A stretch of 64,000 nucleotides of DNA from contig JAFRYZ010000037.1 in NCBI GenBank assembly GCA_017442825.1, positions 1-64,000 on the forward strand, in the 5' to 3' direction. The DNA is from Prevotella sp. GTDB taxonomy: Bacteria > Bacteroidota > Bacteroidia > Bacteroidales > Bacteroidaceae. How positions within the stretch are numbered: the first letter of the stretch is position 1; each line of letters opens with the position of its first letter. The notes beneath the pieces were generated by a model, which was not told where the DNA came from, ran no database searches, and was given only the letters and a program-made list of their open reading frames with translations. This document shows positions 1 through 64,000 of the stretch, piece by piece. A program made the position numbers and the translations under genes.

Positions 1-398
1 CGTGGTTCCGCCATTCCGTCATCGCCGACCTCTTCCGACAGCTGGCACAGACCGACTACAAGGTCATCGTCACGACTGACCACGGCTCCATACGCTGCAC
101 GAGGCCTGTCAAGATTGTCGGCGACCGCAACACCAACACCAACCTGCGCTACAAGCTGGGCAAGAACCTGAGCTACAACGATAAGGACGTCTACGTCATC
201 CGCGAGCCGCAGAAGGCGCAGCTGCCCTCCCCCAACCTGTCGACGAGCTATGTCTTCGCCACTGGCGACGCCTTCTTCGCCTACCCCAACAACTACAACT
301 ACTACGTCTCCTATTATCGCGACACCTTCCAGCACGGCGGCATCTCGATGGAGGAGATGATTATTCCCATCGTCACACTGACAGGAAAGAAAAGATAG
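1..398 (+). CDS. porX: PorX-type response regulator, C-terminal fragment (5' end outside window)
   Basis: The frame beginning at base 3 is open to a TAG at 396-398 and gives 131 residues of a protein whose start lies before the window. It contains VTTDHG, a metal-ligand Asp/His pair typical of the alkaline-phosphatase superfamily fold, followed by a region ending in HGGISMEEMIIPIVTL, which matches the C-terminus of PglZ-domain proteins. In Bacteroidetes a CheY receiver fused to a PglZ domain is PorX, which with the kinase PorY regulates type IX secretion. Only the end of the PglZ domain is visible, so the receiver domain is inferred. The link fits the type IX sorting domains on secreted proteins later in the window. 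tsaE starts 36 bases downstream on the same strand. Confidence 0.8.
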   Translation, partial: WFRHSVIADLFRQLAQTDYKVIVTTDHGSIRCTRPVKIVGDRNTNTNLRYKLGKNLSYNDKDVYVIREPQKAQLPSPNLSTSYVFATGDAFFAYPNNYNYYVSYYRDTFQHGGISMEEMIIPIVTLTGKKR

Positions 399-434
399 AG
401 CTATTACAATTTACAGATTTTCGATTAACGATTT

Positions 435-845
435 ATGGAGATTACAATAACGGATATTGAGCACATCGGCGACGCAGCCCGCCAGTTTGTCGACGTCATC
501 GGCGACCACCGCGTATTTGCCTTCTACGGCAGCATGGGCGCCGGCAAGACCACCTTCATCAAGGCCATCTGCGAGCAGTTGGGTGTCGAGGACGTCATCA
601 CCTCGCCCACCTTTGCCATTGTCAACGAGTACGAGACCAACGACCGGCCCATCTTCCACTTCGACTTCTACCGCATCAAACGGTTGGAGGAGGTCTACGA
701 CATGGGCTACGAGGACTACTTCTACTCGGGCTCCATCTGCTTCATCGAGTGGCCGGAGCTGATTGAGGAACTCTTGCCCGACGATGCCGTCCGCGTCACC
801 ATCGCCGAGCAGCCTGACGGCTCGCGCACCGTCAGCATGGAATAA
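435..845 (+). CDS. tsaE: TsaE, ATPase for tRNA threonylcarbamoyladenosine (t6A) synthesis
   Basis: 136 residues, a normal TsaE length. A Walker A motif GSMGAGKT spans about residues 32-39, the family signature TSPTF follows near residue 57, and FIEWPE near residue 105 is the conserved Walker-B-side segment. TsaE is the ATPase that works with TsaB and TsaD to put threonylcarbamoyl on A37 of ANN-decoding tRNAs in the cytoplasm. The ATG at 435 is 36 bases after the porX stop, so the two are probably co-transcribed; this neighbour pair is common in Bacteroidetes. The gene ends in an A-rich stretch that is the T-run of a terminator read on the other strand for the convergent tRNA gene. Confidence 0.93.
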   Translation: MEITITDIEHIGDAARQFVDVIGDHRVFAFYGSMGAGKTTFIKAICEQLGVEDVITSPTFAIVNEYETNDRPIFHFDFYRIKRLEEVYDMGYEDYFYSGSICFIEWPELIEELLPDDAVRVTIAEQPDGSRTVSME

Positions 846-850
846 AAAAA

Positions 851-890
851 GAGAACTGCCAAGTGTTGAAACTCAACTACTTGGCAGCTC
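851..890 (-). terminator. Rho-independent terminator of tRNA-Gln
   Basis: The arms CTGCCAAGT (856-864) and ACTTGGCAG (879-887) pair perfectly, with an inner GTTGA/TCAAC extension. Read on the minus strand the hairpin is followed by a run of T (complement of 843-850), as expected for the end of the leftward tRNA transcript. On the plus strand it is followed only by CTCTTTC, so it could also weakly stop tsaE transcripts. Confidence 0.75.
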
Positions 891-896
891 TTTCAG

Positions 897-967
897 TTGG
901 GGTACTCGGACTCGAACCAAGAATGACAGGACCAGAATCTGTAGTGTTACCATTACACCATACCCCA
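897..967 (-). tRNA. tRNA-Gln (anticodon CTG)
   Basis: The minus strand folds as a tRNA: acceptor TGGGGTA pairs with TACCCCA, the D arm is GTGT/ACAC, the anticodon loop is TTCTGGT with anticodon CTG, and the T arm contains GGTTCGAGTCC. The discriminator base is A. CCA is not encoded, which is usual in Bacteroidetes. The lowest anticodon-stem pair is A-C, a mismatch also seen in other tRNA-Gln genes. It is convergent with tsaE, with a terminator between them and its own promoter at 1015-1045. Confidence 0.95.
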
Positions 968-1014
968 ATGTCTTTTGCACTACGAAGGAATGCCCTTCCG
1001 TTCGTTTTGCGGCG

Positions 1015-1045
1015 CAAAGGTAGTGTTTTTCCACAAACCTGCAAA
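1015..1045 (-). promoter_or_regulatory. Promoter of tRNA-Gln
   Basis: On the minus strand TTTG (1042-1045) is followed after exactly 19 bases by TACCTTTG (1015-1022). This is the Bacteroidetes -33/-7 arrangement and lies about 48 bases upstream of the tRNA 5' end. Confidence 0.75.
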
Positions 1046-1103
1046 GAAAAAGGCGACTTTTTTATAAAAAAACTCAAATAAAAGACCGTTTTAGGTTTTT
1101 TAT

Positions 1104-1134
1104 TTTGTACTTCGCGAGGTTTGGCGTAACTTTG
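1104..1134 (+). promoter_or_regulatory. Promoter of rsfS-ftsH-cdsA
   Basis: TTTG (1104-1107), a 19-base spacer and TAACTTTG (1127-1134) fit the Bacteroidetes -33/-7 consensus. The predicted start of transcription is near 1140, about 40 bases before rsfS. It is divergent from the tRNA-Gln promoter, with about 60 bases between the two. Confidence 0.75.
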
Positions 1135-1180
1135 CGGCATAATGTCGCGCAGGCATTGATTACCTTTTTATATATATTGA

Positions 1181-1540
1181 ATGGAAGAAGTAAGAAGATT
1201 AGTAGATACAATTATTGAGGGCATACAGGAAAAGAAAGGTTCAGACATCGTGGTGGCTGACCTTGATGGCATAGACGGCACTATCTGCCGCTATTTTGTC
1301 ATCTGTCAGGGCAACTCGCCCATGCAGGTGGAAGCCATTGCCGAGAGCGTAGGCGACTATGCCCGCGAGAAGGAGGGCGAGAAGCCCGTTCATGTGGTAG
1401 GACTGGAGAATGCCCAGTGGGTGGCGTTGGACTATGTCGATGTGATGGTCCACATCTTCATCCCTGAGCTTCGCAGCTACTACGACCTGGAGACGCTGTG
1501 GCAGGATGCCAAGATGGAAATCATACCCAATTTGGATTAA
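1181..1540 (+). CDS. rsfS: Ribosomal silencing factor RsfS
   Basis: 119 residues covering the whole RsfS/Iojap domain, with the family segments DIVVADLDG, CRYFVICQGNSPMQVEAIAESV and WVALDYVDVMVHIFIPELRSYYDLETLW. RsfS binds ribosomal protein uL14 and blocks joining of the 30S and 50S subunits when nutrients are short. It is the first gene after the promoter at 1104-1134, with ftsH 63 bases downstream; rsfS-ftsH-cdsA is a common Bacteroidetes order. The gap to ftsH contains TAATCGCGAAGCGC, which is similar to pieces found inside mutY and cls in this window. Confidence 0.95.
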   Translation: MEEVRRLVDTIIEGIQEKKGSDIVVADLDGIDGTICRYFVICQGNSPMQVEAIAESVGDYAREKEGEKPVHVVGLENAQWVALDYVDVMVHIFIPELRSYYDLETLWQDAKMEIIPNLD

Positions 1541-1603
1541 GAAGGTCTAAGGTCGTAATCGCGAAGCGCCTGCTGAGCAAGAAACTTGAAAGAATACAAA
1601 TAA

Positions 1604-3652
1604 ATGAATAATCAACCTCAAAACAACAACAATCCAAGGATGCCGAAGTTCAACATGAACTGGCTTTATATCCTTGTGTTGATTTCGCTGGCGGTGATGT
1701 TCTTTGCCGGCAACGACAGTCTGACGAACTCGTCGGCAAGTGTCAAGAAGGACTATACCACCTTTGTTGACTACGTGAACAAGGGCTATGCCGCCCGCGT
1801 CGTCGTCAACAAGAAGGCAAGCACCGCCAAGATGTACGTGAAACCAGAGTTCATCCGCGACGTCTTCAAGGCAAGTGCAAAGCAGGTAGGCACCGAACCC
1901 TTCATCAATGTGGAGATTGGTTCGGTGGACAATCTGGAGAATTTCCTGAACCAAGCCATGAAGGAGAAGAAGATAGGCAGCTACAGCTACGACAACCGTA
2001 GCGAAGACGGCTTCATGGACATTGTGCTGAGCTTCCTGCCGTGGATTATCTTCATCGTCATCTGGTTCTGGCTGATGAACAGGATGGGTGGCGGCGCCGG
2101 CGGTGGCGGCGGCATCTTCAACGTTGGCAAGTCGAAGGCAAAGCTCTATGAGAAGTCGTCCGACATGGGCATCACCTTCAAGGACGTAGCCGGTCAGGCG
2201 GGTGCCAAGCAGGAGGTGCAGGAGATTGTTGAATTCTTGAAGAATCCTCAGAAATATACCGACCTGGGAGGAAAGATACCCAAGGGCGCTTTGCTCGTCG
2301 GTCCTCCGGGAACGGGTAAGACACTGTTGGCAAAGGCTGTTGCCGGCGAAGCCGGTGTACCCTTCTTCTCGATGAGCGGCAGCGACTTCGTGGAGATGTT
2401 CGTGGGAGTCGGTGCCAGCCGCGTGCGCGACGTCTTCCACCAGGCAAAAGCCAAGTCGCCGTGTATCATCTTCATCGACGAGATTGACGCCGTGGGACGA
2501 GCCCGTTCAAAGAACCCTGCTATGGGTGGCAACGACGAGCGCGAGAACACGCTGAACGCCCTTTTGACAGAGATGGACGGCTTCGGCACCAACAGCGGTG
2601 TCATCGTCTTGGCAGCCACCAACCGTGTGGATATGCTCGACTCCGCCTTGCTGCGTGCCGGACGTTTCGACCGTCAGATTCACGTCGATTTGCCCGACCT
2701 GAGCGAGCGCAAAGCCATCTTCAACGTACACCTGCAAGGTAAGAAAATCGACAACACGGTAGATGTTGACCTTCTGTCGCGCCAGACCCCAGGATTCTCC
2801 GGTGCCGACATCGCCAATGTCTGCAACGAGGCAGCCCTCATCGCTGCCCGTCACAACAGCAAAGCCATCGGCAAGCAAGATTTCCTCGATGCCGTTGACC
2901 GCATCATCGGCGGACTGGAGAAGAAGACGAAGGTGATGACGGCAGAGGAGAAGCGCTCGATAGCCCTTCACGAAGCCGGTCATGCCACCATCTCATGGTT
3001 CTGCCGCTATGCCAACCCGCTCATCAAGGTCACCATCGTACCGCGCGGACAGGCGTTGGGTGCAGCCTGGTATCTGCCGGAAGAACGCCAGATCACGACC
3101 AAGGAGCAGATGCTTGACGAGATGTGCTCACTCTTGGGTGGCCGTGCTGCCGAGGAACTCTTCACCGGACATATCTCTACCGGTGCCATGAACGATCTTG
3201 AACGTGCCACGAAGAGTGCTTACGGCATGATTGCCTATGCCGGCATGAGCGAGAAGTTGCCCAACATCTGCTATTACAACAACCAGGAATATCAGTTCAC
3301 CCGTCCCTACTCGGAGACAACAGCCAAGATTATGGACGACGAGGTGCTGAAGATGATCAACGAACAATATGCCCGCGCCAAGGAAATCCTGACCGAACAC
3401 AAAGAAGGTCACAACGAACTGGCAGAGCTGCTCATCTCGCGCGAGGTCATCTTCGCAGAGGATGTTGAACGCATTTTCGGCAAACGCCCGTGGGTAAGCC
3501 GTTCGCAGGAAATCATGGAGGCTAACGCCGAGGCTGAGAAGTCTGAAGAGCCGAAGCTGGAGGATATGCCGGAAGAGGTACGAAAGGCTCAGGCGGAGTT
3601 TGAGAAAGGTAACCAATCGGAAAAAACAGAAGAAGCAGAAAAATCAGAGTAA
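1604..3652 (+). CDS. ftsH: ATP-dependent zinc metalloprotease FtsH
   Basis: 682 residues. The N-terminus has a membrane segment near residues 15-33, a periplasmic FtsH extracellular domain, and a second membrane segment near 140-160 ending in a Gly-rich stretch. The AAA+ domain has Walker A GPPGTGKT at about residue 232, Walker B IIFIDEID, and the second-region-of-homology RAGRFDR. The zinc site HEAGH is at about residue 456. FtsH is the hexameric inner-membrane protease that degrades misfolded membrane proteins and selected regulators. The acidic C-terminal tail (rich in EKSE) runs into a 9-bp tandem repeat that contains the stop codon. That tail is probably the least conserved part of the protein. 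Confidence 0.98.
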
Positions 3653-3733
3653 TCAGAGGATTCGGAATAATCGGAGTAATCGGATTATTCAGAGTAATCA
3701 GATTATTCAGAGTAATCAGAAAAAAAATCAGAA
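3640..3733. repeat. 9-bp tandem array, AATCGGAGT type (family A)
   Basis: About ten units of period 9 (AATCGGAGT, AATCGGATT, ATTCAGAGT, AATCAGATT and similar) begin at the end of ftsH, include its stop codon, and fill the gap to cdsA. The same unit recurs inside mutY at 53964-54050, where it is translated. Confidence 0.85.
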
Positions 3734-3739
3734 AACCCA

Positions 3740-4633
3740 ATGAGTGAGAAAATGAAGAACTTCATCACACGCACCATCTTTGGAATCTTGTTTGTCATCA
3801 TCATGGTGGGTGGCATCATCTGGCGTCCCGATTCCTTTATCCTGTTGTTCGCCATCATCACAGGGCTTGCCTTGTGGGAATATACAGGATTGGTCAACGA
3901 CATCAAAGGTGTGCAGGTCAACCGTTTCATCTCCACGGTGGCAGGTGTCTATTTCTTCTTTGCCGTAGCTGCTTGGTGTACGGGCATCGCCGAAGGTTTC
4001 ATTGCTTTCGTGCCTTATATCCTCACGATGCTCTACCTCATCATCAGCGAACTGTTTCTCAAACAAGAGAACCCTATCAACAACTGGGCTTACACCATGT
4101 TGGGACAGATGTATATCACCCTACCCTTCTCACTCATCAACCTACTGGCATTCAGTGTCACCAGCGAAACAAATCCAGCCTATAACTGGTTGCTGCCGCT
4201 GAGCATCTTCATCTTTCTCTGGGCTAACGACACCGGTGCCTATTGCATCGGTTCCCTCTTGGGCAGACACAAACTGTTCCCGCGCGTCAGTCCGGGAAAG
4301 AGTTGGGAAGGCAGCATCGGCGGAGCTGTTCTCGTGATGATTGTAGCTTATGCCATCGGATATATCAACAACATGACACTTTATGATGCAGAAAACCAAC
4401 CGACACTGTTTTCTGCCACACAGAGTATTGCCGAATGGATGGGCCTGGGACTCGTGGTGGTGGTGTTCGGAACCTTGGGCGACTTGGTAGAAAGTCTGTT
4501 CAAGCGCACCCTCGGCATCAAGGACAGCGGTAACATCCTGCCTGGTCACGGGGGTATGCTCGACCGCTTCGACTCGTCGTTGATGGCGATTCCCGCTGCC
4601 GTCATCTACCTCTATACGTTGGCGGCTGTCTGA
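3740..4633 (+). CDS. cdsA: Phosphatidate cytidylyltransferase (CDP-diglyceride synthase)
   Basis: 297 residues, rich in hydrophobic segments, about eight membrane spans. The C-terminal family signature is clear: SLFKRTLGIKDSG followed by LPGHGGMLDRFDS, which contains the metal-binding Asp residues. CdsA makes CDP-diacylglycerol from phosphatidic acid and CTP in the inner membrane, the precursor for phosphatidylethanolamine, phosphatidylglycerol and cardiolipin (a cardiolipin synthase gene lies at 33.4 kb). It is the last gene of the rsfS-ftsH-cdsA run. Its last 22 bases overlap the end of convergent lpxB, with no terminator hairpin between them. Confidence 0.96.
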   Translation: MSEKMKNFITRTIFGILFVIIMVGGIIWRPDSFILLFAIITGLALWEYTGLVNDIKGVQVNRFISTVAGVYFFFAVAAWCTGIAEGFIAFVPYILTMLYLIISELFLKQENPINNWAYTMLGQMYITLPFSLINLLAFSVTSETNPAYNWLLPLSIFIFLWANDTGAYCIGSLLGRHKLFPRVSPGKSWEGSIGGAVLVMIVAYAIGYINNMTLYDAENQPTLFSATQSIAEWMGLGLVVVVFGTLGDLVESLFKRTLGIKDSGNILPGHGGMLDRFDSSLMAIPAAVIYLYTLAAV

Positions 4634-5781
4634 GGGTTGAGCAGTTGTATCATGATGCGGGCAGCATTGTCAGGAGCTAGCGCATGGCCTAATCGTTCGC
4701 GGACAGAAGCATAGTTGCTGAGCATCTTTTCTCTGCCTGGTTGTCCGGGCAGAATCTGGTAGAGCGCATTGGCAATAGCATAGACACTGAAGCGGTCGGC
4801 AAACAGTTCCGACACAATCTCCTTGTTGCCAATCAGGTTGACCAGCGAAATATAATCCACCTTCAGAATATGATTGAAACCCAAGCGACATAACTTGGGC
4901 AACGGTGTTTCGTAGCAGACCACCTGCGGAACATTGAACAAAGCCGTTTCCAAGGTTGCCGTACCACTGGTCACCAATGCCGCCGTAGCGTTCGACAACA
5001 AAGCGTAGGTCTGGTCTTTCACAAGTTTTACGCGCGTTCCCTTGATGAACTTCTCATAATAGGCATCGTCTATCGACGGGGCTCCTGCCAACACCAGCTG
5101 GTAGTCTTTGAAACGCTTCGCGGCTTCTATCATTGCCGGCAAGTTATCTCTGATTTCCTGCTTGCGGCTACCCGCCAACAAGGCGATAATGGGACGACGG
5201 TCCAACGTGCTGCCGACATGCAGCCGCGAGACAAAATCACCGAACGACTCCTGATAGGAAGCCTGGAACGATGCCACCTCTTCTACCGTAGGATTGCCGA
5301 CATAGTGTATGGGATAGCGGTGCCTCTTCTCATAGAAATCTTTTTCAAACGGGAGAATGGAGAACATCTCCTTCACGTCGCGCTTGATGTTCTTGATGCG
5401 CCACTCCTTCCATGCCCATATCTTGGGGGAGATATAGTAATAGACGGGAATACGCTTGACCTGCTTGCCCAGGAATTTCGCTATCTTCAGGTTGAAGCCC
5501 GGATAATCCACCAGGATGACCACATCGGGGTTCCACTTCATGATGTCTTCCTTGCACATCTTCATATTCTTGAAAATCGTGTTCAAGTGCAACAACACCG
5601 GCACGAAACCCATATACGCCAAATCCTTGTAATGCTTCACACACACACCACCGACAGCCTTCATGGCATCGCCGCCAAAGAAACGAAAGTCAGCCGAGGC
5701 ATCATAGACTTTCAGCGCCTGCATCAGTCTTGACGCATGCAGGTCGCCACTCGCCTCTCCTACTATGATGTAATATTTCAT
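4612..5781 (-). CDS. lpxB: Lipid-A-disaccharide synthase LpxB
   Basis: 389 residues, normal LpxB length. The N-terminus YYIIVGEASGDLHASRLM is diagnostic. Further family motifs are YYISPKIWAWKEWRIKNIK and YVGNP near the middle, and LVTSGTATLETALFNVPQVVCYE in the C-terminal sugar-nucleotide half. LpxB is a GT19 glycosyltransferase that joins UDP-diacylglucosamine and lipid X to make the lipid A disaccharide at the inner membrane. The gene follows surE by 20 bases and is probably co-transcribed with it, as is common in Bacteroidetes. Its 3' end overlaps cdsA tail to tail. Confidence 0.97.
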   Translation of the reverse strand: MKYYIIVGEASGDLHASRLMQALKVYDASADFRFFGGDAMKAVGGVCVKHYKDLAYMGFVPVLLHLNTIFKNMKMCKEDIMKWNPDVVILVDYPGFNLKIAKFLGKQVKRIPVYYYISPKIWAWKEWRIKNIKRDVKEMFSILPFEKDFYEKRHRYPIHYVGNPTVEEVASFQASYQESFGDFVSRLHVGSTLDRRPIIALLAGSRKQEIRDNLPAMIEAAKRFKDYQLVLAGAPSIDDAYYEKFIKGTRVKLVKDQTYALLSNATAALVTSGTATLETALFNVPQVVCYETPLPKLCRLGFNHILKVDYISLVNLIGNKEIVSELFADRFSVYAIANALYQILPGQPGREKMLSNYASVRERLGHALAPDNAARIMIQLLNPQTAANV

Positions 5782-5801
5782 GCTATAGACAAATCTTCAA
5801 C

Positions 5802-6578
5802 TCACTCTTCCCACCCTTTCATCTGTTCCAATGTCTTGTACGAGGTGACGTCCATCTGTGTCGGAGTGACACAAACGTAGCCGTTAGCCAATGCCCAACG
5901 GTCGTTGTCAGTGGCATCAGGTTCATCGTTCCGATACTTGCCCGTCATCCAATAGTAATCATAGCCGTGCGGATGACGCTCTTTCACCACCTCGTTGATC
6001 CAGCTTCCATAGCCCATTCGGCACACCTTCAGTCCTGCGAAATTCGTCACCTTCGGGAAGTTCACGTTCAGGCAGACACCTTTCGGCAGTCCCTCTTCCA
6101 ACACGCGGGCTACAATCTTGCGCACATAGCGGCGCAGATACGACAGGTTGGCATCGGGATTATAGTCGCACGACGAGAAGGCTATCGACGGGATGTACTT
6201 CAGGCAGCCCTCCATTGCCACACCCATCGTACCGCTGTAGTGCGTGTTCACCGTGGAGTTGTCGCCGTGGTTGATGCCACCGATAATCAGGTCGGGCCAC
6301 CGATCTGCCATCAGTTGGTCGAGGGCTAGCTTCACGCAATCGACAGGCGTACCCGTACACGACCACACCTCGGCACCGGCAATGTCTTTCCGACGCTTCA
6401 GATATAGTGGTGTCGTTGCCGAGAAGGCACAGGCGAAGCCTGAACGGGCTGCCTCTGGAGCAACGACAAGGATGTCTGCCATGTCGCTGAGAAATTCGCA
6501 AAGGTAACGAAGACCGCCGGAATGGTAGCCGTCATCGTTGGAAATCAATATCAATGGTTTTTTCTTTTCGTCATTCAT
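5802..6578 (-). CDS. surE: 5'/3'-nucleotidase SurE
   Basis: 258 residues from the ATG at 6578. The reading frame extends upstream to a TTG, but a TATTTTTG -7 element on the minus strand falls just before that point, so the ATG giving MNDEKKKPLILISNDDGY is preferred. The SNDDGY metal-binding motif, GGINHGDNS and HYSGTMGVAMEG are all SurE signatures. SurE is a divalent-metal nucleotidase acting on nucleoside monophosphates, associated with stress survival. It is divergent from parA with about 110 bases between, and lpxB starts 20 bases downstream. Confidence 0.95.
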   Translation of the reverse strand: MNDEKKKPLILISNDDGYHSGGLRYLCEFLSDMADILVVAPEAARSGFACAFSATTPLYLKRRKDIAGAEVWSCTGTPVDCVKLALDQLMADRWPDLIIGGINHGDNSTVNTHYSGTMGVAMEGCLKYIPSIAFSSCDYNPDANLSYLRRYVRKIVARVLEEGLPKGVCLNVNFPKVTNFAGLKVCRMGYGSWINEVVKERHPHGYDYYWMTGKYRNDEPDATDNDRWALANGYVCVTPTQMDVTSYKTLEQMKGWEE

Positions 6579-6648
6579 AAGTTCATACAAATTTGCCCAC
6601 AAAAATACGAAAAAAGGTTTAAATGCACGTCATCTCAAATAAAATTCG

Positions 6649-6656
6649 TAATTTTG
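6649..6656 (+). promoter_or_regulatory. -7 element of the parA operon
   Basis: TAATTTTG fits the TAnnTTTG consensus and lies 32 bases before the parA ATG. No convincing TTTG is seen at the -33 distance, so confidence is moderate. Confidence 0.5.
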
Positions 6657-6688
6657 TCCCCTAATATTCTTTAATAAGTAAGACTAAA

Positions 6689-7459
6689 ATGGGAAAAATC
6701 ATCGCATTAGCGAACCAAAAAGGCGGTGTTGGAAAGACGACAACCTCTATCAACCTCGCAGCATCGCTGGCAACGCTGGAGAAAACCGTGTTGGTAATCG
6801 ATGCCGACCCACAGGCAAACGCCTCGAGCGGACTGGGGGTAAACATCAAGGAGGTGGACTGCTCGCTCTACGAATGCATCATCAACCACGCCGATGTGCG
6901 TGACGCCATCTATACCACGGACATAGACGGACTTGACATCATACCCAGCCACATCGACTTGGTGGGTGCCGAAATTGAGATGCTGAACCTTCGAAACCGC
7001 GAAAAGATAGTAGATAAACTGCTGGCTCCTATCCGTGACGAATACGACTACATCCTCATCGACTGTTCTCCGTCGCTCGGTCTGATTACCGTCAACGCAC
7101 TGACGGCTGCCGACTCGGTCATCATTCCTGTGCAATGTGAGTACTTTGCATTGGAAGGAATCAGCAAACTGTTGAACACCATCAAAATCATCAAGAGCAA
7201 ACTGAATCCGAAGCTGGAGATTGAAGGTTTCCTGCTGACGATGTACGACTCACGCCTGCGCCTTGCCAACCAGATTTACGACGAGGTGAAGCGCCACTTC
7301 CAGGAACTGGTGTTCAAGACCGTCATCCAGCGCAACGTGAAACTCAGCGAAAGTCCGAGCCACGGACTGCCCGTCATCCTTTACGATGCCGACTCCAGAG
7401 GAGCACAGAACCACCTGGCGTTGGCTAAGGAGATTATTAATAAGGAAAAGAAAGCTTAA
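6689..7459 (+). CDS. parA: Chromosome-partitioning ATPase ParA (Soj family)
   Basis: 256 residues. The deviant Walker A KGGVGKTT is at residues 11-18, followed by VIDADPQANASSGLG and the Walker B region DYILIDCSPSLGLIT. These are ParA/Soj signatures. ParA dimerises with ATP on DNA and, together with ParB bound at parS, segregates replicated origins. parB follows after 3 bases. The pair next to DUF5683, MltD and RelA/SpoT is a conserved chromosomal arrangement in Bacteroidetes, so this is the chromosomal rather than a plasmid system. Confidence 0.97.
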   Translation: MGKIIALANQKGGVGKTTTSINLAASLATLEKTVLVIDADPQANASSGLGVNIKEVDCSLYECIINHADVRDAIYTTDIDGLDIIPSHIDLVGAEIEMLNLRNREKIVDKLLAPIRDEYDYILIDCSPSLGLITVNALTAADSVIIPVQCEYFALEGISKLLNTIKIIKSKLNPKLEIEGFLLTMYDSRLRLANQIYDEVKRHFQELVFKTVIQRNVKLSESPSHGLPVILYDADSRGAQNHLALAKEIINKEKKA

Positions 7460-7462
7460 ACA

Positions 7463-8371
7463 ATGGCCGTAAAAAAGAAATATAGCAAAAGTACGAAGAC
7501 GACGGCATTAGGTCGTGGACTCGACGCATTGATTTCCACCGATGACGTCAGCACACAGGGTAGCTCCACCATCAACGAGATACCCCTCAGTCAGATAGAA
7601 GCCAACCCCAACCAGCCGCGACGCGAGTTTGACCAGGCGGCATTAGAGGAACTGGCACACAGCATCCAACAGTTGGGTATCGTACAACCCATCACCCTCC
7701 GCCAGATGGAGGACGGAAAATACCAGATTATTGCCGGCGAACGCCGCTGGCGCGCATCACAGTTGGCAGGTCTGACTGCTATCCCTGCCTATATCCGCAC
7801 CATCAACGACGAGAATGTCATGGAAATGGCTCTCGTGGAGAACATCCAGCGTGAAGACCTGAATGCCATAGAGATAGCCTTGGCTTACGAACACTTGTTG
7901 GAGAAGAGCGGCATGACGCAGGAGAAGGTAAGTGAGCGCGTAGGCAAGAGCCGCGCTGCCATTGCCAACTACCTGCGACTGCTGAAGCTGCCGGCTCAGG
8001 TGCAGATGGCATTACAGAAGAAGGAAATCGACATGGGACATGCCCGTGCGCTCCTATCCCTTGCCAGTCCCTCCCTTCAGTTGAAACTGTTCAAGGAAAT
8101 CTACAAAAACGGCTATTCCGTGCGCAAGGTGGAAGAACTCTGCCACCAGCTGAACAACGGCGAGGACATCCAGACAGCCAAGAAGGTCATTGCTACAAAG
8201 GCAAAGCTGCCCGAAGAGTTCAACCTGCTGAAAAACCAGTTGTCGAAATTCTTCGACACTAAGGTTCAGATGAGTTGCAACGCACAAGGAAAAGGAAAAA
8301 TCAGTATTCCTTTTGCTTCGGAAGAAGAACTGGAACATATCATGAACGTTTTCGACCGACTGAAATCATAA
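7463..8371 (+). CDS. parB: Chromosome-partitioning protein ParB
   Basis: 302 residues. The N-terminal ParB/Srx domain contains GRGLDALIS, the arginine motif NPNQPRREFD and the nucleotide-binding GERRWRAS; recent work on the family shows that CTP is bound here. A helix-turn-helix follows (MTQEKVSERVGKSRAAIANYLRLLKLP), then the linker and a short C-terminal dimerisation region. It binds parS sites and spreads on DNA. No clear parS 16-mer was noticed nearby. parA ends 3 bases before it and the next gene begins 7 bases after it. Confidence 0.96.
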   Translation: MAVKKKYSKSTKTTALGRGLDALISTDDVSTQGSSTINEIPLSQIEANPNQPRREFDQAALEELAHSIQQLGIVQPITLRQMEDGKYQIIAGERRWRASQLAGLTAIPAYIRTINDENVMEMALVENIQREDLNAIEIALAYEHLLEKSGMTQEKVSERVGKSRAAIANYLRLLKLPAQVQMALQKKEIDMGHARALLSLASPSLQLKLFKEIYKNGYSVRKVEELCHQLNNGEDIQTAKKVIATKAKLPEEFNLLKNQLSKFFDTKVQMSCNAQGKGKISIPFASEEELEHIMNVFDRLKS

Positions 8372-8378
8372 GACGGCA

Positions 8379-9101
8379 GTGAAGAGACCAATCAGACATA
8401 TCGTCAGAAACCTCATCATGACGGCAGCACTGTTGCTGGCTGGAACAGGATGCGCCACGGCACAGGAGTTTGTCGAGGACGACTCGCTGTTCATTGCCAA
8501 GCCCCTCCTCATTCCAGGAGAAGACAGTGCCATGATTGTCGCTATGGCCGACACGACTCTTCAGAAGAAACAAAACAGCAAAAAAGACTGGTCGAAATGG
8601 CGACCGGATGCCAAACGTGCCCTGTGGCTGGCATTGGTCATTCCAGGCGGCGGACAAATCTACAACCGAAAATACTGGAAACTGCCCATCTTCTACGGCG
8701 GAGTTGTCGGATGCATCTATGCCCTGACCTGGAACAACCAGATGTACCACGACTATTCGCAGGCCTACATCGACATTTCGGACAACGATCCGAACACCCA
8801 AAGCTACAGCCAGTTCCTGCATCTCGGCAAAGTCATCGACGACAGCAATAAGGACTATTACCAAGACCTGTTCCGAAAGCGTAAAGACCGTTACCGCCGC
8901 TACCGTGACCTCAGCATCTTTGCCCTGATAGGCATTTATGCCCTTTCGGTCATCGATGCTTATGTGGACGCCTCCCTCTCGGAGTTCGACATCACCGATG
9001 ACCTCAGCCTGCGGGTGGCACCAACCATCATCAGCGACAAGAACTCGCGCAACCCGATGAAGCCATCGGGTATCGGCATAGGATGCAGTTTGAAATTCTA
9101 A
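8379..9101 (+). CDS. DUF5683 membrane protein
   Basis: 240 residues starting at GTG 8379, 7 bases after parB; an ATG at 8418 would remove part of the signal peptide and is less likely. The N-terminus is a signal sequence ending near CATAQ. Later come ALWLALVIPGGGQIYNRKYWKLPIFYGG, the DUF5683 core, a hydrophobic segment at about residues 105-120 and a second near 180-200. The family is found in Bacteroidetes between parB and the MltD-like gene, and its biochemical role is not known. It probably sits in the cell envelope. The C-terminus ends in a short beta-rich tail finishing in Phe, as in some outer-membrane proteins. Confidence 0.85.
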   Translation: MKRPIRHIVRNLIMTAALLLAGTGCATAQEFVEDDSLFIAKPLLIPGEDSAMIVAMADTTLQKKQNSKKDWSKWRPDAKRALWLALVIPGGGQIYNRKYWKLPIFYGGVVGCIYALTWNNQMYHDYSQAYIDISDNDPNTQSYSQFLHLGKVIDDSNKDYYQDLFRKRKDRYRRYRDLSIFALIGIYALSVIDAYVDASLSEFDITDDLSLRVAPTIISDKNSRNPMKPSGIGIGCSLKF

Positions 9102-9111
9102 CCACTTCAGC

Positions 9112-10371
9112 ATGAACATCAAACGACAGATATTGACCCTCACCATCGCTGCCATAGCATCAGGAACAGTCCTGGCGCAAAGCGAAGAATATGTGGTTGT
9201 CACCGACGAACAGGGCAACCGCGAGGAGATAGGAGTGCCTGCCTCGTTCACCTTTGATGTTGACAAGCGACTGGAGATGTATCATGCCAAGACGTTGCTC
9301 AGAGAAGAATGCAACCTGCCGAACTACGACCCTGAAACCAGCACAGAAACCATCATCGACCGACTGCAACGCATGCCGACAATGATGGAGATGACCTACA
9401 ACGAACCTGTGCGCAAGTTCATAGACCGCTATACCAAACGCGGACGCCGACAGGTCAGCGCCCTGCTGGGCATCGCCAATTTCTACATGCCTATCTTCGA
9501 ACAGGCATTGGAAAGCTATGGGTTGCCGCTCGAACTGAAATACCTGCCCATCATCGAATCGGGACTGAACCCTAATGCCACCTCTCATGCCGGTGCAGGA
9601 GGACTATGGCAGTTCATGCCGTCGGCAGCCAAGCAATACGACTTGCGCATCAACTCACTCGTTGACGAACGGCGCGACCCCATCAAAGGTTCCTATGCTG
9701 CTGCCCACATGCTGAGCGACCTCTATAAGATTTTCGGCGACTGGAACCTCGTCATTGCTGCCTACAACTGCGGACCAGGCAATGTCAACAAAGCCATTCA
9801 CCGTGCAGGCGGAGAGACCGACTACTGGAAAATCTATCCCCACCTGCCCAGGGAGACGCGCGGCTATGTGCCTGCCTTCATCGCTGCCAACTACATCATG
9901 AACTACTATTGCGAGCATAACATCTGTCCGATGGACACCCGCCTGCCGCTACACACCGACACCATACATGTTGACCGCGACCTGCATTTCAACCAGATAG
10001 CAGCCGTCATCGGTATTGATGTCAACCAACTGAAAGAACTGAACCCGCAATATCGCCGTAACATCGTAAACGGAAGCAGCGGCACGGCAAGCATCAGGAT
10101 GCCCTTGCCGTATATCATGAAATTCATCGACCTGCAGGACTCTATCTATAACTACCAGCGCAGCAGCTATCACAAGAAGCGTCCGCAGGTAGCCATCAAC
10201 GAAGCCCCAAGCGGTCATGCCCATCGTCCGCGACGCAGTGAACCCGACCAGAAGTCAGAGGTGCCATCCGTGAACCAACAAGACACTTACGGCAGCAAGG
10301 GAAAGACAAGACATAAGAAAGAATACCAGAATACACCTAAAAACAACAGGAGAAGAAGCCATGGTAAATGA
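9112..10371 (+). CDS. mltD: MltD-like membrane-bound lytic murein transglycosylase
   Basis: 419 residues. A signal peptide ends near LAQ (residue 23). The SLT domain runs from about residue 130 to 270, with the catalytic Glu in LPIIESGLNP, then AGGLWQFMPSAA, AAYNCGPGNVNKAI and a Tyr-containing AFIAANYIM, all typical of family 1 lytic transglycosylases. A LysM-like module follows at about 285-345 (NQIAAVIGIDVNQLKELNP). The enzyme cleaves peptidoglycan between MurNAc and GlcNAc with 1,6-anhydro product formation. The C-terminal tail is basic and low in complexity. The gene overlaps the next one by 11 bases, suggesting translational coupling. Confidence 0.92.
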   Translation: MNIKRQILTLTIAAIASGTVLAQSEEYVVVTDEQGNREEIGVPASFTFDVDKRLEMYHAKTLLREECNLPNYDPETSTETIIDRLQRMPTMMEMTYNEPVRKFIDRYTKRGRRQVSALLGIANFYMPIFEQALESYGLPLELKYLPIIESGLNPNATSHAGAGGLWQFMPSAAKQYDLRINSLVDERRDPIKGSYAAAHMLSDLYKIFGDWNLVIAAYNCGPGNVNKAIHRAGGETDYWKIYPHLPRETRGYVPAFIAANYIMNYYCEHNICPMDTRLPLHTDTIHVDRDLHFNQIAAVIGIDVNQLKELNPQYRRNIVNGSSGTASIRMPLPYIMKFIDLQDSIYNYQRSSYHKKRPQVAINEAPSGHAHRPRRSEPDQKSEVPSVNQQDTYGSKGKTRHKKEYQNTPKNNRRRSHGK

Positions 10372-12640
10372 GATTGACTGGGAGAAGAAAGTTGACGAAG
10401 CGTTCGAACACTTACTGAACACCTACCTGAACTCGCGCCACCGCAAGAAGGTAGATATCATCACCAAAGCATTCAACTTTGCACGACAGGCACATAAGGG
10501 TGTGCGTCGCTTGTCGGGCGAACCATATATCATGCACCCCATCTCCGTGGCACAGATTGCAGCAGAGGAGATAGGTCTCGGTTCGACGAGCATCTGTTCG
10601 GCATTGCTCCACGACGTGGTGGAAGACACCGACTACACCACCGAGGACATTGAGAACATCTTCGGACCGAAGATAGCACAGATAGTGGAAGGTCTGACCA
10701 AAATCAGTGGAGGCATCTTCGGCGAACAGGCATCGGCACAGGCAGAGAACTTCAAGAAACTGCTACTCACCATGAGCGATGACATCCGCGTCATCCTCAT
10801 CAAAATCTGCGACCGTCTGCACAACATGCGCACCCTGCAGTCGCAGCCTGCCAACAAGCAGTACAAGATTGCCGGTGAAACACTCTACATCTATGCCCCG
10901 CTGGCAAACCGCCTAGGACTGAACAAAATCAAGACAGAACTGGAAGACCTCAGCTTCCAATACGAACATCCCGACACCTATCGTGCCATTCAGAAGAAAC
11001 TCGAACTGACAGAGAAGAAGCGCGACAAGCTCTTCACCGATTTCACGGCACCCATCCGCGAACAGTTGGACAAGATGGGATTGCAGTATGAAATCAAGGC
11101 ACGCATCAAAAGTCCTTTCTCCATCTGGAACAAAATGCAGAACAAGCATGTCACCTTCGACGAAATCTACGACATCCTTGCCGTACGCATCATCTTTACG
11201 CCGACGGCGATGGATGCCGAAGCCAACGACTGCTTTAACATCTACCTGGCACTAAGCAAGATATACAAGAGCCATCCCGACCGCCTGCGCGACTGGGTGA
11301 GCCACCCCAAAGCCAACGGCTACCAGGCACTGCATGTCACCCTCATGTCGAAGCAAGGACAGTGGATAGAGGTGCAGATCCGGTCCAACCGCATGGACGA
11401 GATAGCCGAACATGGTTTTGCCGCCCACTGGAAATACAAGGACGGCACCGAACAGAAGATGCTACAGGAAATCACGGAGGATGAAGGCGAACTGAACGAC
11501 TGGCTGCGCACCATCAAGGAGATTCTCGACGACCCGCAGCCCGATGCCATGGACTTCCTCGATGCCATCAAACTGAACCTCTTTGCATCGGAGATATTCG
11601 TCTTCACGCCGAAAGGCGAAATCAAAACCATGCCGGCAGGTTGTACTGCCCTCGACTTCGCCTTCCAGATTCATACTTTCCTCGGTAGCCACTGCATCGG
11701 TGCCAAGGTCAACCACAAACTCGTACCCCTGAGCCACAAGTTGCAGAGTGGCGACCAAGTAGAGATTCTCACCTCCAACTCACAACACGTACAACCCTCA
11801 TGGATCAACTTCGTGAGCACGGCAAAGGCAAAGGGAAAGATACAAGCCATCCTGCGACGCGACAACCGCGAGATACAGAAGAAGGGCGAAGAGATACTGG
11901 AGAAATGGCTCAAGCATAACCAGTTGGAGATGAAGACCTCCTATCTGGACAAACTCTGCGACCTGCACGAGATTCGTAAGCACGATGCCTTCTTGCAAGC
12001 CCTCGGCGAGAAGAACATCATCCTGGGTGACAGAGACCTCGACGAGCTGCACGGCAAAAACAAACAGAAGAAGTCGTCATGGCGCAAGTACGTGCCCTTC
12101 CTGAAAGGCAATCCATCGCCACAAAGCACCAAGCAGCAACAGGAAGAACTCACCGACGAACCCTATATCATCGTAGGCAAGGACTTCAACAAGAAGAAAC
12201 CCATCTTCGTCTCCGAGGAGAATATCAGCAAGTATGTCAACCCACTCTGCTGCCACCCCATTCCTGGCGACGACATCCTCGGCTATATCGACAACAAAGG
12301 GCACATAGAGATACACAAACGTGCCTGTCCGGTAGCCAACAAGCTCAAAGCAAGTTTCGGCAACCGCATCCTCGATGCCAAATGGGACATGCACCGCAAG
12401 ATGTTCTTCGATGCCACCATACGCATTCGAGGCATCGACCGCAAGGGACTCCTGCGCGATGTTGCCGACGTGCTGGCAGACCAGCTCGACATCAACATCC
12501 ACAAGATTACCATCACCAGCAACAACGGAGTCTTCGACGGTTCCATTGAAGTACGCGTCCACGACCGCAACGACACCAAGGTCATCATTGAAACGCTCCA
12601 ACTGGTCAACGACTTGCAGGAAATCTCACAAATCATGTAA
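10361..12640 (+). CDS. RelA/SpoT family (p)ppGpp synthetase/hydrolase
   Basis: 759 residues with the full long-RSH layout: HD hydrolase domain (HPISVAQIAAE ... LLHDVVEDTDYT, about residues 45-200), synthetase domain (about 240-370, including YDILAVRIIFTP and NGYQALHVTLM), TGS domain (about 410-470, EIFVFTPKGEIKTMPAGCTALDFAF), zinc-finger/helical region with CCHPIPGDDI, and a C-terminal ACT domain (about 680-759). The HD residues are intact, so it probably both makes and degrades (p)ppGpp. Its start codon lies inside the end of mltD. A 9-bp tandem array directly follows the stop. Confidence 0.96.
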   Translation: MVNEIDWEKKVDEAFEHLLNTYLNSRHRKKVDIITKAFNFARQAHKGVRRLSGEPYIMHPISVAQIAAEEIGLGSTSICSALLHDVVEDTDYTTEDIENIFGPKIAQIVEGLTKISGGIFGEQASAQAENFKKLLLTMSDDIRVILIKICDRLHNMRTLQSQPANKQYKIAGETLYIYAPLANRLGLNKIKTELEDLSFQYEHPDTYRAIQKKLELTEKKRDKLFTDFTAPIREQLDKMGLQYEIKARIKSPFSIWNKMQNKHVTFDEIYDILAVRIIFTPTAMDAEANDCFNIYLALSKIYKSHPDRLRDWVSHPKANGYQALHVTLMSKQGQWIEVQIRSNRMDEIAEHGFAAHWKYKDGTEQKMLQEITEDEGELNDWLRTIKEILDDPQPDAMDFLDAIKLNLFASEIFVFTPKGEIKTMPAGCTALDFAFQIHTFLGSHCIGAKVNHKLVPLSHKLQSGDQVEILTSNSQHVQPSWINFVSTAKAKGKIQAILRRDNREIQKKGEEILEKWLKHNQLEMKTSYLDKLCDLHEIRKHDAFLQALGEKNIILGDRDLDELHGKNKQKKSSWRKYVPFLKGNPSPQSTKQQQEELTDEPYIIVGKDFNKKKPIFVSEENISKYVNPLCCHPIPGDDILGYIDNKGHIEIHKRACPVANKLKASFGNRILDAKWDMHRKMFFDATIRIRGIDRKGLLRDVADVLADQLDINIHKITITSNNGVFDGSIEVRVHDRNDTKVIIETLQLVNDLQEISQIM

Positions 12641-12648
12641 TCAAAACT

Positions 12649-12730
12649 CCTATAGAAACCTATAGAATCTATAGAAGCCTATAAAATCTATAGAATCTAT
12701 AGAATCTATAGAATTCTATAGAATTCTATA
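12649..12730. repeat. 9-bp tandem array, TCTATAGAA type (family B)
   Basis: About nine units of period 9 built on the palindrome TCTATAGA fill the 108-base gap between the RelA/SpoT gene and pectinesterase. Two late units have grown to TCTATAGAATT. No promoter is visible inside. Confidence 0.85.
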
Positions 12731-12748
12731 AAAAAAAACCTCATCCCA

Positions 12749-13852
12749 ATGCAACACCTGAAACCCATACTCAAAAGACGCTGGACAGCCGCGATTGTCA
12801 TGTCCCTTTTCCTGCTCCTATTATCCACAGGCGAAGCAGCATCGCGCGGTAAGTACGACAACACCGACACGCTCTATGTTGCCAAAGACGGCAGTGCCGA
12901 GTTCCATACCCTCAACGATGCCGTAGAGGTCTGCCGAGCCTTCATGGAATACAAAAAGGTGATCTTTGTCAAGAAAGGCACATACAAGGAGAAGGTCATC
13001 ATCCCCTCGTGGCTCACCAACATCGAGATTGTCGGCGAAGACCGCGACCAGACCATCATTACCTATGACGACCATGCCAACCTTCCCCTTCCCGTATATT
13101 GCCGTGCAAAGGCAACACCATCATCTTGTTCTGCATGTTGCGACTCCGTCGCAACTTCCTCCCCCCAGTTGGGGGGAATGAGGGGGGCTATGGGCACTTT
13201 CCGCACCTATACCGTCAAGGTTGAAGGCTGCGACATCACCTTCCGCAACATCACCATCGAGAACAACGCACCCCGCAAGGGACAGGCTGTAGCCCTCCAC
13301 ACCGAAGGCGACCGTCTGAAGTTCATCAACTGTCGCATCCTCGGCAACCAGGACACCGTCTATACCGGCATGGAGAACACACGGTTATACTTCAAGGACT
13401 GTTTCATCAACGGCACCACCGACTTCATCTTCGGTCCCAGCACCGCCTGGTTCGAAGGCTGCGAGATTCGCAGCAAGGTCAACTCCTACGTTACTGCTGC
13501 CTCCACTCCGAAGTACATCAAGTACGGCTATATCTTCAACAACTGTCGGTTGACAGCCGACGAAGGTGTTGACAAAGTCTATCTCGGTCGTCCGTGGCGT
13601 GCTTACGCCCACACCCTCTTCATGAACTGCGACCTTGGCAAGCACATCGTTGGCGCAGGTTGGCAGAACTGGAAAGACTATCACGACCCTGCACAGGAGC
13701 ACACCGTCCGCTACGAGGAATACAACAACAGCGGCAAGGGTGCCAACCCACAGGCGCGCGTCAGCTGGAGCCGTCAGCTCACCGCTGCCGAAGCAGCCGC
13801 CATCACCCCCTCCTCCATCTTCGGTTGCACCGAATGGTTAAAAGAACGTTGA
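12749..13852 (+). CDS. Secreted pectinesterase (CE8)
   Basis: 367 residues with an N-terminal signal peptide (hydrophobic core SLFLLLLSTGEA). The CE8 beta-helix motifs are complete: GQAVALHTEGDR with the oxyanion Gln region, GNQDTVYTG and GTTDFIFG with the two catalytic Asp residues, and LGRPWRAYAHTLF with the substrate Arg. The enzyme removes methyl esters from homogalacturonan so that pectate lyase can cut it; a PL1 lyase lies at 31.5-33.3 kb and SusCD at 18.9-24 kb. An insert of about 30 residues, Cys/Ser/Pro-rich, lies between YDDHANLPLP and MGTFRTYTVKVEG where relatives join directly; its second half is a hairpin repeat related to family H. Confidence 0.93.
   Translation: MQHLKPILKRRWTAAIVMSLFLLLLSTGEAASRGKYDNTDTLYVAKDGSAEFHTLNDAVEVCRAFMEYKKVIFVKKGTYKEKVIIPSWLTNIEIVGEDRDQTIITYDDHANLPLPVYCRAKATPSSCSACCDSVATSSPQLGGMRGAMGTFRTYTVKVEGCDITFRNITIENNAPRKGQAVALHTEGDRLKFINCRILGNQDTVYTGMENTRLYFKDCFINGTTDFIFGPSTAWFEGCEIRSKVNSYVTAASTPKYIKYGYIFNNCRLTADEGVDKVYLGRPWRAYAHTLFMNCDLGKHIVGAGWQNWKDYHDPAQEHTVRYEEYNNSGKGANPQARVSWSRQLTAAEAAAITPSSIFGCTEWLKER
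13107..13193. repeat. In-frame repeat insertion in pectinesterase
   Basis: The inner part (13157-13190) is a GC-rich hairpin, CTCCCCCCAG TT GGGGGGA followed by ATGAGGGGGG, with the same layout as the family H copies at 14.7, 15.7 and 17.2 kb. It is translated as SSPQLGGMRGA. Its position between two conserved beta-helix segments shows it is extra sequence, and the frame is preserved. Confidence 0.65.
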
Positions 13853-13870
13853 ACTGAAAGGCTCAAAAAG

Positions 13871-13899
13871 AAAAGCGGTGCTCATTGAGCGCCGCTTTT
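13871..13899. terminator. Bidirectional terminator between pectinesterase and hepT
   Basis: AAAAGCGG-GCTC pairs with GAGC-CCGCTTTT around an ATT loop, with A on the left and T on the right, so it can end both the rightward pectinesterase transcript and the leftward hepT transcript. Confidence 0.8.
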
Positions 13900-13903
13900 G
13901 ATA

Positions 13904-14257
13904 TTATTCGATAGATAATTCCTTTAAATATTTCATTGCTTGTTGTTTTAAGACAGGAATATCATTCTTTGCAGTATTCCACAATTTCGTCTTAGAAATA
14001 GTCGCATAACCATGAACAAGCACATGTCTCATACCAATAATTTGAGGCCAAGGCATCTCTGGATGCATAACGATAAACTCTTTCGATAACATATAAGCAG
14101 CTTCTCCTACAACTTCCACATTCTTCATGACTGCAAAATACAGGATTTTATCGCTATCGAATTGTTCATAGCTAACATCCTTTATCATCTGCTCCACATT
14201 ATCTGCATATTCTATAATATGCCTTAACCTACCTTTATCCCTGATTGGTTCTCTCAT
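13904..14257 (-). CDS. HepT-like HEPN ribonuclease toxin (DUF86)
   Basis: 117 residues from the ATG at 14257; a GTG at 14275 would add six residues. The active-site motif RX4HXY is present as RHVLVHGY near the C-terminus. This is the catalytic signature of HEPN ribonucleases of the HepT family. Such toxins act with an MntA nucleotidyltransferase antitoxin, which in studied pairs adenylylates the HEPN protein near its active site. The partner lies immediately upstream and overlaps this gene by 23 bases. The pair is AT-rich compared with the neighbouring genes, which suggests acquisition. The bidirectional terminator lies just after the stop. Confidence 0.87.
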   Translation of the reverse strand: MREPIRDKGRLRHIIEYADNVEQMIKDVSYEQFDSDKILYFAVMKNVEVVGEAAYMLSKEFIVMHPEMPWPQIIGMRHVLVHGYATISKTKLWNTAKNDIPVLKQQAMKYLKELSIE

Positions 14258-14540
14258 AGAATAACTTTTTATCACGATTTACAGATTCTTCAGCATACGG
14301 TTCCAGCGTACCTTCTTCTATTAAATCAATATTCTTTCCTGTCAAACGACGCAAGTCCATATACATTCCTCCTATAGTAAAGAGGCTAACATTAGCTTTC
14401 TCATCATAGCTAACCAGAATATCCACGTCGCTGTCTGGTGTTTCTTCACCACGTGAATAAGAGCCGAACAACCATGCCTTTAAGACAGGTTTAGTCTTAA
14501 AATATTCAGCAATAGTTTGTGTCATCGCTTGTGTATTCAT
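14235..14540 (-). CDS. MntA-like nucleotidyltransferase antitoxin
   Basis: 101 residues from ATG 14540 (MNTQAMTQTI); the frame is open further upstream, but that part overlaps the promoter and is non-coding in character. The minimal nucleotidyltransferase motif GSX10DXD is complete: GSYSRGEETPDSDVD. A third acidic residue follows in NIDLIEEG. Proteins like this are the antitoxin of HEPN/MNT modules and neutralise HepT by nucleotide transfer. The gene overlaps hepT by 23 bases, so the two are translated together. The promoter at 14566-14596 gives a leader of about 20 bases. Confidence 0.87.
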   Translation of the reverse strand: MNTQAMTQTIAEYFKTKPVLKAWLFGSYSRGEETPDSDVDILVSYDEKANVSLFTIGGMYMDLRRLTGKNIDLIEEGTLEPYAEESVNRDKKLFYERTNQG

Positions 14541-14565
14541 AAACAAACATTTTGTTTCTCTCCTG

Positions 14566-14596
14566 CAAAAGTACATATTTCTTTGTAACCACCAAA
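14566..14596 (-). promoter_or_regulatory. Promoter of mntA-hepT
   Basis: On the minus strand TTTG (14593-14596), 19 bases, TACTTTTG (14566-14573). The -33 box is extended as TTTGGTGGTT, which is shared with the PIN antitoxin promoter at 15565-15595 and nearly with the promoter at 17082-17113. Confidence 0.75.
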
Positions 14597-14608
14597 CAAT
14601 AGGACATA

Positions 14609-14638
14609 AAAAAGCGGCGAACCACATGGTTCGCCGTC
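14609..14638 (-). terminator. Terminator after the PIN module and truncated gene
   Basis: CGGCGAACCA (14615-14624) pairs with TGGTTCGCCG (14627-14636). On the minus strand it is followed by CTTTTTTATG. Near-copies of this hairpin end the two intact paralogues at 15605-15642 and 17142-17173. Confidence 0.75.
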
Positions 14639-14662
14639 TTTCTTTTATATCTTTCTCTCCCC

Positions 14663-14744
14663 TTTACCTTCCCCTCCCCTAACCAGGGGAGGACGGGAGG
14701 GGTCTTGTTTCTCCCCCTAAACAGGGGGAGTTAGAGGGGGTCTT
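14663..14744. repeat. GC-rich hairpin repeat pair (family H), copy 1
   Basis: Two tandem units, CCCCTCCCCTAAC-CAGGGGAGG-ACGGGAGGGGTC and CTCCCCCTAAACAGGGGGAG-TTAGAGGGGGTC. Each is a hairpin with an extra G-rich tail. It sits between the terminator and the 3' end of a truncated secreted-protein gene. Near-identical copies follow the two intact relatives. Confidence 0.85.
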
Positions 14745-14745
14745 C

Positions 14746-14823
14746 TTATTTCAGCTGAGCACCAGCGATGTTGAACTTCTTGCCAGCCTTAACGATAACA
14801 ACCTGTCCGTTCTCAAGATACTT
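14746..14823 (-). pseudogene. 3' stump of a secreted-protein gene (C-terminal domain only)
   Basis: The minus strand encodes KYLENGQVVIVKAGKKFNIAGAQLK and a stop, 26 codons in all. This is almost the same as the last 26 codons of the intact genes ending at 15720 and 17271. It is followed by the same hairpin repeat and terminator as those genes. Nothing of the rest of the gene remains: the sequence upstream is the PIN gene, whose stop codon overlaps the first codons of the stump. It is therefore a deletion or replacement scar. Confidence 0.85.
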
Positions 14824-15241
14824 CGTCTTGTTTGCAGAGTTCCTCGAAGAAATCATGAAGACGTTTAATTTCAACGTGTGGGAAAGAGATCATCTTTAAT
14901 GGATTAAAGTGAGTATCTTCTGTAACAATGTAATCTGCATTAGCAGCAATAGCGCAATCGACGAATTTATTATCATCAGGATCACTTTCAATGAGTTGAA
15001 ACCTAAACTGTGCATCAACTCTTAGCGTATTATTAGCTCTTAATATCGTTTCTACAGCCAACTTAGCGACAACTGGTGACATGTGAGACGATATAATCTC
15101 CTCATATTCTTCCAATATCTCATTGGAAACACATAAAGTATATTTTCCGAGAACGAAGTCCTCCCATACTTTATAGTAGACGTTTCTCCTTGACAACGAC
15201 TGTAGGAGACAATTGGTATCAAGTACTACGAAGCGTTCCAT
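14813..15241 (-). CDS. PIN-domain toxin-type nuclease
   Basis: 142 residues. The acidic residues of a PIN nuclease are visible: Asp in VVLDTNCLLQ at the start, Glu in SNEILEEYEE, then ESDPDDNKFVDCAIAANADYIVTEDTHF near residues 85-115. This arrangement matches the family of putative PIN toxins (PF13470-like). PIN toxins cut RNA. The start codon is 3 bases after the stop of the small upstream gene, as in two-gene toxin-antitoxin operons. The last codons run into the stump of a secreted-protein gene, so the C-terminus (CKQDEVS) is probably made of captured sequence. Confidence 0.87.
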   Translation of the reverse strand: MERFVVLDTNCLLQSLSRRNVYYKVWEDFVLGKYTLCVSNEILEEYEEIISSHMSPVVAKLAVETILRANNTLRVDAQFRFQLIESDPDDNKFVDCAIAANADYIVTEDTHFNPLKMISFPHVEIKRLHDFFEELCKQDEVS

Positions 15242-15243
15242 GA

Positions 15244-15468
15244 TTAATTCTTGTACGGTGTACGCATATGCTCATGCTTCCATTCTGAAATCTTTTCTTC
15301 GTTAAGAGTTCCATTATCCCACAGATGGTCTATCTCATTCTGCAACCGGGAATTAAGAAATCTCACGATGACATTTTTCAGTTCTGCAACATCTTCATCG
15401 TGTGTAATACACGATAGCATGTTCAACACTTCGTATTGTGCCGGTGTGATGTGTAAGGTCTGTTCCAT
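15244..15468 (-). CDS. Probable antitoxin partner of the PIN protein
   Basis: 74 residues from ATG 15468 (MEQTLHITPAQYEVLNML); the frame continues upstream for 11 codons without a good start. The protein is small, helical and mildly acidic, with HITPAQYEVLNMLSCI at the N-terminus and EWKHEHMRTPYKN at the end. No DNA-binding motif is certain. Its size and its position 3 bases before the PIN gene suggest it is the antitoxin. Bacteroidales PIN genes are often preceded by a protein of this kind. Function is inferred from position. Confidence 0.7.
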   Translation of the reverse strand: MEQTLHITPAQYEVLNMLSCITHDEDVAELKNVIVRFLNSRLQNEIDHLWDNGTLNEEKISEWKHEHMRTPYKN

Positions 15469-15564
15469 ATTTATAGATAATCCACATAAAATCATTTTCA
15501 AGGAATATGCAAATGAGCACCAAGAGAGAGTTTACTCACAATTTGCCGTATACCTTTCCCTGTG

Positions 15565-15595
15565 CAAAGATAACGCTTTATTTTCAACCACCAAA
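15565..15595 (-). promoter_or_regulatory. Promoter of the antitoxin-PIN pair
   Basis: On the minus strand TTTG (15592-15595), 19 bases, TATCTTTG (15565-15572). The leader before the antitoxin would be about 90 bases. Confidence 0.75.
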
Positions 15596-15604
15596 CAAAA
15601 AGGA

Positions 15605-15642
15605 AACAAAAAGCAGCGACCTCGATGGTCGCTGCTTTTTTA
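15605..15642 (-). terminator. Terminator of the 15720-16985 gene
   Basis: AGCAGCGACC pairs with GGTCGCTGCT around TCGAT. On the minus strand it is followed by a T-run, and it has T on the plus side too. Confidence 0.8.
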
Positions 15643-15644
15643 AG

Positions 15645-15717
15645 TTCCTCCCCTAAACAGGGGAGGACGGGAGGGGTCTTGTTTCTCCCCCTAAACAGGG
15701 GGAGTTAGAGGGGGTCT
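15645..15717. repeat. GC-rich hairpin repeat pair (family H), copy 2
   Basis: Same two-unit structure as the copy at 14663-14744 and nearly identical in sequence. It lies directly after the stop of the 15720 gene, between it and its terminator. Confidence 0.85.
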
Positions 15718-15719
15718 TC

Positions 15720-16985
15720 TTATTTCAGCTGAGCACCAGCGATGTTGAACTTCTTGCCATCCTTAACGATAACAACCTTACCGTTCTCAACATACTTCTT
15801 CACTGCAGCAGCAGTAGCAGTAGTAGTTACAGAAGAGATCGCTGTAGGAGAATCGGGGATATAGGTGATGTCGTAGATATTGACGGCACCATCAGCGAAA
15901 TTGATAGTATTGTCACCAGCAGCTACAGTAAACTCATAGATAGGATAAACCTTGGTTGCACCTGTGGGGTTGGTTTCTGAAACGTTGCCCGGCATGTCAA
16001 CAGAGATAGCGTTAGCATCGTTCAAAGACTGGCTTGTACCATTGACCTCAATAGCACGAACAGAAGAGCTTGAAGCAGAACGAGCGCAAACCCTTACTTT
16101 ACCTGCACCACCAACAGTCAGCGTGATGAAACGTGCCTTACCAGAAGTAGTCTGAGACTTACCACCAGTCTTCAAACGATAAGAATACTTGGTCTGAGCA
16201 GCAGCATCACCGAAGTATGCATTGTTAGCGTCAACAGCGAACTTGCCTTCACCATCGGTAATCTTAATCGTAAGACCGCCATTAGAGAAAGACTTGTTGT
16301 TCAGGGGTGCGCTTGTACTTGCTGCTACAACATCAGCTTCAGTGAAAAAGATGTCACCAGCTTCACCAGTAGTGGAAGAACCACCACCACTTTCGCCGCC
16401 ACCACTTTCGCCGCCACCTTCACCGGCAACGAATACGAGGCTATAGATGTTGATGGCACCATCAGCGAAATTGATGGTATTAGCACCAGCAGCTACAGAA
16501 AACTCATAGACAGGATAAACCTTGGTTGCACCAGTGGGGTTCGTCTCTGAGATGTTACCCTCCATCTCAACAGAGATTGCGTTAGCATCGTTCAAAGACT
16601 GGCTTGTACCATTGACCTCAATAGCACGAACAGAAGAGCTTGAAGCAGAACGGGCGCAAACCTTTACCGTACCTGCAGAAGGAGCATTCAGTGTGATGAA
16701 ACGTGCCTTGCCAGAAGTAGTCTGAGACTTGCCACCAGTCTTCAAACGATAAGAATACTTGGTCTGAGCAGTAGCATCGCCAAAGTATGCATTGTTAGCG
16801 TCAATGGCGAACTTGCCTTCACCATCGGTAACGGTAATGGAAAAGCTTCCATTGCTGAAAGTCTTGTTGTTCAGCGGTGCACTTGTACTTGCAGCCACAA
16901 CGTCAGCTTCCGTGAATGAAATTTCCTGTGCGCTTGCACTCAGTGCCATAGCAGCGACAGCGATAAGAGTAAAAATCTTTTTCAT
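15720..16985 (-). CDS. Secreted protein with two near-identical domains
   Basis: 421 residues from ATG 16985 (MKKIFTLIAVAAMALSASAQ is a signal peptide). The mature protein is two copies of a 170-residue beta-rich module, each starting FTEADVVAASTSAPLNNK and containing DANNAYFGDA, KYSYRLKTGGKSQTTSG, VCARSASSSSVRAIEV and NTINFADGA. They are joined by a linker of GGGES repeats. The copies lie 570 bp apart and share a stretch of about 70 identical bases. The end, KKYVENGKVVIVKDGKKFN then IAGAQLK, resembles a type IX secretion tail. I do not recognise a catalytic site; it may be a carbohydrate-binding surface protein, given the SusCD and pectin enzymes nearby. Confidence 0.8.
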   Translation of the reverse strand: MKKIFTLIAVAAMALSASAQEISFTEADVVAASTSAPLNNKTFSNGSFSITVTDGEGKFAIDANNAYFGDATAQTKYSYRLKTGGKSQTTSGKARFITLNAPSAGTVKVCARSASSSSVRAIEVNGTSQSLNDANAISVEMEGNISETNPTGATKVYPVYEFSVAAGANTINFADGAINIYSLVFVAGEGGGESGGGESGGGSSTTGEAGDIFFTEADVVAASTSAPLNNKSFSNGGLTIKITDGEGKFAVDANNAYFGDAAAQTKYSYRLKTGGKSQTTSGKARFITLTVGGAGKVRVCARSASSSSVRAIEVNGTSQSLNDANAISVDMPGNVSETNPTGATKVYPIYEFTVAAGDNTINFADGAVNIYDITYIPDSPTAISSVTTTATAAAVKKYVENGKVVIVKDGKKFNIAGAQLK

Positions 16986-17012
16986 TTTGTTTGGTTTAAA
17001 ATTACTATTAAG

Positions 17013-17056
17013 TTTGTTGAAATATGATTTGCAGTTTGTTGAAATATGATTTGCAG
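17013..17056. repeat. 22-bp direct duplication in the leader of the 15720-16985 gene
   Basis: The unit TTTGTTGAAATATGATTTGC plus AG occurs twice head to tail, followed by TTTGTT of a third. It lies between the promoter at 17082-17113 and the start codon at 16985, so it is in the transcribed leader. Confidence 0.85.
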
Positions 17057-17081
17057 TTTGTTCATTACTTCGAATCGGCTG

Positions 17082-17113
17082 CAAAGTTAGATACTTTTTT
17101 CAGAACCGCCAAA
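17082..17113 (-). promoter_or_regulatory. Promoter of the 15720-16985 gene
   Basis: On the minus strand TTTG (17110-17113, extended as TTTGGCGGTT), 20 bases, TAACTTTG (17082-17089). The leader would be about 90 bases. Confidence 0.7.
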
Positions 17114-17141
17114 TTTTAAAGTTAAAAAATCATGAAGCAAA

Positions 17142-17173
17142 GAAAAAAGCGGTGAACCATGTGGTTCGCCGCC
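17142..17173 (-). terminator. Terminator of the 17271-18215 gene
   Basis: GCGGTGAACCA (17149-17159) pairs with TGGTTCGCCGC (17162-17172), followed on the minus strand by TTTTTTC. It is closely similar to the hairpin at 14609-14638. Confidence 0.75.
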
Positions 17174-17186
17174 TTGATTTTCTCCT

Positions 17187-17268
17187 CTTAACCTTTCCCC
17201 TCCCCTAAACAGGGGAGGACGGGAGGGGTTTCGTTTCTCCCCCTAAACAGGGGGAGTCAGAGGGGGTC
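17187..17268. repeat. GC-rich hairpin repeat pair (family H), copy 3
   Basis: Third near-identical copy of the two-unit hairpin repeat, directly after the stop of the 17271 gene. This makes the sequence of C-terminal codons, hairpin repeat and terminator a threefold repeated block at 14.6, 15.6 and 17.1 kb. Confidence 0.85.
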
Positions 17269-17270
17269 TC

Positions 17271-18215
17271 TTATTTCAGCTGAGCACCAGCAACGTTGAA
17301 CTTCTTGCCAGCCTTAACGATAACAACCTTACCGTTCTCAACATACTTCTTAACAGAAGCAGCTTCAGCCTTGTCAGCAACAACACCATTGATACCAGCG
17401 GTCTCTGTAACTACAGAAGCATCCAGCTTGCTCTCAGAGAATACGAAACCGTCGATGGTCACCTTAGAACCCTGAGCGTGGAGGAGGTATGTACCTGCTT
17501 CAGCATAAACCGGGAAAGAGATGATGCCCAGACCATTGATCTTCTGGTCAGCAATGTCAGCACCCCAAGCAATCTTCTCCGGCCAACGGAGACCTGTTCC
17601 GTCGCAGTAAATGTTAGAGGGATCCTGTGCTGCAGTGAAGTAGCCATCAGCGTCAGCAGGAAGAGTGTAGTTGATGTCCATAGCACCTTCAGGACCTGCC
17701 TTGAGCAAGTGCTGGGTATAGGTGTAAGCCATTACAGGAGGATTGGAAACGGCAGTACCTTCCCAAACATAATACTGCTTGTTGGAAGACAGCTTGCAGA
17801 TAGCATAAAGGAAACCATCCTTTTTAACATTGAACTGAATAACAGCACCAGCAGTAGGACAAGAAGTCAGCGTTGGAGCGGGAGACGGGTTCATCTGTCC
17901 CTGAACACCAGTAGTAGCTTTATATTCAGTACCACCAATGTTGACAGCCTTTGCATTGTCTGCTTCACCAGCCAAAGCAGTAGCCTTGTAACCGATGTTG
18001 TCGTAAGGAGTTACCATATCAACATTTTCTGATGAGCATAATACAGCACCAGCAGCAAGGTTGTAACCCATAACATCAGCGCCTTTTGAGTCCTGACCAA
18101 CAACAGTCATTTCCATGCCAGCGAAGAGTGTTTCAGTGTCAACGAAAGCACTTTCCTGTGCGAAAGCTCCCATAGACATCGTCATGGCAGCTACGATAAG
18201 TAAACTTTTTTTCAT
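17271..18215 (-). CDS. Secreted protein of unknown function, type IX-like tail
   Basis: 314 residues from ATG 18215 (MKKSLLIVAAMTMSMGAFAQ, signal peptide). The body is beta-rich with no catalytic motif I recognise; segments include VMGYNLAAGAVLCSSENVDM, FNVKKDGFLYAICKLSSNKQ and SKVTIDGFVFSESKLD. The last 30 residues (KKYVENGKVVIVKAGKKFN then VAGAQLK) are almost identical to the tail of the 15720 gene and to the stump at 14746. It lies downstream of susC-susD-lipoprotein on the same strand without a clear promoter of its own, so it may be read from the same transcript. It is probably exported and attached outside the cell; a role in polysaccharide binding is a guess from position. Confidence 0.78.
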   Translation of the reverse strand: MKKSLLIVAAMTMSMGAFAQESAFVDTETLFAGMEMTVVGQDSKGADVMGYNLAAGAVLCSSENVDMVTPYDNIGYKATALAGEADNAKAVNIGGTEYKATTGVQGQMNPSPAPTLTSCPTAGAVIQFNVKKDGFLYAICKLSSNKQYYVWEGTAVSNPPVMAYTYTQHLLKAGPEGAMDINYTLPADADGYFTAAQDPSNIYCDGTGLRWPEKIAWGADIADQKINGLGIISFPVYAEAGTYLLHAQGSKVTIDGFVFSESKLDASVVTETAGINGVVADKAEAASVKKYVENGKVVIVKAGKKFNVAGAQLK

Positions 18216-18291
18216 AATTGTAAGTTTTAAAAAATGAATAAATAAAAAATAATTGATGTGCACGAAGCACTTGTTTGTTCTGTTAGTAAAT

Positions 18292-18324
18292 CTGCGTCAG
18301 GGGACATGTTATCCCCTGACGCAG
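18292..18324. other. Strong hairpin after the lipoprotein gene, no T-run
   Basis: CTGCGTCAGGGGA (18292-18304) pairs perfectly with TCCCCTGACGCAG (18312-18324). It follows the lipoprotein stop by 5 bases on the transcribed minus strand but has no T-run, so it looks like an RNA-stability or processing hairpin rather than a full terminator. It may lower the level of the downstream gene relative to susCD. Confidence 0.6.
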
Positions 18325-18329
18325 GAATA

Positions 18330-18830
18330 TTATTTTACGATCTCTTCCTCAACTTTTACCGCTTCAGTGACATCGTACATATAAGAAGTCGTTGAACGAC
18401 CCACCTTCACATTGACGACAAAGGCAGCGCTGAGCAGACTTCCGTCGTTGCTAAGACCATAAATCTTCAGCAGCTGTGAAGTTCCATTGACCAAAGCGTC
18501 GCCGGTAACACTGAACTGGAAGCCCTTGCCAGCATACCACACATTAACTTGAGGGATTTCAATCGTCAAGCCCATATCAGGACATGTAATAGTCAGAGAG
18601 CTGATACCCGTCTTTTCAGTAGCACTGAAGGTAAACGTTCCAGGATTGTATCCTTCGTGCTTTCCTTGTTTGTCTTCCCATTTGATATGGAACTGACCCT
18701 GATAGGTTCCTGCTGTCGCGATTTCCGGAGTAGTATCGTGGGGAATCGGACCCTCACCGTCGCTGCCACAGCTGACAAACGCCATCATTGCCAGGCAAGC
18801 GAATAAGCCTAAAACATATTTTTTCATCAT
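18330..18830 (-). CDS. Small lipoprotein of the SusCD locus
   Basis: 166 residues, starting with two adjacent Met codons. A lipoprotein signal peptide ends in AFVSC (Cys at about residue 21), followed by GSDGEGPIP, which lacks the basic residues seen at retained lipoproteins and suits export to the surface. The body is beta-rich (GTYQGQFHIKWEDKQGKH, SSLTITCPDMGLTIEIP, VNVKVGRSTTSYMYDV). No named family is recognised. It lies 25 bases after susD, in the place where surface glycan-binding proteins are usually encoded, though it is smaller than most of them. Confidence 0.8.
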   Translation of the reverse strand: MMKKYVLGLFACLAMMAFVSCGSDGEGPIPHDTTPEIATAGTYQGQFHIKWEDKQGKHEGYNPGTFTFSATEKTGISSLTITCPDMGLTIEIPQVNVWYAGKGFQFSVTGDALVNGTSQLLKIYGLSNDGSLLSAAFVVNVKVGRSTTSYMYDVTEAVKVEEEIVK

Positions 18831-18855
18831 CTTGTTTTTACTTTAAATGTTAGTA

Positions 18856-20727
18856 TTACTTTTCAAGCTCAGGTTCAACAGCTTTGTCTGCCAGCACAAC
18901 ATAGCCAGGATTCTGGTCTTCCATAGAGATGGCTGTGTTACTTGAAATTTCGTTCGTAGGAATCGGACGATATAACTTGTAATTCTTAGCAGCAGCATCC
19001 ATCATCTGAGTAGCAGTGGTGACATACTTGTTGAATTCAACGTTGTAGCGAACCAGCTGCTTGGTGCGGCGGAGGTCCATCCAACGGTGTCCTTCAGCAT
19101 AGAGCTCACGAGCACGCTCGTCGAGAATGAGATCCAGCGGAGACAACGAGCTTTCGAATGCAGAGCTCATGTTGTAGTTGATATTGTTCTGCAGATACTC
19201 ATCGAAGCTACCCAAGGCTACCAAGCCGGCGCGCTTGCGCACCTGATTGACCTTCTCAAGAGCCTTATCGGTCTGACCAGCCATGAAGTAAGCCTCAGCA
19301 GCCACCAAATAAAGGTCGCTGACGTGCATCAGGACGATGTCGCGATAGTCGTTCTTTGAGCCCAGCTGTGCAGAGTTGGGATCGTCGAACTTCTTCACAC
19401 AGACACCATTCTCTGTAGCAGCATTAAACTGATCGACAGACATGATGCTCTTCTTGAAATTACCTTCGGCATCGAACGAATAAGTAATCACGTTAGGAAC
19501 AGAGAGGATAGCAGCCTTCACTTGATTGATGTAGGAGCCCTTCATGAATTTGTTCTTGTATGATTTGAAGTATGACTCAGCCATTGCTTCAGTCCACCAA
19601 TAGGGGAAGAACTGAAGTTGGATGCCCTTTGGGCCATCAGGACCATAGTATGAATAATAACCGGTTCCATTAGGTCCCCAATCGCTTCCATTATAGTTAT
19701 AGAACGTTGCCATAAAGGTATCATTCCAACGATGATCAGCCTGCTCAAAGAGCAACATAGACTTCTCAGACTGCTGGTTGTCGCTGCCCACCTGCTTGCA
19801 GCCGGTCTTGGCACATTCACCATAGTAGCCGCCGAAGTTGTTCTCCATGCTGTGACCACCCGTACCAACGTCACCAGGATATCCATTGCGCTCATATTGA
19901 ACGGAGAAGATTTCCTCAGCATTGTTTTCGTTGGTGGGCGACCACTTTTCTGCAAACGACATGGTCAGATCACCGCTGAAGCCGCCTGCGCTGCAAGCTG
20001 TTTCAGCCCATTTAGCAGCCTCGTTGAAATAGTTTGTACCCTTCGTGGTATAAGTTCCTTTGGCTACATCAACATATTCAGTTTCGAGATCCCAACCTGC
20101 AGCGAGGTTCACCTTTGCCAAGAGTGCGGCAACAGCTTGCTTGCTGGCATGTCCTTCATGGCTTTGCGCTGCCAATGAGGAATTGTTGTACAGGTCGGTC
20201 AGGTCTTCAATCAATGCCGGATAGATTTCGGTCAGCGGAGTGCGCGGATAATCGGTATTGGCATTGTTGATGTAGGTGGTGACGTAAGGTACGGCACCAA
20301 ACTGCTGTGTCAGAATGTAATAGCCATAAGCACGGATGAAACGGGCTTCCTGTGCAATGGTCGATGCCTCACCTGCATAGCTAAGAGAAGCGTTTGCATA
20401 GTTGATCATCTTGTAAACATTCGCATAGAAGTCGGAGACTTTGTCGTTGTCGGCAGTCAGGAAGTAGGTATTGAAGTCGCCGCCATCATGTCCACGAGTA
20501 TTGATGTAGAGGTCAGTACCCTGGCTATAGATTTCAGGAACGAATACGATATCCTTCATGCTCTCATAGGCAGAAGAAAGCATCGCCTGTGGGTTGTTGC
20601 CTAAGTAGTCGTCGGCAGTCTGGCCACCAGCTGACTTGTTCTCTGCATCGAGGAAGTCGCTACAGCTGGTCAGTGCGACACCGGCAAAGAGGGCAACAAT
20701 TACTGATTTATAAATATATGTTTTCAT
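18856..20727 (-). CDS. SusD-like outer-membrane nutrient-binding lipoprotein
   Basis: 623 residues from ATG 20727 (MKTYIYKSVIVALFAGVALTSC; lipobox LTSC). SusD-family features are the N-terminal SDFLDAENKSAGGQTADDYL, the TPR-like helical core (ARFIRAYGYYILTQQFGAVPYVT), and the C-terminal RagB/SusD block with RDIVLMHVSDLYLVAAEAYF, KVNQVRKRAGL and LDLILDERARELYAEGHRW. It forms the lid of the SusC transporter and captures glycans. The frame also extends 15 codons upstream, but that part is the intergenic region after susC. The gap to the susC stop is 22 bases. A pectin ligand is inferred only from the pectin enzymes in the window. Confidence 0.95.
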   Translation of the reverse strand: MKTYIYKSVIVALFAGVALTSCSDFLDAENKSAGGQTADDYLGNNPQAMLSSAYESMKDIVFVPEIYSQGTDLYINTRGHDGGDFNTYFLTADNDKVSDFYANVYKMINYANASLSYAGEASTIAQEARFIRAYGYYILTQQFGAVPYVTTYINNANTDYPRTPLTEIYPALIEDLTDLYNNSSLAAQSHEGHASKQAVAALLAKVNLAAGWDLETEYVDVAKGTYTTKGTNYFNEAAKWAETACSAGGFSGDLTMSFAEKWSPTNENNAEEIFSVQYERNGYPGDVGTGGHSMENNFGGYYGECAKTGCKQVGSDNQQSEKSMLLFEQADHRWNDTFMATFYNYNGSDWGPNGTGYYSYYGPDGPKGIQLQFFPYWWTEAMAESYFKSYKNKFMKGSYINQVKAAILSVPNVITYSFDAEGNFKKSIMSVDQFNAATENGVCVKKFDDPNSAQLGSKNDYRDIVLMHVSDLYLVAAEAYFMAGQTDKALEKVNQVRKRAGLVALGSFDEYLQNNINYNMSSAFESSLSPLDLILDERARELYAEGHRWMDLRRTKQLVRYNVEFNKYVTTATQMMDAAAKNYKLYRPIPTNEISSNTAISMEDQNPGYVVLADKAVEPELEK

Positions 20728-20749
20728 TATTGTCTTGTTTTTATTGATT

Positions 20750-23700
20750 TTAGAACTTAATGCTTGCACCAATCTGATAGGTTACAGTACTTGGACCGTC
20801 GTTCTTCAGACTTGCGTTAGCCCATTCCGGATCGAATCCCTTGTACTTGGTGAAGACGAACGGATTGGTAACGGTAAAGTAGAGACGCAGGTGGTTGCAA
20901 CCGAACTTGTTAATCCAAGCCTTCGGGAAGGTATAGCCCAAACTGATGTTCTGCACCTTCAGGTAGCTGGTGTTAACCACGCAGCGAGCGTTGTTCCAAT
21001 AGTCTGCCATAGTACCAAGACCGTTGTTGTCGGCACGGGTAGCGATGGGGAAGTCACCGTAGTGAGTAGTCTCTTGGAAAACAGGGTTGACATAGGTACC
21101 GTCAGCCAAGACATCGTCAGCATCGATAATCTGTCCTGCAGGGATGTAATAGTCTGAATTCAGACGCATACGTCCGCGGTCGTCAAGAGCTTCGTAACGG
21201 TTCAGGAAGTTAGAGTAAGCCTTTGAGCCCAACTTTGCATACATAGAGAATGAGAAGTCCCAGTTCTTCCATGACAGGTTGGAGGTGAAGCTTCCAATCC
21301 AAGTTGGGTCTGCACGCATGATGCGGCGGTCTAAGTCGTTGATGGTACCATCGTTGTTCTGATCGACAATCCAAGGCTGACCTTCCTTCTGACCATAGAC
21401 AGCATAGTAATAGTCATATTCCTTCATAGTAGTACCAGGACGAAGGCCCTTGTTGGTAGCTGCAGGAATATCGGGAACGACCATGTCGCGGTCTGAAACG
21501 ATACCACCTACTTCCCAAGCATAGACGTTGTTAACTGGCGAACCGATGAAGAGGCTCTGTGTGGTGACATTAGAACCTGTTACGCGGTCACCTGTACCGT
21601 TGATTTCAAGCACCTTGTTCTTGTTGTGAGAGAAGGATAAGGTGGTTTCCCAGTTCCAGTCCTTGGTCTTCACGTTGACCGTTGTCAAGCTGAACTCGAT
21701 ACCGGTGTTGCGTACAGAACCGATGTTGGTCGTCATTGTACCACCACCAGCTTCGAGCGGGAGCTGTACCTTGTAGAGCAGGTCAACAGACTTCTTGTTG
21801 TACCAGTCGAAGCTACCACGGATGCGGTCGCGGAGGAAGCCGAAGTCTAAACCAATGTTCCATTCATGAGACTTTTCCCACTTCAAATCCTTGTTGACTA
21901 CGCTTGATGGATAGTAACCGTTGTAGTAGGTTGTTCCGAACGGATAATAAACAGGACCTGCAACGGTCTGCTGAGTAGCAAAGCTGCCGATACCATCGTT
22001 GTTACCGGTGATACCATAAGAGAGACGGAGCTTCAAGTTGCTGATCCAGTCAACCTTCTTGACAAACTCTTCTTCAGAAGCACGCCATGCAACGGCAACA
22101 GAGGGGAAGCAACCCCAACGGTTACCTTCGGCAAACTTAGAAGAACCATCCCAACGAACAGTACCTGTCAAGTAGTAGCGGTTCTTCCAGTTGTAGTTGG
22201 CACGGAGAGCATAAGAAATCATGCTCGACTCTGAGTAAGAAGTCTTAGAGTTGTCACCGTCGTAAGTACCGGTGTTCATGTTCCACCAGTCTGTACCTTC
22301 CATTACGTTGGTAGCAGCCCAGTAGTTGTTCTCGGTATTACCCTTTTCCATAGAGAACAGACCCATCAAGTTGATGTTGTGGTCTTTGGCAATCGTGGTA
22401 TTGTAGGTAATAACGTTGTCCCATGTCCAAGAGAAGTTGCGATAGTTGGTTACGTTGGCTTGGTTGATTTTCTCTGTGCCATCGTATCCGTTTTGGTCGT
22501 CTCTGTAAGCTTTGCCTGTAACGGGATTTACATAACCGTCGAAATAGCCGTGACGGTAAGAGGTGTAGTTCGGAGAGAACGTAGTCTTGAAATCAAGTCC
22601 TTTCAGAATGTCGAACTTCAAGTAGAAGTTACCAAGAATACGCCAAGTTTCGCGCTTGGTCTTGGAACTCTTCATCAAGTCGAGCGGACTGATGGCAGAA
22701 GTAAACTGGTTGCCATCTGTACCGAAAGCAGTGTTCAGACCCGGATTGTGAATGATGTTACCCTCGGCATCGTAAGCTGCCATAAACGGATTGGCGCGGA
22801 AGCCTTCCTGAATGGCGTTGTCATCAGCATAGTGGTTATTGATGCTGGCTACGTTCACGCTGAAACCGGCACTGATTACCTTGTTGATCTTCGCGTCAAC
22901 ACTACCCTTGAAGTTGTAGCGCTTCTGCTCGTCACCGATATAGATACCCTTTTCCTGGTTGAAACCGACACCGAAGTGATAGTTCACGCTGGCGCTACCG
23001 CCGCTGACAGCGAGGAAGTGGTTCTGCTGGCGACCGGTCTGTGTCACCAAGTCGGGCCAGTTCACGTTGCGGCCTTCAAGATACAATTTGTCCAAGATAA
23101 ATTCTCCGCTGGTGGAATGCTCTGCCAACTTGCCCTGATAGAAGGAAGCCTGAGAGAATCCATAAACAGGATGAGCTACTGGCATAGCGTCGATATCACC
23201 GGCAAACTCGGTGAATTTGCGCATACGATAGCTATAGAACTGTGATGCATCCTGGAATTCCGGCATGCGGGCAGTCTTGGTCCAACCGAAATATCCGTCG
23301 TAGCTGATGGTCGGCTTCTGCTCTTTGCTGACGCCGGCACCACTCTTCGTTGTTACCATAACGACACCTGCCGTAGCACGTGAACCGTAGATGGCAGTAG
23401 AAGAAGCATCTTTCAAAATGTCAATCTTCTCGATGTCCTGTGGGTTGAGCCACTGGATATCAGAACACATAACACCATCGACAACATAAAGAGGTGTGGT
23501 GTCACTGTTGATAGAAGACTTACCACGAATCTCGATGTTAAAGTCACCACCGGCACGACCGCTGGTCTGTGTAATGTTCACACCAGGATTGCTACCCTGC
23601 AGGTTACCCATGACTGTAGAGGCACCCTTGGCATTGAGTTGCTCAGTGTTAACAGAAGAAACAGAACCGGTCAAGTCTGATTTCTTCATCGTACCGTAAC

Positions 23701-24025
23701 CAACGACAACGACTTCGTCGAGGGCTTGGTTGTCCTCTTTCATTGCGATGTCGAAGCGTGACTTGTTACCAACGGTGAACTGCTGGTCGGTATAGCCGAC
23801 GTAGGTCACCTTGATTACTGAAGACGGCTTGGCGTTGTTGATGGTGAAGTTACCGTCCAAGTCGGTGATAGCGGCTGGCTGGCCGTCCATCAGGACTGTA
23901 ACACCAATCATCGGCTCGCCTGCAGCGTCCTTCACTGTACCTGAAACGGTCTGCTGTGCATACGCAACAAAGCAGAACAAACTCAGGAGCAGAGCCATCG
24001 AGGCTCGTTTGATTTGTAGATACAT
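20750..24025 (-). CDS. SusC-like TonB-dependent outer-membrane transporter
   Basis: 1091 residues. Signal peptide (SMALLLSLFCFVAYAQ), a CarboxypepD_reg-like domain (VSGTVKDAAGEPMIGVTV ... TDLDGNFTI, about residues 25-105), the SusC-specific LDEVVVVGYGTMKKSDLTGSV, a plug domain (about 120-230, with PLYVVDGV and IEKIDILKDASSTAIYGS), then a 22-strand barrel ending in VTYQIGASIKF. It imports oligosaccharides with SusD using TonB energy. The gene is first in the susC-susD-lipoprotein run. Its promoter is at 24100-24130, and a 22-bp repeat array lies about 300 bases further upstream. There is no adjacent hybrid two-component or ECF-sigma regulator. Confidence 0.96.
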   Translation of the reverse strand: MYLQIKRASMALLLSLFCFVAYAQQTVSGTVKDAAGEPMIGVTVLMDGQPAAITDLDGNFTINNAKPSSVIKVTYVGYTDQQFTVGNKSRFDIAMKEDNQALDEVVVVGYGTMKKSDLTGSVSSVNTEQLNAKGASTVMGNLQGSNPGVNITQTSGRAGGDFNIEIRGKSSINSDTTPLYVVDGVMCSDIQWLNPQDIEKIDILKDASSTAIYGSRATAGVVMVTTKSGAGVSKEQKPTISYDGYFGWTKTARMPEFQDASQFYSYRMRKFTEFAGDIDAMPVAHPVYGFSQASFYQGKLAEHSTSGEFILDKLYLEGRNVNWPDLVTQTGRQQNHFLAVSGGSASVNYHFGVGFNQEKGIYIGDEQKRYNFKGSVDAKINKVISAGFSVNVASINNHYADDNAIQEGFRANPFMAAYDAEGNIIHNPGLNTAFGTDGNQFTSAISPLDLMKSSKTKRETWRILGNFYLKFDILKGLDFKTTFSPNYTSYRHGYFDGYVNPVTGKAYRDDQNGYDGTEKINQANVTNYRNFSWTWDNVITYNTTIAKDHNINLMGLFSMEKGNTENNYWAATNVMEGTDWWNMNTGTYDGDNSKTSYSESSMISYALRANYNWKNRYYLTGTVRWDGSSKFAEGNRWGCFPSVAVAWRASEEEFVKKVDWISNLKLRLSYGITGNNDGIGSFATQQTVAGPVYYPFGTTYYNGYYPSSVVNKDLKWEKSHEWNIGLDFGFLRDRIRGSFDWYNKKSVDLLYKVQLPLEAGGGTMTTNIGSVRNTGIEFSLTTVNVKTKDWNWETTLSFSHNKNKVLEINGTGDRVTGSNVTTQSLFIGSPVNNVYAWEVGGIVSDRDMVVPDIPAATNKGLRPGTTMKEYDYYYAVYGQKEGQPWIVDQNNDGTINDLDRRIMRADPTWIGSFTSNLSWKNWDFSFSMYAKLGSKAYSNFLNRYEALDDRGRMRLNSDYYIPAGQIIDADDVLADGTYVNPVFQETTHYGDFPIATRADNNGLGTMADYWNNARCVVNTSYLKVQNISLGYTFPKAWINKFGCNHLRLYFTVTNPFVFTKYKGFDPEWANASLKNDGPSTVTYQIGASIKF

Positions 24026-24099
24026 AATTGTTGTTTTAGTTATACATTGATTGATAGATAGTTACAGACATGGTTTTTGCAGTCTTTGGAAATTTGGGG

Positions 24100-24130
24100 C
24101 AAATTTAAACATTATTATTGAATCGACCAA
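24100..24130 (-). promoter_or_regulatory. Promoter of susC
   Basis: On the minus strand TTG (24128-24130), 20 bases, TAAATTTG (24100-24107). The leader would be about 70 bases. The rest of the 536-base gap to merR is AT-rich, with a CGCGCGCG/TATATATA alternating stretch near 24201-24232, and otherwise holds only the array at 24414-24565. Confidence 0.6.
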
Positions 24131-24413
24131 GTGTTTTTGCAAAAAAAACGAAACGAGGATTAACTTTAACATTCGGAATTTTACCGAGAAACTGTTAAAA
24201 CTCGCGCGCGTACATATATTTATATATATTATTGGGGCAGTTAAAGGCGTGTTTGCCAACTCATTGGTTTACCCATTCTTGTGATTTTTTTCGCAAAAAA
24301 ATATCATAATATCATTTTTAAGCCTAACGCATTGACTATAAGAGCGTTAAACAGTGATATTTTAGTGTGATTAGTGATAATTTTGTATGACGAGTATTAT
24401 TTGAAAATCCGGA

Positions 24414-24565
24414 ATTACCAACACTCTACTGAATTCTGGTAACCCAATTACCAAACGTTTGGTAAACACATTACAAACACTCGGTAAGGGCATTACCGAA
24501 TAGCGGTAATCCGATTACCAATAAGTGGGAATGGGTTTACAAAAAAGTGGTTACGGGATTACTAA
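24414..24565. repeat. 22-bp dyad array upstream of susC
   Basis: ATTACCAA-like boxes occur at 24414, 24447, 24470, 24492, 24514, 24536 and 24558, so spacing is 33, 23, then 22 four times. Each is followed by a GGTAA half-site about 12 bases on, giving dyads ATTACC...GGTAAT. The last box contains the merR stop codon. It could be a multi-site operator or an old tandem repeat; no spacers of CRISPR type are present. Confidence 0.8.
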
Positions 24566-24909
24566 ACCAAACCGCCCATGTGGCGTTTGAGGTCTTGCAG
24601 TTGGTCGCGAACTGAAATCAGGGTATCGAGGATGTCGGTACTCTTCTCTGCCCCACTGCGGTTCTTGTTGAGCATCTTACGTGCGGCAGCCAGTTTGAAG
24701 CCGCGCACCTTCACCAGGTTGTAGATGACTTTGATTTGCTCGATATCCTTTTCGGTATATTGGCGCACGTTGTTACCTGTAGTCTTCGGGCGCAGATGGG
24801 GAAACTCGGTTTCCCAATAGCGCAGAAGGCTTTCGTTGACTTCGAGCATTTGGGCTACTTCCTTGATGGAATAATACAACTTATGCGATTTGTTCTTGTT
24901 CAGTGCCAT
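24562..24909 (-). CDS. MerR-family transcriptional regulator
   Basis: 115 residues from ATG 24909 (MALNKNKSHKLYYSIKEVAQML). The winged helix-turn-helix is clear: YYSIKEVAQMLEVNESLLRYWETEFPHL, then VRQYTEKDIEQIKVIYNLV and FKLAAARKML. A short coiled-coil segment ends the protein; there is no ligand domain. The frame is open 43 codons further upstream, but that stretch is only the 7-bp repeat translated as SQLSTLNSQLSTLNS and should not be counted. This regulator next to alaS is a conserved Bacteroidetes pair. Its targets are unknown; the dyad array at its own 3' end and upstream of susC is one candidate. Confidence 0.88.
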   Translation of the reverse strand: MALNKNKSHKLYYSIKEVAQMLEVNESLLRYWETEFPHLRPKTTGNNVRQYTEKDIEQIKVIYNLVKVRGFKLAAARKMLNKNRSGAEKSTDILDTLISVRDQLQDLKRHMGGLV

Positions 24910-24913
24910 TTTT

Positions 24914-24982
24914 GTTGAGAGTCGAGAGTTGAGAGTCGAGAGTTGAGAGTTGAGAGTCGAGAGTTGAGAGATGAGAGTTGAG
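24914..24982. repeat. 7-bp tandem array, GAGAGTT type (family F), copy 1
   Basis: About ten units of period 7 (GAGAGTT, GAGAGTC, GAGATGA) just upstream of the merR start, in its leader. It begins 5 bases before the ATG, leaving no room for a normal ribosome site. A second array lies at 43178-43241. Confidence 0.85.
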
Positions 24983-25069
24983 TTCGAACGAGGGTTTACA
25001 TCATTATCAATTTGGGGCAAAGGTACGAAATAATTCATAATACATCATTCATAATTCATAATTATTTTC

Positions 25070-25077
25070 TACCTTTG
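25070..25077 (+). promoter_or_regulatory. -7 element of alaS
   Basis: TACCTTTG, 71 bases before the alaS ATG. No good TTTG at the -33 position. On the minus strand another TACCTTTG (25018-25025) probably drives merR. Confidence 0.5.
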
Positions 25078-25147
25078 TGCCGTTTTTAACGGAATAAGCA
25101 ATTTGCTTACTACCAACTACCATTCGTCAACTATAAACAACAAAGAT

Positions 25148-27850
25148 ATGACAGCAAAAGAAATCCGCGAATCGTTCAAGAAGTTTTTCGAATCGAAAGG
25201 TCATGTCATCGTACCTTCGGCTCCGATGGTCATCAAAGACGACCCTACCCTGATGTTTACCAATGCTGGTATGAACCAGTGGAAGGATGTCATCCTCGGC
25301 ACCAAACAGCCTGAGCCGCGCCGCCGTGCCGACACGCAGAAGTGCCTGCGCGTGAGCGGTAAGCACAACGACTTGGAAGAGGTGGGTCACGACACGTACC
25401 ACCACACCATGTTCGAGATGTTGGGCAACTGGTCGTTCGGCGACTACTTCAAAGAGGGTGCCATCGACATGGCATGGGAATATCTGGTTGATGTCTTGAA
25501 ACTCGACCCGAAGGACTTGTATGTCACCGTCTTCGAAGGTGATGCTGCGGAAGGTCTGGAGCGCGACAACGAAGCTGCCGGCTACTGGTTGAAGCACGTG
25601 CCTGCCGACCATATCATCAACGGCAACAAGCACGACAACTTCTGGGAGATGGGCGACACAGGACCTTGCGGTCCCTGCTCGGAGATTCACCTGGACTCGC
25701 GTTCTGCCGAAGAGAAAGCCAAGACGCCTGGTCGTGAACTGGTCAACAAGGACGACCCACAGGTCATCGAGATATGGAACCTGGTGTTCATGCAGTTCAA
25801 CCGTAAGGCTGACGGTTCGTTGGAGAAACTCGCCATGAACGTCATCGACACGGGTATGGGCTTCGAACGCCTGGTGCGTGCCCTGCAAGGCAAGCAGTCG
25901 AACTACGACACGGATGTGTTCCAACCCATCATCAAGGAGGAAGAACGCATCACGGGACTGAAATACAACGCTAAGGACTCTAAAGACCCTAAGGACCTTA
26001 AGGACTCTAAAGACCTTAAAGACCTTAACACCGCAGAGGAAATCAACGTTGCCATGCGCGTTTGTGCAGACCACTTGCGTGCTGTCGCCTTCGCCATTGC
26101 CGACGGTCAGCTGCCGTCGAATGCGAAAGCTGGGTATGTGATCCGTCGCATCTTGCGCCGTGCCGTGCGCTATGCCTACACGTTCCTAGGCCAGAAAGAG
26201 GCTTTCATGTTCAAGTTGCTGCCTGTATTGGTTCAGGAGATGGGCGATGCCTTCCCCGAACTGAAAGCACAGCAGGAACTGATAGGACGCGTCATCAAGG
26301 AAGAAGAAGACTCGTTCCTGCGCACCTTGGAGCGCGGCATCAATCTACTGGACAAGGCGATGGAGGAGTTGAAGGGTAAGGAGAAGCAGGTTCTCGATGG
26401 AACCGCTGCCTTCCGCCTGTTCGACACCTATGGATTCCCACTCGACCTGACCGAACTCATCTGTCGCGAGAACGGAGTTACGGTTGACGAAGAGCAGTTT
26501 AATGCTGAGATGCAGAAGCAGAAAGAACGTGCCCGCAACGCTGCGCAGGTAGAGAACGGCGACTGGGTGACTGTCAATTCACAATTGACAATTGACAATT
26601 CACAATTATCCCAAATCTTTGTAGGCTACGACTATACGGAATACGAATGTCATATCCTGCGCTACCGTCAGGTGACACAGAAGAAGAACACCTATTATGA
26701 ATTGGTACTCGACTATACACCGTTCTACGGTGAGATGGGTGGACAGGTAGGCGACCAGGGTGTGCTCGTCAGCGAAGACGAGACGGTGGAGATTATCGAC
26801 ACCAAGCGCGAGAACAACCAGAGCATACACATCGTGAAGCAGCTGCCGAAGAACCTGACGGCTGACTTTATGGCATGCGTTGATACCGACAAGCGTGCTG
26901 CCAGTGCTGCCAATCATACGGCTACCCACCTGCTCGACTATGCGCTGAAGCAGGTGCTCGGCGACCATGTAGAGCAGAAGGGTTCATTCGTCAGTGCCGA
27001 CACATTGCGCTTCGACTTCTCCCACTTCGAGAAGGTCAGCAACGAACAGTTGCGCGAGGTGGAGCGTATGGTGAACAGCATGATTCGTGAAAACATACCC
27101 CTTGACGAGCATCGTGATACGCCGATAGAGGAAGCCAGGAAGATGGGTGCCATAGCACTCTTTGGCGAGAAGTATGGCGACAAGGTGCGCGTGGTGCGCT
27201 TCGGACCGTCGTGCGAACTCTGTGGTGGTATCCACGCGACAGCTACCGGTTGCATCGGACTGTTTAAAATTATGAGTGAGTCGAGCGTAGCAGCAGGTAT
27301 CCGCCGTATCGAAGCCAAGACAGGCAAGGCGTGTGAGGAGTTGCTGTACGAACTGGAAGACTCTATCAATGCCATCAGCAGCTTCTTCAACAACGCACAA
27401 GACTTGCAGACTGTCATCGAGAAATATATCAATGAGCATGACAGTATGAAGAAGGAGATTGAAAAGTACGAGGCGGAGGCTGTTGAGCGCACAAAGGCAA
27501 GACTGCTGGAGAAAGCACGCTTGGTGAACGGTGTGACTGTCGTTTCTTCCGTAGAACCGTTAGACAGCGATACTGCCAAAGACCTGGTATTCAAGATTCG
27601 TGAAGCTGTTCCTGAGCATCTGTTATGTGTCATCGGTTCTAACTACCTGGACAAACCGTTGCTGAACGTGATGTTGAGCGACGACATGGTGAAAGGACAC
27701 GGACTGAATGCCGGACAGATGGTGCGCGAAGCTGCCAAACTGATAAAGGGCGGCGGCGGCGGTCAGCCCCACTATGCCAGCGCCGGCGGTAAAGACATTG
27801 ACGGACTGAGTTCCGCTATAGACAAAGTCATTGAATTGGCAAACTTATAA
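25148..27850 (+). CDS. alaS: Alanyl-tRNA synthetase
   Basis: 900 residues from ATG 25148 ([19 protein letters not shown]), longer than the usual ~875. The class II catalytic core ([48 protein letters not shown]), the editing domain ([17 protein letters not shown] ... [14 protein letters not shown] zinc site) and the C-terminal domain are complete. Two low-complexity insertions account for the extra length: about residues 275-294 ([11 protein letters not shown] type, 9-bp repeat) in the catalytic domain loop before [15 protein letters not shown], and about 475-489 ([14 protein letters not shown], 7-bp repeat) before the editing domain. The frame is kept in both. An essential enzyme, so the insertions must be tolerated. 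Confidence 0.97.
25971..26029. repeat. In-frame 9-bp array in alaS (family C)
   Basis: Six and a half units of the type CTAAGGACC/TTAAAGACC, palindromic around AAGGACCTT. Translated as tripeptides (S/P/L)KD. The same unit occurs inside the acyl-CoA synthetase gene (48295-48369) and between the two paaK genes (51282-51340). Confidence 0.9.
26572..26609. repeat. In-frame ATTGACA-type array in alaS (family E)
   Basis: CAATTCACAATTGACAATTG-like sequence, period 7 with one irregular step, translated as [12 protein letters not shown]. The same family fills 29927-30018 and is found in mutY and near the end of the pectate lyase. Confidence 0.85.
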
Positions 27851-27857
27851 TAATGTA

Positions 27858-27883
27858 TCAAGCACCGCAAAAGCGGTGCTTGA
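27858..27883. terminator. Bidirectional terminator between alaS and the helicase gene
   Basis: TCAAGCACCGC (27858-27868) pairs with GCGGTGCTTGA (27873-27883) around AAAA. It lies between two convergent stop codons 37 bases apart. The T-runs are weak. Confidence 0.75.
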
Positions 27884-27887
27884 TGCT

Positions 27888-29357
27888 TTATAGAATCTGC
27901 TGTTTAGGCCAGTTGACAAGGTAAATCTGCTCCGTGGCTCGGGTGAAAGCGGTATAGAGCCAATGGATATAGTCGGGCGTCAGCATGTCGTCGGTCATAT
28001 AGCCTTGATCTATATAAATATGTGCCCACTGTCCGCCCTGCGCCTTATGGCAGGTGACGGCATAGCCGTATTTCACTTGCAAGGCATTGTAATATGGGTC
28101 GGTCTTCAGTTTTTCCATCCGGTCGCGCTTGCGGGTAATCTCGGCATAGTCTTCCAACACACGTTCAAACAGTTGGTTGTGTTGTTCGCGCGTCAAGGCT
28201 GGTGCCTCCACGGTAAGCGTATCCAACAACACCTTCGCCGTCAACTCAACATTGTCGTAATCGGGAAACTGAACGGTGACCTCGGCAAAACGGAACCCAT
28301 ACAATTCCTCGATATGGCGCACGCGCTGAACTACCGCCATATCTCCGTTGGCAATGAAGGAGAAAGTGGAGGGAGTAGAGTTGGGCATAGTGGGTGGAGG
28401 GGTAAGGCTGTAGTTATTCTTGACCACCATCAGCAAGTCACCGCGTGTCAGTTCGTCTTCCCTTCCAAGAATCATGTTACGGATGCCTTGATTGTATATG
28501 TTCGCCCGCTTGTTGCTACGGGTGACGACCATCGTCTCGTCGATACCTACCTTGCTGTAGCTGGACGACAACGTCTCTATCAGTTCGTCGCCAGGAACGA
28601 CACGCACATCAGGGAAACCCTGAAGACGGATTCGGGGGAGGGAGAGGACGGGAAAACGGGGGGACGAAGGCACGAGGTCAGTTTCACCAACTATTTCCCT
28701 GATCTTGGTTGCGTTCCATAGGATGCCGCTCTCCTGACTTTGCCGGAGCACCTCATCCAAATCACATTCATAGACCTTCATGCCGTAACCTGCAAGGTAA
28801 GAACCCGACAGCGCCGGCGACTCTTTTTCACCAACGGGAGGAAGCTGAGCCTTGTCGCCAATGAGCATCAGCCGACAGTTGCGTCCGGTATAGACAAACT
28901 CCACCAAGTCGTCAAGCAGTCTGCCTGTACCAAAAGGGGTGTCTGTACTACCTGCGTTGGCTATCATCGATGCCTCATCGACCATGAAGAGTGTATCTTG
29001 ATGGGCATTCATGTTCAAGGAGAAATCGCCCATCAATGCCTTCTGCCGGTATATCTTTCTATGGATGGTATATGCTGGATTTCCCGAATTCATCGAAAAA
29101 ACCTTGGCTGCCCTGCCTGTAGGAGCTAACAAAACAACTTTCTGCTCCAAGGCCTTCAACGTACGCACTATGGCACCTGCCAAAGAGGTCTTTCCGGTTC
29201 CTGCCGAACCGCGAAGAAGCATGAGGGAGGAGGGAGGAGAGTTGAGCGCATCATCCGTCAGGAAACGGGTGAAGACGTCGATGACCTCACGCTGACCGTC
29301 GGTAGGTTCAAAACGAAACTCCTGCAGGATTCTGTATGTTAATTCGTCACGAAGCAT
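27888..29357 (-). CDS. RecD/Dda-like superfamily 1 DNA helicase
   Basis: 489 residues. Motif I is GSAGTGKTS (about residues 50-58), motif II is FMVDEASMI, motif III is LMLIGDKAQLPPVG, motif IV/V includes VVTRSNKRANIYN, and the C-terminal UvrD_C_2 part has GYAVTCHKAQGGQWAHIYID and LYTAFTRATEQIYLV. The protein is single-domain like phage Dda and lacks a RecD N-terminal domain, so it probably acts alone in repair rather than in RecBCD. Three Pro/Ser-rich stretches (NSPPSSLM before motif I, SSPRFPVLSLP near residue 230, TPPPTMPNSTPSTFS near 320) match G/A-rich 7-bp repeat DNA and look like in-frame insertions. The promoter shares a dyad with the divergent gene. Confidence 0.9.
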   Translation of the reverse strand: MLRDELTYRILQEFRFEPTDGQREVIDVFTRFLTDDALNSPPSSLMLLRGSAGTGKTSLAGAIVRTLKALEQKVVLLAPTGRAAKVFSMNSGNPAYTIHRKIYRQKALMGDFSLNMNAHQDTLFMVDEASMIANAGSTDTPFGTGRLLDDLVEFVYTGRNCRLMLIGDKAQLPPVGEKESPALSGSYLAGYGMKVYECDLDEVLRQSQESGILWNATKIREIVGETDLVPSSPRFPVLSLPRIRLQGFPDVRVVPGDELIETLSSSYSKVGIDETMVVTRSNKRANIYNQGIRNMILGREDELTRGDLLMVVKNNYSLTPPPTMPNSTPSTFSFIANGDMAVVQRVRHIEELYGFRFAEVTVQFPDYDNVELTAKVLLDTLTVEAPALTREQHNQLFERVLEDYAEITRKRDRMEKLKTDPYYNALQVKYGYAVTCHKAQGGQWAHIYIDQGYMTDDMLTPDYIHWLYTAFTRATEQIYLVNWPKQQIL

Positions 29358-29378
29358 GGTGGTTTTGGAAAATCTTTG

Positions 29379-29418
29379 TACTTTTGCAGAAGCATTGACA
29401 AACTGCTATGCAAAAGTA
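29379..29418. promoter_or_regulatory. Two opposed promoters within one dyad
   Basis: TACTTTTGCA (29379-29388) and TGCAAAAGTA (29409-29418) are perfect inverted copies separated by 20 bases. Each carries a TAnnTTTG -7 element. The plus one can serve the pseudopilin-like gene and the minus one the helicase gene. The two start sites would lie inside the dyad, so the transcripts overlap slightly. Confidence 0.6.
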
Positions 29419-29434
29419 ATAAAAATAAACGACG

Positions 29435-29917
29435 ATGAAGCTCATTGCAAGGAAAAACTTTATACTGACCCTTTGTGTGCTGGCACTGGCAGTACTCTGT
29501 TTCCTTAGTGTTTACAGTCCTATGCGTTTCGAAGAGAAGCAGGCAGCACGTGAACGTGAGGTGAAGGAAAGGTTGGTGAGCATACGACAGGCTGAAGAAC
29601 AATATAGGAAGTTGCACGGCACTTATACCGGTGACTTTGCAGAACTGGTGAGGGGGGGATTCTTGGCTGACTCACTGACCTACATCCCCTACTCCGATGG
29701 TAAGCGGTTTGAGTTAAGCGCAACGGTGGTAGAGATGAAATCCGGCATTCAGGAGCCCCGTATGGAATGCGGTGCACAATACCAACAATATCTCGACGGA
29801 ATGGACGAAAATAGTATCTCCAACCTCATTGAGGCAGCGAACAAAGCAGGCAAATATCCAGGACTACGCATCGGCGGATTGGAGGAAACGAACAACAATG
29901 CCGGAAGCTGGGAGTGA
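29435..29917 (+). CDS. Pseudopilin-like single-span membrane protein
   Basis: 160 residues. One membrane segment at about residues 8-27 (FILTLCVLALAVLCFLSVY) with a short basic N-terminus, then a long helix (EEKQAAREREVKERLVSIRQAEEQYRKLHGTYTGDFAELV). That layout, a hydrophobic N-terminal helix running into QAEEQYR..HGTYTG, is typical of type II/IV pseudopilins, though no prepilin peptidase cleavage site is obvious. The remainder (YSDGKRFELSATVVEMKSG, LEETNNNAGSWE) is not matched to a named family. It precedes DUF3822 and rsmD, an order seen in other Bacteroidales. Role unknown. Confidence 0.75.
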   Translation: MKLIARKNFILTLCVLALAVLCFLSVYSPMRFEEKQAAREREVKERLVSIRQAEEQYRKLHGTYTGDFAELVRGGFLADSLTYIPYSDGKRFELSATVVEMKSGIQEPRMECGAQYQQYLDGMDENSISNLIEAANKAGKYPGLRIGGLEETNNNAGSWE

Positions 29918-29926
29918 GTCTTTTTT

Positions 29927-30018
29927 AATTGATAATTGACAATTGATAATTGACAATTGATAATTGACAATTGATAATTGATAATTGATAATTGAACGAA
30001 GTTCAATTCATAATTGAT
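29927..30018. repeat. 7-bp tandem array, ATTGATA/ATTGACA (family E)
   Basis: About ten units alternating ATTGATA and ATTGACA, ending in ATTGAACGAAGTTCAATTC, a small hairpin. It fills the whole gap between the pseudopilin-like gene and DUF3822, and its last bases supply the region just upstream of the DUF3822 start codon. Confidence 0.9.
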
Positions 30019-30769
30019 GGTAGAACAACAAAATATACAACAGAGACTGACCATACGCACGGGAAATGATGAGTTAGCGTTTGCTGTCGGTAAGCCGAAC
30101 GATTCGGGCAAGATGGATTTTGAATCTTATGAGGTGAATATGGCCATTTCGATGGCTGCCAACCTGCGTGAGGCATTCACAACATCGGAATTGTTGCAAA
30201 GGGAGTATCAGAAGGTGTTGATACTCATTGACGCTCCCGTGATGATGGTCCCGATAGAAGAGTTCCAGGAGGACGATATGGAAACGCTGTATCACGCCTG
30301 CTTTACCGGACAGAAAGGGAACATCGTGCTCAGCAATGTCGTACCCACACTGAATGCTGTTGCCGTCTTTGCCGTGAACAAAGATTTCAATACGGTCATT
30401 ACAGACCATTTCGAGAATGTGAGCTTTATGCCTACAGGACAGCCCGTTTGGGAGTATCTGCGCGAGAAGGGTGTGGGAAGAGCGGAACACGGAGAGAAAC
30501 TGTTTGCTTTCTTCCACGACCAACGCATGGAAGTGTTCTGCTTCCAACAGAACCGTTTTAAGTTCTTCAACAGCTATAACACCCAACATGCTCACGATGC
30601 CTTGTACTATCTGCTGTATGCATGGAAGCAGTTGGGCTTCAAAGCTGAATCAGACTTCTTGTATCTTACAGGAGAGGTGACACAACGAAACTGGCTGGTT
30701 GAAAAACTGCACCAATATCTACAACACGTCATGACAGTAAACGATGCGGATTATTACAGGAAAATATAA
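30017..30769 (+). CDS. DUF3822 protein
   Basis: 250 residues from ATG 30017 (a TTG one codon earlier is unlikely). The protein has the DUF3822 layout: a beta-rich N-terminal half (QRLTIRTGNDELAFAV, KVLILIDAPVMMVPIEEFQ) and an actin-like-fold second half with KLFAFFHDQRMEVFCFQQN and NTQHAHDALYYLLYAWKQLG. The family is Bacteroidetes-specific and of unknown function. Its genes usually stand just before rsmD, as here, where the two overlap by 26 bases. The leader is repeat DNA, so there is no clear ribosome-binding site, which is common in this phylum. Confidence 0.88.
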   Translation: MVEQQNIQQRLTIRTGNDELAFAVGKPNDSGKMDFESYEVNMAISMAANLREAFTTSELLQREYQKVLILIDAPVMMVPIEEFQEDDMETLYHACFTGQKGNIVLSNVVPTLNAVAVFAVNKDFNTVITDHFENVSFMPTGQPVWEYLREKGVGRAEHGEKLFAFFHDQRMEVFCFQQNRFKFFNSYNTQHAHDALYYLLYAWKQLGFKAESDFLYLTGEVTQRNWLVEKLHQYLQHVMTVNDADYYRKI

Positions 30770-31409
30770 AGGGCGGCATTTTGACATTCCGCGCACGTTC
30801 AAGGCTCGGCCAACGACCGACTTTGCCAAAGAGAACATCTTTAATGTGCTCAATGGGTATATCGACTTTGATGGTGCTTCCGCCCTTGACCTCTTCTCCG
30901 GCACGGGAAGCATAACACTCGAACTGTTGTCGAGGGGGTGCGAGAGGGTGGTCAGCGTTGAATTAGACAGGGACCATCACCGGTTTATTAAGGCGTGCAT
31001 AAAAAGCCTCACCCCCGCCCCCTCTCCAAAGGGAGAGGGGAGTGGTCAGTTTCTGCAATCGGATACTCAAGGAGTTAATCTATCTACTCCCCTCTCCCTT
31101 TGGAGAGGGGTTGGGGGTGAGGCTGTTCCTATCCGTGGCGACGTGTTCCGTTTCCTGAAGACATGCAAACAGCAATTTGACTTTATCTTTGCCGACCCGC
31201 CATACGCACTGAAGGAGCTGCCGACCCTGCCAGATCTTATTTTTCGGGAGAACGAGGGTGCGGAAGGACAAGACAATACCAGCGCTGGACTTTTGAATCC
31301 CGATGGCCTTTTCGTTCTAGAGCACGGCAAGGACCACGACTTCTCCAGACATCCGCACTTCGTGGAGCATCGCCATTACGGCAGTGTCAACTTCAGTATC
31401 TTCCGATAA
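30744..31409 (+). CDS. rsmD: RsmD, 16S rRNA (guanine966-N2) methyltransferase, with 40-residue insertion
   Basis: 221 residues, longer than the usual ~180. MRIITGKYKGRHFDIP and RPTTDFAKENIFNVL are the family start, ALDLFSGTGSITLELLSRG is the SAM-binding motif, and DFIFADPPYAL is the catalytic DPPY motif. RsmD methylates G966 of 16S rRNA on the assembled 30S particle. Residues 88-127 (SLTPAPSPKGEGSGQ ... WRGVGGEA) are the translation of a 120-bp palindromic element inserted exactly at a codon boundary, between the helix after motif I/II and the strand RGDVFRFL. Removing those 40 codons restores a standard RsmD. The gene overlaps DUF3822 by 26 bases. Confidence 0.95.
   Translation: MRIITGKYKGRHFDIPRTFKARPTTDFAKENIFNVLNGYIDFDGASALDLFSGTGSITLELLSRGCERVVSVELDRDHHRFIKACIKSLTPAPSPKGEGSGQFLQSDTQGVNLSTPLSLWRGVGGEAVPIRGDVFRFLKTCKQQFDFIFADPPYALKELPTLPDLIFRENEGAEGQDNTSAGLLNPDGLFVLEHGKDHDFSRHPHFVEHRHYGSVNFSIFR
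31005..31124 (+). repeat. 120-bp palindromic coding element in rsmD (family G)
   Basis: Terminal inverted repeats of 39 bp (31005-31043, 31086-31124) starting AGCCTCACCCCCGCCCCC and ending GGGGGTGAGGCT, with a 42-bp interior. Each arm also contains its own small palindrome (CTCTCCAAAGGGAGAG). It begins in phase 0 of the gene and is exactly 40 codons. The copy in dnaG has the same length, arms, orientation relative to the gene and phase. Confidence 0.93.
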
Positions 31410-31448
31410 CAGATACTACGCGACAACGATACTACAGGACAACGCATA

Positions 31449-31476
31449 AAAAAAGGTCGTTATTGAACGACCTTTT
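31449..31476. terminator. Bidirectional terminator between rsmD and pectate lyase
   Basis: AAAAAGGTCGTT pairs with AACGACCTTTTT around ATTG. The pectate lyase stop codon lies inside its right arm. Confidence 0.85.
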
Positions 31477-33325
31477 TGTTTCCCTTAATCACAATGCCTT
31501 TGTAGTTGGCATCGACTTTCTGTCCTGCAAGATTGTATATCGGAGTGTCGATGGATAATTGTCCTTTGTCAATAGACAATTGACGAATACCTGTCGGTGT
31601 CGCATTTTTGTAGAATCCTACAAGTTTCGACTTGTAATTCTGCACAGCACTCTTCAGTTCAGGAATAAGTTCACAATTCTTATCTTCCACCGCATTGTCG
31701 AACTCCCAAGAGAAGTCACCCTTCTGGCAACGACCGGCACCATACTTTCCCGTTACCGCTGCAGGAACATCCTCTGTAGCAAGTGGCGTGCATGCGTAGA
31801 ACTCACCGTCGGTCGTGTCGAAGTTGCTGTAAGTTGAACCGCCGTTCTTTGCAACGATAGAAGAAGGAACCTTCTCTTCCCTGGAACTTACCTCATAGGC
31901 ATCCAATCCATATTCGCTGGTGGCTGTATGCTGGTTATAATAAGATGTAGCGCCTTCAATATGGTTGTTGTAGGCTTTACATACGCCACCTTCTTCACCC
32001 GTCATGACGCCTTTGGATTTTGTTCCCTTCGCCTTCAAATCGGCAATATGCCACAAATCAGAGCCTTGCACAGAAGAAACGATAGGGTATCGGCAGTTAC
32101 GGAACCAGTTGTTCTCAACAAAAGCACTTGAAGCCGATGCCAGACCTACGCCATAGAGTCCGTTACCATCATAGTAATTATTATAAACATGGAAGGCTTC
32201 ACCATGACGGAGACGGGGCAGACGCTGATCGGCATGGTCGAACCAGTTGCCGCAATAAGTCAGGTTGTTGGCATAGAATGTGGCCCTGGTATCACCTGCA
32301 TCAACAAGACAACATTTGCCACAGTCGAAATAGTGATTGGCAGATATGGTGCAATAGCGTGAATCCTTGGTGTCGATGGCACCATCGCCCTTAACCTTAT
32401 CTCCACTACCTCCCTGTCCATAGAACAAATCCATGTTGTGAATCCAGATATTCGTGTTATAGCGGGATATTTCCACGCCATCGTCCAGACAGAGCAGGAT
32501 ACCAAGATTACGAACTTCAACACCAACAGCGTTACTGATTTGCATACCAAAATTATAAAGCGTAGCATCGTTACCTACACCTTCTAACGTCAGCGGCATC
32601 TCAATATGCTCTTCATTTTGCGCCTGCGATTTGATATGCAGTCCTTGACTGGATGCCATCTTGTCACAATCATCCTTCTTGACGGTTCCCACAATACGGA
32701 TGCAAAGTGGTTTTTTCATGCCCCCGCCATCAATACACTTGCGGAATCCATCAATGACGTTGTTTAAACCCGTCCAAGTCACAGGTTCTCTACCCTCATA
32801 ACGAGGCCAATTGACGGTGATGTCTTTGGCATTCTGAGCAGTTACATACAGAACAACAGCATCATCTTTCAGTGTACCGTCGTTCTTATAGGCACCAACA
32901 CCCTCTGTCCAACCGCTGGTAGGACGGTTCATGTGGGCGAAACCCTGACGGTTATGCGCACGCACATCCAGGGCATCCGTGACTGAAGCCTCATTGGTCA
33001 ACTCTACACCTTTTGAATCAACAGGCACCACCTTCAGCTGATAGTTGCCAGCCTTCAAGCCAAGTGCGTCGGCACGACCATAAGAGCCATAGTTGCGGAC
33101 CAGTTCGTTGTCGAGTTGAGTCCATGAGTTCTGACCTGCAGGACTTACATAGACGTTGTAAGCCTGAGCACCGCTCATGTTGATCCACTCTACCCAAGCC
33201 GTCTCCAGCCAACCATCAGCAGCCTGAATGGTTACGGCAGCAGCCGATTTCAATGTAGCAACAAACAGCAACACTACTGTCATAATGAGACCATGAAAAA
33301 TAGTCTTACGATAAGAAAAAGTCAT
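31460..33325 (-). CDS. Secreted pectate lyase (PL1) with type IX sorting domain
   Basis: 621 residues. Signal peptide (LIMTVVLLFVATLKSAAA), an N-terminal fibronectin-III-like domain (about residues 40-115), then a PL1 parallel beta-helix. WIHNMDLFYGQGGSGDKVKGDGAIDTK holds the calcium-binding Asp residues, and RLPRLRHGEAFHVYNNYYDG holds the catalytic Arg and the conserved HVYNNYY. The C-terminus IYNLAGQKVDANYKGIVIKGNKKVVQ is a type IX secretion sorting domain, so the enzyme is exported by that system. Just before it, RQLSIDKGQLSID is a translated family E repeat. The enzyme cuts demethylated homogalacturonan by beta-elimination, working after the pectinesterase at 12.7 kb. It has its own promoter. 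Confidence 0.94.
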   Translation of the reverse strand: MTFSYRKTIFHGLIMTVVLLFVATLKSAAAVTIQAADGWLETAWVEWINMSGAQAYNVYVSPAGQNSWTQLDNELVRNYGSYGRADALGLKAGNYQLKVVPVDSKGVELTNEASVTDALDVRAHNRQGFAHMNRPTSGWTEGVGAYKNDGTLKDDAVVLYVTAQNAKDITVNWPRYEGREPVTWTGLNNVIDGFRKCIDGGGMKKPLCIRIVGTVKKDDCDKMASSQGLHIKSQAQNEEHIEMPLTLEGVGNDATLYNFGMQISNAVGVEVRNLGILLCLDDGVEISRYNTNIWIHNMDLFYGQGGSGDKVKGDGAIDTKDSRYCTISANHYFDCGKCCLVDAGDTRATFYANNLTYCGNWFDHADQRLPRLRHGEAFHVYNNYYDGNGLYGVGLASASSAFVENNWFRNCRYPIVSSVQGSDLWHIADLKAKGTKSKGVMTGEEGGVCKAYNNHIEGATSYYNQHTATSEYGLDAYEVSSREEKVPSSIVAKNGGSTYSNFDTTDGEFYACTPLATEDVPAAVTGKYGAGRCQKGDFSWEFDNAVEDKNCELIPELKSAVQNYKSKLVGFYKNATPTGIRQLSIDKGQLSIDTPIYNLAGQKVDANYKGIVIKGNKKVVQ

Positions 33326-33367
33326 TTTCAGTTTAATAGATTAGTGTAAAAATCAAAATTGTCGGTG

Positions 33368-33399
33368 CAAAGATAGTGCATTATGTTTACGTACACAAA
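33368..33399 (-). promoter_or_regulatory. Promoter of pectate lyase
   Basis: On the minus strand TTTG (33396-33399), 20 bases, TATCTTTG (33368-33375), about 40 bases before the start codon. Confidence 0.7.
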
Positions 33400-33422
33400 T
33401 AAAAGCAGAAAAAAATTGACTT

Positions 33423-34898
33423 TTACAATAGAGGAGAAAGCAAACGCACCAAAGACTCCCAAAGTCTTTGGAGGAAAGGACGACGGTCCAGGTTCATGAC
33501 GTCGTCAAGCAGAATAGCCTGTGCCTCGTCGGCAAAATAGACCTGCTTTAATTGCTGTGCAAACGATTCATCGTAGATAAAGACACTTGCCTCGAAGTTG
33601 TTTTCAAACGAACGGAAATCAACATTGACCGAACCGACAGAAGCTAATGTGTCGTCACAAATCAACAGTTTGGAATGGTTGAACCCGGATTGGTACAGAT
33701 AGACTTTTACACCGGCTTCGATGGTTTCCAACACGTACGACCGTGATGCCCACTCTACCAGTTTCGCATCCACATGCTCTGGTACCAACAGGCGCACATC
33801 TACTCCTGCCAAAGCTGCTGTGCGCATGGCAAAGAGGATAGGTTCTGTCGGAAGGAAGTATGGTGTCTCGATATATACATATTTCTGAGCTTCCAACAAA
33901 ACGCGAACATATCCTTGTTCAATGTCAGGCCATGGACTGATAGGACTGGAGGTGACGACCTGCATAAGGGTGGAGGATGGAGAGTGGAGAGATGAGAGTG
34001 GAGAGTTCTTGCTTTGGCAAGCGCTTCGCGATGAGAGAGATGAAGAACTGGGGTAATAGGCTTTACCCGTAATCAACGTGCGGTCAACAAAATACCAATC
34101 TACCAAAAACGCCCGCTGCAGTCCATAGACTACACTGCCCGTCAGTTTCAGATGTGTGTCACGCCAAGCCACATGCTTGACACCTTTCACATAGCGCATG
34201 GCGATGTTCATACCACCTATGAAGCCCGTAGCACCATCGACGACACAAATCTTACGGTGGTTGCGGTAGTTGACTTTACTGGTAAAAGCAGGGAAGCGTA
34301 CAGGCATGAACGAATGTACTTCCACTCCCCCCTCGCGCAGATGTTCGAAGAAACTGTTCTTCACCTTCCAGCATCCAACATCATCATAAATCAACCGAAC
34401 TTCCACTCCTGCCTTCGCCTTGTCGATCAGTGCATCGGCGACCAGTCGTCCCAATGGATCATCTTCTATGATATAGGTGGTGATATGGATATGGTGGGTT
34501 GCCTTGCCAATGGCCGTGAGCAAAGCAAAAAAGAATTCGTATCCATCGGTATAGATGTCGGCCTGACTGTCTTTGAAAGGAAGAGCCCCACTCTGATTAG
34601 TAAAAAGGTTGATCAGCGAACGATGCTTTTCAGGCAACATCAAGTCACGCTGTTCCGAAAATTCTAGCATCGAACGCTTAGTCAGTTGGTCAAGACTATG
34701 TTGCGAGATGAAACGTTCCTTGCGGATGTTTTGCCCGAAAAAGAAATAGAGCAGGATGCCCACCACGGGCAGGAAGATCAGCACGAGCATCCATGCCATC
34801 GTCTTCGACGGTTGACGACGGTCGAGCAACACGGTCACCATTGTACCAATAACGATGATACCGTAGAGCAGGATTCCTATCCAATGGATGTAATTCAC
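33423..34898 (-). CDS. cls: Cardiolipin synthase
   Basis: 491 residues. Two N-terminal membrane spans (IGILLYGIIVIGTMVTVLL; MLVLIFLPVVGILLYFFF) and two phospholipase D HKD motifs, NYRNHRKICVVDG and GFNHSKLLICDD, each with the following G/S residues. The enzyme joins two phosphatidylglycerol molecules, or related donors, into cardiolipin at the inner membrane. Residues about 279-312 (PSSSSLSSRSACQSKN ... SSTL) are a Ser-rich stretch encoded by a 7-bp G/A-rich repeat and a GCGCTTCGCGA-containing piece, inserted between the end of the first PLD domain (GKAYYP) and the second (MQVVTSSP). It follows dnaG by 37 bases on the same strand. Confidence 0.94.
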   Translation of the reverse strand: MNYIHWIGILLYGIIVIGTMVTVLLDRRQPSKTMAWMLVLIFLPVVGILLYFFFGQNIRKERFISQHSLDQLTKRSMLEFSEQRDLMLPEKHRSLINLFTNQSGALPFKDSQADIYTDGYEFFFALLTAIGKATHHIHITTYIIEDDPLGRLVADALIDKAKAGVEVRLIYDDVGCWKVKNSFFEHLREGGVEVHSFMPVRFPAFTSKVNYRNHRKICVVDGATGFIGGMNIAMRYVKGVKHVAWRDTHLKLTGSVVYGLQRAFLVDWYFVDRTLITGKAYYPSSSSLSSRSACQSKNSPLSSLHSPSSTLMQVVTSSPISPWPDIEQGYVRVLLEAQKYVYIETPYFLPTEPILFAMRTAALAGVDVRLLVPEHVDAKLVEWASRSYVLETIEAGVKVYLYQSGFNHSKLLICDDTLASVGSVNVDFRSFENNFEASVFIYDESFAQQLKQVYFADEAQAILLDDVMNLDRRPFLQRLWESLVRLLSPLL

Positions 34899-34907
34899 AA
34901 TTCAGAA

Positions 34908-34937
34908 TTCACCTTTCACCTTTGACCTTTGACCTTT
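34908..34937. repeat. Short CCTTTGA-type array (family J)
   Basis: Four units of period 7 (CACCTTT, GACCTTT, GACCTTT) in the 37-base gap between dnaG and cls; the last unit contains part of the dnaG stop codon. Confidence 0.75.
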
Positions 34938-36927
34938 AAACCACGATGTCACTACCGAGCCGGCGAGCCAGCACATTACGGATGTCTTGCATGCGTTTAT
35001 ACTCGCCCATCACCTGCATCATCTGTTCAACATTGTCGTGCAGGGTTGACAACTGTGCACGCAGGGCTTTCAGGTTCTTATCCACCCAGTCCATGCGGAA
35101 GTCGAGAACCAGATGCATGACTTGGTCGCGGAGGTAGTTCTCATGCTGATTCACTTCCAAACTTTTCGACAGTTTAAACTCATCGGCACTCAGTTGTATG
35201 GCAAGGGTGCTCAGTTGAAGATCGGGATGACGTGTAAAATACTCCTCAGCCTTGAAGCCTTCGTCGTGACTATGCTCCACAGCCTCCTCAAGGATTCTTG
35301 CATACATGGGGTTGGTAAAATGCAGATTGTCCAAACTGAGGTCGTAACTGATATATTGAGCCACGTTCAGATTGATTTTCTCGCCTGTGGTCTCGTCTTC
35401 CACATCGCGAATGATCACCTCTTCACCATGACGGATAACGGCCTGGATGAGAAGGGTTTCGATGGAAGAAGCCTCACCCCCGCCCCCTCTCCAAGGGGAG
35501 AGGGGAGTAGAAACTTCTTGTGATTGAGAATTCGATGAGGAAGACTGACCACTCCCCTCTCCCCTTGGAGACGGGTCGGGGGTGAGGCTTTGCTTCTCCT
35601 GATAGATCATCCTATTCATCTGTGCAATGATGGTCTGTTCTGCCATTCCTGTACGATTGGCACATTCCCTCACGTAGGTTGCACGGAGGATTTGGTCTTT
35701 AATGACCGAGATGCTCTTCACAATCGAGTTAATGGCCTCACTGCGTTTGATGGGATCGGTAACCCCCTTCAACAATTGGTCTATCTTGAAGACAATGAAG
35801 TCCGTCTGATGTTCGTCGATATATTTTCGAAATTCTGTCGCCGTATGCTTGCGGGAGAATGAATCCGGGTCGTCACCATCAGGCAAGAGTAACACCTTCA
35901 CGTTCATTCCTTCAGACAACAGCATGTCCGTTCCACGCATGGCTGCATGAATACCGGCTTCGTCGCCGTCATAAAGAAGCACGATATTGGAAGTGAAACG
36001 GTGCAACATGCGAATCTGATGAAAACTGAGCGCCGTTCCTGAATTGGCTACAACATTCTCGATGCCACACTGGTGCATGGCGATGACGTCTGTATAGCCT
36101 TCCACCATATAGACACAATCAAGTTTGGCGATAGCCTTTTTAGCTTGGAAAATGCCATAGAGCTCGCGTTCCTTATGATAGATGTCCGAATCGGGAGAGT
36201 TGACATATTTCTGTTGCACACCTTTCGTGGCAGCATCCAACTTTCTGCCGCCAAAAGCAACAACTTTACCGCTGACTCCCAACCAAGGGAAGATGACACG
36301 CCCGGCAAAGCGGTCAATCAATTGTGGGGAAGTGGCAGACGAACCGTTTTCGTCACGTCGCTCGTAACAGAGACCCGTCTTTACCAAAAACTCCTCTTTA
36401 TAACCTGCCGCTTTCGCTGCCTTCGACATGGCATCGCGCTTCTGTGGAGCATAACCCAGTCTGAAACGGGCAATAATATCGTCGCGTATGCCTCGACTAC
36501 GGAAATATTGCATCCCGATAGCCAGTCCGTCAACATCATGGTGTAGGATGTTTTCAAAAAACTGAGCACCCCATTCATTGACCAAAAACATCGACTCGCG
36601 TTCGCTCTCTGCTTTACGTTCGTCGTCGCTCAACTCACGCTCGCGTATTTCGATATGGTATTTATTGGCAAGCCATCGCAATGCCTCCGGATAGGTCATC
36701 TGCTCATGCTTCATGATGAAGTTCACGGCACCGCCCGCCTCACCACACGAAAAGCATTTGTAAATACCTTTCACTGGTGACACATAAAACGACGGTGTAG
36801 TGTCATCGTGAAAAGGACACAACCCCACATAACTCGTACCGCGCTTGCGCAACGATACGAAATCGGACACCACATCTACGATGTTAGCCGCATCGACTAT
36901 CCTGTCTATCGTTTGTCTGTCTATCAT
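34936..36927 (-). CDS. dnaG: DNA primase DnaG, with 40-residue insertion
   Basis: 663 residues from ATG 36927. The CHC2 zinc finger (CPFHDDTTPSFYV ... YKCFSCGEAGG) is at about residues 37-65, the primase N domain follows, and the TOPRIM domain has YMVEGYTDVIAMHQCG and IVLLYDGDEAG. A C-terminal helical region for DnaB binding ends the protein. DnaG makes the RNA primers for replication. Residues 447-486 (SLTPDPSPRGEGSGQ ... WRGGGGEA) are a 120-bp palindromic element inserted at a codon boundary in the linker between the catalytic core and the C-terminal domain. The promoter -7 box lies only 7 bases before the ATG, so the transcript is nearly or fully leaderless. Confidence 0.96.
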   Translation of the reverse strand: MIDRQTIDRIVDAANIVDVVSDFVSLRKRGTSYVGLCPFHDDTTPSFYVSPVKGIYKCFSCGEAGGAVNFIMKHEQMTYPEALRWLANKYHIEIRERELSDDERKAESERESMFLVNEWGAQFFENILHHDVDGLAIGMQYFRSRGIRDDIIARFRLGYAPQKRDAMSKAAKAAGYKEEFLVKTGLCYERRDENGSSATSPQLIDRFAGRVIFPWLGVSGKVVAFGGRKLDAATKGVQQKYVNSPDSDIYHKERELYGIFQAKKAIAKLDCVYMVEGYTDVIAMHQCGIENVVANSGTALSFHQIRMLHRFTSNIVLLYDGDEAGIHAAMRGTDMLLSEGMNVKVLLLPDGDDPDSFSRKHTATEFRKYIDEHQTDFIVFKIDQLLKGVTDPIKRSEAINSIVKSISVIKDQILRATYVRECANRTGMAEQTIIAQMNRMIYQEKQSLTPDPSPRGEGSGQSSSSNSQSQEVSTPLSPWRGGGGEASSIETLLIQAVIRHGEEVIIRDVEDETTGEKINLNVAQYISYDLSLDNLHFTNPMYARILEEAVEHSHDEGFKAEEYFTRHPDLQLSTLAIQLSADEFKLSKSLEVNQHENYLRDQVMHLVLDFRMDWVDKNLKALRAQLSTLHDNVEQMMQVMGEYKRMQDIRNVLARRLGSDIVV
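35470..35589 (-). repeat. 120-bp palindromic coding element in dnaG (family G)
   Basis: 39-bp inverted ends (35470-35508, 35551-35589) nearly identical to those of the rsmD copy, and a 42-bp interior that is diverged but shares GGTCAGT next to one arm. It is inserted in phase 0, exactly 40 codons, with the same strand relative to the gene. Its peptide matches the rsmD copy at both ends and differs in the middle. Confidence 0.93.
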
Positions 36928-36933
36928 TGGACG

Positions 36934-36965
36934 CAAAGGTACGACGAAGGGAGCAAAATGCCAAA
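36934..36965 (-). promoter_or_regulatory. Promoter of dnaG-cls
   Basis: On the minus strand TTTG (36962-36965), 20 bases, TACCTTTG (36934-36941). Transcription would start at or within a few bases of the ATG at 36927. Confidence 0.7.
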
Positions 36966-37022
36966 TTTAAAATGCACAAAAAGCGTTGATTGTGCACAAA
37001 CTAACTGTTTTCGTGCAATTTA

Positions 37023-37054
37023 TTTGCCCGACAAACAAAAAAGGATTACCTTTG
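37023..37054 (+). promoter_or_regulatory. Promoter of the etf operon
   Basis: TTTG (37023-37026), 20 bases, TACCTTTG (37047-37054), 47 bases before etfB. Confidence 0.75.
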
Positions 37055-37101
37055 CATCGTTTTTTAAAAAAGGTATATTATATCAAACCAATAAATATTT
37101 T

Positions 37102-37986
37102 ATGGCTTTAAAAATTGTTGTACTTGCCAAGCAAGTACCAGACACAAGAAACGTGGGCAAGGATGCCATGACCGCCGAAGGAACGGTCAACCGTGCAGCC
37201 CTGCCTGCTATCTTCAATCCAGAAGATTTGAATGCACTGGAGCAGGCTCTCCGTTTGAAAGAGCAGAATCCAGGTTCAACAGTAGGAATCCTCACGATGG
37301 GTCCTCCACGTGCAGGTGAGATTATCCGCCAGGGACTTTATCGCGGCGCCGATACGGGTTGGCTCTTGACCGACCGTCTCTTCGCTGGCGCCGACACACT
37401 GGCCACCAGCTATGCGCTGGCTACTGCCATCCAAAAGATTGGCGATGTAGATATCGTCATCGGCGGTCGTCAGGCTATCGACGGTGACACCGCTCAGGTG
37501 GGGCCCCAGGTAGCTCAGAAATTGGGTCTCAACCAGGTAACCTATGTTGAAGACGTTAAAGAAGTTAAGGAAGTTAATGGAGTTAAGAAGGTTACGGTGA
37601 AACGTGTCATCGACGGTGGTGTGGAGACCGTAGAGGCTCCGCTGCCGGTAGTTATCACCGTGAACGGTAGTGCTGCGCCATGTCGTCCTTGCAATGCAAA
37701 GCTCGTGATGAAGTACAAGCGTGCCACCTGTCCGATGGAGCGTCCTGCAGACGGAACAGACTATGACTATCTGTATGAGGAACGTCCATACCTGACACTC
37801 AACCAGTGGAGCGTAGCCGATGTTGACGGCGACGCAGCACAGTGTGGTCTGTCTGGTTCACCAACCAAGGTGAAGGCAGTGAAGAACATCGTGTTCCAGG
37901 CAAAGGAGTCGAAGACTTTGACGGCTTCTGATGCTGATGTCGAGGGAATGATCAAAGAATTGTTGGACGAGAAGATTATTGGCTGA
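37102..37986 (+). CDS. etfB: Electron transfer flavoprotein beta subunit
   Basis: 294 residues from ATG 37102 (MALKIVVLAKQVPDTRNV), slightly longer than the usual ~260. Family features are NPEDLNALEQALRLKE, GADTLATSYALATAI, VIGGRQAIDGDTAQVGPQVA and the C-terminal ETF block. EtfB with EtfA carries electrons from acyl-CoA dehydrogenases to the membrane or, in anaerobes, to other acceptors. Residues about 150-164 (EDVKEVKEVNGVKKV) are the translation of a 9-bp repeat GAAGTTAAG placed in frame after NQVTYV. The same unit fills the gap after the gene. Next genes: etfA, a four-helix protein and an acyl-CoA dehydrogenase. Confidence 0.95.
   Translation: MALKIVVLAKQVPDTRNVGKDAMTAEGTVNRAALPAIFNPEDLNALEQALRLKEQNPGSTVGILTMGPPRAGEIIRQGLYRGADTGWLLTDRLFAGADTLATSYALATAIQKIGDVDIVIGGRQAIDGDTAQVGPQVAQKLGLNQVTYVEDVKEVKEVNGVKKVTVKRVIDGGVETVEAPLPVVITVNGSAAPCRPCNAKLVMKYKRATCPMERPADGTDYDYLYEERPYLTLNQWSVADVDGDAAQCGLSGSPTKVKAVKNIVFQAKESKTLTASDADVEGMIKELLDEKIIG
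37549..37593. repeat. In-frame 9-bp array in etfB (family D)
   Basis: Units GACGTTAAA, GAAGTTAAG, GAAGTTAAT, GGAGTTAAG, AAGGTTACG, translated (D/E)VK EVK EVN GVK KVT. It joins smoothly to genuine codons, so the exact borders are unclear. Confidence 0.8.
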
Positions 37987-37991
37987 TAATA

Positions 37992-38025
37992 AGAAGTTAA
38001 GGAGTTAAGGAGTTAAAGAAGTTAA
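37992..38025. repeat. GAAGTTAAG array between etfB and etfA (family D)
   Basis: Four units (GAAGTTAAG, GAGTTAAG, GAGTTAAA, GAAGTTAAG) directly after the etfB stop. It ends in GAAGTTAAGCCAAATGTTT (38018-38036), which is present inverted at 39578-39596. The remaining bases up to etfA hold GGCTTAACTACT and TTCTTAACTACATAACT, degenerate units in the other orientation. Confidence 0.85.
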
Positions 38026-38126
38026 GCCAAATGTTTGAAGATAAAGACAAGTAATGGCTTAACTACTGTCCAAAGGACAAACGAAGTGATAGCTTCTTAA
38101 CTACATAACTACAAAAAAGAAACAAT

Positions 38127-39149
38127 ATGAACAACGTATTTGTATATTGCGAGATAGAAGGTACTCAGGTACAGGAAGTATCTCAGGAGCTGCTGACCAA
38201 GGGTCGCAAGCTCGCCAATGAACTCGGTGTTGAGCTCCACGCTGTTGTTGCCGGCACAGACATCAAGGGCAAGGTGGAGGATCAGATCCTGCCATACGGT
38301 GTTGACAAGCTGTTTGTCTTCGATGGCGATGGCCTGTTCCCTTACACCAGCGCACCACATACTGACATCATGGTAAACCTCTTCAAGGAGGAGAAGCCAC
38401 AGATCTGCCTGATGGGTGCTACCGTTATTGGTCGCGACCTCGGTCCTCGTGTCAGTTCATCACTCACCAGCGGTCTTACTGCCGACTGTACAGAATTGGA
38501 GATTGGTCCGTATGAGGACAAGAAGAATAATAAGGTATATGAGAACCTGCTCTATCAGATTCGTCCTGCCTTCGGTGGCAACATCGTGGCAACGATTGTG
38601 AACCCAGACCATCGTCCACAGATGGCTACCGTTCGTAGTGGTGTGATGCAGAAAGCACTCTATGAAGGAAAGGCTAATAACGAGGTGGTTTATCCTGAGG
38701 TAAGCAAGTATGTAAGCCCCGAGGCTTTCGTTGTAAAGGTGCTCGACCACCACGTGGAAGCTGCCAAGCACAACCTGAAGGGTGCGCCCATTGTGGTTGC
38801 CGGTGGTTATGGTGTCGGTTCTAAGGAAGGCTTCGACCAGCTGTTCCAGTTGGCAAAGGTTCTCCACGGCGAAGTCGGCGGTTCTCGTGCTGCTGTTGAC
38901 GCTGGATGGATTGACCACGACCGCCAGATTGGTCAGACGGGTGTCACCGTTCATCCGAAGGTGTATATCGCATGCGGTATCTCTGGACAGATCCAGCACA
39001 TCGCTGGTATGCAGGACTCTGGTATCATCATCTCAGTAAACAACGACCCAGATGCTCCTATCAACAAGATTGCAGACTACGTGATTGTTGGAACTGTTGA
39101 GGAAGTTGTACCCAAGTTGATTAAATATTATAAGCAGAACACTAAGTAA
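38127..39149 (+). CDS. etfA: Electron transfer flavoprotein alpha subunit
   Basis: 340 residues. The C-terminal FAD-binding domain is well conserved: GGYGVGSKEGFDQLFQLAKVLHGEVGGSRAAVDAGWI, RQIGQTGVTVHPKVYIACGISGQIQHIAGM and ISVNNDPDAPINKIADYVIVG. EtfA forms a heterodimer with EtfB and accepts electrons from the acyl-CoA dehydrogenase encoded two genes downstream. It starts 140 bases after etfB, the gap being mostly GAAGTTAAG repeats. Confidence 0.96.
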   Translation: MNNVFVYCEIEGTQVQEVSQELLTKGRKLANELGVELHAVVAGTDIKGKVEDQILPYGVDKLFVFDGDGLFPYTSAPHTDIMVNLFKEEKPQICLMGATVIGRDLGPRVSSSLTSGLTADCTELEIGPYEDKKNNKVYENLLYQIRPAFGGNIVATIVNPDHRPQMATVRSGVMQKALYEGKANNEVVYPEVSKYVSPEAFVVKVLDHHVEAAKHNLKGAPIVVAGGYGVGSKEGFDQLFQLAKVLHGEVGGSRAAVDAGWIDHDRQIGQTGVTVHPKVYIACGISGQIQHIAGMQDSGIIISVNNDPDAPINKIADYVIVGTVEEVVPKLIKYYKQNTK

Positions 39150-39153
39150 AATC

Positions 39154-39624
39154 TGAAGTTAAAGAAGTTAAGAAGTTAAAGAAGTTAAGCCATTACAATG
39201 ACTAACCAGTTTCAAAACATCGGTGCTTGGCAGAAAGCTCATCAATTTGTCCTTTCTGTTTACGAAGCCACAAAGTCTTTTCCTGACTTTGAGAAGTTTG
39301 GGCTTTGTTCTCAATTCCAACGCGCCGCTGTATCTATTCCAGCAAATATCGCTGAAGGATATAAGAAACTGGGTCGTGCTGATAAATTACGTTTCTACAA
39401 CATAGCTCAGGGTAGCTTGGAGGAATGTAGATATTACATTGTCTTATCAAAGGATCTTGGCTATATCAACGAAAACAAATACGACCAGTTAGTCATCTCG
39501 ATTGAGGAAACAAGTAAATTACTTAATGCCTATTGCAAAGGAGTTGCTGACAACAATTTTAGCAATCAACTATAGCAAAACATTTGGCTTAACTTCTCTA
39601 ACTTCTTAACTTCTTAACTTCAAA
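39154..39624. repeat. Inverted GAAGTTAAG arrays bracketing the four-helix gene
   Basis: Left arm 39154-39191: GAAGTTAAA, GAAGTTAAG, AAGTTAAAG, AAGTTAAGCC. Right arm 39580-39624: GGCTTAACTTC, TCTAACTTC, TTAACTTCTTAACTTC. The arms are inverted copies and end next to the start and just past the stop of the gene, and they would form a long stem in the RNA. Confidence 0.75.
39198..39575 (+). CDS. Four-helix bundle protein of the S23/IVS family
   Basis: 125 residues. NIGAWQKAHQFVLSVYEATKSFP, LCSQFQRAAVSIPANIAEGYKK and FYNIAQGSLEECRYYIVLSKDLGYI are the hallmarks of the four-helix S23 family, first known from intervening sequences of 23S rRNA genes. The biochemical role is unsettled; members may bind nucleic acid. 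Here it stands alone in the etf operon, on the same strand, bracketed by inverted GAAGTTAAG arrays (39154-39191 and 39580-39624). It is more AT-rich than the flanking genes. That pattern suggests the gene moved in as a cassette. It has nothing to do with electron transfer as far as can be seen. Confidence 0.88.
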   Translation: MTNQFQNIGAWQKAHQFVLSVYEATKSFPDFEKFGLCSQFQRAAVSIPANIAEGYKKLGRADKLRFYNIAQGSLEECRYYIVLSKDLGYINENKYDQLVISIEETSKLLNAYCKGVADNNFSNQL

Positions 39625-39636
39625 AAAAATAAAATC

Positions 39637-41364
39637 ATGGCAAACTATTATAGCGATCATCCTGAGATCGGGTTCTACTTGAACCACCCCCTGATGGCTC
39701 GTATCGTCGAGCTGAAAGAGAAAGGTTTCGCTGATGCGAAAGAATATGACTATGCTCCCGTTGACCTGGGCGATGCCATCGAGAACTACAAGCAGATTCT
39801 CGACATCACCGGCGACGTGGCTGCCAACATCATTGCTCCGAACTCGGAGGACGTAGACCTTGAGGGTCCGCACTTGGAGAACGGCCGCATGATCTACGCC
39901 TCTAAGACTTACGAGAACCTTGACGCTACGCGCAAGGCTGGTCTCCACGGAGTCTCAATGCCGCGTCGTTACGGCGGTCTGAACCTACCTAACGCCATTT
40001 TCTCTATGCTCTCTGAGATGATTTCGGCTGCCGATGCAGGTTTCCAGAACATCTGGTCGCTCCAGAGCTGTATCGACACCCTGTATGAGTTCGGTAGCGA
40101 GGAGCAGCGTCAGAAGTACATCCCACGCGTCTGCGAGGGCGAGGGAATGTCTATGGACCTCACCGAGCCCGATGCCGGTTCCGACCTGCAGCGCGTGATG
40201 CTGAAGGCTACCTACGACGAGAAGGAAGAATGCTGGCGCCTGAACGGTGTGAAGCGATTCATCACTAACGGCGACTCTGACATCCACCTCGTGCTGGCTC
40301 GTTCTGAGGAAGGCACAAAGGACGGACGCGGACTCTCCATGTTCATCTACGACAAGCGCGACGGCGGTGTTGACGTGCGCCACATCGAGCACAAGCTCGG
40401 TATCCACGGCTCGCCAACCTGCGAGCTTACCTACAAGAACGCTAAGGCTTACCTCTGCGGCGACCGCAAGCTGGGACTCATCAAGTATGTGATGGCGCTT
40501 ATGAACGGCGCCCGTCTGGGTATCGCAGCTCAGTCTGTTGGTGTTGAGCAGGAGGCTTACAACGAGGCTCTGGCATACGCCAAGGAGCGTGCTCAGTTTG
40601 GTGAGAAGATCATCAACTTCCCAGCTGTCTATGACATGCTCTCACGCATGAAGGCTAAACTCGATGCTGGTCGTTCTCTGCTCTATCAGACCGCATGCTA
40701 TGTTGACATCTACAAGGCTCTCGAGGATATCGCCCGCGACCGCTCACTCACACCTGAGGAGCGTCAGGAGATGAAGAAGTACCAGCGTCTGGCTGATGCC
40801 TTCACACCGATGGCAAAGGGGATGAACTCGGAGTATGCCAACCAGAATGCCTACGACGCCATCTCGGTTCACGGTGGTTCAGGCTTCATCATGGAGTACA
40901 AGAGCCAGCGCCTGTTCCGCGACGCACGTATCTTCTCCATCTACGAGGGTACTACACAGCTGCAGGTGGTTGCCGCCATACGCTACATCAGCAACGGCAC
41001 CATGCTCAACAACATCAAGGATATGATTGCCGAACTGCCTGAGAATGCCGACGCAGCTCTGAAGGCACGTGTAGAGAAGCTCATCCCTGTATACGAGGAG
41101 GCACTCAACGCTGCCAAAGCTCTCGACAACCAGGATGCATTCGACTTCCTCGCCCGTCGTCTGTACGACATGACTTGCGAGATCGTGATGTCCCTGCTCA
41201 TCATCCGCGATGCTGCCAAGGCTCCTGAGCTCTTCCAGAAGTCTGCCAACGTATATGTTCGCATGACCGAAGAGGACGTTCTCGGCAAGGCTGCCTATAT
41301 CAAGAACTTCCAGGTAGAAGATCTAGAGAGTTTTAAGGCTGCTGAACCAGAAACCGAGGAATAA
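39637..41364 (+). CDS. Acyl-CoA dehydrogenase
   Basis: 575 residues, the length of the larger, three-domain acyl-CoA dehydrogenases. MDLTEPDAGSDLQRV and GVKRFITNGDSD are the middle-domain FAD/substrate motifs, HKLGIHGSPTCEL is conserved, RLGIAAQSVGVEQEAYNEALAYAKER starts the helical domain, and IYEGTTQLQVVAAIR carries the catalytic Glu. Electrons pass to EtfAB, encoded just upstream in the same operon. In anaerobes such enzymes may run in the reducing direction on enoyl- or aryl-acrylyl-CoA; the substrate cannot be told from sequence. An aryl/branched acyl-CoA module lies 2.5 kb downstream. Confidence 0.94.
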   Translation: MANYYSDHPEIGFYLNHPLMARIVELKEKGFADAKEYDYAPVDLGDAIENYKQILDITGDVAANIIAPNSEDVDLEGPHLENGRMIYASKTYENLDATRKAGLHGVSMPRRYGGLNLPNAIFSMLSEMISAADAGFQNIWSLQSCIDTLYEFGSEEQRQKYIPRVCEGEGMSMDLTEPDAGSDLQRVMLKATYDEKEECWRLNGVKRFITNGDSDIHLVLARSEEGTKDGRGLSMFIYDKRDGGVDVRHIEHKLGIHGSPTCELTYKNAKAYLCGDRKLGLIKYVMALMNGARLGIAAQSVGVEQEAYNEALAYAKERAQFGEKIINFPAVYDMLSRMKAKLDAGRSLLYQTACYVDIYKALEDIARDRSLTPEERQEMKKYQRLADAFTPMAKGMNSEYANQNAYDAISVHGGSGFIMEYKSQRLFRDARIFSIYEGTTQLQVVAAIRYISNGTMLNNIKDMIAELPENADAALKARVEKLIPVYEEALNAAKALDNQDAFDFLARRLYDMTCEIVMSLLIIRDAAKAPELFQKSANVYVRMTEEDVLGKAAYIKNFQVEDLESFKAAEPETEE

Positions 41365-41421
41365 AACGACCATGAAACCGCGATGTGCATAACAGCAGCA
41401 CTTCGGTGAAAAGAAAGATAG

Positions 41422-41458
41422 AAAAAAGAGAGCATCCCAGTGTGGATGCTCTCTTTTT
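41422..41458. terminator. Bidirectional terminator between acyl-CoA dehydrogenase and guaD
   Basis: GAGAGCATCC (41428-41437) pairs with GGATGCTCTC (41444-41453), with A6 before and T5 after, ideal for both convergent transcripts. Confidence 0.9.
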
Positions 41459-41473
41459 CATTGATGCCAACCT

Positions 41474-42748
41474 TCAAATCTCTTTAGGTTCCTTCACTTC
41501 TACGCCACGACAGAATCGATGGACAATCTGTCGATCGTCACCAACATATATAAAGCGTTCCAAACGATGGAGCAAGGAATATTCAGAGGGATGCAAAACG
41601 CTGTCATCGATAACCAGGGCATCAAACTCGTAGCCAGGCTCAAAGCTACCCACCTTGCCGAAGAAGCTACCAGCCGATTTGGTGGCAATCCAGAAAATTT
41701 CAGACAGTGTGAGGAAAGCTTTGCTATGGTCTTGTTGGTATTGCATCTTACTCACCTGGATGGCATAGACCAACATACGGAACATATTTAAATCATGACC
41801 ACCACTGATGTCACTACCTAATCCTACGCGCAATCCCTCTTCAAGAAACATACGGATGGGTGCCATGCCCGAAGCGATATTGAAGTTCGATGTAGGACAA
41901 TGGGCTACCATGACGCCATTGCGTTTCATCAATTCCAGTTCGCTGCCATGCGTCCAAACACAATGCGCCATGATGGTCGGTGTCTGTCCGAAGAGTCCAT
42001 AACGGTTATAGGCATCACCATAATTCTGACTCTCAGGTTCTAGTTCAGCCACCCACGCAATTTCCGACGTATTCTCTGACAGGTGCGACTGCACGGGCAG
42101 TTGGTATTGGGCTGCCAGCTTACCACAAGCTTTCAGTAATTCCGGTGTACAAGACGGCACGAAACGCGGTGTAATAATAGGACGCACCAATGCGTTAGGT
42201 TGATTGAACTCTGCAATCAACTGTTCGTTACCGGCAATGGCAGCATCCACGTCTTCGCTGAGATTTTCTGGACAATGGCGGTTCATGGCTACCTTACCTA
42301 CAAAGGCTCCCATGCCAGCCTCCTGATACAAATTCATCAACAAGCGGGTACTTTCCGTATGAATGGTGCCAAAGACAACACTTCGCATGGTACCGAACAG
42401 CCATTGAGTATGCAAGAATCGTCGGTACATACGCTCGGCATAATGAATGTCAGCAAACTTAGCCTCTTCAGGGAAAGTATAGCTCTGCAACCATGGCAGC
42501 AGTTCCAAGTCCATTGCTACAGCTTGGTTGTGCACCTGCGGCGCATGCACATGCATATCGTTCATTGCAGGAATGAGCAGACAATTACCGAAGTCTATCA
42601 CCTCGGCATTCTGACCATCCAAATCTGCCAAGTTGGTTGACACACCGGTAACGCAACCATTCTCTACAGCGACATAGCCATTCTCCAGGACCTCAAAATG
42701 GCTCCGTTCTTTCGTAAAGAGTATATGCGCCTTATAAATCTTTTTCAT
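41474..42748 (-). CDS. guaD: Guanine deaminase
   Basis: 424 residues from ATG 42748 (MKKIYKAHILFT). Amidohydrolase metal ligands are visible: MHVHAPQ (the VHAPQ variant is typical of guanine deaminase), QSHLSEN, AHCVWTHG and LGSDISGG. PSCTPELLKACGKLA and VAHCPTSNFNIASG are further guanine deaminase signatures. The enzyme converts guanine to xanthine and ammonia in the cytoplasm. The gene has its own promoter on the minus strand (TATCTTTG, 42782-42789) and ends opposite the acyl-CoA dehydrogenase operon. Confidence 0.9.
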   Translation of the reverse strand: MKKIYKAHILFTKERSHFEVLENGYVAVENGCVTGVSTNLADLDGQNAEVIDFGNCLLIPAMNDMHVHAPQVHNQAVAMDLELLPWLQSYTFPEEAKFADIHYAERMYRRFLHTQWLFGTMRSVVFGTIHTESTRLLMNLYQEAGMGAFVGKVAMNRHCPENLSEDVDAAIAGNEQLIAEFNQPNALVRPIITPRFVPSCTPELLKACGKLAAQYQLPVQSHLSENTSEIAWVAELEPESQNYGDAYNRYGLFGQTPTIMAHCVWTHGSELELMKRNGVMVAHCPTSNFNIASGMAPIRMFLEEGLRVGLGSDISGGHDLNMFRMLVYAIQVSKMQYQQDHSKAFLTLSEIFWIATKSAGSFFGKVGSFEPGYEFDALVIDDSVLHPSEYSLLHRLERFIYVGDDRQIVHRFCRGVEVKEPKEI

Positions 42749-42781
42749 GATATATAGTTTTAGATTTTTAGCTATCGTCTG

Positions 42782-42861
42782 CAAAGATAGCTATTTTCAC
42801 AAACTTTCAAAGAATAAAGGTGGAATAAAGTGTTGGATATTTCTTTTTTTCTTTAACTTTG
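42782..42861. promoter_or_regulatory. Divergent promoters of guaD and the SemiSWEET gene
   Basis: Minus strand: TTTG (42808-42811), 18 bases, TATCTTTG (42782-42789) for guaD. Plus strand: TTG (42833-42835), 18 bases, TAACTTTG (42854-42861) for the SemiSWEET gene. Confidence 0.65.
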
Positions 42862-42894
42862 CAGTCCAGACACATTATCAATAATCATTATACC

Positions 42895-43177
42895 ATGGAA
42901 CAAGGACTTATTTATGAAATCTGCGGTTGGGGAGCTACTATTGGCATGATATTAGGCTATCTGCCACAAGCCATAGAAACCATCAAGACACGCAATACTG
43001 AAGGTATCGCCCTGCCCACCTTCCTGATGATGGGTATTGGCGGAGTTTGCTTCATGCTCCAAGGGCTCTTGCATAAACCTGAAATTCTGTGGCCTCTCTT
43101 CCTGACAAACTTAGTGACGACAAGCTGTAGCCTCATCGTCTTCGGCATCAAAATCTATAACGATTACTTTAAAAAGT

Positions 43178-43179
<2 letters not shown>
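42895..43179 (+). CDS. SemiSWEET sugar transporter (PQ-loop)
   Basis: 94 residues from ATG 42895 (MEQGLIYEICGWGATIGMI). Three membrane segments with the PQ motif in LGYLPQAIETIKTRNTEGIALPTFLMM, the layout of SemiSWEET proteins, which dimerise to make a small sugar uniporter. The size is right for one three-helix unit. The substrate is unknown. The next 70 bases are a 7-bp repeat array, then purN ends from the other side. Confidence 0.88.
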
Positions 43180-43241
<62 letters not shown>

Positions 43242-43248
43242 GATGTTG

Positions 43249-43830
43249 TTAGGATCGGAGGAGGACCTCCTCTACCACCTTCGGGAAGAATTCCATTTCC
43301 AACTGATGCTCCTTTTCAGCAATATCGTCAACAGTATCATTGGGAGAAAGCGCAGTTCTGTATTGGGCGATAATCTCTCCACCATCACAAACGGGTGTGA
43401 CATAATGAACAGTCATACCTGTTTCTTTTTCTCCTGCTGCTTTCACAGCCTCATGCACATGGTGTCCCCACATTCCTTTTCCGCCAAACTTGGGCAACAA
43501 GGCAGGATGCAGATTGATGATGCGTCGTGGATAAGCATCAATCAAGTAATCAGGAACCAATGGAAGGAAACCTGCCAAAACAATAAACTGGATGTCATAT
43601 CGTTGCATGAGTGGCATCATCACGTCAGGGTTGTTTAATTCTGCCTTGGGCACCACCGTTGTCGGAATGTCAAAACGCTCTGCACGCACCAAAGCGTATG
43701 CATCAGCTTTATTACTGACTACCAAAGCTATATTTACGGTTTCCGAATGTTGGAAATATCGGATAAGATTTTCACAGTTCGTTCCACCACCGGAAACAAA
43801 AACTGCCACATTTACCTTTTCTTTTTTCAT
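43249..43830 (-). CDS. purN: Phosphoribosylglycinamide formyltransferase
   Basis: 193 residues. VNVAVFVSGGGTNCENLI is the GAR/phosphate-binding start; IINLHPALLP holds the catalytic Asn-His pair, and VTPVCDGGEIIAQ the catalytic Asp. PurN transfers the formyl group of 10-formyl-tetrahydrofolate to GAR in purine synthesis. GGKGMWGHHVHEAVKAAG follows the usual layout of Bacteroidetes PurN. The minus-strand -7 box TACCTTTG at 43852-43859 lies 22 bases before the ATG. Confidence 0.95.
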   Translation of the reverse strand: MKKEKVNVAVFVSGGGTNCENLIRYFQHSETVNIALVVSNKADAYALVRAERFDIPTTVVPKAELNNPDVMMPLMQRYDIQFIVLAGFLPLVPDYLIDAYPRRIINLHPALLPKFGGKGMWGHHVHEAVKAAGEKETGMTVHYVTPVCDGGEIIAQYRTALSPNDTVDDIAEKEHQLEMEFFPKVVEEVLLRS

Positions 43831-43851
43831 GATTTGTTACGAATCTCACCG

Positions 43852-43920
43852 CAAAGGTAAGCATTTTCATACATAATACGTCATTTTTAGAAAAGAAAGC
43901 ACTACCTTTGCATGCAATTA
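43852..43920. promoter_or_regulatory. Divergent -7 elements of purN and iorA
   Basis: CAAAGGTA (43852-43859) reads TACCTTTG on the minus strand for purN. TACCTTTG at 43913-43920 on the plus strand serves iorAB. The -33 boxes are not convincing. Confidence 0.55.
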
Positions 43921-43954
43921 TTACATAGTGGAGCAACAAAACTATACATACAAA

Positions 43955-45610
43955 ATGACTGAAAAGAAATTATTATTAGGTGACGAGGCGATAGCATTAG
44001 GTGCCATCCACGCTGGTCTTTCAGGCGTTTATGCCTATCCTGGCACCCCGTCAACTGAGATTACCGAGTTTATTCAGGGCAATGCCATCGCCCACGAACG
44101 AGGCATCCACAGCCGTTGGTCAACCAACGAGAAGACTGCCATGGAAGCAGCTTTGGGAATGTCGTTCATGGGTAAGCGCGCCTTGGTGTGCATGAAGCAC
44201 GTAGGCATGAACGTCTGTGCCGACCCGTTCGTCAACTCCGGCATGACAGGTGTTAACGGCGGCGTTGTTGTCTTGGCTGCCGACGACCCCTCCATGCACT
44301 CTTCTCAGGACGAGCAGGACAGCCGTTTCTACGGTAAGTTTGCCATGATTCCCACCTTCGAGCCCAGTTCTCAGCAGGAGGCTTACGACATGATGGCAGC
44401 AGCCTTCGATTACTCCGAACAGCAGAAGTTGCCGGTACTGATGCGTGTCACCACCCGTATGGCGCACTCCCGTGCGGTTGTAGAGGTAAAGACAGAAGCT
44501 CGCACCGAGAACGAGATGAACTACAATGCCGTAGCAGCCAACTGGGTGTTGCTTCCTGCCAACGCACGCAAGCGCAACGATGCCGTTACGGCTCAACAAG
44601 CAACCCTTGAAGACGATGCGGCAAACTCTACCTATAACAGCCTCACCCCCAGCTCCTCTCCAAAGGGAGAGGGCAGCAAGTCGCCTTTAGGCATCATCGC
44701 CAGTGGTATTGCATACAACTACGTTAACGAGTGTTTCCCTGAGGGCTGTCCCTATCCCATTTTGAAGATTTCTCAATACCCATTGCCCAAGAAACTGGTT
44801 CGCCAGATGCTGACCACATGCGAGAAGGTGATGATTATAGAAGAAGGACAGCCGTTCATCGAAGATATCGTTCGCGGAGTATCTGATTATCATCAGCCAT
44901 CAACACCCGACACACCACAAATATTGGGTCGTCTCACGGGTGAACTGCCAAGAACGGGCGAACTGAACCCCGATATCGTCAAGAAGGCTTTGGGCATGGA
45001 GACTGGACAGAACTACGCCCCTTGCGAGGACGTCGCACCACGTCCGCCAGCACTTTGTCAGGGTTGCGGTCATCGTGATGTCTATACAGCCCTCAACGAA
45101 GTATTGAAAGAGTATGAAAATCCACGTGTCTTCGGCGACATTGGCTGCTATACCCTTGGTTTCCTGCCCCCCTACAGAGCCATCCACTCTTGTGTAGATA
45201 TGGGTGCCAGCATCACCATGGCAAAAGGTGCCGCCGATGCCGGGCAGTGGCCAGCCGTAGCCATCATCGGCGACTCCACCTTTACCCACAGCGGCATGAC
45301 GGGTTTGCTCGATGCCGTCAACGAAAACGCCAACATCACGGTCATCATCAGTGATAACCTGACGACCGGCATGACCGGCGGACAAGATTCTGCTGGAACC
45401 AATAAGTTTGAAGCCATCTGCCGTGGTTTGGGCGTTCCCGAAGGACACCTGCATGTTGTTGTTCCTCTGCCGAAGAATATGCCGAAAATCACCCGCATCC
45501 TCCGCGAAGAAATCAACTACAAAGGCACGAGTGTTATCATTCCTAGAAGAGAGTGCATCCAGACACTCAGAAGACATCTGAAACAGCAAAAAGCACAGGA
45601 GAAGAAGTAA
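43955..45610 (+). CDS. iorA: Indolepyruvate:ferredoxin oxidoreductase alpha subunit
   Basis: 551 residues from ATG 43955 (MTEKKLLLGDEAIALGAIHAG); a GTG at 43928 is less likely. The pyrimidine-binding half (YAYPGTPSTEITE, STNEKTAMEAALGMSFMGKR) and the TPP-binding half (PPALCQGCGHRDVY, GDIGCYTLGFLPPY, GDSTFTHSGMTGLLDAV) are present. With IorB it oxidises aryl-2-oxoacids with CoA and ferredoxin. The C-terminal two-cluster ferredoxin domain seen in many IorA proteins is missing: the protein ends in a Lys-rich tail without Cys clusters. Residues 229-241 (SLTPSSSPKGEGS) are one arm of the 120-bp palindromic element, in the same frame as in rsmD and dnaG. Confidence 0.93.
   Translation: MTEKKLLLGDEAIALGAIHAGLSGVYAYPGTPSTEITEFIQGNAIAHERGIHSRWSTNEKTAMEAALGMSFMGKRALVCMKHVGMNVCADPFVNSGMTGVNGGVVVLAADDPSMHSSQDEQDSRFYGKFAMIPTFEPSSQQEAYDMMAAAFDYSEQQKLPVLMRVTTRMAHSRAVVEVKTEARTENEMNYNAVAANWVLLPANARKRNDAVTAQQATLEDDAANSTYNSLTPSSSPKGEGSKSPLGIIASGIAYNYVNECFPEGCPYPILKISQYPLPKKLVRQMLTTCEKVMIIEEGQPFIEDIVRGVSDYHQPSTPDTPQILGRLTGELPRTGELNPDIVKKALGMETGQNYAPCEDVAPRPPALCQGCGHRDVYTALNEVLKEYENPRVFGDIGCYTLGFLPPYRAIHSCVDMGASITMAKGAADAGQWPAVAIIGDSTFTHSGMTGLLDAVNENANITVIISDNLTTGMTGGQDSAGTNKFEAICRGLGVPEGHLHVVVPLPKNMPKITRILREEINYKGTSVIIPRRECIQTLRRHLKQQKAQEKK
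44639..44677 (+). repeat. Solo arm of the palindromic coding element in iorA (family G)
   Basis: 39 bases starting AGCCTCACCCCC, matching one arm of the rsmD and dnaG copies but without interior or second arm. It starts in phase 0 and gives SLTPSSSPKGEGS. It lies between the first and second TPP-fold halves of the protein. Confidence 0.85.
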
Positions 45611-46173
45611 TGAAGACAGATATTATCTTATGTGGTGTAGGAGGACAGGGCATCCTCTCCATCGCAACCATCATTGGCGAGGCAGCCATGAACGAAAACC
45701 TTTACATCAAGCAAGCCGAAGTTCATGGCATGAGCCAACGCGGCGGTGATGTGCAGTCTAATCTCCGTATCTCATCGGAACCCATCCATAGCGACCTCAT
45801 CGCCTTGGGCAGTGCCGACGTCATCATCTCCATGGAACCCATGGAAGCACTGCGCTATCTGCCCTATCTGAATAAGAACGGATGGATCATCACCTCCAGT
45901 GCTCCCTTTGTCAACATTCCGAATTATCCCGACCAGGAGGTCATCATGGCAGATTTGCAGAAACTTCAGAATGTGATTGTCATAGACATTGAGAAGCTGG
46001 CGAAAGAGAACAACATTCCGCGCTCAGCCAATGTCATCCTCTTGGGAGCAGCACAAAAAGCCCTTGGCATTGAATACCATAAGTTGGAAGATGCCATCCG
46101 CCGCGTCTTCGGTCGCAAAGGCGAGGCAGTTGTCGAAGCCAACATCAAAGCGTTAGCATTAGGAAGAGGATAA
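45610..46173 (+). CDS. iorB: Indolepyruvate:ferredoxin oxidoreductase beta subunit
   Basis: 187 residues from the ATG overlapping the iorA stop by one base (TAATG), so translation is coupled. MKTDIILCGVGGQGILSIATIIGEAA, AEVHGMSQRGGDVQSNLRI and SADVIISMEPMEALRYLPYL are the features of the gamma-domain subunit of the 2-oxoacid:ferredoxin oxidoreductases. It completes the IorAB enzyme. A CCGGA-rich 9-bp array separates it from the aminotransferase gene. Confidence 0.95.
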   Translation: MKTDIILCGVGGQGILSIATIIGEAAMNENLYIKQAEVHGMSQRGGDVQSNLRISSEPIHSDLIALGSADVIISMEPMEALRYLPYLNKNGWIITSSAPFVNIPNYPDQEVIMADLQKLQNVIVIDIEKLAKENNIPRSANVILLGAAQKALGIEYHKLEDAIRRVFGRKGEAVVEANIKALALGRG

Positions 46174-46176
46174 TTT

Positions 46177-46240
46177 TTCCGAATAATGAAATAACGGAAA
46201 TGCCGGATTTTCCGGACTCTCCAGAAACTCCGGAAATAAC
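46177..46240. repeat. 9-bp tandem array, CCGGA type (family I), copy 1
   Basis: Units such as GGAAATGCC, GGATTTTCC, GGACTCTCC, AGAAACTCC (period 9, palindromic TCCGGA junctions) in the gap between iorB and the aminotransferase gene. Confidence 0.85.
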
Positions 46241-46254
46241 CAAAAGAAAAAAAC

Positions 46255-47565
46255 ATGCAAACCCCAATCAACAAAGAGTTAATTGACAGCTTGATTGCCA
46301 AGTTCGGCATCCAAGACTTTGCCAAAGCAACTATCCGCGAGGTAAAGCAAGTTGCTGCCTTCGCAGAAAAAGAATCGGGTGTGGAATTCATCAAGATGGA
46401 GATGGGCATACCCGGACTTCCTGCTGCCAAGGTAGGTGTCGAAGCACAAATGAAAGCTTTGCACGACGGTATAGCCAACCTTTATCCAGACATTCAAGGT
46501 CTTCCTGAGCTGAAACAACAGGCTTCACGCTTTGTCAAAGCCTTTATCAATGTCGATATCGCTCCCGAAGGATGCGTACCCGTATGTGGAAGTATGCAGG
46601 GAACGTTTGCTTCTTTCCTGACCTGCTCACAGGCAAACAAGAAGAAAGACACTGTGTTGTTCATCGACCCGGGGTTCCCCGTTCAGAAAATGCAGTTACA
46701 GGTACAAGGCGTCAAGTACGAGACTTTTGATGTCTATGACTATCGCGGCGACAAACTACGCAGCAAGTTGGAGAGCTATCTGAAAGGCGGAAACATCTGC
46801 GCTATCGTCTATAGCAACCCCAACAACCCGGCATGGATCTGCATGACCGATGAAGAACTGCGCACGATAGGAGATTTGGCAAACCAGTATGACGTCATCG
46901 TCATGGAAGACCTTGCTTATTTCGCCATGGATTTCCGCCAAGACCTGAGCACGCCGTTTGAGGCACCCTATCAGCCCAGTGTCGCCCACTACACCGATAA
47001 CTACATCCTGCTCATCAGCGGTTCGAAAGCTTTCAGCTATGCCGGCGAACGCATCGGCGTAACCTGTATCAGCAACAAACTCTTCCACCGCCATTACGAC
47101 GACCTGTCAGCACGCTACGAAGGACTGCCCTTCGGACTGGTCTTCTCTACCCGCATGCTCTATGCCCTTTCTTCAGGAACCAGCCACAGTGCACAGTATG
47201 CCATGGCAGCCCTGTTGAAGTCAGCCTGCGACGGAGAATACAACTTCCGCGACGACATCATCGTCTATGGAAAGCGTGCACATAAGTTGAAGGAGATTTT
47301 CCTGCGCCACAACTTCTATATCGTCTATGACAAAGACCAAGACCGTCCCATCGCCGATGGTTTCTATTTCACCATCGGCTATCCAGGCATGACGAGTGGC
47401 GAATTGGCAAAGGAACTGATGTATTACGGTGTTTCAGCCATTTGCCTCATCACAACGGGCAGTCACCAAGAAGGTTTGCGTGTCTGCACCTCTTTCATTC
47501 AGGACCATCAATACGACCAGTTGGAAGAGCGCATGAAGATTTTTGAAGGAAACAATCCGGTTTAA
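46255..47565 (+). CDS. Class I/II pyridoxal-phosphate aminotransferase
   Basis: 436 residues. Fold-type I features are CGSMQGTFASFLTC, IVYSNPNNPAW (Asn contacting PLP), VIVMEDLAYFAMDF (Asp/Tyr pair) and ISGSKAFSYAGERIG with the Schiff-base Lys. The substrate is not certain, but its position after iorAB and near two paaK genes suggests an aromatic or branched-chain amino acid, feeding or draining the matching 2-oxoacid. The gene is followed by a CCGGA-type repeat and a perfect 26-base terminator hairpin. Confidence 0.9.
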   Translation: MQTPINKELIDSLIAKFGIQDFAKATIREVKQVAAFAEKESGVEFIKMEMGIPGLPAAKVGVEAQMKALHDGIANLYPDIQGLPELKQQASRFVKAFINVDIAPEGCVPVCGSMQGTFASFLTCSQANKKKDTVLFIDPGFPVQKMQLQVQGVKYETFDVYDYRGDKLRSKLESYLKGGNICAIVYSNPNNPAWICMTDEELRTIGDLANQYDVIVMEDLAYFAMDFRQDLSTPFEAPYQPSVAHYTDNYILLISGSKAFSYAGERIGVTCISNKLFHRHYDDLSARYEGLPFGLVFSTRMLYALSSGTSHSAQYAMAALLKSACDGEYNFRDDIIVYGKRAHKLKEIFLRHNFYIVYDKDQDRPIADGFYFTIGYPGMTSGELAKELMYYGVSAICLITTGSHQEGLRVCTSFIQDHQYDQLEERMKIFEGNNPV

Positions 47566-47567
47566 AA

Positions 47568-47631
47568 TAATCCGGAAACTCTGGACTCTCCGAAAATTCC
47601 GGACTCTCTGGAAACTCCGGATATTCCGGAA
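47568..47631. repeat. 9-bp tandem array, CCGGA type (family I), copy 2
   Basis: Seven clean units of 9 (ATAATCCGG, AAACTCTGG, ACTCTCCGA, AAATTCCGG, ACTCTCTGG, AAACTCCGG, ATATTCCGG), starting 3 bases after the aminotransferase stop. Confidence 0.88.
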
Positions 47632-47643
47632 CAACAAACACCA

Positions 47644-47669
47644 ACGAAGGTTGCACGTGCAACCTTCGT
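47644..47669. terminator. Bidirectional terminator, aminotransferase / acyl-CoA synthetase
   Basis: ACGAAGGTTGCAC and GTGCAACCTTCGT form a perfect 26-base palindrome between two convergent genes, followed by TTTCATTTC on the plus strand. Confidence 0.75.
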
Positions 47670-47670
47670 T

Positions 47671-49794
47671 TCATTTCTCCACCCTGATGCGGGCATCAAC
47701 AGCAATGACATCATTTTCATCGGCAAGCAACGGATTGATGTCCATCTCTTTGATTTCCGTTGCAAAACGAAGCAATGTTGACAGTCGCACGATAATCTCG
47801 GCATATTTCCGTTTATTGATACCCTTCATTCCGCGCGTACCTTTTATAATCTTATATCCACGCAAGGAATTGATCATGCTGTATGCCTCTTCATAGCTCA
47901 ACGGTGCCAGACCCGACGACACATCCTTGAGCACTTCGACAAAGATGCCGCCCAGTCCGCAGAGGACCACATGTCCGAAGCGTTCCTCGTACTTAGCCCC
48001 AATAAAAAGCTCCGTACCTTTTATCATTTTCTGCACCATCACCGAAGTAGCACCGTAAATCTTCATCAATCGGTCGAACTCTGCTGCCAGCACCTCTCGG
48101 CTACGAATGTTCAGCGCCACACCGCCGACATCACTCTTATGCACAGGTCCCACCACTTTTGCCACTACAGGATAGCCACACTTGTCGGCAAAGTCCAAGA
48201 CCTCCTCCTTCACCTCACTGACAAACTCCGGCACGGTAGGTATTCCTGCACATTCAAGGAGTTCGCGAACCACATGTGGAGGCAGGTAACCATCGTCTTT
48301 ACTGTCTTTGGTGTCATTAGGGTCTTTAAGGTCCTTAGAGTCCTTAGGGTCCTTAGGGTCCTTCAAGCTGTCTATAATCCTCCTGATGCGCGGCACGTCA
48401 ACCCCGTGTATATCCACCTGCTGGTCTGCCGGTGCCGGTGTTTTCATCACCTGTGTCAGTGCTGTTGCCAGCGTCACCTCATCGGCAAAGTTCACATGAC
48501 CTTTCTTCAAGAACTCCTGCACCTCCGGTCCGGCCGTATTCACACTCGGCAAGATGGGGAAGATAGGTTTCTTGCACTCCAAAATTTTCTGGTGCAACAC
48601 GGCATAGGCATCATACAGCCGCACCAAACCCGGTGAACCGAAGATCACCATGATGGCATCGATGTTGTCGAAGTGCTGCTCACAATAGTCGATGGCGATA
48701 CCCAAATGTTCGGGCGTACCCGTTGCCAACACATCAATGGGGTTGCTGACGGCAGCACCAGGCAGCAACTTCGACTTCAGTTCCTCTGCTCTCTCACCGC
48801 TCAGAAGGGGTACCTCCATGCCTCCTTTCGACAAGGCATCGGTCAGCATCACACCAGGACCACCGGCATGGGTGACGATAGCAAAGTTCTTACCCGTGAA
48901 CTTAGGCAAGGTAAAGATGCAACCCACTGTCGTCAGTTCCTCACGCGAGAAGCAACGAACGATGCCTGCCTTACGGAAGAGCGCTTCCACGGCAGAGTCA
49001 CTGGATGCCAGAGCTCCCGTATGGCTCGATGCAGCCCGGCTTCCACTCTGTGATGTTCCGGCTTTAATGGCAGCAATACGACATCCCTTCCGTATCAGCG
49101 ACGTGGCATGATACAGCAGTTTGTCAGGGTCGGCAATGTTTTCGATATAGAGCAGTTTCACCAGCGAATCCTTCTCAACATCGAAATGCTCGTCCATATA
49201 CTCCAGTACGGTCTCAATACCAATCTGTTTGCCGTTGCCTATCGACCACACCGAATTGAACGGTAACCCTTTCGACACGGCACTCTCCAAGATAAAAACC
49301 GCCGTAGCCCCAGAACCAGAGATAAAATCGACCCCTTTCGGATTCAAGTTCGGTATAGGCTTCGTAAACACCGAATGGTGCCAGCGTGTCAGCAAACCGA
49401 TACAGTTCGGTCCTATCAAGGCACAGCCATATTTGTCACAGGTTTCTATAATCTGTTGTTCCAACAAGGCACCCTCGTGCGTTTCCTCACTGAAACCAGC
49501 CGAGATAATAATAAATGCACGCACCTGCTTTTCCTTTGCCAGGAATTCCACGTACTCCGGACAGAAACGTGCTGCCACCACCAGGATGGCAAGATCAGTT
49601 GTCGGCAGTTGCTTCACATCATGGAAAACCTTGATACCTTGAATCTCATCCTCCTTCGGATTCACCACACGCAGGACACCTTGATATCCTCCATTCAAGA
49701 TATTGCGGATTACCGCACCGCCAGGCTTATGAACATTATTAGAACCACCGATAACAACAATACTTTCAGGCTGTAGTAACTGTTGGTTAATCAT
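47671..49794 (-). CDS. Acyl-CoA synthetase (ADP-forming), fused alpha-beta
   Basis: 707 residues from ATG 49794 (MINQQLLQPESIVVIGGSNNVHKPGG). The N-terminal CoA-binding domain and succinyl-CoA-ligase-like domains include GPNCIGLL and ASSHTGALASSDSAV with the phospho-His. An ATP-grasp domain ends the protein (YPVVAKVVGPVHKSDVGGVALNI; MVQKMIKGTELFIGAKYEERFG). These enzymes make ATP from acyl-CoA, ADP and Pi. Residues about 475-500 ([15 protein letters not shown] type) are a translated 9-bp repeat in the linker between the ligase part and the ATP-grasp part. With IorAB it can turn aryl-pyruvates into acid plus ATP. It is on the opposite strand to its neighbours, with its own promoter. Confidence 0.92.
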   Translation of the reverse strand: MINQQLLQPESIVVIGGSNNVHKPGGAVIRNILNGGYQGVLRVVNPKEDEIQGIKVFHDVKQLPTTDLAILVVAARFCPEYVEFLAKEKQVRAFIIISAGFSEETHEGALLEQQIIETCDKYGCALIGPNCIGLLTRWHHSVFTKPIPNLNPKGVDFISGSGATAVFILESAVSKGLPFNSVWSIGNGKQIGIETVLEYMDEHFDVEKDSLVKLLYIENIADPDKLLYHATSLIRKGCRIAAIKAGTSQSGSRAASSHTGALASSDSAVEALFRKAGIVRCFSREELTTVGCIFTLPKFTGKNFAIVTHAGGPGVMLTDALSKGGMEVPLLSGERAEELKSKLLPGAAVSNPIDVLATGTPEHLGIAIDYCEQHFDNIDAIMVIFGSPGLVRLYDAYAVLHQKILECKKPIFPILPSVNTAGPEVQEFLKKGHVNFADEVTLATALTQVMKTPAPADQQVDIHGVDVPRIRRIIDSLKDPKDPKDSKDLKDPNDTKDSKDDGYLPPHVVRELLECAGIPTVPEFVSEVKEEVLDFADKCGYPVVAKVVGPVHKSDVGGVALNIRSREVLAAEFDRLMKIYGATSVMVQKMIKGTELFIGAKYEERFGHVVLCGLGGIFVEVLKDVSSGLAPLSYEEAYSMINSLRGYKIIKGTRGMKGINKRKYAEIIVRLSTLLRFATEIKEMDINPLLADENDVIAVDARIRVEK
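48295..48369. repeat. In-frame 9-bp array in the acyl-CoA synthetase (family C)
   Basis: Eight units of the type GTCCTTAGG (plus strand), i.e. CCTAAGGAC in the gene, translated (S/L/P)KD. This is the same unit as in alaS, 22 kb away. Confidence 0.9.
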
Positions 49795-49825
49795 AATATC
49801 TCCGTTTAAAATATGTATAGTGATA

Positions 49826-49906
49826 CAAAAATAGTGCAAATTCTGCATATTGCAAAAGTTTTTCCAGGAAGATTTGACCAAAAGCCATTTTTTTGTTGTA
49901 TTTTTG
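49826..49906. promoter_or_regulatory. Divergent promoters, acyl-CoA synthetase and paaK
   Basis: Minus strand: TTTG (49853-49856), 19 bases, TATTTTTG (49826-49833). Plus strand: TTTG (49873-49876), 22 bases, TATTTTTG (49899-49906). The 177-base gap between the two genes holds little else. Confidence 0.65.
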
Positions 49907-49971
49907 TGGGGCTAAAATCTACGGCATGCAATAACCAAACACGAAATAAAACAAATTAAAACCAAGAAACA

Positions 49972-51279
49972 ATGATTTGGAATCCAAACAAAGAATGCAT
50001 GAGTCGCGATGAGATGAGTGCATTACAAGGCAAACGACTGCACAAGATTGTAGCGTATGTCTATCACAATGTACCCTTCTATCGTAACAAGATGCAGGAA
50101 ATGGACATCCGCCCCGATGATATTCAGACCATCGAGGATATTAACAAACTGCCTTTTACCACCAAGAAAGACCTGCGCGACAATTATCCGTTCGGACTGC
50201 AGGCAGCCCCACAGAGCGAAATCATTCGTGTTCATGCTTCGTCAGGAACAACCGGCAACCCCACCATCGTCGGCTATACCCGCAAAGACATCGGCGTATG
50301 GAGCGAATGTATGGCACGTTGTCTGACCTCCTATGGTATCACTCGCAACGACACCTTTTCCGTTGCCTATGGCTACGGGCTCTTCACCGGTGGACTGGGT
50401 GCCCACTATGGCGTAGAGCACCTCGGAGCCTCCGTTATCCCCGCCAGCACGGGTAATACTGAGAAACACCTGAAACTCATTCGCGACCTCGGCATCACCG
50501 GTATTGCCTGCACACCTTCCTACGCCCTCTATCTGGCAGAGACGATGGACAAGATGGGAATTACTAAAGACCAAATTAAACTGCGTGTCGGTGCCTTCGG
50601 TGCAGAGCCGTGGACCGAGAGCATGCGCAAAGAGATAGAAGAGCGCTTGGGTCTGAAAGGCTACAACCTTTACGGACTTTCCGAAATCATGGGTCCCAGC
50701 GTCAGCTACGAATGTCAGATGCAACATGGCAGTCACATTTGCGAAGACCACTTCTATCCCGAAATCATCAACCCTGTCACATTAGAAAAACTACCTAACG
50801 GACAAACGGGCGAACTGGTCTTCACTACCCTCACCAAGGAAGGAATGCCCGTGTTGCGCTATCGCACCCGCGACCTTTGTATGCTCATGGACGGACAGTG
50901 CGACTGCGGCCGTACCAGCATCCGTATGGGACGTATCGAGGGACGTTCCGACGACATGCTCATCATCCGCGGTATCAACGTCTTCCCGTCACAGGTAGAG
51001 AGCGTTGTCCTCAGCATGAAAGAGTTTGCTCCCCGCTACATGCTTGTTGTTGACCGCGTCAACAACCTCGACACCCTGCAAGTACAAGTGGAAATCCGTC
51101 AGGAGTACTTTACCAGCACCTTCGACACGCCAGCCGCCGTCGATACATTGGAGAAGAAACTCGCCTCCAAGCTCAAGAGCGTCCTCAGCATCAGTGCCAA
51201 GGTACAACTTAAGGCACCGAACACTATTGAGCGCAGCCAAGGCAAGAGTGCGCACGTTATTGACAAACGCAAATTATAA
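49972..51279 (+). CDS. paaK: Phenylacetate-CoA ligase, first copy
   Basis: 435 residues. VHASSGTTGNPTIVGYTR is the P-loop-like AMP-binding motif, YNLYGLSEIMGPSVSYEC holds the aryl-acid site region, and YRTRDLCMLM, RIEGRSDDMLIIRGINVFPSQVE are the adenylate-binding and hinge motifs. The enzyme makes arylacetyl-CoA with ATP and CoA, giving AMP. Together with IorAB run in reverse and the aminotransferase, it could make aromatic amino acids from arylacetates, which is known in rumen anaerobes; this use is inferred. A second copy follows after a 9-bp repeat array. Confidence 0.92.
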   Translation: MIWNPNKECMSRDEMSALQGKRLHKIVAYVYHNVPFYRNKMQEMDIRPDDIQTIEDINKLPFTTKKDLRDNYPFGLQAAPQSEIIRVHASSGTTGNPTIVGYTRKDIGVWSECMARCLTSYGITRNDTFSVAYGYGLFTGGLGAHYGVEHLGASVIPASTGNTEKHLKLIRDLGITGIACTPSYALYLAETMDKMGITKDQIKLRVGAFGAEPWTESMRKEIEERLGLKGYNLYGLSEIMGPSVSYECQMQHGSHICEDHFYPEIINPVTLEKLPNGQTGELVFTTLTKEGMPVLRYRTRDLCMLMDGQCDCGRTSIRMGRIEGRSDDMLIIRGINVFPSQVESVVLSMKEFAPRYMLVVDRVNNLDTLQVQVEIRQEYFTSTFDTPAAVDTLEKKLASKLKSVLSISAKVQLKAPNTIERSQGKSAHVIDKRKL

Positions 51280-51281
51280 TT

Positions 51282-51340
51282 TTTAAAGACCTTAAAGTCC
51301 TTAAAGTCCTTAAAGTCCTTAAGGACCTTAAGGACCCTAA
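51282..51340. repeat. 9-bp tandem array, AAGGACCTT type (family C), intergenic
   Basis: Units TTAAAGTCC and TTAAGGACC, period 9, changing strand part-way (AAAGTCCTT then AAGGACCTT). Fills the gap between the two paaK genes. Confidence 0.88.
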
Positions 51341-51357
51341 TATAACCTAAATAAGAA

Positions 51358-52671
51358 ATGAATTATAGCAATTATTTCAATCCAGAACTGGAAACGATGT
51401 CACGCAGTGAACTGGAGGCACTCCAGTTGGAACGCCTGCAGAAGACGGTCAACCACTGCATGAACTCGCCGTTCTATCAGAACAAATTCAAGGAATTAGG
51501 CATCACTCCCGACGACATCAAGACTCTTGACGATGTCCGTAAGTTACCCTTCACCACCAAGGAAGACCTGCGCGAGAACTATCCGTTCGGCATCTGTTGC
51601 GTACCGATGAAAGACTGCGTGCGACTGCACTCCTCCAGCGGAACGACCGGCAACCCCACCGTTGTGCTCCATTCTCAGAAAGACCTTGACGAATGGGCAA
51701 ATGCTGTTGCCCGTTGTCTGTGGATGGTAGGCAGCCGCCCAGAAGATGTCTTCCAGAACTCAGCAGGCTATGGCATGTTCACTGCCGGTCTGGGGTTCCA
51801 GTATGGTGCAGAGAAAGTGGGAATGCTCACCGTTCCAGCCGCTGCCGGTAACACCACCCGACAAATCAAGTTCATCAAGGATTTCGGCACCAGCGTCCTC
51901 CATGCCATCCCCTCTTATGCCTCACGCATCTATGAAGTCATGAAAGAGGAAGGTTGCGACCCGCGCAAGGACACCAAGTTGCGTGTACTCTGCATCGGTG
52001 CCGAGCCGCATAGCGAGGAACAGCGCAAGCGCATCGAAGACAACCTCGGTGTGAAAGCCTACAACTCGTATGGCATCTCCGAGATGATGGGACCAGGTGT
52101 CGCTTTCGAATGTCAGGAACAGAATGGCCTTCACATCTGGGAAGATTACTTTATTGTCGAGATTATCGACCCCGTGACCCTCGAACCCCTCCCCGACGGA
52201 GAATTAGGCGAGCTCGTGCTGACCACTATCAACCGCGAAGCCATGCCATTGCTGCGCTATCGCACCCGCGACCTGACACGCATCCTGCCAGGCGACTGTC
52301 CCTGCGGACGCCACCACAAGCGCTTGGCTCGTCTGCAAGGGCGTAGCGACGACATGATGATACTCAAGGGCGTCAACATTTTCCCGATACAGATTGAGAA
52401 GATCCTGTTGAAGTTCAAGGAACTCTCTACCGATTATCTCATCACCTTAGAAACGAAAGAGAACGGCGACACGATGACCATCGATGTCGAACTGAGCCAG
52501 CTCTTCACCGATGACTATACCCGTCTGCAGCGATTGGAGAAAGACATCACCCGCCTGCTGAAAGACGAGATTCTCATCACCCCCAAAGTGCGCCTTGTCC
52601 CCAAGGGAACCCTTGCCGTTTCCGACGAGAAGAAAGCCGTGCGCGTGAAAGACCTAAGGAAATTGTTCTAA
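51358..52671 (+). CDS. paaK: Phenylacetate-CoA ligase, second copy
   Basis: 437 residues, similar to the first copy over its full length (shared NPE/NKE...MSR.E...LQ start, SSSGTTGNPTVVLHSQKD, YNSYGISEMMGPGVAFECQE, YRTRDLTRILPGDCPCGRHHKRL, RLQGRSDDMMILKGVNIFPIQIEK). The active-site region differs in detail (GYGMFTAGLGFQYGAEK against GYGLFTGGLGAHYGVEH), so the two may prefer different acids, for example phenylacetate and indoleacetate or 4-hydroxyphenylacetate. This is an inference. It is followed by a CCGGA-type array and an ACT-domain gene, which commonly follows paaK. Confidence 0.92.
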   Translation: MNYSNYFNPELETMSRSELEALQLERLQKTVNHCMNSPFYQNKFKELGITPDDIKTLDDVRKLPFTTKEDLRENYPFGICCVPMKDCVRLHSSSGTTGNPTVVLHSQKDLDEWANAVARCLWMVGSRPEDVFQNSAGYGMFTAGLGFQYGAEKVGMLTVPAAAGNTTRQIKFIKDFGTSVLHAIPSYASRIYEVMKEEGCDPRKDTKLRVLCIGAEPHSEEQRKRIEDNLGVKAYNSYGISEMMGPGVAFECQEQNGLHIWEDYFIVEIIDPVTLEPLPDGELGELVLTTINREAMPLLRYRTRDLTRILPGDCPCGRHHKRLARLQGRSDDMMILKGVNIFPIQIEKILLKFKELSTDYLITLETKENGDTMTIDVELSQLFTDDYTRLQRLEKDITRLLKDEILITPKVRLVPKGTLAVSDEKKAVRVKDLRKLF

Positions 52672-52680
52672 AGAGAAAAG

Positions 52681-52735
52681 CGGAAATGCCGGACGCTCCG
52701 GATAATCCGGAAAATCCGGAGAATCCGAAATCCCG
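52681..52735. repeat. 9-bp tandem array, CCGGA type (family I), copy 3
   Basis: Six units of period 9 (GGAAATGCC, GGACGCTCC, GGATAATCC, GGAAAATCC, GGAGAATCC) between the second paaK gene and the ACT-domain gene. Confidence 0.87.
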
Positions 52736-52773
52736 AACAACAACAACATCACAACAAAAAAAATAAAGCAACC

Positions 52774-53202
52774 ATGACAATCAACCAAATTTCCATCTTC
52801 ATTGAGAACCGTTCAGGTACACTGGTAAAGGTTCTCGAGCTGTTGAAGCAATCAAACATTCAGATTATTGCCTCAACCATTGCCGACACGGCAGAATATG
52901 GCATCTACCGCCTCATCTGCAGTGAGCCGGCACGAGCCTATCAAGAGTTGAAAGCTGCCGGCGTAGCCGTAGCCATCTCCGATGTTTTTGCCTTGGAACT
53001 CGACAACGAGCCAGGACGTGCAGCCGAAGCCGTTAAAATCTTCAGCGATGCCAACATCAGCATCACCTACATGTACAGCTTCCTTCTCAATGGCAAGGGA
53101 ATCCTCATCTTCCGCACCGACAACACGGAAGAGGCACGCGAGGTCATCATTCTGAATAACCTCAAGTTCATCGCTGAGAAAGACCTTACAGCATTGGCAT
53201 AA
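52774..53202 (+). CDS. Tandem ACT-domain protein
   Basis: 142 residues built from two ACT domains: QISIFIENRSGTLVKVLELLKQSNIQIIASTIAD (first) and FALELDNEPGRAAEAVKIFSDANISITYMYSF (second). ACT domains bind small ligands, usually amino acids, and proteins of this type are often encoded next to paaK in Bacteroidetes and other anaerobes. It has no DNA-binding domain and no enzyme domain. It may sense an aromatic amino acid and adjust the ligases, but this is inferred. A large inverted-repeat structure follows the stop by two bases. Confidence 0.88.
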   Translation: MTINQISIFIENRSGTLVKVLELLKQSNIQIIASTIADTAEYGIYRLICSEPARAYQELKAAGVAVAISDVFALELDNEPGRAAEAVKIFSDANISITYMYSFLLNGKGILIFRTDNTEEAREVIILNNLKFIAEKDLTALA

Positions 53203-53204
53203 AG

Positions 53205-53300
53205 AAAGACCCTCCCCAGCCCTCCCTGTTTAGGGAGGGGGCCTCACGCTTCTGCGGTTACTACTCCCTCCCTAAACAGGGAGGGCTGGGGAGGGTCTTT
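53205..53300. repeat. 96-bp inverted-repeat element, ACT gene / mutY junction (family H)
   Basis: Arms 53205-53239 and 53266-53300 are inverted copies starting AAAGACCCTCCCCAGCCC. Each arm also folds on itself (CCCTCCCT gttt AGGGAGGG). The last ten codons of mutY are read from the right arm. It probably terminates both convergent genes. Its halves resemble the hairpin repeats of the 14.7-17.2 kb region. Confidence 0.85.
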
Positions 53301-54574
53301 AGTAATATCTCTATCAGTCTCGGAACAGCATAGTTGTCTATCTCCTCCTCCTTTATCCATATATAATCATCTGGCAGCACCGGCTTCTCCTCCACCTCCC
53401 ACAAGTAGAAGTCAGCCCAAATAACCCTGTGCGTCAGCACATGCTTAAGGTTGCGTCGCAACAATTGACAATTGACAATTGACAATTGACAATTATCATC
53501 CCTCCTATGGTCATTACCTATTGGAAACGGTAAATTCTCTATTGCCAATTTTGCAATCGACGAAGTCGCTTCGCTTGTCGAAGTAATCGCGCAGCGCTTG
53601 CAGAGCGAAGCGGCGCAAGAATTGTCAATTATCCGCTCGGCTTTGCCGCTCCTTCGAGCAACAGCGAGTCTGGAGAATTGTAAATTGTCAATTGAATATG
53701 GTTCCCACAGCCCTTGCCAGATATCGCCGGCACCCCGTCTATGAATAGCCGTCTCGCCGTTGCAGCGGATATATACATACGTCATCCGCCGTTCCTTCAC
53801 CTGCAGTTTCTTCTCTTTCACGGGCAGTTGTTCCACCCTACCCGTTCGAAACGCGTCACACGTCTCCATCAGCGGGCAGTCGCCACATTTCGGAGACTTC
53901 GGCGTACATTGCAACGCACCGAAGTCCATGATGGCTTGGTTGTAAGTAGCACCTATTGAAGGTTCCGAGTAATCAGAGTAATCAGAATAATCGGATTGAT
54001 CAGAGTAATCGGAATATTCGGAGTAATCAGAGTTTTCCGAATCATCTGAACAGACGTTCGGCAACATTTCTTGAGCCAACGCAGCAAACACCTTCTTGCC
54101 TTCCGTAGTATTGATGGGGGTATCTATGCCGAAGTATCTGCTCAGCACACGATATACATTCCCGTCGACAACAGCTGCAGGGATGCCAAAGGCGAAGCTG
54201 GCGATGGCTGCCGCTGTATAGTCTCCTACCCCTTTCAGCTTTCTTATCTCCTCCAGCGTCTGTGGGAAACCGCCAAGCGCTACAATCTGTCGTGCTGCCG
54301 CATGCAGGTTCCGCGCCCTACTGTAATAACCCAGCCCTTGCCATTCGCGCAACACCTCATCCTCCGTTGCTGCTGCCAAAGCCTCCACCGTCTGCCATCG
54401 CTGCATAAAACGCTCCCAGTATGCCCATCCCTGCTGGATGCGCGTCTGTTGCAGGATAATCTCACTGAGCCATATTGCATACGGGTCTTTCGTCTCGCGC
54501 CACGGCAGATTCCTGCCATGCTCCTTGTACCAATGTAGCAATGAAGTTGTGAAAAAACTATTCACTATAGTCAT
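53261..54574 (-). CDS. mutY: A/G-specific adenine glycosylase MutY, with three repeat insertions
   Basis: 437 residues from ATG 54574 (MTIVNSFFTTSLLHWYKEHGR). LSEIILQQTRIQQG carries the catalytic Glu, VVDGNVYRVLSRYFGID the Asp, and CTPKSPKCGDCPLMETC is the C-X6-C-X2-C-X5-C iron-sulfur motif. MutY removes A mispaired with 8-oxoG. Insertions: about residues 175-204 (acidic, DYSDYSDQSDYS type) from a 9-bp repeat, in the loop before GATYNQAIMDFGALQC; a stretch near 290-370 (Ser/Arg-rich, ending [12 protein letters not shown]) from ATTGACA-type and GCGAAGCGC-type repeats, in the linker to the NUDIX-like C-terminal domain; and the last ten residues, from a hairpin element. The frame is open throughout. 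Confidence 0.94.
   Translation of the reverse strand: MTIVNSFFTTSLLHWYKEHGRNLPWRETKDPYAIWLSEIILQQTRIQQGWAYWERFMQRWQTVEALAAATEDEVLREWQGLGYYSRARNLHAAARQIVALGGFPQTLEEIRKLKGVGDYTAAAIASFAFGIPAAVVDGNVYRVLSRYFGIDTPINTTEGKKVFAALAQEMLPNVCSDDSENSDYSEYSDYSDQSDYSDYSDYSEPSIGATYNQAIMDFGALQCTPKSPKCGDCPLMETCDAFRTGRVEQLPVKEKKLQVKERRMTYVYIRCNGETAIHRRGAGDIWQGLWEPYSIDNLQFSRLAVARRSGKAERIIDNSCAASLCKRCAITSTSEATSSIAKLAIENLPFPIGNDHRRDDNCQLSIVNCQLLRRNLKHVLTHRVIWADFYLWEVEEKPVLPDDYIWIKEEEIDNYAVPRLIEILLKTLPSPPCLGRE
53964..54050. repeat. In-frame 9-bp array in mutY (family A)
   Basis: About nine units of the type AATCAGAGT/AATCGGATT, the same as in the ftsH-cdsA gap 50 kb away. Read on the minus strand it gives DYS/EYS tripeptides. 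Confidence 0.9.
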
Positions 54575-54597
54575 CGTGGTTGTCGGAATTATGCCTG

Positions 54598-54629
54598 CAA
54601 AGATATTGCAATTCCTCGACTCTACCAAA
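54598..54629 (-). promoter_or_regulatory. Promoter of mutY
   Basis: On the minus strand TTTG (54626-54629), 20 bases, TATCTTTG (54598-54605), 23 bases before the ATG. Confidence 0.7.
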
Positions 54630-54660
54630 TTACATTCTCGATTAATGAACATAACAAAAC

Positions 54661-54696
54661 GATGCCGCCCTCACGTCTCCGTGACAGGGCGGCATC
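54661..54696 (-). terminator. Terminator of the giant-protein transcript
   Basis: GATGCCGCCCT (54661-54671) pairs with AGGGCGGCATC (54686-54696). On the minus strand it is followed by GTTTTGTTA. It lies 33 bases after the stop of the 66-residue gene. The mutY promoter overlaps this area from the other side. Confidence 0.75.
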
Positions 54697-54729
54697 GCCT
54701 TTCGCTTTTCATATAGAGGTCTGTACCTT

Positions 54730-54930
54730 CTATTCCCAGAGATTGGATGAATGAAACCACATGCTCTCTTCTTCTTCACTTTCATTCCAAGAGGAGTGGT
54801 GACGAGCCCAATTATCGTCAGTATTTCCTTCTTCTGTACCTCCTTGAGGGTCTGACCATTCAGATTCCATTACTCGATATGGAACTACGATAACTTCTGT
54901 TTCTGGTTGTATATAGTGCTTTTTTTCCAT
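54730..54930 (-). CDS. Small Prevotella-type protein of unknown function
   Basis: 66 residues starting MEKKHYIQPETEVIVVPYRVMES. Short proteins with the pattern M..K.YIQP.TEVI near the N-terminus are frequent in Prevotella and relatives and have no known function. The rest is acidic and rich in Ser, Trp and Asn (DDNWARHHSSWNESEEEESMWF), without membrane segment or signal peptide. It starts 17 bases after the stop of the giant gene, so it is co-transcribed with it; the pair ends at the terminator at 54661-54696. Confidence 0.75.
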   Translation of the reverse strand: MEKKHYIQPETEVIVVPYRVMESEWSDPQGGTEEGNTDDNWARHHSSWNESEEEESMWFHSSNLWE

Positions 54931-54947
54931 TGCTACTTTCCTCCATC

Positions 54948-57900
54948 CTACTTAATGACAACTTTCTTACCATTGATGATATAGATACCCTTCAGCAGAT
55001 GACGGTTCGACAAAGCTGACTCGTAGTCATCAGCTACCTTGCGCCCTTGCAGGTCGTAAACTGCACCGTCAGAATACTGATGACTGTGAACACCTGTACC
55101 AACATCAGAAACACCCGTTGCGATATCTGGCGTTTCCTCAAAGACAAATGCTGCGCCACGACTACCCTGTGTCTCATTATAGAATGGACTGATATAGAAC
55201 ACACGGTTCGGATTAAGCACCTTAGATAAAGCTGATGTACTACGCTTGAAGAATCCGACACGACCTGTGTACTTACCATCTATCGTCTCGCCTGTATAAC
55301 CTTCATAAACGTTTTCGCGACCGAACGTGTACAACTCAGGACGAGAGTCAAATATCGACAGGTAGATTCCTGATATCTTGTTCACTCGCTCTGAATTCAC
55401 GTCTAAGTCTCCGCGAAGCTTTGCGTCCGGATGGGGAGCATTGTTCAGTACCTTGAAGGAAATCTCTGCTGCGGCATCGTCGGACTTAATGACAACTGGC
55501 GTTGCAGCAGGAATTATTTTCTCGCCATAATCCGGGTTTATATAGTCCAGAGTGCGACAGAATAACGTGTATTTATCATCAGCCTTGGGATTAGCCGAAT
55601 AGTTATGATCTTCCACTCCATAGAACGGCTTGGCATCAATATCTGCAGGTATCTCCACATCGAAAGGAACATACAGCGAGGCATAGCTCTTTCCGAATGC
55701 TGCATTCAGCTTCAGTTTGAAGCTCAGTTCGTTACCACCCTCGCCGACCTTCTGCATGTAGAAGCGGGTTTTGTACTGTCCTGCCTGCTCATCGAAGCAT
55801 TGGTCGGTGCTTGTCTCGGTGGCGGTTGAAGTACAACTCAGGTAATCGTGTGGCATATCGCCGGTGAGGCTGGCAATCTTAATCTGCGCGATGGCACCAC
55901 CAAGGTTCTCGTAGCGACACTTGTAATCGCTCTCAGCATCGATGGAGTTCAAACCAGTGTGGTCCAGACTGAGTCCCTGTGTCTTGATGAAGTAGCGAGG
56001 ATAGCCGTTCTCGGTACCGTCACTTGTAGTACCCTCGAACCAGAAGATGGTGGAAGGATCGTATTCTGCAGCAGTCTGTGTTTCCACCTTCAGGTTTCTG
56101 TTATATCCGCCAGAGCCTGTACGTTCCCTGTCATCAAGATAGCCACGAATGTACTTGTGCTCGTCGCTACCGTCTTCCTGCGTATATGGCACGATGCGGT
56201 AGTAACCCTGCGTCATCTGTACGATGTTCACCGGGTCGTCAACGAGTTCACGGACGGCAGCCTTGTCTTCATCGCTAAGGTCACCGTCGGCAGCATCCGC
56301 ACGCATGGCATCCGTCACCTTGTCATACTTCAGGCCGCCTACGAATCCGGCATACTTCACATACTCCGCCAGTGTGGCATCCGACTGGATTTCCAAGCGG
56401 AAGTTAGCAGGATTACCTTGGCCGGTTTGTTGCAGTTGGTAGGAAGTTTTCTTCTCGTCGGGAATGATGCTGGCACTGCCGTTAAAGTTCTGTCCGACAT
56501 AGCTGTAGCTGTCAGTAGCATATTCCGCCAGATAGTCTGCCGCATAGACGGGGTGCATCCAGAAGTTATAACTATGAAGTCCCGGCATCATCTCGAAGAC
56601 GTTCTGCGTGTCGGTGCTGTTCTGTTCCAACTGCAAGCCCTCGTTATTGTTGTCGCGATAATCCATCACGCGGATGTACTCGTCGTAACGCTGGTCGGGA
56701 TCGTAACGGTTGAGCATCTTGAAGCCGTATGGGTCACCAATGACGCACCATTCGAAGTAGTTCAGATAAAGTTCACTCTGCGTCAGTGGCTTGCTGACAC
56801 GCAGGTGCGGGTCATTGGTACGGAAGACCATCTTGCCCAATTCGCCGTTCGGACAGTGGTTGTTCACCATGTAATACCAGTGCTTGCCTGTGTAGTCTTT
56901 GGTCGCGGTACTCCAATCGAACGGGCTGTTTACCTCGTAGTCTATAGTAATGGCAATCGGGTCGGAGCTGTCTGCCATCGCATCGGTAACGGTAGTTACA
57001 GCCGTTCCGTTCCACTTATAGGTGTAGTCGCAGAAAGCGCGTCTCCATGTTTCCGGCATAACGCCCAGCAGGCTCTTGCCCACCGACTGATAGCCCAGCG
57101 TTGTAGTCAGTGCAGTCTTATCGGGTCGCAGTGAACTGCTACCGAAATTGAGTGTGAGTGTCAGTCCAGAGATACCTCTTGTAGAGAGGAACTCGGTGCT
57201 GCCGTTAGCATAGTTGCCCGCATTCACGGCTGGTGTTTGGCTGGCAAAGACGCGCACGTCGCCATCCTGGTAGCTTATGGCCGCCATATCGGCAGTGTTG
57301 CCATCCAGCAGGTCGAGCGTCGAGCCTTGGGCGGTGAGTGTCAGTGCGGTTCCCGTCGTTGTGCCGGGGAAGGTGAAGTATGTCTGTGTGCTCTTGTTGT
57401 AGAGTTTCACGCCGTAAGGCGTACCCACCAGTCGCCAGTGGAACTGTGTGTTGTCACGGTCAGTCTGCGTGACGTTCGGTTCATACTTGCTGTTGATACC
57501 TCCCTCGTTATTTGCATACAGGATGTTGTTGCCAGTATGTATCATGTACCACTTGTCGCTTGATGAAGTACCTGCGGCATCATAGAACGTCGGAGCATCG
57601 TCGGTATATTCCGCTTTCACGTAGATGTTCACTCCAGTGTCATCATCCGAGACTGCATATTCCGGAATGGTGTAGCTGCCTGCGGTACCGTCACATGTAC
57701 TTTCAAGATAGATACCTGTATAGCTCAGGTAGTGGCGGCGGAGCGACTCAGGCATATTGTCAATCGTCAGCTCTACGCCTTCTGAAACGCGCGGCTTACT
57801 GAACGTTGCCACGTTCGTGCCGCCGAGCATGACGTTCCACGTCAGCGGATGTTGCAGCACGGCAGTAGTCAAGTCAATTGGCTGTGCACCATTGGTATAG

Positions 57901-60900
57901 ACAAAAGGCGATTGAAGCATGCCACCATAAAAGTCGATACCTGTCGTATAGCGTGTGGAAACACTTTCATTGGGCAGCAGGTAGAAGGCGACATGCCATG
58001 TTGTCTCGCCTGCCACATCCAATGACGGGTCGGCAGTCTCTATCACCTCGAATACAGAGTTGACAACGTCGTTGCTCAGCCTCAGCTTGTTCTCATCAGC
58101 TTGAGCATAGCCGATGACATCATCGCCCAGCGGTGTTCCCTCCATGCTCAGGTTCGTAATCTGCAAGTTGTATGGGTCACCTGTCAGCTGCCAGCGGTAA
58201 ATCTTGTCTCCGTTGTTCCTTGCCATCTGCTTCAAGGCTGTGGCATCGGTACCATTTTCAGAAGCCATGAAATTGCTACTGTTCTTGTAATAGAAATAGG
58301 TGGTACCACTCTTGGATGCACTCATCAGGTAAGCCAACCTAAAGTCTTCCTCGTTGACGGTGTAGGTCGCCCAGATTCCTCTCTTCTGCTGTCCGGCACC
58401 GCCGAAGAAACTGATACCCTCTGCCGGGACGATCTCGGTCAGAGCATCGTCGCTATAGAGCGTGTAGTCGCAGAAGGCATGCTTATAGATGCGGTTGCCA
58501 TAGCTGCCCGATGTCAGCATGCTCGCCGTCAGCTTGGTCTCGTCGGTAGCGGGATAGTTGAACATGTAACCGAGAGAATCCACGCGCTCGATGCCATCCT
58601 CCTTATAGACCTGCAGCGGAATAATGATGTTATTCAGAGTCTTGCTGTTGACCGTGGTACCTATGGCGGTGGCACTGCTCCATTTCAGGCTGTTGTCTGC
58701 CTTGCAGCTGAAGCTCATCTGGTTGGCATTGTCGCCCATGTCGGTCAGTTCCCAATCCGTAGCCTCGGCAGCATCTCCCGTCAGCGAGACGGCAGCATTC
58801 GAAGCTAAACTTGCCGCCTTGAGATACTTCTTGGCTCCACGGTTGTAGATCTTCAGTCCGTAGGGTGTGCCGATGAAAGACCAGTGCAAGCCTGCCGTAG
58901 TGACACCTTCCTGATTTGGGTTCACTCCACTATTGGTATATTTAATTTCATCGTTGCTGTCTACCCATATCCAATACTGTCCGAGCATCGTGTAGAACTG
59001 TGCGTTGTCAACATCTGTACTGAATACGGGAGCATCGTCGGTGTAGCCTGTCCACTTCACATAGATGTCCGTTGCGTCCTGGTCCACCTCCGTCACTTTG
59101 TGTTCCTCGGCAAAGTCGCTGCTGGTGTAGAACTCGTAGGTACAGAACTTGCGAACGAGGTTAGGCTGAGCCGACTGGAATGCCGCCAGCATGCCGGTGC
59201 CAGCCGACAACTGCTCTGCCTCTCCGCTGAGCGACATGCTGTTGCCGTCGCTGTTGTAGAGGTGGAAGTTGATGTCGGTGCCGTTGGTATGCTTCAGGTA
59301 CGTCCACTGTATCTGGCTGCCGCCGTTCTGGCTGGAGCCTTCCGACAGTTTTCCGTTGTCGTTGAGGTAGAGCAGCGGCGACTCGCCGCTGAGACCGTTC
59401 TGCAAGCGCAGGAACGGTTCGGTAGAGCCTGTCCTGTTCAGTCCCTGCACCATCTCCCACGTGCTGATGACATTGGTAGCCGATGCGCCGACCATCTTAA
59501 TCTGTGAGTTGTTGGCAGCCGTGGCATCGGTGCCGAGATACTTGCCCTTGGAACCCATGTTTAACAGCTTCAGACTGTATGGACTGCCCACGAAAGCCCA
59601 GAGCTTCAGCTTGTCATCATTAGTTATACTGCTGGTCTCGGTCTCTTCGGTCACGCTGGGGGCAACGTTGGTCTTCGCCAGGTTTCCGCTGTTGTTGATA
59701 TACAGATAGTTTGTAGCGCCGTTCGCAAAGTTCACCCGGTGCCAGTAGCCTGCACCTGCACTGGCCGACGTGCGTAGCAGATATTCGAAGTTATCACCGT
59801 CGGTGGCTTCAGGTATCTTCCATCCGCTGTCGAGCGTGTAGCCCAGATAGATGTCCTTCACGCCGTCGCTGTCGCCATCGGTGAGACTGGCATAAACTAC
59901 TTGGTCGGTACCTGCCGTAATGGCATTGGTAGCAGCGGCAGCGTCTGCTTTTGAATAATAGAGTGTCTGCCCGCTGGTGTAGGAGCGTTGCAGGAAGAGG
60001 GGCACGATGGTTGTCAGCGTCTTGCCGCTGTTGTATTCGTTGTAATAGGTCTGCATGACACTCTCCACCTCACCGTTACGTGGATTCACAACATTCATGT
60101 TCACCTGTTCCGGTGTACGCAGATAGATTTGTCCTTCGCTTCTCTTGGTGTCCTGCAGTCGCCATGAACCGCCATCAGCTCCCGTGTTCATATAGAGATA
60201 GGAGTTATAGTCTCTGTTGTAGAAGGCATAGTAGCTGCTGTTTTCAACAGTGTAGTACAGGATACAATAGCTTGACGCATCCGTAGTTACCATGTTGGCA
60301 CGATAACCTGCGTTCTTGTTGTTCTCCTGTTTTGCATACCATCCGGAAAGTTTGTTCTTCAACTTCATGTTGTACGGATCGCCCTCGAAGAACCAAAGGT
60401 GAGAGTTGTCCAAGAATGGGAAGGTCTCGGCATCAACAGCGCCGGTAGCACCTACATAGTCTAGGCTTTGGTTGCGCAGAGACCAACGGTTAGATACGGA
60501 GTGGTTGTCAGCAGGATTATACAGGGCGCGCATGTAGCGTTTTCCGCCTCGCAGCGTGTAGCCCGTAGCTCCAGTAAAGTCGAGTCCGCCTTCCTCCACG
60601 GTCTTCACGTCGTAGCCCACATAGACACGCTGGTCTATCTTGGCGGTCAGGTCAGCCACTGTGTTCTCGCCGCTGTTGTTCTGTGCGTCCGTGGCATTGT
60701 CGTAATATTTGAAGTTCTTGGCAAACGGGCTGCGCAACTCTGCTGAGAGCGGGTCGCCAGAAGCTGCGGTGACCTGGGCCGCGGTGAAGCCCTCTGTCAG
60801 TGCTTCGCCACCCGACTTGTCGATGATGACCAGTTCTACCAGCATGCCGTCCTCAAAGGTGAAGTGTGCCGCATTGGTATTCTTCCAGTTGAGGCCGTTG

Positions 60901-63900
60901 TTGCCGTTGGCTTGTACGTAGAGCAACGGAGCCTCGTTGCTGATGGCTCCCTGTGGCAGGAAGACGGGCTTTGTGTCCAGTGCTGCTGAAATATTGTTGA
61001 AGTTGATGAGGCGCAGCTCCCAGTCGAAGACGTAATCACCTTCGTTATATACCATCAGGTTGGTCGTTGATGAGGCGGCATCGGCGGCGACACCTATATG
61101 ATATCCTTCGTTGGCCCGGTTCTCTATGCGCAGGGCATATGGTGTTCCCGACAACGCCCACTTAGCGGTGTTGTCAGTCACCGTGGCAGAGCCTTTCACA
61201 TTCTTGTCGGTGTCGGTGTATATTCTCTGGCTGCTGTTGCCGCTTGTCAGGAAGTACCAGTGCTTGTTCTCACCGTTGCTGACCTGGAATAGGTTGGAGG
61301 AATTCCAGTTGCTGTCAAGCTCATAGCGCACGTAGATGTTGTACTTGCCTTCGGTTATATTGCTTTCCAGCGTCTCTGCCGCTGGCACCGTGCCGGCTGT
61401 TATGACGTTCTCAGATGCTGCTGCGCCGGCAAGCGTATAATAATAGGTGTGGCTGTTGACGTAGGCACGCTGCAGGAAGTAGGGTGTAGCATTGGATGCC
61501 GGCAGCGTAGCTCCTGCAACATAGCGACCGCTCAGGGTGTATTCTACCGCTCCGGCAGCGTTCACCACATTGACATTCATCTCTGGCAGTTCCGCTATGA
61601 CAAACTTGGTTCCCTCGGCACTGCCAGAGGTGTCCTGTTGCCAGCGGTAATTACTTTGGTGCACGTTGCTGGTGATGTAGCGTTGTGCGGTCTCGCCCGT
61701 GAAGGTCTCTGTCGCATTGGACGGATCGACAAACCGGAAACTGCAATATGGACTGGTAGTGTCGCCGTTCCAGTAGAGCAGACAGTAGGTTGATGCCGAT
61801 GCAGCATCGGTAAACTCAGCCTTGTAGCCATTGTTGCTGTCGCTGCTGTTCTGCTTCAAGTATTTATAGTCATTCACACCGTAGTTGGACAGCACAACGC
61901 GGTAGGGGTCATCGCCCATCGACCACAGATAGGTGTTGTCAACAAACGGCAGGTTGCCCGTATTGACCGTATTGGCATCAGTCACAGTCGGTAGCTTTAC
62001 ATCGTAGCTTTGGTACTCCAGCGTGTAGTGCTGCGACTGTTGGCTGCCCGTCTGTACAGGCTGGAACACGGCATGCATGTAGAGGTTGGAAGAAGCATTG
62101 CTGATAGCATACTTCTTTGCTGCAGCCATCTTCGTGGCATCCACCGTGTAGCTGACATAGACATCTTCCTGTGCTACGGTGAGGTCGCCAGTGGCACGGG
62201 TCTCGGCAGCAGAGGCATGAGCCTGCGTAGAGTGGAACTGGTATTCCGATACCATCGGGCTCTTCAGTGCATCGGGCACGCTGAGACCGATGCCGCTGGT
62301 AACAGTCATCTGCAGGGCATCGTTGCCGCTGTTGTCAATGATATGGTAGGTGACGGGGGTCGTCAGCTGCGTGGTCTGCGCATTGGTGGCATCGTAGGCA
62401 CTGAGCGTGGCCGGGTCTGCCAGCGTAGCGAAGTTGTCAACTACCTGCTCGTGCTGGAAGCGCGGCATCAGTCGCATGTTGCCATACTGGTCCTGCACCG
62501 CCATGAAGGTGGCGTTGGTGACGGCAAGTGTCTTGCTGTCGCTTCCGGTCGGGCTGATGCGCGTGGCGATAGTCTGCAAATTCAGCGCAGAGCCGTTGCC
62601 ACTCCAGGCACCGGCATCGAGCGTTGCAGTTGATGCATTGGTGGTGAAATAGGTGCTGGTGGTTGCGTTCTGTATCTGCAGGTTGTACGGGTCGAAGCCG
62701 TTCCGGCTGTCCGTGCCACCGTTATAATATAGTGTTTCAAGCGCTGTCTGTGTGAGTTCATTGTCGTAGCTGTTGCCAGAGCCTTGGTAGCAATAGCCCA
62801 TCTCGGCATCGATGTTGAAGTTGGGCTTCAGCTTCCAGTGGTCGGCTGTGGAGGCATCACTCGTGCTTTCAATGGCGGTACCGTTAGCCTTGGCGTAGCT
62901 GCTGCCCTGCTTCAGCAGGAAGTTGGAGGCGGAGGTTGCCGCCTCGGTGGCTGCTCCTGTATAGCTGTTGGCATATTCGTCCTTCACTTCGTAAGTGACA
63001 TAGAGGTCGGTCAGTGCACCGCCGCTGGTATGAGGCTCGTAGTCGGCAAGCGAAGTAATGGTCTTGTCCTTGTCTACTCGGTCTGCCGCATCGGTAAGCG
63101 GAGTCGTAGGTGTGACAGTATCTGTTTGTCTGTTGATGTCATACTTATGATAGCCTGCCACCTTGTGCTTCACGTTACGGGTGGAATAGAACTTGTACTG
63201 CTTCACCATCGGGCTGTCGTACTTGCGCAGAGCTGCCTTCACTGTCTCATAGTCGGGGTCGTCTTTCGCCACGATGGGCTTACGCATAATCTCCCAGCCG
63301 TGGTTGTCCAAGAGCACGAGCACACCGTCGATATTGGCTTCCACAATGTCAAGCGAACCGTCGCCTAAGGAGATGGTCTGGAACCAGTGATTGTCGTTCA
63401 GGTATTTCTTTGTCTTTCCGTTATCATAATTGCTTCCGTCCCACTTTGCCGCATTCACGTAGGCACTGTAGTTTTTCCAGCCGAAGCTTTCCAGCGTTGC
63501 GTTGTCAGTAGCTACGACTGTCACGTTCTTCTCTCCGCCCGACTCTAACTGTGCTGTCGGGTTGTTGCGCCAGTACTGCTCTATTGAGGTCACCGTGCGG
63601 CGTTCCGTCGTCGTTCCGTCGCTGATGGCGGCTACCGTAGTCAGTTTGTAGTTCAAACCGTCGGTGCCGCTACCGCGCAAGATCATGTAGTCGGTTGGCA
63701 GAATCTGGTTGCTGCTGCCGTCCAAGGTGCTCGGGTCGTCGGTAACGTTGTTGGTGACGACTGTTCCGGTGGTACTATTATAATAGGTACGCAAGTAAGA
63801 ATAGTAGTTGGTGCTCACGTCCTTGTTGTTTGCATCCTTGCCGGTTACTGTGGCATGCGCATTCTGCCAAGAGGTCACATAGACGTGGTAGGGGTCGCCG

Positions 63901-64000
63901 TTGGGACTGACCAAGAACCACGGCCAGCGGGTACGGGTAGACGCACCGTCATCCTTCTGTTTCTGATAGCGGGCATCGTCATAGACATATATCGGACCGT
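54948..64000 (-). CDS. Giant repeat-built secreted protein with type IX sorting domain (5' end outside window)
   Basis: The frame is open from 64000 to the stop at 54948, more than 3,010 residues, and its start lies beyond the window. An ATG-like start near 63914 is not real, because conserved repeat sequence (RWPWFLVSPNGDPYHVYV) continues upstream of it. About ten modules of 200-300 residues each carry W-x-[LF]-x-G-[DTS]-PY-x-[LMV]-x-[LI]-x-N, for example LWFFEGDPYNMKLKN, LWAFVGSPYSLKLLN, LHWSFIGTPYGLKIYN. They also carry an IYV.Y segment and short strands resembling RICIN-type beta-trefoil repeats. The C-terminus AVYDLQGRKVADDYES ... LKGIYIINGKKVVIK is a type IX sorting domain. It is probably a surface adhesin or glycan-binding protein. 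The signal peptide is not seen. Confidence 0.88.
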   Translation of the reverse strand, partial: GPIYVYDDARYQKQKDDGASTRTRWPWFLVSPNGDPYHVYVTSWQNAHATVTGKDANNKDVSTNYYSYLRTYYNSTTGTVVTNNVTDDPSTLDGSSNQILPTDYMILRGSGTDGLNYKLTTVAAISDGTTTERRTVTSIEQYWRNNPTAQLESGGEKNVTVVATDNATLESFGWKNYSAYVNAAKWDGSNYDNGKTKKYLNDNHWFQTISLGDGSLDIVEANIDGVLVLLDNHGWEIMRKPIVAKDDPDYETVKAALRKYDSPMVKQYKFYSTRNVKHKVAGYHKYDINRQTDTVTPTTPLTDAADRVDKDKTITSLADYEPHTSGGALTDLYVTYEVKDEYANSYTGAATEAATSASNFLLKQGSSYAKANGTAIESTSDASTADHWKLKPNFNIDAEMGYCYQGSGNSYDNELTQTALETLYYNGGTDSRNGFDPYNLQIQNATTSTYFTTNASTATLDAGAWSGNGSALNLQTIATRISPTGSDSKTLAVTNATFMAVQDQYGNMRLMPRFQHEQVVDNFATLADPATLSAYDATNAQTTQLTTPVTYHIIDNSGNDALQMTVTSGIGLSVPDALKSPMVSEYQFHSTQAHASAAETRATGDLTVAQEDVYVSYTVDATKMAAAKKYAISNASSNLYMHAVFQPVQTGSQQSQHYTLEYQSYDVKLPTVTDANTVNTGNLPFVDNTYLWSMGDDPYRVVLSNYGVNDYKYLKQNSSDSNNGYKAEFTDAASASTYCLLYWNGDTTSPYCSFRFVDPSNATETFTGETAQRYITSNVHQSNYRWQQDTSGSAEGTKFVIAELPEMNVNVVNAAGAVEYTLSGRYVAGATLPASNATPYFLQRAYVNSHTYYYTLAGAAASENVITAGTVPAAETLESNITEGKYNIYVRYELDSNWNSSNLFQVSNGENKHWYFLTSGNSSQRIYTDTDKNVKGSATVTDNTAKWALSGTPYALRIENRANEGYHIGVAADAASSTTNLMVYNEGDYVFDWELRLINFNNISAALDTKPVFLPQGAISNEAPLLYVQANGNNGLNWKNTNAAHFTFEDGMLVELVIIDKSGGEALTEGFTAAQVTAASGDPLSAELRSPFAKNFKYYDNATDAQNNSGENTVADLTAKIDQRVYVGYDVKTVEEGGLDFTGATGYTLRGGKRYMRALYNPADNHSVSNRWSLRNQSLDYVGATGAVDAETFPFLDNSHLWFFEGDPYNMKLKNKLSGWYAKQENNKNAGYRANMVTTDASSYCILYYTVENSSYYAFYNRDYNSYLYMNTGADGGSWRLQDTKRSEGQIYLRTPEQVNMNVVNPRNGEVESVMQTYYNEYNSGKTLTTIVPLFLQRSYTSGQTLYYSKADAAAATNAITAGTDQVVYASLTDGDSDGVKDIYLGYTLDSGWKIPEATDGDNFEYLLRTSASAGAGYWHRVNFANGATNYLYINNSGNLAKTNVAPSVTEETETSSITNDDKLKLWAFVGSPYSLKLLNMGSKGKYLGTDATAANNSQIKMVGASATNVISTWEMVQGLNRTGSTEPFLRLQNGLSGESPLLYLNDNGKLSEGSSQNGGSQIQWTYLKHTNGTDINFHLYNSDGNSMSLSGEAEQLSAGTGMLAAFQSAQPNLVRKFCTYEFYTSSDFAEEHKVTEVDQDATDIYVKWTGYTDDAPVFSTDVDNAQFYTMLGQYWIWVDSNDEIKYTNSGVNPNQEGVTTAGLHWSFIGTPYGLKIYNRGAKKYLKAASLASNAAVSLTGDAAEATDWELTDMGDNANQMSFSCKADNSLKWSSATAIGTTVNSKTLNNIIIPLQVYKEDGIERVDSLGYMFNYPATDETKLTASMLTSGSYGNRIYKHAFCDYTLYSDDALTEIVPAEGISFFGGAGQQKRGIWATYTVNEEDFRLAYLMSASKSGTTYFYYKNSSNFMASENGTDATALKQMARNNGDKIYRWQLTGDPYNLQITNLSMEGTPLGDDVIGYAQADENKLRLSNDVVNSVFEVIETADPSLDVAGETTWHVAFYLLPNESVSTRYTTGIDFYGGMLQSPFVYTNGAQPIDLTTAVLQHPLTWNVMLGGTNVATFSKPRVSEGVELTIDNMPESLRRHYLSYTGIYLESTCDGTAGSYTIPEYAVSDDDTGVNIYVKAEYTDDAPTFYDAAGTSSSDKWYMIHTGNNILYANNEGGINSKYEPNVTQTDRDNTQFHWRLVGTPYGVKLYNKSTQTYFTFPGTTTGTALTLTAQGSTLDLLDGNTADMAAISYQDGDVRVFASQTPAVNAGNYANGSTEFLSTRGISGLTLTLNFGSSSLRPDKTALTTTLGYQSVGKSLLGVMPETWRRAFCDYTYKWNGTAVTTVTDAMADSSDPIAITIDYEVNSPFDWSTATKDYTGKHWYYMVNNHCPNGELGKMVFRTNDPHLRVSKPLTQSELYLNYFEWCVIGDPYGFKMLNRYDPDQRYDEYIRVMDYRDNNNEGLQLEQNSTDTQNVFEMMPGLHSYNFWMHPVYAADYLAEYATDSYSYVGQNFNGSASIIPDEKKTSYQLQQTGQGNPANFRLEIQSDATLAEYVKYAGFVGGLKYDKVTDAMRADAADGDLSDEDKAAVRELVDDPVNIVQMTQGYYRIVPYTQEDGSDEHKYIRGYLDDRERTGSGGYNRNLKVETQTAAEYDPSTIFWFEGTTSDGTENGYPRYFIKTQGLSLDHTGLNSIDAESDYKCRYENLGGAIAQIKIASLTGDMPHDYLSCTSTATETSTDQCFDEQAGQYKTRFYMQKVGEGGNELSFKLKLNAAFGKSYASLYVPFDVEIPADIDAKPFYGVEDHNYSANPKADDKYTLFCRTLDYINPDYGEKIIPAATPVVIKSDDAAAEISFKVLNNAPHPDAKLRGDLDVNSERVNKISGIYLSIFDSRPELYTFGRENVYEGYTGETIDGKYTGRVGFFKRSTSALSKVLNPNRVFYISPFYNETQGSRGAAFVFEETPDIATGVSDVGTGVHSHQYSDGAVYDLQGRKVADDYESALSNRHLLKGIYIINGKKVVIK

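Follow-up and report, generated by a model that had tools for sequence, protein, structure and literature searches.

The window (the whole 64,000-nucleotide stretch of Prevotella DNA analysed here) carries an rsmD gene encoding the 16S rRNA G966 N2-methyltransferase (30744–31409, + strand), whose 221-codon ORF holds, in frame, a palindromic unit of exactly 120 bp (31005–31124, + strand). The unit, recognised by its sequence, BLASTN and fold, starts AGCCTCACCCCC, finishes GGGGGTGAGGCT and reads SLTPAPSPKGEGSGQFLQSDTQGVNLSTPLSLWRGVGGEA. Its 39-bp ends are inverted copies of each other: a left arm (31005–31043, + strand), REP-like and itself palindromic, and a right arm (31086–31124, − strand) that is the left arm inverted. 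The 42-bp centre between them (31044–31085, + strand) is not palindromic and sets the direction of the unit. The RsmD ORF matches PF03602 over residues 1–90 (107 bits, cut-off 24) and TIGR00095 over residues 2–90 (E 2.3e-27; 95.9 bits, below the cut-off of 117.5), and both matches break off at the element. Coordinates and profile matches agree with a sequence-only reading of this DNA, which had described a 120-bp palindrome with 39-bp inverted ends lying in frame in rsmD.

A second full unit of 120 bp, reading SLTPDPSPRGEGSGQSSSSNSQSQEVSTPLSPWRGGGGEA in the same frame as the rsmD unit, lies in dnaG (35470–35589, − strand). This gene encodes primase (34936–36936, − strand, start codon uncertain; TIGR01391, 2.3e-125, over residues 3–415 of 654), and alignment with 27 relatives places the unit where a variable linker follows the conserved domain. 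The sequence-only reading had taken the dnaG copy to share length, arms, phase and orientation with the rsmD copy: the 120-bp length, arms and phase stand, and the shared orientation is weak for this pair, the dnaG centre being near a tie. Its six possible placements per insertion are an over-count, as a palindromic unit has three phases, one of them closed by a TGA built into GGTGAGGCT, combined with two centre directions. The element is no product of chance: (i) the two units match each other within the genome by BLASTN at E 1.1e-28; (ii) the folding energy of its RNA strand is −92.3 kcal/mol, where 200 shuffles average −47 (sd 3.95), giving z −11.5; and (iii) an arm pattern allowing up to 2 mismatches finds 141 matches in five same-genus genomes versus 2 for the backward control. 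A single arm, reading SLTPSSSPKGEGS, also lies in frame (44639–44677, + strand) in the gene for the alpha subunit of indolepyruvate ferredoxin oxidoreductase (43928–45610, + strand; TIGR03336, E 1.5e-157, 525.5 bits, below the cut-off of 650.9).

A single arm already forms a small palindrome of its own, CCCCTCTCC-nnnn-GGAGAGGGG, and reads AGCCTCACCCCC...GGGGAGT in 67 genic units among the matches listed. The arm ends in AGCCTCA and bears neither a GTAG nor a CGTC tag. Neither of the two 40-residue peptides matched Pfam or NCBIfam. Rfam gave no match at gathering score across 30700–36000; five of its six sub-threshold matches covered the two units and belonged to microRNA-precursor families, and we take these as chance matches of a long hairpin.

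The dominant reading frame of the unit is SLTP...GEGS...TPLS...GGEA, in fuller form SLTPxPSPxGEGS...TPLSxxRGxGGEA, and we name frames by their first residues. A BLASTN search of the unit against the window's own genome (69 contigs totalling 2.31 Mb, 79% complete) gave 39 rows, with many places appearing twice because the unit is palindromic; after dropping rows with E above 0.1 and counting the C61 cluster once, we examined 15 places. Besides the two units, these comprise 13 arms that are single or degenerate; called genes contain 11 of the 15 places, 3 are intergenic and 1 is at the end of a gene. Both units and six single arms (L005, L008, L013, L014, L015, L025) are in the SLTP frame; L023 is KPHP-like, L026 ASPP-like, and L022, in a degenerate cluster, is read the opposite way. 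Single arms recurrently stand just ahead of a C-terminal stretch, TGI[SLTPNPSPKGEGS]xYTLDGRRV (L008, L014, L015, L025; L081, L089, L123, L126, L127, L130, L147). We take this stretch to resemble a type IX secretion sorting domain, and the arms beside it may reflect either a hot spot or joint spread with that domain.

The empty sites anticipated by the sequence-only reading were found in relatives. When the window RsmD was searched against 60 same-genus genomes, 57 matched, own included; in G033 the element alone was matched, and among the other 55 genomes with rsmD, 54 matched in two pieces (residues 1 to ~90 and ~125 to 221) that skip the element. The element was absent from all 28 RsmD proteins read among the 54, so the 40 residues are not a shared feature of rsmD orthologues, in the coding lineages included. 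In G032 (L032/L061/L062) a different, 25-residue GDSP insert sits in the same loop. At the DNA level, two of 398 genomes besides our own match across the loop among the matches listed: G623, which carries the palindromic element, and G607 (L365), which carries a diverged SLSPDPSPSREGG unit, a relative of the element, and lacks the usual VPIRGDV after it. A single arm-like insert occupies the loop in G612 (L371, among 29 loci read).

The dnaG linker is variable in the 27 relatives; the inserts of two of them, G022 and G023, appear related on inspection by eye, and the unit is also present in another dnaG, L252. In the window the unit spans the entire linker, and the native linker seems to have been lost, a conclusion drawn for linkers that do not align with one another. 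The nearest genome, the sister species G623, is syntenic with the window at 74–81% identity over long blocks, and at that distance no strain-level polymorphism was seen. G623 has units in rsmD, in dnaG and, as a third copy, in the intervening gene; the corresponding place of the window holds an unrelated array of 14-bp repeats instead (33967–34017, − strand) inside a gene that we named cardiolipin-synthase-like by eye (33423–34898, − strand). The third G623 copy shares 107/120 bases with the dnaG copy of that species (37/42 in the centre), and is thus no more distant from it than the dnaG copies of the two species are from each other (104/120).

Further hosts include MiaB, GltD, MutS2, CarA-CarB, GuaA and pyruvate formate-lyase. 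Some species have a fused carA and half-length carB (L400–L411, L417); in G031, G033 and G058 the carA-carB' linker is the palindrome or closely related to it, G027 has a degraded sequence resembling it, and the remaining fused species have a plain linker or other repeats. The variety of linkers rules out that the element created this fusion.

Could the rsmD and dnaG loops simply have grown by ordinary, lineage-specific indels, with no mobile repeat involved? Both loops do vary in the relatives read, and some hold other inserts. However, the same DNA unit recurs at 53 distinct host sites among the matches listed, and copies in different genes of one genome are nearly identical: in G058 the guaA copy and a copy in another gene share 110/117 bases, as do the copies in two neighbouring ORFs of G031. 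Ordinary loop variation is refuted by this spread and likeness, and we leave it practically no probability.

We next turn to the position of the units in genes, scored with a purpose-made codon-usage caller rather than standard annotation. A scan of named genomes for compact units used a DNA pattern blind to translation and covered at least 80 loci, of which 64 titled Prevotella, Alloprevotella, Prevotellaceae, Bacteroidaceae, Bacteroidales or Bacteroidia are termed Prevotella-like. Among the matches listed, 79 of 82 distinct places were kept (63 Prevotella-like, 12 Hymenobacter, 4 others), the rest being duplicates or units running off a locus. Within these matches, 52/63 Prevotella-like units lie in a called gene, 2 at an edge and 9 between genes, in contrast to 0/12 in Hymenobacter (2 at an edge) and 0/4 in the others (Fisher 5e-8). 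Genic units measure 103–131 bp among the matches listed. None of the 52 listed contains a stop, which carries little weight since the caller requires an open frame.

Among the same listed matches, the left arm is in the SLTP frame in 45/52 genic units and both arms are in frame in 40/52; under stricter conditions, with a gene score of 80 or more and 60 or more codons flanking the unit either way, SLTP accounts for 37/39. The scan overlaps a census of five genomes described below, and merging both with the window units reduced 82 rows to the 53 host sites, 48 of them SLTP, 3 ASPP and 2 KPHP among the matches listed; the merging, by flank similarity, is imperfect, and one SLTP unit (L236) landed in an ASPP cluster. 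Stop avoidance is only part of this bias, because the ASPP frame is open in 23/37 SLTP units and the reversed unit in 14/37 (among the matches listed). The centre points in one direction in 45/48 listed cases, where stops alone predict 0.73 (p 2e-4); the copies are not fully independent, and deliberately flipped centres were recovered blind in 41/48. Phase and orientation are thus not random in the coding lineages. Codon-usage scoring was positive for the SLTP frame alone among the six arm frames, with some element copies included in the training genes.

Among the matches listed, exact-ended genic units have a length divisible by three in 39/48 cases versus 3/11 outside genes (p 0.001), some of the 11 non-genic lengths resting on crude ends. 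These figures bear on whether the insert is translated at all. It might be cut out of the transcript or skipped during translation, like the bypassed palindromes of Magnusiomyces mitochondria mentioned in the accessible part of PMC6649704, and the mRNA hairpin is indeed very stable. But an insert that is bypassed could be of any length and could contain stops, and both the length bias and the dominance of one frame make an untranslated insert very improbable. The centres show no excess of third-position changes (0.48, 0.44, 0.46), so the peptide is not conserved as sequence; what is preserved is openness, frame and perhaps composition. The proposal that the element is selected to be translated without harm therefore survives in part: frame and direction are non-random beyond stops, and the centre lacks the third-position excess.

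The five genomes of the census (G023, G031, G033, G049, G058), hereafter the coding genomes, were picked through protein-search matches to the window RsmD. With up to 2 mismatches allowed in the arm, they contain 107 elements, 34 units and 73 single arms, so that the arm occurs alone more often than paired; the window, too, has a lone arm, at 44639–44677. Genes hold 28/34 units and 46/73 single arms. Phase 0 combined with a length divisible by three is found in 24/28 genic units; the 46 genic singles comprise 28 in sense phase 0, 9 in antisense phase 0, 5 in antisense phase 2, 2 in sense phase 1 and 2 in sense phase 2. With a cruder caller, 14/23 units have one-frame coding flanks on both sides (12 in phase 0, 2 in phase 2), as do 18/88 single arms (16 in phase 0), with 2 more at a frame shift. 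Thus, the choice of caller changes the share of single arms placed in genes and leaves the frame bias intact. An assembly artefact was rejected as sole cause, the records coming from several projects and the same host places recurring across different records.

Is the coding habit a property of the whole family? The arm, with up to 1 mismatch, is present in 208/398 same-genus genomes (own included) at 1 to 95 copies, against 13 matches in 6 of these 398 genomes for the backward arm, and in 19/395 genomes of a phylum-wide sample, own included. From the places among the matches listed we fetched 20 same-genus genomes without regard to coding; they represent 20 of 23 listed genomes (G660, G045 and G746 left out) and part of the listed places, with at most 10 places per genome, and one of them, G016, had been examined beforehand. 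Calls used per-genome codon models, or a pooled model where DNA was scant. Among the matches listed, these 20 unselected genomes have 13/150 copies in genes and 17 at edges. The coding genomes have 67/97 in genes and 10 at edges, which is no genus average, the five having been preselected by protein search. Six unselected genomes have no genic copy among the matches listed (G541 0/14, G718 0/14, G756 0/12, G777 0/12, G583 0/12, G692 0/9); G594 (3/3) and G489 (2/3) are exceptions in the same listing.

Caller failure is not the main reason for this contrast, though it adds error, because the coding fraction of the stretches is 0.68–0.84 in eight of the first nine unselected genomes (0.53 in G555, with two loci) against 0.81–0.89 in the coding genomes. 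In those first nine, among the matches listed, 6/25 arm pairs span 140 bp or less versus 23/34 in the coding genomes; pairs are similarly frequent and more widely spaced. All in-gene compact units among the matches listed come from uncultured or metagenome-assembled records, many titled rumen or forestomach, and in the two named Prevotella isolates of the scan, P. conceptionensis and P. vespertina, the listed copies are intergenic. The idea of a coding element in general does not hold for the family: the coding habit is confined to some lineages, and the family is mainly extragenic in Hymenobacter and in the 20 unselected genomes, because genic copies number 0/12 and 13/150 there (among the matches listed).

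These two states bear directly on an alternative: that we are looking at ordinary extragenic REPs, which occasionally land in genes. Arm size, hairpin and the mixture of singles and inverted dimers all fit REPs; the accessible part of PMC3733652 already describes intragenic cases; and the low genic fraction in unselected genomes is what such repeats would give. Yet copies in the coding genomes are mostly genic, as are the compact units (52/63 among the matches listed), one frame and one direction prevail at 48/53 sites and in 45/48 centres of the listed matches, and the arm ends in AGCCTCA instead of GTAG or CGTC. We consider ordinary intragenic REPs a doubtful account, although not one wholly exclusive of the reading that we prefer. 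At odds of roughly 0.8, judging from sequence comparisons, the element is probably a REP/REPIN-like interspersed repeat that has turned, in some lineages, into a translated insertion in protein loops.

What traces does mobility leave? Three species have elements at one guaA site that are closer to elements elsewhere than to one another (0.85 against 0.78, 0.82 against 0.76, and barely so at 0.79 against 0.78); the elements that two species have at one gltD site, with 93% identity, look inherited. Some insertions thus seem to be shared, and some permissive places seem to have been filled more than once. Units lie within 6 kb of each other twice in G058 (0.23 expected), once in G031 (0.008), once in G049 (0.05) and never in G033 and G023, which is suggestive of local spread. 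Target duplications are absent: among the matches listed, 48 units (46 of 52 genic units with exact enough ends plus the two of the window) have no direct repeat of 3–9 bp at their borders, and repeats of 1–2 bp are no commoner than by shuffling. The case for a mobile element is made by the many unrelated conserved genes and the closely related copies within genomes; the duplications sought at the borders do not add to it. Inverted extension into the flanks of genic copies does not exceed chance past the two terminal bases (among the matches listed). In the same listing the palindrome extends 7–14 bp into the flanks in 4/12 Hymenobacter copies and one P. conceptionensis copy; these intergenic copies (L218, L253, L266, L286, L287) look as if insertion had taken place in the loop of a hairpin already there, for instance a terminator.

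Candidates for the copying step would be a Y1/IS200-type process or fold-back template switching. Movement of the Y1/IS200 type is not supported, because a search for Y1_Tnp came up empty in the genome of the window (79% complete) and likewise in G031 (97% complete) and G023 (56%), two of the five coding genomes, and because no arm with 4 or fewer substitutions lies within ~1.5 kb of 26 Y1 loci found in 13 of 18 other genomes searched; one Hymenobacter Y1 locus has an arm at 5 substitutions. Fold-back synthesis leads to another possibility, that the arms are the moving part and a unit arises when two singles come to flank a host segment or when one arm is copied across. Singles outnumber units 73 to 34 in the five genomes, and two wide inverted arm pairs (L103, G033 C19:15465-15698, 234 bp; L109, G049 C18:65965-66240, 276 bp) enclose ~50–65 residues that are host-like by eye, resembling glutamate synthase and not the element centre. 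The 4-base loops of a unit's two arms also agree in 22/67 cases against 5.3 by shuffling (among the matches listed), as expected of a long hairpin or of one arm copied to the other. Against this, whole units including the centre are alike across genes of one genome (110/117 twice; the G623 centre 37/42), units keep one direction, and arm positions 13–14 agree weakly within a unit (24/67 against 14.3, among the matches listed). On balance, moving arms are an unlikely explanation for the units.

A translated REP-like insertion, by comparison, would work as follows. The basic part may be the 39-bp hairpin-forming arm, alone or as an inverted pair around a short centre (compact units of ~103–131 bp), which is intergenic in most carriers sampled and would have entered protein-coding genes in some lineages, that of the window included. 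The unit presumably moves as DNA and inserts widely; genic insertions that survive would be those in variable loops or linkers that keep the host frame, usually with a length divisible by three. Their product, a linker-like peptide of ~40 flexible residues rich in proline, glycine and serine, is probably translated and tolerated, and the main filter may be purifying selection against other frames. Copies would spread within a genome, sometimes to an adjacent gene, and several species have the same permissive place filled, by the palindromic element or by other repeats. SLTP copies with an open centre could seed new genic copies, so that frame and direction would both be inherited. That SLTP outnumbers ASPP calls for a further cause because the ASPP frame is often open; the SLTP linker peptide may be better tolerated, or insertion itself may be biased. 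The sequences themselves show the genic presence of the element, its frame and direction bias, filled and empty sites, related copies within genomes and dependence on lineage.

A bolder extension, which we put forward tentatively and rate below even odds, is a change of niche within one genus, from intergenic DNA to the protein interior. The repeat would then be a selfish element adapted to translation, one that hands down its frame and direction, takes the place of native linkers (as in dnaG) and refills the same loops across species, so that protein loops become its habitat. If so, the bias beyond stop avoidance would reflect selection on the linker peptide, or insertion coupled to transcription or translation.

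How does this compare with known systems? The Rickettsia palindromic elements (RPE) are palindromes of 105–146 bp found between genes and in frame within unrelated conserved genes, with a conserved encoded peptide, according to the accessible parts of PMC2229807 and PMC10969869. The Prevotella repeat has a similar size (120 bp in the window, 103–131 bp in genes among the matches listed, set against ~105–150 bp) and lies in frame in many unrelated genes (48 of 53 host sites in one frame, among the matches listed). The likeness to RPE proposed by the sequence-only reading would thus hold for size and in-frame genic insertion, and the Prevotella repeat appears to work like RPE, likened by behaviour and not by sequence kinship. 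Unlike RPE, it belongs to another phylum, is made of REP-like arms that are mostly single, and is mainly extragenic in same-genus genomes not chosen by coding (among the matches listed). A Wolbachia counterpart of RPE and an archaeal coding palindromic repeat reportedly exist, going by titles.

Among REPs, the accessible part of the catalogue in PMC3733652 lists 20–40-bp hairpins, as singles and inverted dimers, some within replication, repair and tRNA modification genes. The Prevotella arm, a 39-bp palindrome present as 34 pairs and 73 singles in five genomes, is REP/REPIN-like; on the extragenic habit of REPs the genomes divide, the 20 unselected ones following it (13/150 genic, among the matches listed) and the five coding ones not. 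It differs from tagged REPs in having neither GTAG nor CGTC, from RAYT-linked REPs in that no Y1 transposase was found beside arms (26 Y1 loci and the own genome), and from REPs at large in being mainly genic in the coding genomes (67/97). Bacteroidales also contain MITEs: BrickBuilt elements are annotated among the intergenic repeats of Porphyromonas gingivalis (PMC5771137, in its accessible part). Like them, the Prevotella repeat is short and non-autonomous, but no target-site duplication (48 units, among the matches listed) and no parent transposon were found. A search of the open-access literature returned no description of such an element in Bacteroidetes. With RPE and intragenic REPs already known, the new part is that a REP-like repeat behaves like RPE and does so in one of two states found within a single genus.

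Coding palindromes have otherwise been a Rickettsia matter, with the Wolbachia and archaeal cases beside it, as far as the accessible sources go, and Prevotella-like gut bacteria would now show the same way of life. The presence of both states in one genus makes testable a question that Rickettsia had left unanswered, whether translated elements are tolerated or adapted and what tips the state. In such genomes, loops of housekeeping proteins (RsmD, DnaG, GuaA, CarA/CarB, MiaB) may be repeat-derived.

The window also contains other repeats. A second REP-like family, with the arm ...CCCTAAACAGGG...GGGTCTT, occurs at 53205–53300, where it forms one perfect 35-bp inverted pair, and at 14672–14745, 15646–15719 and 17198–17271; this family is intergenic or at gene edges. 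Tandem repeats of 9 and 14 bp lie in frame in called genes at 53940–54068, 25963–26037, 48296–48390 and 33967–34017, and similar arrays elsewhere in the window are intergenic or at gene edges. Protein loops of this genome have been entered by several unrelated types of repeat.
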